Positions 1 through 32,773 of a stretch of DNA of 32,773 nucleotides are shown one piece after another (positions within the stretch are counted from its first letter, which is position 1; each line of letters opens with the position of its first letter). The notes beneath the pieces were generated by a model that worked only from the letters and a program-made list of their open reading frames with translations, ran no database searches and was not told the origin of the DNA. The position numbers and the translations under genes are program-made. The DNA is from Promethearchaeota archaeon (GTDB lineage: Archaea; Asgardarchaeota; Lokiarchaeia; Sigyniarchaeales; SOKP01), in contig JAEOSD010000011.1 in the NCBI GenBank assembly GCA_016840545.1, positions 1 through 32,773 on the forward strand. The letters are read 5' to 3'.

Positions 1-694
1 CAAGGACCCCTAATCGAAAAATATTTAAATTTACATTATTAACTAAACTTTGAAGTAGTAATTGCGGTTTAGTTTCTTTTGGATTAACAATCCAAGGGCC
101 AACTAATATGAAATTCTCTTTTGGAATACCCATTATAAATCCATTTAATTTGTCCTTTCGAATTAAAACATGACATAAATTTGGATGAAGAGAAAATCTT
201 CTTTTTAGAAGATATCCTCTATCTCCTCTAAAATGTTTTCGATCCAATTGAATTACTTTGCCAATATCTTTTAATGTCATTAAACGCACACTTTCAACTG
301 GTTTGGAAGTTAAAATCCCTTCTAATCTTAAAGAACGACAAATAGCTTGAAAACCTAACTTATTATATAAAGATATTATTTGGGGCACGGCATCAAGCAA
401 AATTGTTCTAGCACCTTTAGATTTTAAGTAATCAAATGCATATTTCATCAGATTTCTTCCAAATCCTTGCCTTCTAAATTTTTTTGCGACGATTAAATTT
501 CCTATGACTCCAAATGATCCATAAAATGCAGTAGAAACAATCCCATTAAGTATTCCCTTAGATTCAGAAATAAAAAAACCTTGCGGGGAAAATAGAAAGA
601 GATCTTCTAACTCTTCTTTAGAAGTCCCCCATTCTTCAATCTCAGTTAGTTTAAGGGCAAAATTTAATTCTTCTCTTGAAATTAGCCTTATCAT
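1..694 (-). CDS. GNAT-family N-acetyltransferase, C-terminus cut off by the window edge
   Basis: My own minus-strand translation from the ATG at 694 is open to position 1 (MIRLISREELNFALKLTEIEEWGTSKEELEDLFLFSPQGFFISESKGILNGIVSTAFYGSFGVIGNLIVAKKFRRQGFGRNLMKYAFDYLKSKGARTILLDAVPQIISLYNKLGFQ...). It has the GNAT acetyl-CoA motif RRQGFGRNLM and the YNKLGF motif. It is absent from the ORF track because it runs off the edge. Confidence 0.85.
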   Translation of the reverse strand, partial: MIRLISREELNFALKLTEIEEWGTSKEELEDLFLFSPQGFFISESKGILNGIVSTAFYGSFGVIGNLIVAKKFRRQGFGRNLMKYAFDYLKSKGARTILLDAVPQIISLYNKLGFQAICRSLRLEGILTSKPVESVRLMTLKDIGKVIQLDRKHFRGDRGYLLKRRFSLHPNLCHVLIRKDKLNGFIMGIPKENFILVGPWIVNPKETKPQLLLQSLVNNVNLNIFRLGVL

Positions 695-758
695 TACTTA
701 AACTTAAAATTTTATTTGTATTTACACGGAAAAATGATAAAAAAATAACTTACGGAAC

Positions 759-2333
759 TTACATGTAGGTAATAATTATATTATATTTCTTAATTTCTGA
801 TTCTATCTTCGCTTGCCCTAATGGTGTCAACGTTATAATATCGTTATTCTTTATTTTTAAAGATGTTAATTTAATATTTGGGTCTTTCATAGAAGGGATA
901 TACGGATTCCAATATAATTCTTTGTTGACTGGATTTGTAATCATCCATAATATTGGTTCTAATTCATGACCAATTATTCTCATGGCTTTAAAAATATATC
1001 CGATATCAGCATCAAATGGAACAACTATCTGAATGTTCTCCTCACCTTCTATTTTACCACATGCTAAACAATCTTCTCTTTTAACAATGTCAAGGTGATC
1101 AAATTGACCATACACGCCGTTATAATTAACATAGGGAGGATCCATTGGAGGTCCGACATTTCTACCATGTAATCTTAATAATATTTTTAGTGCTTCTTGT
1201 GATTGTATACTTGCTATTACTGAACTAACCGATTGGATCGCAGCAATTTTATTTCCAAGTATATTCTCCATTTCTTCAAACTTAAAATCTGGACCGAATG
1301 TTTCTGTGATATTATTTTTCCAATCTTGGATTTCTCCAGGGCTAAGAGTTTCCAATTTTTCAGGGGGAATATTCTCATTAAACACACGCTGTCTTAATGC
1401 TTCCAATTCTTCCTGTGCAATTTCTTTTAACTTCATAACGTCATCATCAACATTCATATCCGGTTTAAATCCATATTGTTTTTCAAAATTTACTTCAGCT
1501 TTTATCACACAATGATTTCTATTCCTAGGTAATCCTTTTAATGTACATGCAGCAACTAATTTATCATCAGCGGGAGGAATTGGTACAAGACATCGGTAAC
1601 AGGGAGTTAAATTTAAAACTTTCTCGGCATAATCCTTATCAAAATCTATCTCAACTTGTTTTTTAATGTGGTCTCTTATGGGTTCAATTTTTTCTCTTTT
1701 GATTTTCTCGATTAATTCCTCCAAGATTTCAATTTCTTTCAAAGCATCTAGATAATCAGGGTTTTCCACTTCCCACATCTTACTCTCCACAATTTTTTCA
1801 ATTTCAATATCTCTATTTTTATATTCAATTTCAGAATCCTCTGGAATAACAATTTGAACATGCCCCTCAAAACCAACTGTTCCCCCTTCAATCATTGGTT
1901 TTTTCAACCTAAGACATATCTTATTTAAATCTAATCGTGCGTTAAAATTATCTAGTGCAGCAATAATTACATCTGATTCTTCATACACAGACATGGGCAA
2001 CTTTTGTAGCTTTTCAAAGTAAAAATCCACTTCTAAATATGGATTCATTTCTTTTAAACGTTCTGCGGCCACCTCTGCTTTAGGGCGACCTTCATCTCCA
2101 GGTCTAAATAACATCTGCCGGGATAAGTTTGAAGTTTCTATAGTATCTAAATCTATTAAGATTAATTTTCCTATTCCCATTAAAGCAAAATCTTTAGCTA
2201 TTTCACACCCAAGAGCTCCAACCCCAACAATCATTATACATGAACTTTCAAGAGTTTCTTGGTCCCAACCGTCAATTAGTTGTTGCCTTGCATACATTCG
2301 AGATTTTAAAACATCCTCTTTATGTTCCATCAT
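759..2333 (-). CDS. E1-like ubiquitin/Ubl-activating enzyme (ThiF/UBA fold), eukaryotic UBA2/UBA3-like architecture
   Basis: Adenylation motifs GVGALGCEIAKDFALMGIGKLILIDLDTIETSNLSRQMLFRPGDEGRPKAEVAAE; LDNFNARLDLNKICL; GGTVGFEGHVQIV. Zn-type CYRC and CLAC pairs. Catalytic-Cys-type segment AACTLKGLPRNRNHC. C-terminal domain after the second CxxC resembles a ubiquitin-fold domain. Confidence 0.9.
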   Translation of the reverse strand: MMEHKEDVLKSRMYARQQLIDGWDQETLESSCIMIVGVGALGCEIAKDFALMGIGKLILIDLDTIETSNLSRQMLFRPGDEGRPKAEVAAERLKEMNPYLEVDFYFEKLQKLPMSVYEESDVIIAALDNFNARLDLNKICLRLKKPMIEGGTVGFEGHVQIVIPEDSEIEYKNRDIEIEKIVESKMWEVENPDYLDALKEIEILEELIEKIKREKIEPIRDHIKKQVEIDFDKDYAEKVLNLTPCYRCLVPIPPADDKLVAACTLKGLPRNRNHCVIKAEVNFEKQYGFKPDMNVDDDVMKLKEIAQEELEALRQRVFNENIPPEKLETLSPGEIQDWKNNITETFGPDFKFEEMENILGNKIAAIQSVSSVIASIQSQEALKILLRLHGRNVGPPMDPPYVNYNGVYGQFDHLDIVKREDCLACGKIEGEENIQIVVPFDADIGYIFKAMRIIGHELEPILWMITNPVNKELYWNPYIPSMKDPNIKLTSLKIKNNDIITLTPLGQAKIESEIKKYNIIITYM

Positions 2334-2442
2334 TTTAAAATGGCAATGTTTAATTATAATATGAGTATATTAACATATCAAAAGAATATAAATTCTTTTA
2401 GTGTTATATTGAAATAAAATATTAATAAGTAGAAAAGGATAA

Positions 2443-5400
2443 TTACTTCTTCTTCTTTTTAGTTAAATCCTTTAACATCTCTTTAATCTCATCAGCTTTT
2501 TCTTTATCCTTTGATAGCTGCATTTCTTCTCGTTTTTTAGCAGCATCCTCCTTAGAACTCTTAATTTCATTTATAAGTTCTTGCTTTAAATTGATTAATT
2601 CCTTCATATCTTTTCTAAATTTTTTTGCCGCTTTTTTCTCTATTTCTTTTTCTTCTTTTTGTATTAATTTCTGTTCTTTAATTTGTTTTTTGATTAAATG
2701 TGAAACTTCACCGGTCATATCGCTTAGTTCGCCAATAGTCTCTTGGATTTTTATCTCTTTTTCCTTTAATCGAATTTCTTCTAAGCGTTTTTTACTAACT
2801 AATTCTTCATAAATTTTTTGTATCCTTTTTTCTTCTTCTTTTACTTTTTCTTGGAGTAGTCTAGTATTTTCAATTTCTTTCTCAATGAATTTTGTTTGCT
2901 CATCCCAACCAATTTCGTTAAATTTTGCAATCGCTTGTTCAAAAAAATTATAAGCTTTTTCAAAATCGTGATGAATGGTTAACCGCTTTCCCTCATCTAT
3001 TAATTTTAACCCTTCATCCTTTAACTGATCGGCATATTGTTGTTGTTGTTTTAATTGGCTCCTCTTTTTCTGTTGTTCTCTTTTCCTTCTTAAATACTCT
3101 TCACGTCTCTGTCTAATTTCTTCTTGGAATTTCCCATATTCCCTTTGTCTTTGAATTCGTATTTCTTCTTCTCGTTTTTTCTTTTCTATTAAATTTTTCT
3201 TTTCTTGTTCTAAATCCTTTATTAAACTATTAATGCTATTTATTTCAGGTTCCCAACCAACTTTTTCAGCTAAAATGTTCCTTGCCTGATTATATAAAGA
3301 TATGGCATTATCATAATCTGGCATTTTCCTTATAAGGAAATTACCTGCTTTTTCTAAAAGAGAATAAGCAGCCTCTCTATTGCTTAATTGTTCTTGGGCC
3401 AACCTTTCTCGTTCTTGAAGTGCCATTTTTTGCGCTAATTGCTTTTCCTTTTCATATTTTCTTCTTTCTTCGATAAGAACTCTTAATTTCTTTTCTTCTT
3501 CAATTTTTGCTAGTTCTCTTTTCAATTTTGCTTGTTGTTGAACAAATTGCTGTTTTTTAAGATTTTCTACTTTAACGATCATCTCAGTGATAGAATCAGT
3601 TGGAAATTGTATTTCATTTAAAATTAACATGACTTGTCTATAAATATTTATTGCCTTATCATAATCCTTTGTTTTAATGAAATTTTCAGCGTCGTCTAAA
3701 ATTTTAAATGCTTCTTCTTTCTTTCCTTCCACTTTGGCTTTAACTTTTTCTATTTCTTGAATTTTAATTTTCTTTTCTTTTAGTCTTGCTTTTTCCCTAC
3801 TTATTTGCTCAGCTAACCTTTTATTAAATTTTTTCTGCTCATTCTCTTTTTGAATTTTGATCTCTAATTCCTTTTGTTTCTCTAATTCTTGCTCTCTTTT
3901 CTTATCAGTGACTTTTAAAATCATTTCTCGTACAGTTTCAGTTGGAAATTGAATTTCATTCAAAATTAATTCTGCACTATGATAAAAATCGAGTGCTTTA
4001 TCATATAGAGCTGCTTTTAAAAAGCTTTCAGCTTGGTCTAAAAGATCAAATGCATCTTCTTTTCTTTTGTCCATATATTCTTTAACAATTTCACGTTTTC
4101 TTAGCTCAATTTGTTTATTTTTTATTTTTTCTTTCTCAAAGTTCATATATTCTACAATTTTTTGCTGAAAAATTTTTTCCTCCTCCTCTTTCCTAATTTT
4201 TTGTTCTAGATCATAGTGTCTTGCTAAATCCTTTTCTCTTTTCTTCTCTTGGATATTTAAAATTAATTCTTTAATAGCATCCGTAGGGTACTGAATTTCA
4301 TTTAAAACTAATTCTGCTTGGTGATAAAGTTCAATTGCTTGCTCATACAATCCTATATTCACTAAATCCTCTGCTTTATCCATTAAATCAAACGCTTCGA
4401 TCTTAAGTGAATTTATTTGTTCCATTATTACTTCTTTCTTTTCAATTTCAATTTTCTTTGTTTTGAACCTTTCCCTTTCTCTCTTCATTTGTTCGGCAAG
4501 TTTCATTTCAAATTTTCTTTCTTCTTCAATTTGTTTTCTTGCTAGCTCTTTTTCTCTTAGCTTTGCTTTTTCCTTTTCTTCTTTTTTGAAATTAATTTCA
4601 TTAATTGTTTCTCGAATTAATTTTACATACCCGCCCTTCCAACCAATGCCGTCTAATAAATCTAGAGCTTGTTGGTATGTTGCCATAGCATCTTCAAAGC
4701 TTTCTTGATTCAGTAAAGAATCACCTTTATCAATTAACTTAAAGGCTTGTGCTTGTTTAATAAGCTGTTGAGCAGATAACTTTTTTTTTTTAACCAGTAT
4801 TTCTTGTTTTTGTTGCATTTTTTTAATTTCAATTTCTCTTTGGCGTTTTATTCGGTTAAAAAATTTAAAATCTTCCAATTCTTTTTTAACACCCTCCTCA
4901 ATGCGTTTTTGTTTCAGTAATTCCTTTTCCTTCTTTTTTATATCGATTTCCATGATAGCATTGTTTATAATTGGGATTTCCTCCTTCCATTGTATCTGTG
5001 CAAAAATATTAGCAACATTCCTATACGCCTCAATCGCTTCGTTAAATCTACCTAATGAAAGAAAATTTTGTGCCTTTTCAATCAGAATAAAAGCCTCACC
5101 TCTCTTTTGTTCACGATATTCTATTTCTTTATTTTTATCTCTTAATTTCAAAGCTTTTTGCTTAAACATTTCTTTTTGTAATTTTAGCTTATCTACAATA
5201 TTTATCTGAAATTCTTTTTCTCTTTTTTCTCTATCAAGCTTCTTTTGTAGCTCTCCTTGGTTCTTTAAAATTAGGTCCCTTTTTTGATTCTCGATTTCTA
5301 TTATAGCATTCCCTATAAATTCTACTTCATCATACCATTGAATTTCTGCAAAGATATTAGCTACAATATGATAATATTCAATTGCTTTATCAAAATTAGC

Positions 5401-7395
5401 TTCATTGATACATTTTTGAGCTTGATCTAGTATCTTGAAAGCATCTTCCTTCCTTTTCTGTCGATATTCTAACTCTTTATCTTTTTCTCTTATTTTTACT
5501 TCTTTTTTCCTCAGCTTCTCTCGTTCTGTTCTTAACTGAGTCGTAATTCTTTCATGAAAATCATATTCTTCTTTTTGTCTTTCAATTTCTCTTTGGATAT
5601 CTTTTTGTTTTTTTATTTCAATTTCGTTCTTCATATTTTCTAATTCTTTAATCGATGCTTCAATCAGAGGTACTTCTTCCTGCCATTGAATACTCGTAAA
5701 AATGTTAGCTGCATTTTGATAAGCTAAAATTGCATTATCTAAATTCCCCATTTTAATATACTTTTGGGCTTCATCTAGCGCTTTAAATGCGGAATCTTTA
5801 CGTTGCTCGATAAATCCTTGCTTATCCTTATCCAATTGGATTTCAATTTCTTTTTCTTTTAACTTTTTGCGTTCTCTTTCTAATAGAGTTGAAATTTGCT
5901 TCTGAAACTCTAATTCTTGTTTTGATTTTTCCTCTAATTTTTTCTGTGCTTCAAACTCCTTTTCATATTGTGTTTCTTTTAGTTTCTTCACACTATCGAT
6001 AGTGGTTTTAATTGTAGGAACATAAGATTCCCAACCTGATCCAAGATCAAGGAGTATTTCTAACGCATTTTGATATTCTTTAATTGCTCCATTAAAATCT
6101 TGATTTTGCTGGAGTTTATTATCAGCTTCATCTAAAAAGGTAAAAAATTGACTCTCTTTTTCCAATTGTGATTGTCTTTTTTGTACATATTCCCTATGTT
6201 GTACTTCAAAATCTTTTGCTGTCTGTATAACATGTTCTTTTTCTTTTAGAAACAACTGGTCTTGTATTTTTTCAAGATTATCTTCTCTCTTTTTTCTTAT
6301 ACCATCTAATTCTTCTTCATTATTTTGCTTTTCCTTTATATCATCTATAAAATTCACAACAGGTTGGATATATGAGTCCCATTCAATCGATTTAAATAAT
6401 TCTATAGCTCTTTGAAATTTCTCGATGGCTTTTGCGTATTGCTTTTCCCTTTCTAGTTTTTTAGCAAAATCGATCAAATTAAATGCTTCAATTTGTATAT
6501 CTTCCTCAGATTTTCTTTTATACTCAAATTCGACTACTTCAGAACTATCTGGTAACATTTGGGAATCAATTACAGAATCATGAATAGCATAAGATTCTTC
6601 AATTTGTTGTTTTGTTTCAAACCTTTCATGAATTTCTTTCTCTCTTATAAGCTTTTCAATTATAAATTGAAGATTTTGCGTCTGGTCCTTCCATCCGATT
6701 GAATTTAATAAATTAACTGCTTTTTTATAATTTTCAATTGCTGCATCAAATTTTTTATTTTTCTCATGAAATTTAGCATTATCAATAAATGCAAAAGCAT
6801 CATTTTGTACTTTCTCTTGTTTTGCTTTCATTTCTTGATATTTTCTAAGGTGTTCTGCCTTTTCAATACTCTTTATTTCACCAAAAGCATCCACTACCTG
6901 AGGTTTCCCTCCTATTTGCGAAGGTAGTTGTATAGAAATATCTTCATCACTCTTAGTAGTTTTTTGAGTTTCATTTTTATCTGTAAGAGCAGCAACTTTC
7001 ATTTTTAGATTTTGCAGTTGTGATTCAGACCACCCAGCTTGAGTTAATAATTTTATAGCAGAATTGTATCGCTCGATTGCATCCTGAAAACTTCCATCTG
7101 ATTCTAGTTCAGAAGCTCTGTCAATTATAACAAAAGCCTGATCCTGAAATTTTTCAATTTGAGCACTTAGTTGTTCATGCTGATATAATCTCTGTTCTTT
7201 TATGAAAGTCTTTAAACCCTCTATTCTATCATACAACTCACTAATTCTATGCATCATATAACCACTTTTTTTAAGATTATCGGCAGCTAATTGATAATTT
7301 TCAATAGCTTCCTGTGCCTTTCCTTCCGCTTCAAACCTCTGAGCTCTCTCTAAGTATTTGAGGGCTTCTTGAGCTAAATATTCATTATTCTGCAT
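2443..7395 (-). CDS. Giant repeat protein: ~14 TPR/MIT-like helical units separated by charged coiled-coil segments
   Basis: 1650-aa ORF. Repeated pattern AFxxLDxAexfxxxxxYdxAIxxYxxAxxIlxxI(Q/G)(W/F/Y)xxeixxixxxIxxi followed by K/E/R-rich helix. Units counted by eye. Confidence 0.9.
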   Translation of the reverse strand: MQNNEYLAQEALKYLERAQRFEAEGKAQEAIENYQLAADNLKKSGYMMHRISELYDRIEGLKTFIKEQRLYQHEQLSAQIEKFQDQAFVIIDRASELESDGSFQDAIERYNSAIKLLTQAGWSESQLQNLKMKVAALTDKNETQKTTKSDEDISIQLPSQIGGKPQVVDAFGEIKSIEKAEHLRKYQEMKAKQEKVQNDAFAFIDNAKFHEKNKKFDAAIENYKKAVNLLNSIGWKDQTQNLQFIIEKLIREKEIHERFETKQQIEESYAIHDSVIDSQMLPDSSEVVEFEYKRKSEEDIQIEAFNLIDFAKKLEREKQYAKAIEKFQRAIELFKSIEWDSYIQPVVNFIDDIKEKQNNEEELDGIRKKREDNLEKIQDQLFLKEKEHVIQTAKDFEVQHREYVQKRQSQLEKESQFFTFLDEADNKLQQNQDFNGAIKEYQNALEILLDLGSGWESYVPTIKTTIDSVKKLKETQYEKEFEAQKKLEEKSKQELEFQKQISTLLERERKKLKEKEIEIQLDKDKQGFIEQRKDSAFKALDEAQKYIKMGNLDNAILAYQNAANIFTSIQWQEEVPLIEASIKELENMKNEIEIKKQKDIQREIERQKEEYDFHERITTQLRTEREKLRKKEVKIREKDKELEYRQKRKEDAFKILDQAQKCINEANFDKAIEYYHIVANIFAEIQWYDEVEFIGNAIIEIENQKRDLILKNQGELQKKLDREKREKEFQINIVDKLKLQKEMFKQKALKLRDKNKEIEYREQKRGEAFILIEKAQNFLSLGRFNEAIEAYRNVANIFAQIQWKEEIPIINNAIMEIDIKKKEKELLKQKRIEEGVKKELEDFKFFNRIKRQREIEIKKMQQKQEILVKKKKLSAQQLIKQAQAFKLIDKGDSLLNQESFEDAMATYQQALDLLDGIGWKGGYVKLIRETINEINFKKEEKEKAKLREKELARKQIEEERKFEMKLAEQMKRERERFKTKKIEIEKKEVIMEQINSLKIEAFDLMDKAEDLVNIGLYEQAIELYHQAELVLNEIQYPTDAIKELILNIQEKKREKDLARHYDLEQKIRKEEEEKIFQQKIVEYMNFEKEKIKNKQIELRKREIVKEYMDKRKEDAFDLLDQAESFLKAALYDKALDFYHSAELILNEIQFPTETVREMILKVTDKKREQELEKQKELEIKIQKENEQKKFNKRLAEQISREKARLKEKKIKIQEIEKVKAKVEGKKEEAFKILDDAENFIKTKDYDKAINIYRQVMLILNEIQFPTDSITEMIVKVENLKKQQFVQQQAKLKRELAKIEEEKKLRVLIEERRKYEKEKQLAQKMALQERERLAQEQLSNREAAYSLLEKAGNFLIRKMPDYDNAISLYNQARNILAEKVGWEPEINSINSLIKDLEQEKKNLIEKKKREEEIRIQRQREYGKFQEEIRQRREEYLRRKREQQKKRSQLKQQQQYADQLKDEGLKLIDEGKRLTIHHDFEKAYNFFEQAIAKFNEIGWDEQTKFIEKEIENTRLLQEKVKEEEKRIQKIYEELVSKKRLEEIRLKEKEIKIQETIGELSDMTGEVSHLIKKQIKEQKLIQKEEKEIEKKAAKKFRKDMKELINLKQELINEIKSSKEDAAKKREEMQLSKDKEKADEIKEMLKDLTKKKKK

Positions 7396-7610
7396 TATAA
7401 TTACTTCTCTTGAAATTGTTTTTAATTTGGAATAAATTGATGGTTAAAAACATTTTGCCATTCTTACAATAAATTAAACCCTTTTATCAAATAAATTTTT
7501 TATATCTTGCCAATTAATTTATTTAAATTAAATAAGTTAAAAATTTTTTACCAAGATTATTATCTCTAATTTCTCATCAGAGTTTAAATATTATTTTATG
7601 AGATTTAGAT

Positions 7611-9578
7611 ATGGAAAATAATAGCAATAATATAATTTTGGACTTAGAGCCTATTTCTAGAAGACTTTATTTTCCAAAAGAAAAGACTATATATGATGTT
7701 TTAATAGACTCAGGTATTCAATTTAGAACCTTATGTGGAGGTGTAGGAACTTGTGGAAAATGTAAACTTCAGATTAATAAAGGAAAGGAAATCTTAAACT
7801 CTCCCACACAATCTGAAATAGAAATATTAAATAGAACTGAATTAGCAGAAGGTTGGAGATTGGCTTGTCAAACCAAGATCAATAAAACAAAAATAAAACA
7901 ATTAAAGTTGTCTAACCCCCCACAAGTTATTATATTCCTACCTGATGAGTTATTGATTGAAGATTTTAAAATATTAACTTCAGGTATCAAAAAAGAAATT
8001 AAAATCCTTCCTAATGTTAAAAAATTTTGCATAAGCGTTGAAAAAGCATCACTTGATAATCCCATCCCTGATTTAGAACGAATTCTTTCTGGTATTAATT
8101 CTATATCGAAAAATCGAAGAAAAAGTGGAGAATATGATGTTGAGCTCGAAGTATTAAAAAATATTTCAGAAGTTTTGAGAGAACATTCTAATGAGTTAAC
8201 AATTACAATATTAAATACTTCTAAGATAATACATTGTGAACCCAAAAACAAAGTAGAGGAAAATTATGGAGTAGCTTTTGATATTGGAACAACAACGGTA
8301 GTAGGATATTTAATTAACCTTACTGATGGGAAAACATATGCTGTTGCATCAATGTTAAATCCACAAATTGCTTATGGAGAAGATTTAATCACCAGGATTA
8401 CTTATGTTAAAGATAATAAAGGCGGTCTTCAGAAATTAAATTCTATAGTTGTTGATGCACTAAACAAATTAATTTTGAAGTTATGCGCCGAAGCAAAAAT
8501 TATTCCCTCACAAATATTTGAAATCTCAGTTGTTGGTAATTCCGTTATGCATCACCTCTTTTTGGGATTAAATCCTATAAGTATTGGATTAAGTCCTTAT
8601 GTTCCTGTAGTTCAACAATCATTAAATGTAACACCTAAAAATGTAAATTTAAATATATACCCTTATGGAAATGTATATATCTTACCATTAATAGCGGGAT
8701 TTGTTGGTGCAGATACTATTGGAGTAATACTTTCCTCAAAGATAGATGAAGAACTTGATTTAACCTTAGCAATAGACATTGGTACGAATGGTGAAATTAT
8801 TATAGGAAATAAGGATGTTTTAGCTACCGGGTCCTGTGCCGCAGGATCTGCTTTAGAAGGAGCCCATATTAAAGATGGAATGAGAGCTGCTGGAGGTGCG
8901 ATAGATACAATTGATATAGATCCTCAAACTTTAGAAGTATCATTTACTACCATAAAAAATAGAAAACCTATTGGAATCTGTGGTTCTGGATTAATAGATG
9001 CTGTAGCTGAATTATTAAAATCTAAAGTGATAACTCGTAGTGGTAACTTTAACAAGGAATTGATTGATAGCGATAGATTCTTACAGAGGGATAAAAAACT
9101 AGAATTTGTTATTGTAAAAAAAACTGAAACTGCTATTGGAAGAGAAATTACGCTTTCACAAAAAGATATTAGAGAACTTCAAATGGCAAAAGCAGCGTTT
9201 TTTTCAGGGACAAGAATACTACTTGATTATTTTAGAAAAAAGTATAAAACAAATTATAAGATTGAACAAATATTTTTAGCGGGAGCTTTTGGAAATTATA
9301 TAAACAAAGAGAGCGCAAAATTTATTGGAATGATTCCAGATATCCCATCTGAGAGAATTTTTCAAATAGGTAATGCGGCAGGAATTGGTGCGATAAATTG
9401 TTTATTAAATAAAAAGCTCAGAATGAAAGCTCATAATTTATTAGAAGATATTGATTATGTGGAAATCGCTTTAGAGAAGAAATTTCAACGAGAATATGCT
9501 GAAGCAATGTATTTTCCCCACTTAAATTTAGATTTTTTTCCAAATCTAGATATGTATAAGGATATTCCAAAAAGATAA
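7611..9578 (+). CDS. 2Fe-2S ferredoxin-domain / ASKHA-domain corrinoid activation protein (RACo/RamA-like, DUF4445-type)
   Basis: N-terminal plant-type 2Fe-2S ligand motif CGGVGTCGKC...C (RLACQT). Then ASKHA-type motifs GVAFDIGTTTVVGYLI, LAIDIGTNGEIIIG, CAAGSALEGAHIKDGMRAAGGAI, ICGSGLIDAVAELL and FLAGAFGNYI. Confidence 0.9.
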   Translation: MENNSNNIILDLEPISRRLYFPKEKTIYDVLIDSGIQFRTLCGGVGTCGKCKLQINKGKEILNSPTQSEIEILNRTELAEGWRLACQTKINKTKIKQLKLSNPPQVIIFLPDELLIEDFKILTSGIKKEIKILPNVKKFCISVEKASLDNPIPDLERILSGINSISKNRRKSGEYDVELEVLKNISEVLREHSNELTITILNTSKIIHCEPKNKVEENYGVAFDIGTTTVVGYLINLTDGKTYAVASMLNPQIAYGEDLITRITYVKDNKGGLQKLNSIVVDALNKLILKLCAEAKIIPSQIFEISVVGNSVMHHLFLGLNPISIGLSPYVPVVQQSLNVTPKNVNLNIYPYGNVYILPLIAGFVGADTIGVILSSKIDEELDLTLAIDIGTNGEIIIGNKDVLATGSCAAGSALEGAHIKDGMRAAGGAIDTIDIDPQTLEVSFTTIKNRKPIGICGSGLIDAVAELLKSKVITRSGNFNKELIDSDRFLQRDKKLEFVIVKKTETAIGREITLSQKDIRELQMAKAAFFSGTRILLDYFRKKYKTNYKIEQIFLAGAFGNYINKESAKFIGMIPDIPSERIFQIGNAAGIGAINCLLNKKLRMKAHNLLEDIDYVEIALEKKFQREYAEAMYFPHLNLDFFPNLDMYKDIPKR

Positions 9579-9809
9579 TATTGAATTCTAATTATAAAAT
9601 CTACTTAAATATCCATTGGTTTATAAAAATCTATTTATAAAAATGTATAGAAATCAAAATAAGTCCACTAAAATCAATTATTTAATAATTTACTGATTAA
9701 AAATTGTGTAAAAATATTTAAGAAATAAATACATTAAATCTTTAACAAGAATAATATAAATTTATAAAAAAGAATTAAATAAATTCTTAAATAACTATTA
9801 CGATAATAA

Positions 9810-9817
9810 TTTATATA
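9810..9817 (+). promoter_or_regulatory. Putative archaeal TATA box (tttatata) upstream of the Rab-like GTPase
   Basis: tttatata ~55 nt upstream of the ATG at 9872, with an SD-like aaagg just before the start. AT-richness makes chance occurrence likely. Confidence 0.35.
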
Positions 9818-9871
9818 CCATTAAATATTTTTTTAAATAATATAAGAATTATAGTCAAGAAAAGGTACATT

Positions 9872-10399
9872 ATGTCAAGTTTTAAATTAAAAGTATTGCT
9901 TACCGGAGCCGCGGCCGTTGGAAAAACGAGTTTGGTCCAAAGGTTTATAAAGAATCGATTTGCGGCAAACTATAAATTAACTGTCGGAGTAGACATCTTG
10001 ACCAAAGACGTAGAATTCAGATCGGGAGAAATAGCTACCTTAAGTATTTGGGACATCGGAGGACAGCAGCGTTTTGAATTTATTAGATCAACATTTTATA
10101 AGGGAGCTGCTGGAGCGCTATTAGTTTTTGATTTAACAAGAGAACAAACATACACAGAAACAAGGAAATGGCTTACTGAAATACGCCAATTTGCTGGAGA
10201 AAATATCCCATTTGTATTAATTGGGAATAAGGCAGACTTACTTGAGGACGTTGGAATGGTGATTGATCGGAATGAAGCCAGTTCTTTTGCGGGAAAAGAA
10301 AAAAGCATGTACATTGAAACTTCAGCTAAAACGGGTATTAATGTTGATCAAGCGTTTACAGAATTAACTAGAAGAATTATTGATTCCCGAACGCAATAA
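9872..10399 (+). CDS. Rab/Ras-like small GTPase
   Basis: G1 GAAAVGKTSL, switch I TVGVDIL, G3 WDIGGQQRF, G4 GNKADL, G5 ETSAKTG. No C-terminal Cys/CaaX (ends RRIIDSRTQ). Confidence 0.95.
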   Translation: MSSFKLKVLLTGAAAVGKTSLVQRFIKNRFAANYKLTVGVDILTKDVEFRSGEIATLSIWDIGGQQRFEFIRSTFYKGAAGALLVFDLTREQTYTETRKWLTEIRQFAGENIPFVLIGNKADLLEDVGMVIDRNEASSFAGKEKSMYIETSAKTGINVDQAFTELTRRIIDSRTQ

Positions 10400-10475
10400 T
10401 TGTGTGTAACTTTTTTCTTAAATAAGATAGTTATAATGTATTAAATCTACTAAATTGTTTCTAAAGGATATATAA

Positions 10476-11885
10476 CTATTCAAAATCTTCATATAAATCA
10501 TTGTGAATAACATTAATAGCATCAATAAGATTTACTTTACTTATTACTAGCGAAAAATTTAATTCCTCAATACTTTGGGTTAATGCTTTTACTTTAATCT
10601 GCTTTTTTTCTAAAGCTTGGAATATTTTAACTTTTGTTAGGTTATCCAAAACTTTTAAACCCGTTATATTAATTATTGCCACCTCTTCATTTTTTATCTC
10701 AAAGAAGTCTGAAAAATATTCTGATTTATCTAACGCCATAAGTGCTTTTTCAGCATCTTCGTTCTTTACTATGAATGAAGTGCTAATTTCTGAGGCACTT
10801 TGAGCAACTAAGGAAACACTAATACTATTTTTACTCATAATTTTGAATATTTTTGCTAAGACTCCTGGAACATCAACTAAACTTCCAGAAGTTATAGAAA
10901 TTATTATCGCATCCTCAACAGCAGAAATTCCTTTTATAAAGCTTTTATCTGTATATCCTGAAATGGTTGTATAATCTATCTTCTCTAAAGGTTTGTCAAA
11001 ATTCCTAATTTCTAGCGGAATTCTTTTTTTTTCAATAGCTTCTAAACATTTGGGATGTAAGACTTTTGCTCCAAAATTTGCGATATGTTTTGCTTCTTCA
11101 TAATCTAAATTTCGAATTAGTGATGCTTTCGGGATATAATTAGGATCAATTGATAATAATCCATCAACATCCTTCCATAGTATTACTTTAATATCCTTAT
11201 CACTTCCCATTTCGTAAATAGAATGAGCTAATATTGTAGCTGTATAATCGGAACCTCCTCTTCCTAATGTTGTGGTATATCCTATTTTATTTCTTCCAAT
11301 AAATCCAGTAATACATACGATGGAATTTTTTTTAGGATTTTCCAAAAGAGGGATTAATAATCTCCCTACTCTGGCGTTTGTTAAATTATAAAGAGGGTAA
11401 GCATTATTAAATTCATCATTAGTTATCAATAACTTAGTTGCTGGAATAAAAATAGATTCAAAACCTCTACTCATAAGAAATTGATTTAATATATAAGTTG
11501 ATACCATTTCACCAAAACTTAGGATGTAATCCTTATAATATGGTTCTAAACCAAATTCTTTAATATCTGCAAAAACATCCTCAAGATCGCTTAATATTCT
11601 GTCTAACCAATCTTTAGTTTTGTTAAATTCTTCAGAATCTTCTTCGAATATTTTCTCAATAATATCAAAATGTTTTTTTTCAAAAATAGCCATAGTTTTA
11701 TCCAATTCTTTTTCACTATCAATATCCTGAATCATTTTTAGAAGAAGATCTGTTGCTCCTCGAAGTGCTGATACAACGTACACCTTTTTTACGTTTTCAT
11801 ATATTTTCGTTACTTCGGAAATTTTTTTAAAGGCATTTTTATTAATCAGACAACTGCCTCCAAATTTCATAATAATTATTGTCAT
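10476..11885 (-). CDS. ask: Aspartate kinase with C-terminal ACT domains
   Basis: N-terminus MTIIIMKFGGSCLIN (KFGGS motif); TTLGRGGSDYTATILAHS; VDGLLSIDPN; ACT-like region ...VPGVLAKIFKIMSKNSISVSLVAQSASEISTSFIV. Confidence 0.93.
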   Translation of the reverse strand: MTIIIMKFGGSCLINKNAFKKISEVTKIYENVKKVYVVSALRGATDLLLKMIQDIDSEKELDKTMAIFEKKHFDIIEKIFEEDSEEFNKTKDWLDRILSDLEDVFADIKEFGLEPYYKDYILSFGEMVSTYILNQFLMSRGFESIFIPATKLLITNDEFNNAYPLYNLTNARVGRLLIPLLENPKKNSIVCITGFIGRNKIGYTTTLGRGGSDYTATILAHSIYEMGSDKDIKVILWKDVDGLLSIDPNYIPKASLIRNLDYEEAKHIANFGAKVLHPKCLEAIEKKRIPLEIRNFDKPLEKIDYTTISGYTDKSFIKGISAVEDAIIISITSGSLVDVPGVLAKIFKIMSKNSISVSLVAQSASEISTSFIVKNEDAEKALMALDKSEYFSDFFEIKNEEVAIINITGLKVLDNLTKVKIFQALEKKQIKVKALTQSIEELNFSLVISKVNLIDAINVIHNDLYEDFE

Positions 11886-12026
11886 AACTTACACCACTGA
11901 TTAAAAATTTTTTTTATAACTATTTATATCTATTCGTTATTTAAAGTAATGCAATAAAGAAATTTAAACACTAGATTTAAAAATTAGATTTTCTTAAAAA
12001 TTTTTAGCGCCCAAAACTCTTAAAAA

Positions 12027-13958
12027 TTAATCGAATTTTTTTACTAGTTCTTCTAATTCATGAATTTGGCTATTAATATTTTTCTCAATTTCTCTTAATT
12101 TATTTTTCTTATCCTCAAGTTCTTTAGTAGTAATCTCCCCTGTTAATTCTTTCATATCAAATTCTAATGACATTTTTGAAATATTTGCCCTCTTAATTTT
12201 TAAATCCATCAAGGATTTTTCAAGATCGCCCTTCTGTTGAATGTCTAATGTACTAGGTTTGACTTGTGCAGTTTTTTGTTGTATGGGTGTAATAGGTATA
12301 TCTGGAACTGGCTTTTTAGGAGGTGTTACTGGTTTTTTTTCTGGTTTAATTAACATTGTTGGAACGACTGGTACAGGAGTATGTGGTTGTTCAGTTGGTT
12401 GAATCTCAGGTGGTTTCTGAGTAACCGGAGTTGGTTTTAATTTTGGTGGGGTTACTTGTTTTATTGATTTTGGTTTGATTAATTTAGTTGGAGCAACAGC
12501 TTTAGGTTCCTTTTTTACTTGTTGATTTTCAACTTGAGCATATGGAGATATTGTTAACTTTTCCTTTGCATCCTTAGGAACTGTTGTTATAGTTTTAGGT
12601 CTTTCTTTTACCATAAAATCTTCCGGATTTAGATTTAAACCCACATCTAGGGGGGGTGATTCAGGTTTTTGGAGACTTTCTGGTTCAGCTATAGGTTCTT
12701 TTGGTGGAGGAGGGGGTGGGAAAGCTTTTTTTTCTGGAGTTTCAGGAACGCTCTCTTCTTCAATTATTTTAACAAGTTTCTTTTGTACTTTAGGTTCTAT
12801 GGGGTCTGCTGATTTTCCTGGAATTTTTGGTTTCTCAAGTGCTATAGGTTCCTCTGGAGGTTTTCGTAGATCAGGAGATGGCGGAGGTGGAATCTCTTCT
12901 GATTTAGCTTTTTTAGGCTCGGTAATCGCTGGAGAGGTTGGTTGTGGAGGTGACATTTGCTGAAGCATGTTTTTAATTTTTTGAGATTTTTCGAAAAATT
13001 CTCTTCCTAATGAATCATCACCTAATTCAATACATAAATCACTAATTTCCTCAAAAATTTTTGCTGCTTTTCCAAACTCAGCATTCTCTAATGCTTTTGT
13101 GGCTTCTTCTATATGAGTATCTCTTTTCAATAAAGGTTGCAATAATGGTGATACTTCTGCACTCATTTCTAAAATATCTGCAATAATTGTTATCATTTTA
13201 TCTCTGTTAACAGGATCTTTTGCAATCATTGAATAAGTCTTTAAACCTAAAATTTTTTCAATTTGATCAGGCTTCATTGCAGTCTGTAGATCTTGTTTAT
13301 TCCCTATTACAGCGGTATGAGCATGGGGTGCTTGTTCTTTTATTAATTCCAAGAAAAACTTACTTTTTTCTACATTTTCTAAACTAGAATCTGTAATTAA
13401 AAGGACAGCATCGCTACCTTTGATAAAATTATTCCAAAGATAACTAAATTGCTCTTGACCTGCAAAATCCCAGAGGTGAAAATGTAATTTTCCAATCTTA
13501 ATTGTAGCAATATCACCAGTAATTGTTGGAATATGCTGCATAGGAATTTCTTCTGCTTTTATAAGCCTTGTTATTGTTGTTTTACCAACTCCAGAAAATC
13601 CTACCAGTGATATTTTTGGTCTTAAATTTTTATGAATTGCATCAATGGTAGGATCAAAAACTTCAAAGGTTTTATCATCATATTTGTGTTTAATAATATC
13701 TTCAAATAAATTTAAAAACTGTTTTTTACATTTTATTAATTCTTTTTTAATATTATCAAAATTATCAGTTAATCCTGTAACAAACAAAAACATTACTTCT
13801 AATTTTGTTTCGGTGATATATGAAATTCTATATTTATAATAATCATGATAGTTTACTTTATCTGTATTTTTAACAAAAGCATCTTTCATCAAGTCAACAA
13901 CTAGTGCATTAAATACTTCTGTTTTTAGCGCTTTCCCAAAATGTCTATAATAGATCAA
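12027..13958 (-). CDS. Longin-like N-terminus + Arf-like GTPase + TPR-like hairpin + Pro-rich linker + C-terminal coiled coil
   Basis: G1 GFSGVGKTTI, G3 LWDFAGQEQFSYLW, G4 GNKQDL; PPPPSP and PPPPPP stretches; C-terminal charged helix. The TTG start in the ORF track probably truncates the N-terminus; the frame is open to about 13994 (see findings). Confidence 0.88.
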   Translation of the reverse strand: MIYYRHFGKALKTEVFNALVVDLMKDAFVKNTDKVNYHDYYKYRISYITETKLEVMFLFVTGLTDNFDNIKKELIKCKKQFLNLFEDIIKHKYDDKTFEVFDPTIDAIHKNLRPKISLVGFSGVGKTTITRLIKAEEIPMQHIPTITGDIATIKIGKLHFHLWDFAGQEQFSYLWNNFIKGSDAVLLITDSSLENVEKSKFFLELIKEQAPHAHTAVIGNKQDLQTAMKPDQIEKILGLKTYSMIAKDPVNRDKMITIIADILEMSAEVSPLLQPLLKRDTHIEEATKALENAEFGKAAKIFEEISDLCIELGDDSLGREFFEKSQKIKNMLQQMSPPQPTSPAITEPKKAKSEEIPPPPSPDLRKPPEEPIALEKPKIPGKSADPIEPKVQKKLVKIIEEESVPETPEKKAFPPPPPPKEPIAEPESLQKPESPPLDVGLNLNPEDFMVKERPKTITTVPKDAKEKLTISPYAQVENQQVKKEPKAVAPTKLIKPKSIKQVTPPKLKPTPVTQKPPEIQPTEQPHTPVPVVPTMLIKPEKKPVTPPKKPVPDIPITPIQQKTAQVKPSTLDIQQKGDLEKSLMDLKIKRANISKMSLEFDMKELTGEITTKELEDKKNKLREIEKNINSQIHELEELVKKFD

Positions 13959-14000
13959 ATCACTGCCCTTATAAATGTATACTTGTCTTAGAATCGTGAA

Positions 14001-14005
14001 TCACC
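14001..14005 (-). promoter_or_regulatory. Putative Shine-Dalgarno GGTGA upstream of a possible ATT start at 13994
   Basis: Minus strand reads TTATATATAATTTTATGGTGATTCACG-ATT-CTAAGACAAGTATAC. GGTGA lies 6 nt before ATT. Confidence 0.4.
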
Positions 14006-14034
14006 ATAAAATTATATATAAGAACTCCAATTTT

Positions 14035-14526
14035 TTAACTTGAAATAAATTTAACAAGATCTTTTATAATTGAATATTTTTTTTCTTTAAATTTTTCATG
14101 TTTGATAGTATCTTCAATTTTTTTAATCTCCTTTGAAAAATCAAAAATTGAAAACTCATTTATCTCTTGTTTTTTAGAAGTTTCACCTAATTTTTTTAAA
14201 AACACACTAATACTTGGCATAAGTTTTGCTAAATTAACGTCTAAATCTAATTTTGAAATTAAGATTAACTCTTCATTGAATGTAAATAAATAGTTATAAT
14301 CTTGAGCTTCTAAAGCAAAAGAATTTATTTTTTTCAAATTCAAATCTTTAGCAATATCTTGAGAATTAGCTATAAGCGATAGAATTTTTTGGGGTATCAC
14401 TTTTCCCTTAGAAAATTCTTTAATTGCCGTTCCAAGTATTATACCATATCGATTTGCTATTGCACATTCTGAATTTAGTTCTGTTTTTAATTGTGAGATT
14501 ATATCATCGTAGTTAATTTGTTTCAT
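14035..14526 (-). CDS. Roadblock/LC7-like small protein
   Basis: 163 aa. Pattern LKTELNSECAIANRYGIILGTA...KILSLIANSQDIAKDLNL...LFTFNEELILISKLDLDVNLAKLMPSISVFLKKL fits the roadblock fold as judged by eye. It lies directly upstream of the longin-GTPase. Confidence 0.6.
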   Translation of the reverse strand: MKQINYDDIISQLKTELNSECAIANRYGIILGTAIKEFSKGKVIPQKILSLIANSQDIAKDLNLKKINSFALEAQDYNYLFTFNEELILISKLDLDVNLAKLMPSISVFLKKLGETSKKQEINEFSIFDFSKEIKKIEDTIKHEKFKEKKYSIIKDLVKFISS

Positions 14527-14634
14527 GATTCAATTATGTCCGTTTTGAATAAATAATAATCTATAATTTATTTATATTTATTTGAATTATAATCTTAAGA
14601 TTTGAGATTAAATTAAATTTATTAGAAAATAAAA

Positions 14635-15420
14635 GTGAAAATATATAAATTTCATTTTATTGAAAAAGAGTCAGATATTACTATTATTTCAGAATCTAAA
14701 AATGCTATTATAAGAGCAAAAAGTGAATTTCATCTTCATAGAAGAATTTTGGAAAAATATATAATTAATCATAAAGAATTTCTTACTTCATTTTCACCGA
14801 TTAAAGTCCAAACTGATTATGATATAATCAATCTAATGGTTAAAGCAGCACTCCTATGTGATGTTGGTCCAATGGCTACTGTAGCAGGAGCATTTGCAGA
14901 TTTGATGCTTAAAATAATGAAATCTAAAAATGATGATTTTGATACCGCAAAAATCGCATTGATAGAAAATGGTGGAGAAATAGCCAACGATTCTGAAAAG
15001 ACAATGAAAATTGCCCTTTTTGCTGGAAGTAATGAATTAAATCTGAATATTGGATTTTTAATTGAAAAAAAAGATTGTCCCATTGGTATTGCGACTAGTT
15101 CAGCAACAATAGGACATGCAGTTAGCCTTGGTCAAGCAGATGCAGTGACTATTTTTGCTGAAAATGCTACAATAGCAGATGGTGCTGCAACAAAAATTGG
15201 AAATATTGTAAAAGGGGAGGATATTGAGAAATCTATCAAAAATGGATTAGATTTTGTTGATGATTTAGAAGATATTAGAGGCGTTTTTATTTCTCGAAAA
15301 AACAAAATAGGAATTACTGGAGATATTCCTCAAATGGTAAAGATAGAAGGCACTAAAGAATTAATACTAAAGAATAAGATTGAATATTTCCTTCCAGGCA
15401 ATTTTGAGATTTTTAAATAA
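14635..15420 (+). CDS. UPF0280 family protein (ApbE-related fold), GTG start
   Basis: CDVGPMATVAGAFADLM, NGGEIA, IGIATSSATIGHAVSLGQADAVTIFAENATIADGAATKIGN are characteristic of UPF0280. Confidence 0.85.
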   Translation: MKIYKFHFIEKESDITIISESKNAIIRAKSEFHLHRRILEKYIINHKEFLTSFSPIKVQTDYDIINLMVKAALLCDVGPMATVAGAFADLMLKIMKSKNDDFDTAKIALIENGGEIANDSEKTMKIALFAGSNELNLNIGFLIEKKDCPIGIATSSATIGHAVSLGQADAVTIFAENATIADGAATKIGNIVKGEDIEKSIKNGLDFVDDLEDIRGVFISRKNKIGITGDIPQMVKIEGTKELILKNKIEYFLPGNFEIFK

Positions 15421-17692
15421 CCCAATAATAGGGAAATTCTATACCATTTTCACTTTTAGAAGAACAAATTTTATTCATGTAATCCATACTATAATATTCT
15501 TCCATTTCTTCTTCTGTTAATCGTTCGAAAACGTCAAATCCGGTAAATGCCATGTAATTATCGTCTAATATTAAATAAATATCTGAATTTAGATACTCCT
15601 TCATTTGTTGTAATTTATTAGTACCATTTGGGTAGAAATGATCTGTTGGTTTAAAATAACCTTTTGGTGCTTGCTTGAAATCAATTAGATCGGATATTAA
15701 AATACTTTTATTATGTTCTTCATAAGGATATTCAAAATACATAACTACATAGGGAATTCCAAATTCACAAATTATAAAATTTACATCAGAAGTATAGCGT
15801 GAATACCATTGAAGGGAATATACTTCACGTTTATGTAGACTATATTCTTTATCGTCGACATCAAATAATTGATTTGAAAATTGGGCAAAAAAAGTAAAAA
15901 CAACGACACTTAAAATAAAAATTTTGATTTTAATCATAGTAATTGACTTTAATTTGATTAATTTATATAAATAAGATATAAAACCAAAAATTAAAACGGG
16001 GGAGATTAATAATAATATTCTTCCGGACCAAAATTGATGCAGAACAAACACATCCAGAGAAAAAGCAGCTAAATATATTACTATCATACCAAATAACCAT
16101 AATATTAACGATTTACCTCTTGGATTTTTTTGGAATAAAATTAACCCCCATGTTCCGAAAAAGATCATAATGAAAAATTCAAGCGCAATTAATAATCTTG
16201 AAAAATATAAATCAAGAAAATTATAATTCACTACTAAAACTGAAATAAGAAATATTGCACCGAATGATAAGAAAATTGGAAATATGAGTTTATCTTCTAT
16301 TTTTTTATAATATCCATATTTCTGACCCGAAATAACTAATTTAAATATCTTCTTTTCAAATTTAATTCCGCTTCGCAATTTTAAAACTATTAGAAATGCA
16401 ATGACACCTCCAATAACTAGAAAATACCAAGGTAAACCTAAAATATCAACAATAATCCAATGTGCACTTATTCCACTAATATTAAATAAAGTGACAAATG
16501 CTCCAATACAGATACATAAGATTATAAAATCTATTCCTCGCTTATAACTTCGAGCAAAATAAATTAGAAAAATGAAGGTAAATGATACCAAATATATTGT
16601 TGCTATAAGAGAGTGAGTAAATAAGGCACTAATATAGATTAAAATAATAAAAATATATGTGAAAGTTAAATTTGAGAATATTTCTTTCTTCGTAGGAGGT
16701 TCTTCTTTGATAAAGTTTTCTAACCTTGCATAAAGTAAAAAGAAAATGTATAAAGATTGAATGGATGCTAAAGATGTTGGCCAAAATTGATACATTGTAT
16801 TGCTAAAACCCAAAGAAGTAAATTCTACTAAAAAAACTCCTAAAATGGCTAAGTTACGGTTTTTAAAAATCCGCTTCAAAATATTAAAAATTAAAAGCCC
16901 TGAAACTAAAAATGTATAAAAAGAGAAATATTGTGCTAAAAGTAAATGATCTATTCCGGTAAAAAAATGAATTAATGCTGCAAATAAATGTAAACCTAAA
17001 GCACCAAAATATTGATCAACTGGCAAATAATTAAGATTATTTATTACTTTAGCCATAAAGATATGATACATCGCATCAGTACCATAAAAATAGCTGAATC
17101 TTACACCATTCATTATTGCCATCAATATTAAAAAGATTACTACTAATATTCCAGATAAAGGTATTCTTCTTTTAAAATAATTCAAAATAGAAAAACTCTC
17201 ATAAAATGATTGTTTATCAACGTTAAATTCTTCAACTTTTAAGAAAAGGGAAGTTTTAGTCCTTTCTTCATAAATAATGATATATATTAACAATGAAAAA
17301 TATATGATTAAGGTTAAAAGAAAGAAGAAATAGCCTGTAATAGGAATTTCAAAAAAATTTCCAAGATACGCAGATAAGATATAAAGAGTTAAATTCGCAA
17401 CTATCGTTAAGCTAATTTTTTCTAAAAAATTGAAATTCTTATTTCTAAATATTATAAAAAATAAAGGATAAAACGGTAAAAAAATAACAATGAAAGCTGT
17501 GCTAAGTAAACATATCAGTTTAAAAAAAAATTGAAGTACATACATATCATTTATTTCAAGAAAAACTGATATACCAATTAGATTGAGAAAAACTATAATA
17601 AAAGATAATAAAGATAAACCAAGTACGGTAATTTGTTTTCTTGTATAAATGAATAATATTATTTTATTTATGGTAATCCTTAGTTTACTCAT
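15413..17692 (-). CDS. Multi-pass membrane protein, probable GT-C-type glycosyltransferase
   Basis: 759 aa with many hydrophobic helices; acidic loop motif YGTDAMYHIFMAKVINN; C-terminal non-membrane domain; located in a glycan cluster. Confidence 0.6.
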   Translation of the reverse strand: MSKLRITINKIILFIYTRKQITVLGLSLLSFIIVFLNLIGISVFLEINDMYVLQFFFKLICLLSTAFIVIFLPFYPLFFIIFRNKNFNFLEKISLTIVANLTLYILSAYLGNFFEIPITGYFFFLLTLIIYFSLLIYIIIYEERTKTSLFLKVEEFNVDKQSFYESFSILNYFKRRIPLSGILVVIFLILMAIMNGVRFSYFYGTDAMYHIFMAKVINNLNYLPVDQYFGALGLHLFAALIHFFTGIDHLLLAQYFSFYTFLVSGLLIFNILKRIFKNRNLAILGVFLVEFTSLGFSNTMYQFWPTSLASIQSLYIFFLLYARLENFIKEEPPTKKEIFSNLTFTYIFIILIYISALFTHSLIATIYLVSFTFIFLIYFARSYKRGIDFIILCICIGAFVTLFNISGISAHWIIVDILGLPWYFLVIGGVIAFLIVLKLRSGIKFEKKIFKLVISGQKYGYYKKIEDKLIFPIFLSFGAIFLISVLVVNYNFLDLYFSRLLIALEFFIMIFFGTWGLILFQKNPRGKSLILWLFGMIVIYLAAFSLDVFVLHQFWSGRILLLISPVLIFGFISYLYKLIKLKSITMIKIKIFILSVVVFTFFAQFSNQLFDVDDKEYSLHKREVYSLQWYSRYTSDVNFIICEFGIPYVVMYFEYPYEEHNKSILISDLIDFKQAPKGYFKPTDHFYPNGTNKLQQMKEYLNSDIYLILDDNYMAFTGFDVFERLTEEEMEEYYSMDYMNKICSSKSENGIEFPYYWVI

Positions 17693-17788
17693 AGGATCAA
17701 ATCAACTATTCTCTTTTTAAATGTGAAAAATATTATAATAAATTAATCTTTTTTCTAATCAAAATTTTCTTTTTATATTGGTTATTTG

Positions 17789-18751
17789 TTATATATTAAT
17801 AGCATTTTTTCTTTTATACCATTCTAAATAATCTTTTAATCCACTTTCCTGATCATATTTCGGTTTGAAATTTAATAATTCTTTAGCTTTAGAGATATCA
17901 GCATAACTATTATCAATATCACCCGGGCGTGGGTCTGTGTAATTGATTTTCAGATTCTGTTTTTTTGTAATTTTTAGCATCAAATTTGCCAATTCAGTTA
18001 AATTTATAGGGCAACCGGCACCAATATTAAACAATTGTCCTGAAAAATCTTTTTCTACCACTAATAGGTTAGCTTGAATAATATCTTTAACATAAGTGAA
18101 GTCTCTTGAATTTTTGCCATCTCCAAATATAATTAAATCCTCATCTCTTATAATCCTTCCTAACCAAATCGCAATAACTCCACTATAAGGAGAATCCCTC
18201 TGCCTAGGTCCGTACACATTAAAATATCTTAAAATATTTGTTCTTAATCCGTAAATAAGTCTAAAAACCTCCATATACGCTTCACATGTTAATTTACTGA
18301 TACCATATGGAGATATTGGCTTTAATTTCATGTCTTCATCAAGCGGTAAGGTTGAAATATTACCATATACCGAAGAACTGGATGCGAATATTATTTTATC
18401 AATATCATTTTTTCTTGCAATGTTTAATATATTTAAAGTACCATTTATATTGACATTATTACAAGAATCTGGCATTAATATTGATTGAGGTACACTAGTA
18501 AATGCTGCTTGATGATAAATTATATCAATCTCTTTAGAAATTTCCAATAAATAATTAAAATCTCTAATATCGGTTTTATAAAATCGAAAATTTTTATTTT
18601 TTAAAGCCCATTCTAAGTTATCTAATCTCCCATTATATAGGTTATCAATTCCAACTACATTTGCTCCCAATTTAAGTAATTCATCTGTTAGATTACTTCC
18701 TATAAATCCAGCGGCTCCGGTGACTAAAATATTCTTTCCTTCAACAAGCAT
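17789..18751 (-). CDS. NAD-dependent epimerase/dehydratase (UDP-glucose 4-epimerase-like extended SDR)
   Basis: GAAGFIGSNL Rossmann motif; SSSSVYG; PYGISKL (YxxxK); RYFNVYGPRQ. Confidence 0.9.
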   Translation of the reverse strand: MLVEGKNILVTGAAGFIGSNLTDELLKLGANVVGIDNLYNGRLDNLEWALKNKNFRFYKTDIRDFNYLLEISKEIDIIYHQAAFTSVPQSILMPDSCNNVNINGTLNILNIARKNDIDKIIFASSSSVYGNISTLPLDEDMKLKPISPYGISKLTCEAYMEVFRLIYGLRTNILRYFNVYGPRQRDSPYSGVIAIWLGRIIRDEDLIIFGDGKNSRDFTYVKDIIQANLLVVEKDFSGQLFNIGAGCPINLTELANLMLKITKKQNLKINYTDPRPGDIDNSYADISKAKELLNFKPKYDQESGLKDYLEWYKRKNAINI

Positions 18752-18952
18752 AATCGAACAATTAATATTATAGCATATAATTCAAAAACGCAAAAAAAAT
18801 TTTAGCAATGTTTTTTTAAATTTTTCATTATTATTTAACTTACGATTTTTCTCTTGTTTAAAATCAAATAAAGAAAAGAAAACAATCCTTATTATTCTTA
18901 AAATTAAAATTTATTTTATAAATCTAACTATAAATCATAAAACTGATTTTCT

Positions 18953-19939
18953 ATGATAACTGAAAGCAGAATTTTAATCACAGGAGCGGCAGGCTTTATT
19001 GGATCACATTTAACTGAAGTTTTATTAAAAAATAATAATTATTTGATACTTCTAGATAATTTTAACGAATACTATAAAGGAAAAGAAGAAAGATTAAGAG
19101 ACATAATTAAAAACTATAAAAGTGAAGAAAATTATAAGTTAATAAAAGGAAATCTTTTAGATACTTCAATTTATAAACAAATCGATAAAGATATTGATTA
19201 TATTTTTCATTTAGCTGCTCAAGCAGGCGTAAGATATTCTATCAATAATCCAATTGAAGTTATAAACAATAATGTAATTAGTACCATTAAAATATATGAA
19301 TTTGCTTTAAATACGGAAAAACTTAAAAAATTGATATATGCTTCATCATCATCCGTATATGGAAATCCAAGTTATACGCCTTGTGATGAGGGTCATCAAA
19401 AAAATCCAATATCTCCGTATGCTTTATCAAAATTGACGGGAGAGATATATGCAGATTATTATTATCGTGAATTTGGAATACCTATTACGTCTTTAAGGTT
19501 TTATACGGTGTATGGTCCAAGAGGAAGACCTGATATGGCGATATATACGTTCTATAATTTAATGTTCCAAAATAAAGAAATAAGCATTTATGGAAATGGT
19601 GAACAACTTAGAGATTTTACCTATGTATCTGATATTATAGATGGACTAATTTTAGCAGGAGAAAAAGATGAATCTAAAGGTGAAGTCTTCAATCTAGGAT
19701 ATTCTAATCCGATAAGCGTGAATCAGTTAGTTGATAAAATGTATAAAATAACAAATAAAACTAAGAAGATTAAATATTTACAAAAACAAAAAGGGGATGT
19801 TAATATAACTCATTCAAATATAAATAAAGCTAAGAGGATATTGAATTTTAGACCAAAAATAGATATAGATGAAGGTTTAACTTTACAATATCATTGGCAA
19901 CTGGCTTTTTTTAATGGATCAAAGAAATATAGCTTATAA
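18953..19939 (+). CDS. NAD-dependent epimerase (UDP-glucuronate/UDP-glucose 4-epimerase-like SDR)
   Basis: GAAGFIGSHL; LAAQAGVRYSI; SSSSVYG; PYALSKL; RFYTVYGPRGRPDMA. Confidence 0.9.
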   Translation: MITESRILITGAAGFIGSHLTEVLLKNNNYLILLDNFNEYYKGKEERLRDIIKNYKSEENYKLIKGNLLDTSIYKQIDKDIDYIFHLAAQAGVRYSINNPIEVINNNVISTIKIYEFALNTEKLKKLIYASSSSVYGNPSYTPCDEGHQKNPISPYALSKLTGEIYADYYYREFGIPITSLRFYTVYGPRGRPDMAIYTFYNLMFQNKEISIYGNGEQLRDFTYVSDIIDGLILAGEKDESKGEVFNLGYSNPISVNQLVDKMYKITNKTKKIKYLQKQKGDVNITHSNINKAKRILNFRPKIDIDEGLTLQYHWQLAFFNGSKKYSL

Positions 19940-20111
19940 GTCTAAATATTCAGTTTTATAGAAGATAGTTAGGAAAAAATTCTGAAATTTTTAATAATCA
20001 ATTCTATAGATAATAAAAATAATTATATTCATATGTGTCATATTAAAACATAGATATTTATTTCTTAAAAAACAATAAAATAACCCAAATTTAAAAAAAA
20101 GAGCTTATTTC

Positions 20112-21074
20112 TTGATTATTAGAAGTATAAAGGGAAACAAATATATACAAAAACCCTCTCAAAAGCCTACAATTGCAAACCTATTTCAAGAATTGTATAA
20201 ATACATTGAAAATTTTAAAAATTTTGAAGATCAGGTAATAATTTCCATAGTTATACCTTTATATAATGAGGAAAAGACAATTAGGAAAGTTCTAGATTGT
20301 CTCCCCAACCATAATTCAATTGAAATTATCGTGGTTAATGATGATTCTACTGATAATAGTTTACACGAAATTGAAATAGTTCAATCCTATAGAAATATCA
20401 AAGTAATAAATCACAAAATCAATAGGGGATATGGAGCAGCTATAATGACAGGAATTAAACAAGCTAAGGGAAGAGTCATTGTTTCAATGGATTCTGATGG
20501 ACAACATAGCCCTGATGACCTTTTCACATTGGTAAAACCTATATTGGATGAGAGGGCAGATTATACAATTGGATCTAGATATCTTGGAACTTATTTTTAT
20601 CAATTACCTTTATCAACGCGATTAGGAGAATTATTTGTTGAAAAATTAATTCGAATCTTTTTTGGAAAAAAGATTATGAATAATCAAAATGGTTTTCGAG
20701 CTTTTAATAGAAAAATCTTACCAATATTTAATGATCTTAAATATGATGGATATGCGTTTTGTACGGAACAAATACTTAAAACTTCATTAGAAGGATATAA
20801 AATTAAAGAATGTCCAATTAAAGTCTATGATCGGAAGTATGGAACTTCTCATATTATTTTATCAAAATTAGCTATAAACATTGTCACCTTATTTTTTAAT
20901 TATATTATTAAGAAGATTAGAATAACTGTTATAAAGCGAGATAAATCTGGAACATTAAAAATTTATGAAAAATCCCTCAAGAGAAAAAAAGAATTACTTA
21001 ATTTAAAATTCAAAAAAGAATACACTTATTTGAATTCAATTATTTTTCTTGAACGAGGATATACAATTGCTTAG
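20112..21074 (+). CDS. GT2 family glycosyltransferase (polyprenyl-phosphate mannosyltransferase-like), TTG start
   Basis: IVIPLYNEEKTIRKVL; VVNDDSTDNS; SMDSDGQHSPDDL; GSRYLG; NNQNGFRAFNR. Confidence 0.9.
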   Translation: MIIRSIKGNKYIQKPSQKPTIANLFQELYKYIENFKNFEDQVIISIVIPLYNEEKTIRKVLDCLPNHNSIEIIVVNDDSTDNSLHEIEIVQSYRNIKVINHKINRGYGAAIMTGIKQAKGRVIVSMDSDGQHSPDDLFTLVKPILDERADYTIGSRYLGTYFYQLPLSTRLGELFVEKLIRIFFGKKIMNNQNGFRAFNRKILPIFNDLKYDGYAFCTEQILKTSLEGYKIKECPIKVYDRKYGTSHIILSKLAINIVTLFFNYIIKKIRITVIKRDKSGTLKIYEKSLKRKKELLNLKFKKEYTYLNSIIFLERGYTIA

Positions 21075-21222
21075 TAAGATTTATAATCTTAAGCTTTCCT
21101 CTAAAATTGTTAAATTTTAACTATTTTTAGCTATTTAATTAAATTTTTATTAAATTACCATTTATATTATTATAATACTTAATATTTCAATAGAATTGGA
21201 ATTTTAGAATTAAGGTTTTAAT

Positions 21223-22065
21223 TTGAAAACTGCATCTAGTACTAATGCTACAAATATTGCTACAGAAAGGAAAATAATTAAAACCCGAAACAATTTTCAT
21301 AAATTTAATGATTTAATTAATTATCTTGAGAATCATAAAACTAACAGCGACACTGTGCTTCTTTCAATAATTCTTCCAATGTATAATGAAGAAAAAACAA
21401 TTCGTGCTGTATTAGAAAGTTTACCTAAGTATGATTTAATTGAGATAATTGTTATCGATGATCATTCTACAGATAATAGTATTAAAGAAATTGGGAAAGT
21501 AAATTCCCCAGAAAGAATAAATATATTACAACATAAGGAAAACAAAGGTTATGGGGGCGCTATAACTACGGGAATGAAACATGCAAAAGGAAAAGTTGTT
21601 GTCTGTATGGATAGCGATGGCCAACACAGCGCTGATGATCTATTCGATTTAATAAAACCAATTATCGAAGGTAAATCTGATATAGTAATTGGTTCAAGAT
21701 ATTTAGGTGCTTATAATTATCGTTTACCTTTATTAAGACAATTTGGAGAAATTCTGGCAGAGAAAATAATCAGAATATTATTCAACTTAAAAATAAAAAA
21801 TAATCAAAATGGTTTCCGTGCCTACAATAGGAAAGTTCTTAAAGTATTAAAAAATGCGAGATACCTTGATTATACTTATTGTACAGAGCAAATTTTAAAA
21901 GCTTCGATTTATGGCTTTAAAATTAAAGAATCCCCCATAAAAGTCTATGGTCGTCAACATGGTGCCTCAAAAATGACTATTATACGACTTGCACTTAATA
22001 TCTTTTCATGTATGTTAATATATTACTTTAAAAAAATCAAAATTAATTCTACAAATAAGCAATAA
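21223..22065 (+). CDS. GT2 family glycosyltransferase, tandem paralog of the preceding gene, TTG start
   Basis: IILPMYNEEKTIRAVL; VIDDHSTDNS; CMDSDGQHSADDL; GSRYLGAYNYRLPL; NNQNGFRAYNRK. Confidence 0.9.
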   Translation: MKTASSTNATNIATERKIIKTRNNFHKFNDLINYLENHKTNSDTVLLSIILPMYNEEKTIRAVLESLPKYDLIEIIVIDDHSTDNSIKEIGKVNSPERINILQHKENKGYGGAITTGMKHAKGKVVVCMDSDGQHSADDLFDLIKPIIEGKSDIVIGSRYLGAYNYRLPLLRQFGEILAEKIIRILFNLKIKNNQNGFRAYNRKVLKVLKNARYLDYTYCTEQILKASIYGFKIKESPIKVYGRQHGASKMTIIRLALNIFSCMLIYYFKKIKINSTNKQ

Positions 22066-22073
22066 GAAATTTT

Positions 22074-22095
22074 TCTCAAATTTTTTGAGATTTTT
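22074..22095 (+). terminator. Putative hairpin plus T-tract (tctcaaa-ttt-tttgaga-ttttt)
   Basis: Perfect 7-bp inverted repeat with 3-nt loop, then 5 T, starting 9 nt after the TAA of the second GT2 gene. The stem is weak, with only two G-C pairs. Confidence 0.4.
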
Positions 22096-22146
22096 AATGC
22101 TAATAGAATCATAAAATTTTTGATTTGCTACTCCTATAATAATCCC

Positions 22147-23217
22147 ATGAAAAAAATAATTACCTGTATTGGAATTCGTCCAGATATTATACGTTTATCT
22201 CAAATAATCATGAAATTAGATAAATATTTTGAAAATATTCTTGTCGATAGTGGTCAGCATTACGATTATAATTTAAATAAAATCTTCTATGATCAACTAG
22301 GTGTCCGGATACCCGAATATAACCTTGATATTAAAAGTGGGACCCATGCCACTCAAGTAGCAAGACTTATGATTGAATTTGAGAAGGTGGTAATGCATTT
22401 AAATCCTGAATTTGTTATTGTTTTAGGAGATAATAATAGCAGTCTAGGGTTTGCGATAGCCACTTCTAAATTGAATATTCCCCTAGTCCACATAGAAGCG
22501 GGTATGAGAAGTAAAAACTGGCTTATGCCAGAAGAAAAAAATCGTAAAATAATCGATCATTTGGCTGATATGAATCTCTGTTATTTACCTGAACATAAAG
22601 AAAATCTAATAAGGGAAGGATTAAATCCAAGAAGATGTTGGGTTATAGGTAATCCTATTTTAGAAGTTGTAAACGCAGTAGAAACGACATTTAAACAAGA
22701 TAAACCGTTTTACCTAGTCACATGTCATAGAGCTGAAAATACGGAGATGAAAGAAAACCTCGAAACTATATTAAAATTTTTAGGAGAGTTATATGAAAGA
22801 AAAAATGTAGAAATAAAATTCATTCTTATGCCAAAAACTAAGAATATGATGGAAAAATATGGCTTAAAGTTTCCAAAAGGTATTAATCCGATTCCTCCTC
22901 AAGGTTTTATAGAATTCCTTGGTATGGAAAAAGAAGCACAGTTAGTTTTAACTGATAGTGGGACCGTTGTTGAAGAGTGTGCCATTCTAGGAACCCCATG
23001 TATGACAATAAGAGAAAGTACTGAAAGGATTGATTTAATTGAACTTGGTGTAAACGTATTAACTGGTATAGATAATAATCAAATGCTTGATTCAGCAGAA
23101 TTAGCATTATCTCGTAAAGTTGAACCCGTATCTCATTATGGTAAAAATATATCTGATAAAATTTGTAATATATTGATAGGAAATTCTTTAAACTTCTATA
23201 AAAACTATGAAAGGTAG
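22147..23217 (+). CDS. UDP-N-acetylglucosamine 2-epimerase family, WbjD/CapG/FnlC-like subgroup
   Basis: CIGIRPDIIRLSQIIMKL; VDSGQHYDYNLNKIFYDQLGV; GDNNSSLGFAIATSKLNIPLVHIEAGMRS; PEEKNRKIIDHLADMN; LTDSGTVVEECAILGTPCMTIRESTERID. I prefer the internal ATG at 22147 over the TTG at 22120 in the ORF track. Confidence 0.85.
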   Translation: MKKIITCIGIRPDIIRLSQIIMKLDKYFENILVDSGQHYDYNLNKIFYDQLGVRIPEYNLDIKSGTHATQVARLMIEFEKVVMHLNPEFVIVLGDNNSSLGFAIATSKLNIPLVHIEAGMRSKNWLMPEEKNRKIIDHLADMNLCYLPEHKENLIREGLNPRRCWVIGNPILEVVNAVETTFKQDKPFYLVTCHRAENTEMKENLETILKFLGELYERKNVEIKFILMPKTKNMMEKYGLKFPKGINPIPPQGFIEFLGMEKEAQLVLTDSGTVVEECAILGTPCMTIRESTERIDLIELGVNVLTGIDNNQMLDSAELALSRKVEPVSHYGKNISDKICNILIGNSLNFYKNYER

Positions 23218-23240
23218 TTTTTAAAGAGATTTAATTCATT

Positions 23241-24152
23241 CTAGAATTTATCCCTATTTTTTAATATATAATCTTTAAGTTCTGAAATAGCGATTTTTAT
23301 ATCTTTTTTTTCAATAACTTTATCTAATTCTGTATATTTTGTAGCAAGTGATCGGTCTACTTTCTGTTCTGGTTTATTAACTCTATTAATTTTTAACTCT
23401 TTTTCAAAAATCTCATTGAATACTTGCATTAACTGATACTTATTGACTATATTATTAGGTATATAGTGATGGATATAGGATTCATGTAGTAATTCGTCAT
23501 AAATGTTAGTTGATATTATTTTTTCACACAATTTCGCAAATTGAAGAGTAGTTACACCGTTCCATGTATGATGCTCAAAACCTCCAATTGTGCCTCCATT
23601 AGGTTGACTTAAAAACCATTCGAGTAAAAAAGAAGTTTCCTTTTTGAATTCAGGTCCAATAATAGAGCATCTTATTATTAACATTGATCCATCAAACACT
23701 TCACCAAGACTTTTTGATTTACCATATACATCTAATGGGTCATGTGGATCTTCTTCGTTGTATTTACCTTTATTTCCAGAATATACACAATCTGTTCCAA
23801 TTTGAATTATATTAATATTATGTTTTTTAGTATAACTGGCTAATTTCCATGGAAAATCAGCATTTATTTGGATTGCCCGTTTAACTCCTTCAGGATCGTC
23901 ATCTTTAGAGAAAGGTTTAGTAATTCCTATACAATTAATAATATATTCAATTTCTAAATCAAGAAATTGTTTATTTTCCAATTGATTAATGTTATTAGCA
24001 TCAAAAAGATATATATTATCATTTAAAAATTTTGGATTTCTCACAGTACCATATACGGTAAAATCAGGATTTTTTGAAAGATAATCAAAAACCATCGAAC
24101 CTAACATTCCACTTATGCCAAGAACTAAAATATTTGTCATCCTAATTCTCAC
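23241..24152 (-). CDS. RmlD-like sugar-nucleotide reductase (SDR)
   Basis: NILVLGISGMLGSMV; INCIGITKP; QIGTDCVYSGNKGKYNEEDPHDPLDVYGKSKSLGEV. The start could also be the internal ATG at 24140. Confidence 0.85.
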   Translation of the reverse strand: MRIRMTNILVLGISGMLGSMVFDYLSKNPDFTVYGTVRNPKFLNDNIYLFDANNINQLENKQFLDLEIEYIINCIGITKPFSKDDDPEGVKRAIQINADFPWKLASYTKKHNINIIQIGTDCVYSGNKGKYNEEDPHDPLDVYGKSKSLGEVFDGSMLIIRCSIIGPEFKKETSFLLEWFLSQPNGGTIGGFEHHTWNGVTTLQFAKLCEKIISTNIYDELLHESYIHHYIPNNIVNKYQLMQVFNEIFEKELKINRVNKPEQKVDRSLATKYTELDKVIEKKDIKIAISELKDYILKNRDKF

Positions 24153-24159
24153 TCTCCAT

Positions 24160-25548
24160 CTACCGATTTTCTACGTCCCATATTTCTCTTCCCCAGTAAT
24201 CTGCTGGAAAGCGATAATCATCTCCCTTACTTTCTTCAAGAGAACTCGTTGAAAAGAAAAGAATACGCGTATCTTCTTCTAATGGTCTAAAGCCATTTGC
24301 ATATCTAGGGGGAATAAATACTATTTGTGGATGTCTATCAGATAAAATAAAACGTTTAACTTCTTGGTTTTTTGAGGGAGACTTAAGATCATCTAATTTA
24401 ACAGCCGCTACAATAGCAGAACCTTTAGCAACATAAACATATTTCGCTTCATTCATATGTCCATGAAATGCACGAATCGTTGAGGTTGAAAAGTTTTGAA
24501 CTTGATAAAAGCGTTTAACACCATAAAAATTGAAATCATTAGCAAAATTTAAACTGCCTCTATCATCAACAGCGATTCCTCCTTCAATTAATTGTAAATC
24601 TCTTTTGCCAATAGTTTGTGATATTTTTATTCTTTCAGCTAATTTTAGATTAGAATAAATTCCCTTATGAAAATCTTGAACTGTAGGTGAGTCAATTATT
24701 TCCCTTACAGCATCTTCAATACCATACCTAAATTCAAAACCAGTATTCAATATTTTACTACTATCTACCATATAGCTTCTTTTATCTACAATATTTCTAT
24801 TGATTTGAATCTCGCAATTGGTAATCTCTTTTACAATTTCACCTAATCTTAATAAACTTAGATTTTCACCTCTCACGTTATAAATTCCATGTAAATTATT
24901 TTTAATAACATGTACTATCGCTCGAGAAATATCACGTATGTGTACAAATGGACGTTCTTGTTCTCCACCAAACACAGTTATTTTATTGAAATTTAATGCT
25001 CTTGCCACAAAAGTGTTTACGACTAAATCGTATCGCATTCTTGGACTCAATCCATATGCGGTTCCCAGCCTTAAGATACAATAGTTATCTTCACATATCT
25101 CTCTTATCAGGCGCTCTTGAGTATATTTTGTTTGACCATAAAAATCAATAGGAAATCCCTCATCTTCTTCTTTTACAATGATATTTGGTTCGCTTCCATA
25201 AATACTGCAAGTGCTAATGTGAACCACAAATTTTTTCATTTTCTTACAAATTTCAGCCACATTTCGTGCGCCTATGCAATTTATACCAATAGCTTGATTA
25301 GTATCTATTAAACATGCGGGATCACCCACAATTGCCGCTAGATTTACTATAATATCATAGCTTTTAACAATTTTCTCAATCTGATCTTTATTGCGTACAT
25401 CTGCTTCTATAAATGTGTTAGGAGGATGAAGATCTTTATAAAGATGATTATCTAAAATATCAACTTCCCATTCCTCTTGTTTCATAACATCATATAATAC
25501 GCTTCCAATATATCCAAGACCACCTAAGATTAAAATTTTATACGGCAT
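24160..25548 (-). CDS. Fusion protein: N-terminal NAD-dependent epimerase/dehydratase + C-terminal RmlC/FdtA-like cupin
   Basis: N-terminus LILGGLGYIGSVLYDVM; ISTCSIYG; FYGQTKYTQE. C-terminus GVKRFYQVQNFSTSTIRAFHGHMNEAKYVYVAKGSAIVAAVKLDDL...HPQIVFIPPRYANGFRPLEEDTRILFFSTSSL...PADYWGREIW. Confidence 0.85.
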   Translation of the reverse strand: MPYKILILGGLGYIGSVLYDVMKQEEWEVDILDNHLYKDLHPPNTFIEADVRNKDQIEKIVKSYDIIVNLAAIVGDPACLIDTNQAIGINCIGARNVAEICKKMKKFVVHISTCSIYGSEPNIIVKEEDEGFPIDFYGQTKYTQERLIREICEDNYCILRLGTAYGLSPRMRYDLVVNTFVARALNFNKITVFGGEQERPFVHIRDISRAIVHVIKNNLHGIYNVRGENLSLLRLGEIVKEITNCEIQINRNIVDKRSYMVDSSKILNTGFEFRYGIEDAVREIIDSPTVQDFHKGIYSNLKLAERIKISQTIGKRDLQLIEGGIAVDDRGSLNFANDFNFYGVKRFYQVQNFSTSTIRAFHGHMNEAKYVYVAKGSAIVAAVKLDDLKSPSKNQEVKRFILSDRHPQIVFIPPRYANGFRPLEEDTRILFFSTSSLEESKGDDYRFPADYWGREIWDVENR

Positions 25549-25797
25549 AGTTCATTCTTTGGGTTTTTATTCAATAGGTTATTTGATTTTTATTATTAAA
25601 GTAAAATTTAGCTAATAATAAAAATTAATTCAATTTCTAACTTTTTTGAAAGTATTAGAATGGATTTATTTCAAAATGCTATTTTTTTTCATTAGCTATA
25701 TAAATTTTATATTTATTGCTAATTTTTTTATATTTAAACATACAATTTTGATTATTTTTTAAGATTTTAAAATAAATGAATTGTTGAGAGTTGTTCA

Positions 25798-27012
25798 ATG
25801 AATATTCTTGTTCTCCAAGAAACAGATTGGCTTACTCGAGGGCCCCATACACAACATCATGTTTTTGAGAGAATTTCAAAGAATACCAATATTAAAATCT
25901 CGGTTTTAGATTATGATATTGATAAAAAAATGCATTCAAAATCAATTTTCATAAAGAAACAAATCTTTACTAACATTAATCGAGCCATAGATAATTCAAA
26001 TGTAAAAATAATTCGAACGGCTCATATTCAAATTCCATACCTTAGAAGATTTACTTCATTAATTACAAATTTTTTTGAAATGGTAAACATAATTAGAAAA
26101 AATAGACCTGATGTAATTGTAGGATTTTCTTTAACAAATGGAATAATTGGTTTAATATTATCTAAACTTTACAGAATTCCTTATGTTTTTTATTATATAG
26201 ACTTATTACATACATTAATACCGGTTCATTATACTCAGAAAATCGCTTCAATATTTTCAAGATTTTTATTTAAGAATTCAGATAAAGTTATTGTTGTCAC
26301 AAAATCTCTTCAAAAGTATATTTTAAATGAAAAAATTGAGCCAGAAAAGATTAAAGTTCTTCTAAATGGAATTTCTTTAGAAAATACAATAGTAGATGAA
26401 GAAAAGCTTAATCATTTAAAGCAAAAATATATGATTAGAGACGATGAGTTTGTTCTATTTTTCATGGGATATCTATATGAATTTGCTGGATTAAAGGAAA
26501 TTATTAAGTATTACAACCCTGATGTGAAAAAAGGAAAGTTAAAATTTAAGTTTTTAATAATTGGAGATGGAGGGATATATAACTCCCTGATTAGATATGT
26601 TGAAGAAATAAAAGCAGATTGGGTAATTCTTACTGGTAGAATTCCATTTTTTGATATCACAGAATACATTGAATTAGCTGATTTATGTCTAATGAGCTTT
26701 GATTTAAATGATATTACAAGAGAAATTACCCCAGTTAAAATTATGGAATATATGGCAATGAAAAAACCAGTTTTATCTAATAGTCTTCCTGGGGTACTAA
26801 CTGAGATTGGAAAGAATAATGGTGTAATTTTTGCTAGAAATCAGTCCGACCTTATAAAGAAAATTGAATCTTTAAGCGCTAATAAGGATAAATTAAAGCA
26901 AATTGGATTAAAAGGTTTTAAATTAATAAAAATGTATTATGTTTGGCCAAAAATTTTAAATAATTTTAAAAGAATTCTTTTCGAATTAATTAAAAATAAG
27001 AGATCAAATTAA
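25798..27012 (+). CDS. GT4-like glycosyltransferase
   Basis: GT-B pattern: SDKVIVVTKSLQKYIL; EKIKVLLNGISLE; LFFMGYLYEFAGLKEII; GDGGIYNSLI; PVKIMEYMAMKKPVLSNSLPGV. Confidence 0.88.
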   Translation: MNILVLQETDWLTRGPHTQHHVFERISKNTNIKISVLDYDIDKKMHSKSIFIKKQIFTNINRAIDNSNVKIIRTAHIQIPYLRRFTSLITNFFEMVNIIRKNRPDVIVGFSLTNGIIGLILSKLYRIPYVFYYIDLLHTLIPVHYTQKIASIFSRFLFKNSDKVIVVTKSLQKYILNEKIEPEKIKVLLNGISLENTIVDEEKLNHLKQKYMIRDDEFVLFFMGYLYEFAGLKEIIKYYNPDVKKGKLKFKFLIIGDGGIYNSLIRYVEEIKADWVILTGRIPFFDITEYIELADLCLMSFDLNDITREITPVKIMEYMAMKKPVLSNSLPGVLTEIGKNNGVIFARNQSDLIKKIESLSANKDKLKQIGLKGFKLIKMYYVWPKILNNFKRILFELIKNKRSN

Positions 27013-27015
27013 ATT

Positions 27016-27801
27016 ATGGATAAATCTAATTATAAGGAAAAACAAAAGAGAGAAAAATTTTGGTATGAACAACAAACTTTAGCTAAAAAGAAAGGCTTTT
27101 TTGGTAGTATCTTAACTTCTAATCTATTTATTTCTCCAAAGAGGAGGGCCTATACCTACTCTTCTGCTAAGAAACAGATGAATATTTTTGTTTATAATCA
27201 TCTTGATAAGAAAAAAGTTGCTAAACTATTGATAGCCCCCTGTGGTGTTGGAGACGATTTTAAATATTTAAAAGATTTTTCTAATGAGATTCATGGTATA
27301 GATCTCTCTTCTATCCCTTTAAAAGAATGTCCAAATTCCATGATAATAAAAGAAGCGGACATTTTAGATTCTGGTTATCCAGATCGTATGTTTGATTTTA
27401 TTGCCAGCCCATTATTCTTTCATCACTTATTAAAGGTAGGATTTGAACCTTTTTTAAAAGAATTTCATCGAATTTTAAAGCCTGGGGGAAAATTGGTAAT
27501 ACTCGAACCATCTGTATTTTACCCTTTAAATGCTTTTACTAGACCACTTAAAAAAATTACTAAAAATATATATGGGGAAGTTGAAGATGAAGCTCCTTTC
27601 AATCCTAAATTGCTAATAGATTCTTTAAAAAAAGTAGGCTTTATTAATTTAGATATAAAGGCTGCAACTTACAGCCATGTTAGCTTCTTAATTCCAATGG
27701 CTAAATTAGTAAATTTTGTATTTAAACCATTTTTGAAAACAGATAAATTTTGGAAATATTTCGCATTTTTAGTAATATTTTGGGGGGAAAAACCAAATTA
27801 A
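27016..27801 (+). CDS. Class I SAM-dependent methyltransferase
   Basis: LLIAPCGVGDDFKYLKDFSNEIHGIDLSS; PDRMFDFIASPLFFHHL; EFHRILKPGGKLVILEP. Starts 3 nt after the preceding GT stop codon. Confidence 0.85.
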   Translation: MDKSNYKEKQKREKFWYEQQTLAKKKGFFGSILTSNLFISPKRRAYTYSSAKKQMNIFVYNHLDKKKVAKLLIAPCGVGDDFKYLKDFSNEIHGIDLSSIPLKECPNSMIIKEADILDSGYPDRMFDFIASPLFFHHLLKVGFEPFLKEFHRILKPGGKLVILEPSVFYPLNAFTRPLKKITKNIYGEVEDEAPFNPKLLIDSLKKVGFINLDIKAATYSHVSFLIPMAKLVNFVFKPFLKTDKFWKYFAFLVIFWGEKPN

Positions 27802-27832
27802 TAACAAATTTCATGCAGGAGATGTAGGTTCT

Positions 27833-29005
27833 TTGATTAATGTTGCGATGTTAACTCCCTTTTTTACAGGAGAGTTAGGAGGACCGTTTAATGTAATATC
27901 AGAGATCGTTCCATATCTAGAAAAGAAAGATGTATCAACAACTATTTTTACAACATCAGCTATTGGAAAATTTAGTAATAAACGTACTGAGTTCTATGAG
28001 CAGAAATCCAAAAATTTTAGAATATATCGGTTAGATTCTTTTTTAAAATTTAAAGAATATAGAATTTCATTTAATTTACTCCCTTTTCTTATCACGCATG
28101 AAAAAAAAATTGACATTATTCATTCTCATGCATTAAGAAGTTATCAAGAAGATATAGGTTCACTTTTTTCATTAATGAAAAAAAAACCAATGGTAATATC
28201 ACCTCACGGAGGAATTAGTATCAATTGGGATTATAGTGATAAAGTCCCAAAAATGATCTCAGATAAATCTATTGGATATTTAAAGAAAAAACTATTAAAT
28301 GTGCATTACATAGCAGTTACCAAAATGGAAATACCTTTAATTAAAAAATATGGTGGTGTTGATGATAATTACATTCATTATATCCCTCATGGGGTAAACA
28401 CTGATATTTTTAAACCGGTAGAATCATATGATTTGAAAAAGAAATTAGGTTTAGAAAATTTTGACGTAATTTTGTATGTGGGACGTATTGCTAAGGGTAA
28501 AGGAGTAGATAAACTTATCAAAATTTTTAATACCGTTCATCAAAAAAATAAAAGAGCTAAATTAGTACTTATTGGAGGAGATGCTGGATATCTTCCTATT
28601 GTTAAAATTCTTATTCAAAAATATAATTTATCTAAATATATCTTATATTTAGGTTACATCTCCAAAGAAAATTTACCAATTTATTATTCAATGGCTGATT
28701 TAGTAGTTTATCCATCAAGACAAGAAATATTCGGACTTGTGCTATGTGAAGCAATGGCTTGTGGCAAGACAGTCATAGGATCAAACATTATGGGTCCTAG
28801 TGAAATTATTGTTGATGGAAAAACAGGGTTTACCTCCGACTTTAGAGACCTCGATGAAATAAGTAATAAAATCCTAAATTTATTAGAAAATAAGAAAATA
28901 CTAAACCAAATGGGAAGAAATGGTCTTGAAAGAGTTAAAAAGAAATTTACGTGGGAAAAAGCAGCACAATTACATTTTGAACTTTATAGGAAGGTATTAC
29001 ATTAA
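27833..29005 (+). CDS. GT4 family glycosyltransferase, TTG start possible (alternative ATG at 27848)
   Basis: TPFFTGELGGPFNVISEI; PHGVNTDIFKP; LYVGRIAKGKGVDKLI; YPSRQEIFGLVLCEAMACGKTVIGSNIMGPSEII. SD-like aggag upstream. Confidence 0.92.
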   Translation: MINVAMLTPFFTGELGGPFNVISEIVPYLEKKDVSTTIFTTSAIGKFSNKRTEFYEQKSKNFRIYRLDSFLKFKEYRISFNLLPFLITHEKKIDIIHSHALRSYQEDIGSLFSLMKKKPMVISPHGGISINWDYSDKVPKMISDKSIGYLKKKLLNVHYIAVTKMEIPLIKKYGGVDDNYIHYIPHGVNTDIFKPVESYDLKKKLGLENFDVILYVGRIAKGKGVDKLIKIFNTVHQKNKRAKLVLIGGDAGYLPIVKILIQKYNLSKYILYLGYISKENLPIYYSMADLVVYPSRQEIFGLVLCEAMACGKTVIGSNIMGPSEIIVDGKTGFTSDFRDLDEISNKILNLLENKKILNQMGRNGLERVKKKFTWEKAAQLHFELYRKVLH

Positions 29006-29083
29006 AAATAAGATTTAATATCAATCATAATCTTATACTATTAAACAAGAATAAGTTTCAAAAAAATTGACTAATTTAAAACA

Positions 29084-30310
29084 ATGAATTATAAACCAAG
29101 TTTGAAATTTATATGGATTTCTGCATTTGGACCCCTCGTTGAGATTAGAATTAAAGAAATTTCAAAAAGATTAATGGCAAAAGGAATACACCCCATTATA
29201 TTTACCCACAAATTACAAAGGAAGGAAAGATTGAAACCTAAATCAGCAAAAAGAGATCTATTTTATTATCATTTTCGAAATCCTTTATTTTTCAACTTCA
29301 ATATAAGAATCTTTAAATACATAAGAGAAATAGTTACGAAATTTGCATTCATTTTGGGTGGAATACCTTTTTTGTATTCAGATATTAAATCTTTTTTAAA
29401 AAATAATGATGATATAAAATTTATTTATGCTACAGGACCTCCTTTTTTCACACATATCCTTGGGTCTCTATTAAAGAAAAAATGTAAGAAAAAACTTATA
29501 GTGGAATATACTGATCCTTGGTATAAAAATCCCTATTCAGAGGAGAAAAAAAATTTTTTTGAAAAATTACTTGATTATCATATTGAAAAAAGAATTTTGC
29601 AATCAGCAGATATTATTGTCTCCAATACTGAATTCTTAAATCCGATATTACAAAGAAATTTTCCTTTTATAAAGAATACACCAATATTTGCTATAGGAGA
29701 TGGTTTCAATTTACAAGAGTTCGAAGAAATACCTCAAAAAGATGAAAATGGTATAATAATTACCTACGGAGGTAAGATATATGGAAGAAGAAATATATAT
29801 CCCCTTTTCAAAATTATATCTGATTTAAATAAAGAACATCTTTTTGAAGATATAAAAGTATTAGTTAAAATTTATGGATTTTATCCAAAAAAATTATTTG
29901 AAAGAATAATTGATAGTTTAAACATAAGAGATTTATTTTATTTAGGGGGTTTTCTTTCAAGATCTCATTTTATAGAAGAAATTATGAAATCTGATATAGC
30001 GCTTCATATTGGGGAAAATCTAGACTATCCAACGATAGCTTTCAAAGTATGGGAGTACCTTAGTTGTAGAAAAAAAATATTATTCTTAGGTCTTGAAAGA
30101 TCTTATCGTTCAGACTTTATTAGAAACAACAATCTAGGAGTTGTAATTCCAATTGACAATTTAGAAAAAGCAAAAGAACTCTTAAAAGATTTATTTATAA
30201 ATATTAAAAATAAGAAAATAGACTTAACATTTGATGAGAATATATTAAAAAAATTCTCATGGGATAATAGAGCAGAAAAATTTATCAAAAATGTTATAAA
30301 TTCTTTATAA
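29084..30310 (+). CDS. GT4-like (GT-B) glycosyltransferase
   Basis: ATGPPFFTHILGSLLKKK; VEYTDPWYKNPY; ADIIVSNTEF; IAIGDGFNLQEFEE-type hinge; YPTIAFKVWEYLSCRKKILFLG. Confidence 0.8.
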   Translation: MNYKPSLKFIWISAFGPLVEIRIKEISKRLMAKGIHPIIFTHKLQRKERLKPKSAKRDLFYYHFRNPLFFNFNIRIFKYIREIVTKFAFILGGIPFLYSDIKSFLKNNDDIKFIYATGPPFFTHILGSLLKKKCKKKLIVEYTDPWYKNPYSEEKKNFFEKLLDYHIEKRILQSADIIVSNTEFLNPILQRNFPFIKNTPIFAIGDGFNLQEFEEIPQKDENGIIITYGGKIYGRRNIYPLFKIISDLNKEHLFEDIKVLVKIYGFYPKKLFERIIDSLNIRDLFYLGGFLSRSHFIEEIMKSDIALHIGENLDYPTIAFKVWEYLSCRKKILFLGLERSYRSDFIRNNNLGVVIPIDNLEKAKELLKDLFINIKNKKIDLTFDENILKKFSWDNRAEKFIKNVINSL

Positions 30311-30317
30311 TTATTCT

Positions 30318-30974
30318 TTACTTTTCCTTAACACATAATATTTGAAATGCTTTAGCAGGATAATTTCTTACAAATAATTGTGTCAAATGAGCAATTCCAA
30401 ACCAAAAAAATCGGGGTTTAAATTTTAATAAGCCATATTCACCCTTTAAGAATTTCCATCCATTAATGCCTATAACCTTAAATCCTCTTTTTTTCATTTC
30501 ATTAACAGTCCATCCAGATTTATGCACGTCCCAGGGATTATTATCATATACTCCTTGAGGAACAAATCCATTTGTCGTGAAAATAATTATTTTCTTTTTA
30601 GCAATTTTTTCTATTCTCTTTAATAATAAATTTCCTTCTTCTTTTGTTAAATGTTCAATCAAGTCTAATGCAACCACACAATCAAATGAGTTTTCCTCAA
30701 ATTCTTGATTAATTTTTAATACATCTAATTGAATATATTTGTCATGAATTTTTTTGTTTTTACTACTTTTAAGCCATGGTTCGAATTTATCCACTCCTAT
30801 ACAATAAAATTGTTTTGGAAAATGTTTAAGGGGTGAATTTGAACCACAGCCTACATCAAGAATTGTTTTACAATTTCGGATTAAATTTTCTAATTCAGAA
30901 ATATATTCAAATTTTATAGGAAATTTTGAATATACTGTTTTATATAATTGTAGCAAGTGATTTTTTAATGTCAT
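30318..30974 (-). CDS. Class I SAM-dependent methyltransferase
   Basis: ILDVGCGSNSPLKHFPKQFYCIGVDKFEPWLK; FDCVVALDLIEHLTKEEGNLLLKRIEKIAKKKIIIFTTNG. Confidence 0.88.
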   Translation of the reverse strand: MTLKNHLLQLYKTVYSKFPIKFEYISELENLIRNCKTILDVGCGSNSPLKHFPKQFYCIGVDKFEPWLKSSKNKKIHDKYIQLDVLKINQEFEENSFDCVVALDLIEHLTKEEGNLLLKRIEKIAKKKIIIFTTNGFVPQGVYDNNPWDVHKSGWTVNEMKKRGFKVIGINGWKFLKGEYGLLKFKPRFFWFGIAHLTQLFVRNYPAKAFQILCVKEK

Positions 30975-31033
30975 ACTATTAAGGTTCTTAATTTATTTTT
31001 AATCATATTATTATCTATATTTATATTATGCGT

Positions 31034-32515
31034 CTACTCATTCTCTTTTAACTCTTCAGAAACCGTTCTATAAATATTTCTAATACTTATTATATTAAGA
31101 AAAAACTTAAAATCTTCTTTAGAGAAACCCTTAAGAATATAATTGATTATAAAATAAAGCAATATATCGATAATAACAAATAAGAGAAGAATTAAGGCAG
31201 AAAAATTGTATATACTATTAATCCATAATTGAATCAATAATATTCCAAACATAATAAAGAAATTTCTAAATGAACCCCAGTAAAATCTAAGATGGAACTT
31301 TTTATATATAATCGGTCTGTAAATTAATTGTATTATAATTTTTGAAAATAGAAATGATAGGGCTCCACCGTATACGCCTAAATTAAATATATTAGGAGAT
31401 ATAAATATGATCATAAAAAAGATCGTAAGAATATTTTCTATAATGGAAAATTTAGCCATAAAATTAACCTTTCCTAATGCCTGTAATTGAACTATATTTA
31501 CACAGTCAAGAGAAAGAGGAATTAAAAGTAATATAAAGATAAATAAAATCTGACCCGTTAAACGATACGCTTCACCAAAAATCAGCACAAAGAAATCTGG
31601 TACAAAAAGATAAGTCAAAAAAATAATAGGAAATATTAATAAATTCAATATTTTATGCGTATAATTAACAATAATAATATTTTCACTTTCTTTTCCATTA
31701 CTTATATTCTTTGAGAATGTTGTTATTAATATATTTGAAATACTAAGTGTAATGATTAGAAAGTATGAAAAAAATTGTTTCGCAGAAAAGTAATTTGCGA
31801 CATTGCTGATGCTAGACCAATTATTAAGTAAGAGGACGTCAATATTATTAACAATAAAAATAAGACTGTTTGTTATAAAAAAAGGAATACTATATCTAAA
31901 AAATTTTCTTATATACTCTTTATTTGGCTTCTTAAATCCTCTTTTTTTTGTAAGAAATAAACTTACTAAAAAATATGAAACGTTTGATATAAGTATAATA
32001 TTAGTTAATAACCAAATATCAGATTGGAAAAAATTTATTAACAAAATCAATAAAATAATTCTTAAAAAAATAATTGTTAATGAAGATATAGAATTCTTAA
32101 ATACTTCCTTTTTACTTAAAAATATTTGTTCAAAAAAACTAACTCTAAAGAATAGCATAGCAATAAAAAATATATACACAGCAAAAATTTCTCCGTTATA
32201 AATAGGAGCTAAAGGGATAAAACTTAACAAAATAATTGTATAAATTATGAATTGAATAATTCTAAAAGTTAAAAAGGTCCCATTACATATTGCTTCTTTC
32301 TCAGTATCCTTCGATTCAGCAAAAAATTTCAAATAGGCTAACTGTATACCTAAATCATTAATGAGACTAAATGTTGTAAAAAACGATAAAATCGCTCCAT
32401 AGTATCCGACAATCTCGATATCGAATATTATTCTAATTAAGTAAAAGAATATTAAACTTAATGCTATATTAACTATATTTCCAACAATTAATAAAAAAAT
32501 TTTCGTGGAATCCAT
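31034..32515 (-). CDS. Polysaccharide/oligosaccharide flippase (Wzx/RfbX-like, MOP superfamily)
   Basis: 493 aa with about a dozen hydrophobic segments; pattern YYGAILSFFTTFSLINDLGIQLAYLKFFAESKD...FRYSIPFFITNSLIFIVNNIDVLLLNNWSSISNVANYFSAKQF. Confidence 0.85.
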   Translation of the reverse strand: MDSTKIFLLIVGNIVNIALSLIFFYLIRIIFDIEIVGYYGAILSFFTTFSLINDLGIQLAYLKFFAESKDTEKEAICNGTFLTFRIIQFIIYTIILLSFIPLAPIYNGEIFAVYIFFIAMLFFRVSFFEQIFLSKKEVFKNSISSLTIIFLRIILLILLINFFQSDIWLLTNIILISNVSYFLVSLFLTKKRGFKKPNKEYIRKFFRYSIPFFITNSLIFIVNNIDVLLLNNWSSISNVANYFSAKQFFSYFLIITLSISNILITTFSKNISNGKESENIIIVNYTHKILNLLIFPIIFLTYLFVPDFFVLIFGEAYRLTGQILFIFILLLIPLSLDCVNIVQLQALGKVNFMAKFSIIENILTIFFMIIFISPNIFNLGVYGGALSFLFSKIIIQLIYRPIIYKKFHLRFYWGSFRNFFIMFGILLIQLWINSIYNFSALILLLFVIIDILLYFIINYILKGFSKEDFKFFLNIISIRNIYRTVSEELKENE

Positions 32516-32754
32516 TAACTTTCAAAAAGAAAAATTCACTATAAATTTTTTTAAATAATTTGGTTCTCCTCTTTGAATTAAATCTATATTCCCTTAGTAT
32601 ATCCTTAATTGAATATAGTTTAGCATTTCTGTAATATCTAAATTATAATTTATTATTCCGAAAAAAATATAATAAATATATAATTTTTATACCAATCTAC
32701 CCTCTGAATGAATAAAAAAATATTATAAAGTAAATTAGAAAAAATGTGTAAAAT

Positions 32755-32773
32755 ATGAAGGCTATAATTATTG
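32755..32773 (+). CDS. 5' end of a truncated ORF, possibly a sugar-nucleotide nucleotidyltransferase
   Basis: ATG AAG GCT ATA ATT ATT G = MKAII(I), a start commonly seen in NTP-transferases (MKAIILAAG...). Only 19 nt are visible. Confidence 0.25.

Follow-up and report, generated by a model that had tools for sequence, protein, structure and literature searches.

A giant lokiarchaeal protein of fourteen predicted MIT-type modules joined by helical linkers of fixed length

The analyzed stretch of DNA (32,773 nucleotides; hereafter the window) is contig C212 of a 2.88 Mb Lokiarchaeota MAG. It encodes a giant protein in which a three-helix module, best matched by the MIT domain, alternates with a helical linker of fixed length (Table 1). 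The preliminary description of this DNA had proposed such a composite repeat of module and fixed-length helical connector, a view that the present analyses support. In eukaryotes, the MIT module docks onto the membrane-cutting ESCRT machinery, and the giant protein may be a multivalent scaffold, as yet unreported, of the archaeal group nearest to the eukaryotes.

Table 1. Features of the giant gene and its neighborhood in the window.
Feature	Position	Strand	Remarks
E1-type (ThiF/UBA1-like) activating enzyme, 524 aa	759..2333	(-)	ThiF E=1.9e-60; conserved neighbor
Giant poly-MIT rod gene	2443..7395	(-)	1650 aa, 14 units; Pfam MIT E=1.8e-25
Conserved extreme C-terminal helix KADEIKEMLKDLTKKKKK	2446..2499	(-)	loosely MIM1-like
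C-terminal helical tail (aa 1516-1650)	2446..2850	(-)	132-138 aa across strict family
Regular array, units 5-14 (aa 414-1515)	2851..6156	(-)	nine linkers, single length
Example fixed-length linker, unit 6->7 (aa 590-648)	5452..5628	(-)	continuous helix in model
Example MIT module, unit 6 (aa 533-589)	5629..5799	(-)	AF2 pLDDT 88.3; top Foldseek matches all MIT
N-terminal units 1-4 (aa 8-357)	6325..7374	(-)	spacings 76, 113, 104
Ras-like small GTPase	9872..10399	(+)	~90% identical in genus

An HMM built from the units detected exactly 14 of them in the giant protein, the number counted earlier by hand, with starts at amino acids 8, 84, 197, 301, 414, 533, 649, 765, 881, 998, 1112, 1226, 1340, and 1459 and resulting spacings of 76, 113, 104, 113, 119, 116, 116, 116, 117, 114, 114, 114, and 119. 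The near-constant spacing reported from unit 4 onward was confirmed, and the hand counts (116 for both units 4-5 and 5-6) were correct at the W/F hallmark position at which they had been made; the small differences between units arise in the loop that connects helix 2 to helix 3. Autocorrelation, used to check the period, gave 116 as the top lag (score 0.128) and 114 as the next (0.007), the former being far above the maximum of 100 shuffles (-0.33). Glutamate and lysine account for 15.3 and 15.4% of the residues, respectively. An assembly or frame artifact was ruled out by the intact orthologs present in many independent MAGs.

The MIT domain is an antiparallel three-helix bundle of ~70 amino acids. 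When the whole protein was compared to Pfam, MIT (PF04212) was the best match (89.2 bits, cut-off 30, E=1.8e-25), followed by TPR_2 (8.7e-15). Scanned singly, 10 of the 14 units matched MIT (best 1.4e-6; below the cut-off where bits were shown), and TPR models matched 5-7 units more weakly. Modeled with AF2 from 122 unit sequences (pLDDT 88.3), unit 6 is an antiparallel bundle of three helices (residues 2-21, 24-40, and 47-82). In a Foldseek search with this model, the 11 best matches were all MIT domains (VPS4, MITD1, katanin, SKD1; probability 0.95-1.00), the katanin and MITD1 chains that fitted best having an rmsd of 1.6-1.9 Å and a query TM-score of 0.64-0.66; in the katanin entries the matched chain, judged by its length, is presumably the N-terminal MIT domain of p60. 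No match reached E<=0.001, as is expected for so small a fold, and the argument therefore rests on probability, rmsd, and the unanimity of the matches. The first TPR structure appeared at rank 12 with an rmsd of 9.2 Å.

These searches also bear on the reading that the protein is a generic TPR-like or coiled-coil tether devoid of specific MIT-type binding, the MIT likeness being a product of helical-hairpin sequence. The TPR_2 match of the whole protein and the weak TPR matches of single units agree with it, and a helical, charged composition is apt to inflate such scores, but MIT outscored TPR at both levels, the closest TPR structure fitted poorly, and the three-helix units, 114-119 aa apart and isolated by ~60-aa linkers, differ from the tandemly stacked 34-aa hairpins of TPR proteins; we consider this reading very improbable. 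Spectrin was absent from the Pfam scan of the giant protein and from the 50 Foldseek matches listed for a model of the rod (see below), and the array does not consist of ~106-aa bundles packed end to end with a matching spectrin profile, the likeness being confined to chain topology. No PDB entry was retrieved at E 0.01 when the complete protein sequence was used as query. According to profile matches and structural models, each unit is thus best matched as an MIT-type module and not as a TPR or spectrin repeat; of the "TPR/MIT-like" module proposed initially, the MIT part was retained and the TPR part was not.

The nine linkers between units 5 and 14 each measure 60 aa from an invariant isoleucine anchor in helix 3 to the next unit. 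Automatic HMM placement gives two linker values, 62 and 59, because the position of the loop gap is ambiguous in this procedure; the helix-3-anchored alignment was preferred since it is gap-free throughout the linker. Within the giant protein the linkers share a mean identity of only 23% (13-36%), and their fixed length thus outlives their sequence. In 521 aligned linkers the frequencies of proline and glycine were 0.000 and 0.004, respectively, and a phenylalanine at -36 and an isoleucine at -32 were conserved. Hydrophobic periodicity peaked at 3.44 residues with a value of 0.24 (95% permutation level 0.40), and a hendecad or heptad phase was rejected as the cause of linker length because this periodicity is not significant; the linker may be a single helix or part of a two-stranded coiled coil.

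The architecture of the rod was modeled with AF2 for aa 400-965, from an alignment of 19 close orthologs that has 566 columns and no gaps (pLDDT 80, pTM 0.27); confidence in the model is moderate. Unbroken helices at residues 57-150, 176-265, and 408-497 of the model span module, linker, and module; in most repeats a single helix of 90-94 residues starts as helix 3, traverses the linker, and finishes as helix 1 of the following MIT module. Helix 2, which is short at 17 aa, folds back, and the linker between units 7 and 8 was modeled with a break and with low confidence. The connector had been described as a fixed-length coiled coil, of which the fixed-length helix stood and the separate coiled coil did not, helix 3 being continuous in the model with helix 1 of the following unit. 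With ~73 residues from the start of helix 3 to the next helix 1 as counted in the sequence, the pitch is estimated at ~11 nm per repeat if the helix is straight. The predicted chain follows a spectrin-like topology in which the heads are MIT modules and a long segment lies outside the bundles. Foldseek of the 566-aa rod retrieved nothing at E<=0.001 and mostly TPR superhelices with a TM-score of ~0.1, which are uninformative for the rod; a CAPN7:IST1 structure entry was among the matches.

The closest named relatives, with 38 loci, are all from Lokiarchaeota or Lokiarchaeia. In orthologs with 14 units, which are ~50% identical, the spacing from unit 4 onward is the same to the residue (113, 119, 116, 116, 116, 117, 114, 114, 114, 119), and linkers 2-3 and 3-4 are shorter and vary in length. 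This invariance is by itself unremarkable in conserved proteins, since neighboring enzymes, among them the RACo gene, are likewise poor in indels; the same control weakened the near-absence of indels as proof of a ruler. A stronger point is that the length recurs among linkers that are about one quarter identical and in distant paralogs, in which 62 is the commonest linker value (26 times, HMM placement); in the relative L062 the linkers measure 73 aa (62 + 11 aa). The proposal that linker length is under selection was counted as supported, the ruler, scaffold, or adaptor roles suggested with it being putative.

Unit number varies by whole units, and proteins of 1075-2927 aa with 9, 10, 14, 18, 20, or 25 units were found. 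Units 6-11 have a second, matching block in the 20-unit form, an extra block of four units is present in the 18-unit form, and counterparts of units 3 and 7-10 are missing from the 9-unit form. An even unit number as a rule was ruled out by the 9- and 25-unit forms. Pairwise identity is 0.64 for the modules vs 0.51 for the linkers, a difference suggesting that the heads have a role beyond spacing.

This variation is one of the points favoring a spectrin-like mechanical spacer or a cytoskeletal or membrane scaffold, in which the MIT heads would dock to a target other than ESCRT-III, such as another filament or the next rod, and length would be tuned by whole units. A range of 9-25 units at unchanged pitch, the spectrin-like chain topology of the AF2 model, the lysine-rich C terminus, and the presence of the MIT domain of katanin, a protein acting on the cytoskeleton, among the closest-fitting heads are all consistent with it. 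However, MIT modules are typically peptide-binding and are here the better conserved part, and neither a membrane anchor nor a filament-binding domain, calponin-homology or other, was detected in the Pfam scan, so that we regard such a spacer as possible but rather doubtful. As a separate observation, the genome encodes two tubulin/FtsZ-family genes.

In a sample of 148 genomes from across the phylum, the strict family was found in 26, all within the taxonomic family of the window; at E 1e-10 no genome of the sample outside that family had a member. Elsewhere in the order, other families have more loosely related proteins in which 3-16 units were detected. One of them, in a single-contig genome (L062:434-7687), is a 2417-aa poly-MIT protein with 16 detected units, which are mostly exactly 127 aa apart, 11 aa above the 116-aa repeat. 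The source genome itself encodes a second, divergent poly-MIT paralog on contig C28 (L047:8731-12864; 1377 aa, 9 units detected), which has a different, basic C-terminal ending resembling those of L050, L053, L061, and L062.

The tail of the giant protein is best conserved in its last helix, which reads (D/E)x(L/I)xxM(L/I)(K/R)(D/E) followed by lysines; the order-level relatives L049, L052, L054, L063, and L064 end alike as judged by eye. The MIM1 motif, located at the C terminus of its bearers, is (D/E)xxLxxRLxxL(K/R). The tail helix is loosely similar to the MIM1 of ESCRT-III, with the arginine and the last leucine not kept, and this likeness may be a coincidence of amphipathic helices.

Taken together, we tentatively favor, at somewhat less than an even chance, the reading of the giant protein as a multivalent, fixed-pitch scaffold with putative binding of MIM-bearing ESCRT-III/Vps4-type partners. 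A long alpha-helical rod would present MIT domains at a fixed axial pitch, each module could bind the C-terminal MIM-like helix of an ESCRT-III subunit, and many subunits would be captured ~11 nm apart along one rod. Such capture might cluster or template the ESCRT-III polymer or recruit it to a site; the MIM1-like C-terminal helix of the giant protein could serve as a ligand for Vps4 or for the MIT array of a second rod, and the neighboring E1 may mark a ubiquitin-like regulatory input. Candidate partners are encoded in the same genome, where vps4 (MIT+AAA+Vps4_C) adjoins an ESCRT-III gene with a C-terminal MIM1-like helix, and most relatives have two ESCRT-III classes that both end in MIM1-like helices. 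Pairing of Asgard Vps4 MIT with ESCRT-III MIM is backed by modeling and yeast complementation (PMC7240154), and most human MIT domains bind ESCRT-III tails, whereas those of NRBF2 and VPS9D1, and apparently ULK1/2, do not (PMC9477494). The location of the giant gene (C212) outside the vps4/ESCRT-III cluster (C47) counts against the scaffold, as do the moderate confidence of the rod model, in which one linker is poorly ordered, and the lack of a Foldseek match at E 0.001. A more specific version, a lokiarchaeal ruler whose MIT heads, at one helical pitch, would capture ESCRT-III subunits at set intervals and so template or cap the length of ESCRT-III assemblies, and whose unit number would set a species-specific length, appears unlikely.

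The E1-type gene next to the giant gene carries both the ThiF adenylation domain and the catalytic-cysteine region by which members of this class are recognized. It matches UBA1 with E=8.8e-42, and its ACTLKGLP aligns with CTLKNFP of the UBA1 catalytic-cysteine region, a block that is weak on its own. Of the 38 named loci, 34 have the gene on the same strand as the giant gene and downstream of it, and the remaining four stop at a contig edge; it is also found beside the 9- and 25-unit forms. Its products are 62-95% identical across loci. The gap to the giant gene measures 109 bp here, and many genomes have a subtilase gene on the opposite strand between the two, so that the association represents linkage and not a tight operon. 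The giant protein could accordingly be imagined as scaffold or substrate of ubiquitin-like conjugation by this enzyme, with ESCRT being secondary. The recurrent same-strand position of the E1-type gene and its retained CTLK would fit this reading, but the ubiquitin-like, E1, and E2 genes of the genome cluster elsewhere (C213 and C154, the ubiquitin-like genes on C213), neither an E2 nor a ubiquitin gene was found beside the giant gene, the spacing and subtilase insertions contradict a tight operon, and beyond the family of the window an E1 lies near a poly-MIT gene in L049 only, among the relatives examined. We judge it improbable. The neighbor was also ruled out as the sole E1 of the genome, since four ThiF-family genes of the genome pass the cut-off; of the other three, two have an E2 gene beside them.

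In several further families of the order, poly-MIT genes were found with an ortholog of the Ras-like GTPase nearby. Further along the window, an Arf-like GTPase domain lies within a 643-aa protein that is followed by a 163-aa protein with a weak CodY GAF-like match alone (12027-14526), and positions 17789-32515 hold a long run of genes resembling sugar-nucleotide epimerases, glycosyltransferases, and methyltransferases, as judged from translations only.

No published description of a composite poly-MIT protein was found in the open-access literature, the range of our search, nor did any NCBIfam entry match, in keeping with the earlier statement that the composite unit belongs to no named family. 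Many Asgard ESCRT-related architectures have been cataloged (Makarova et al., 2024; PMC10936438), and in the Asgard diversity section of that work no multi-MIT protein was seen. The surveyed human MIT proteins contain at most tandem MITs (PMC9477494). An array of 9-25 fixed-pitch MIT modules beside an E1-type gene in the group closest to eukaryotes would constitute a new ESCRT cofactor architecture and would make it possible to test by direct biochemistry whether the Asgard ESCRT system works through multivalent scaffolds; the relatives in other families of the order, including the one from a single-contig genome (L062), offer further material.

Among known systems, the eukaryotic tandem-MIT proteins CAPN7, LIP5/VTA1, and ULK1-3 contain the same module according to Pfam and Foldseek, but combine two MITs with other domains, whereas members of the giant family have 9-25 MITs joined by a fixed ~60-aa helix and no other recognized domain. 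Asgard Vps4, whose MIT domain is recognized by the unit HMM in the genome's own copy (L048), pairs one MIT with an ATPase, which the giant protein lacks. The hairpin of helices 1 and 2 is TPR-like and is matched by TPR models, yet TPR superhelices are stacks of 34-aa hairpins and the modules of the giant protein are isolated three-helix units. The extreme C-terminal position and the I/L-x-x-x-L/I spacing of the tail helix are shared with the MIM1 of ESCRT-III. Finally, in spectrin and nesprin rods, as predicted for the giant protein, the last helix of a unit runs into the first helix of the next and the rod lengthens by whole units; in spectrin, however, the long helices are packed in bundles along the whole rod, whereas the giant protein has a predicted stretch of ~60 aa outside any bundle.
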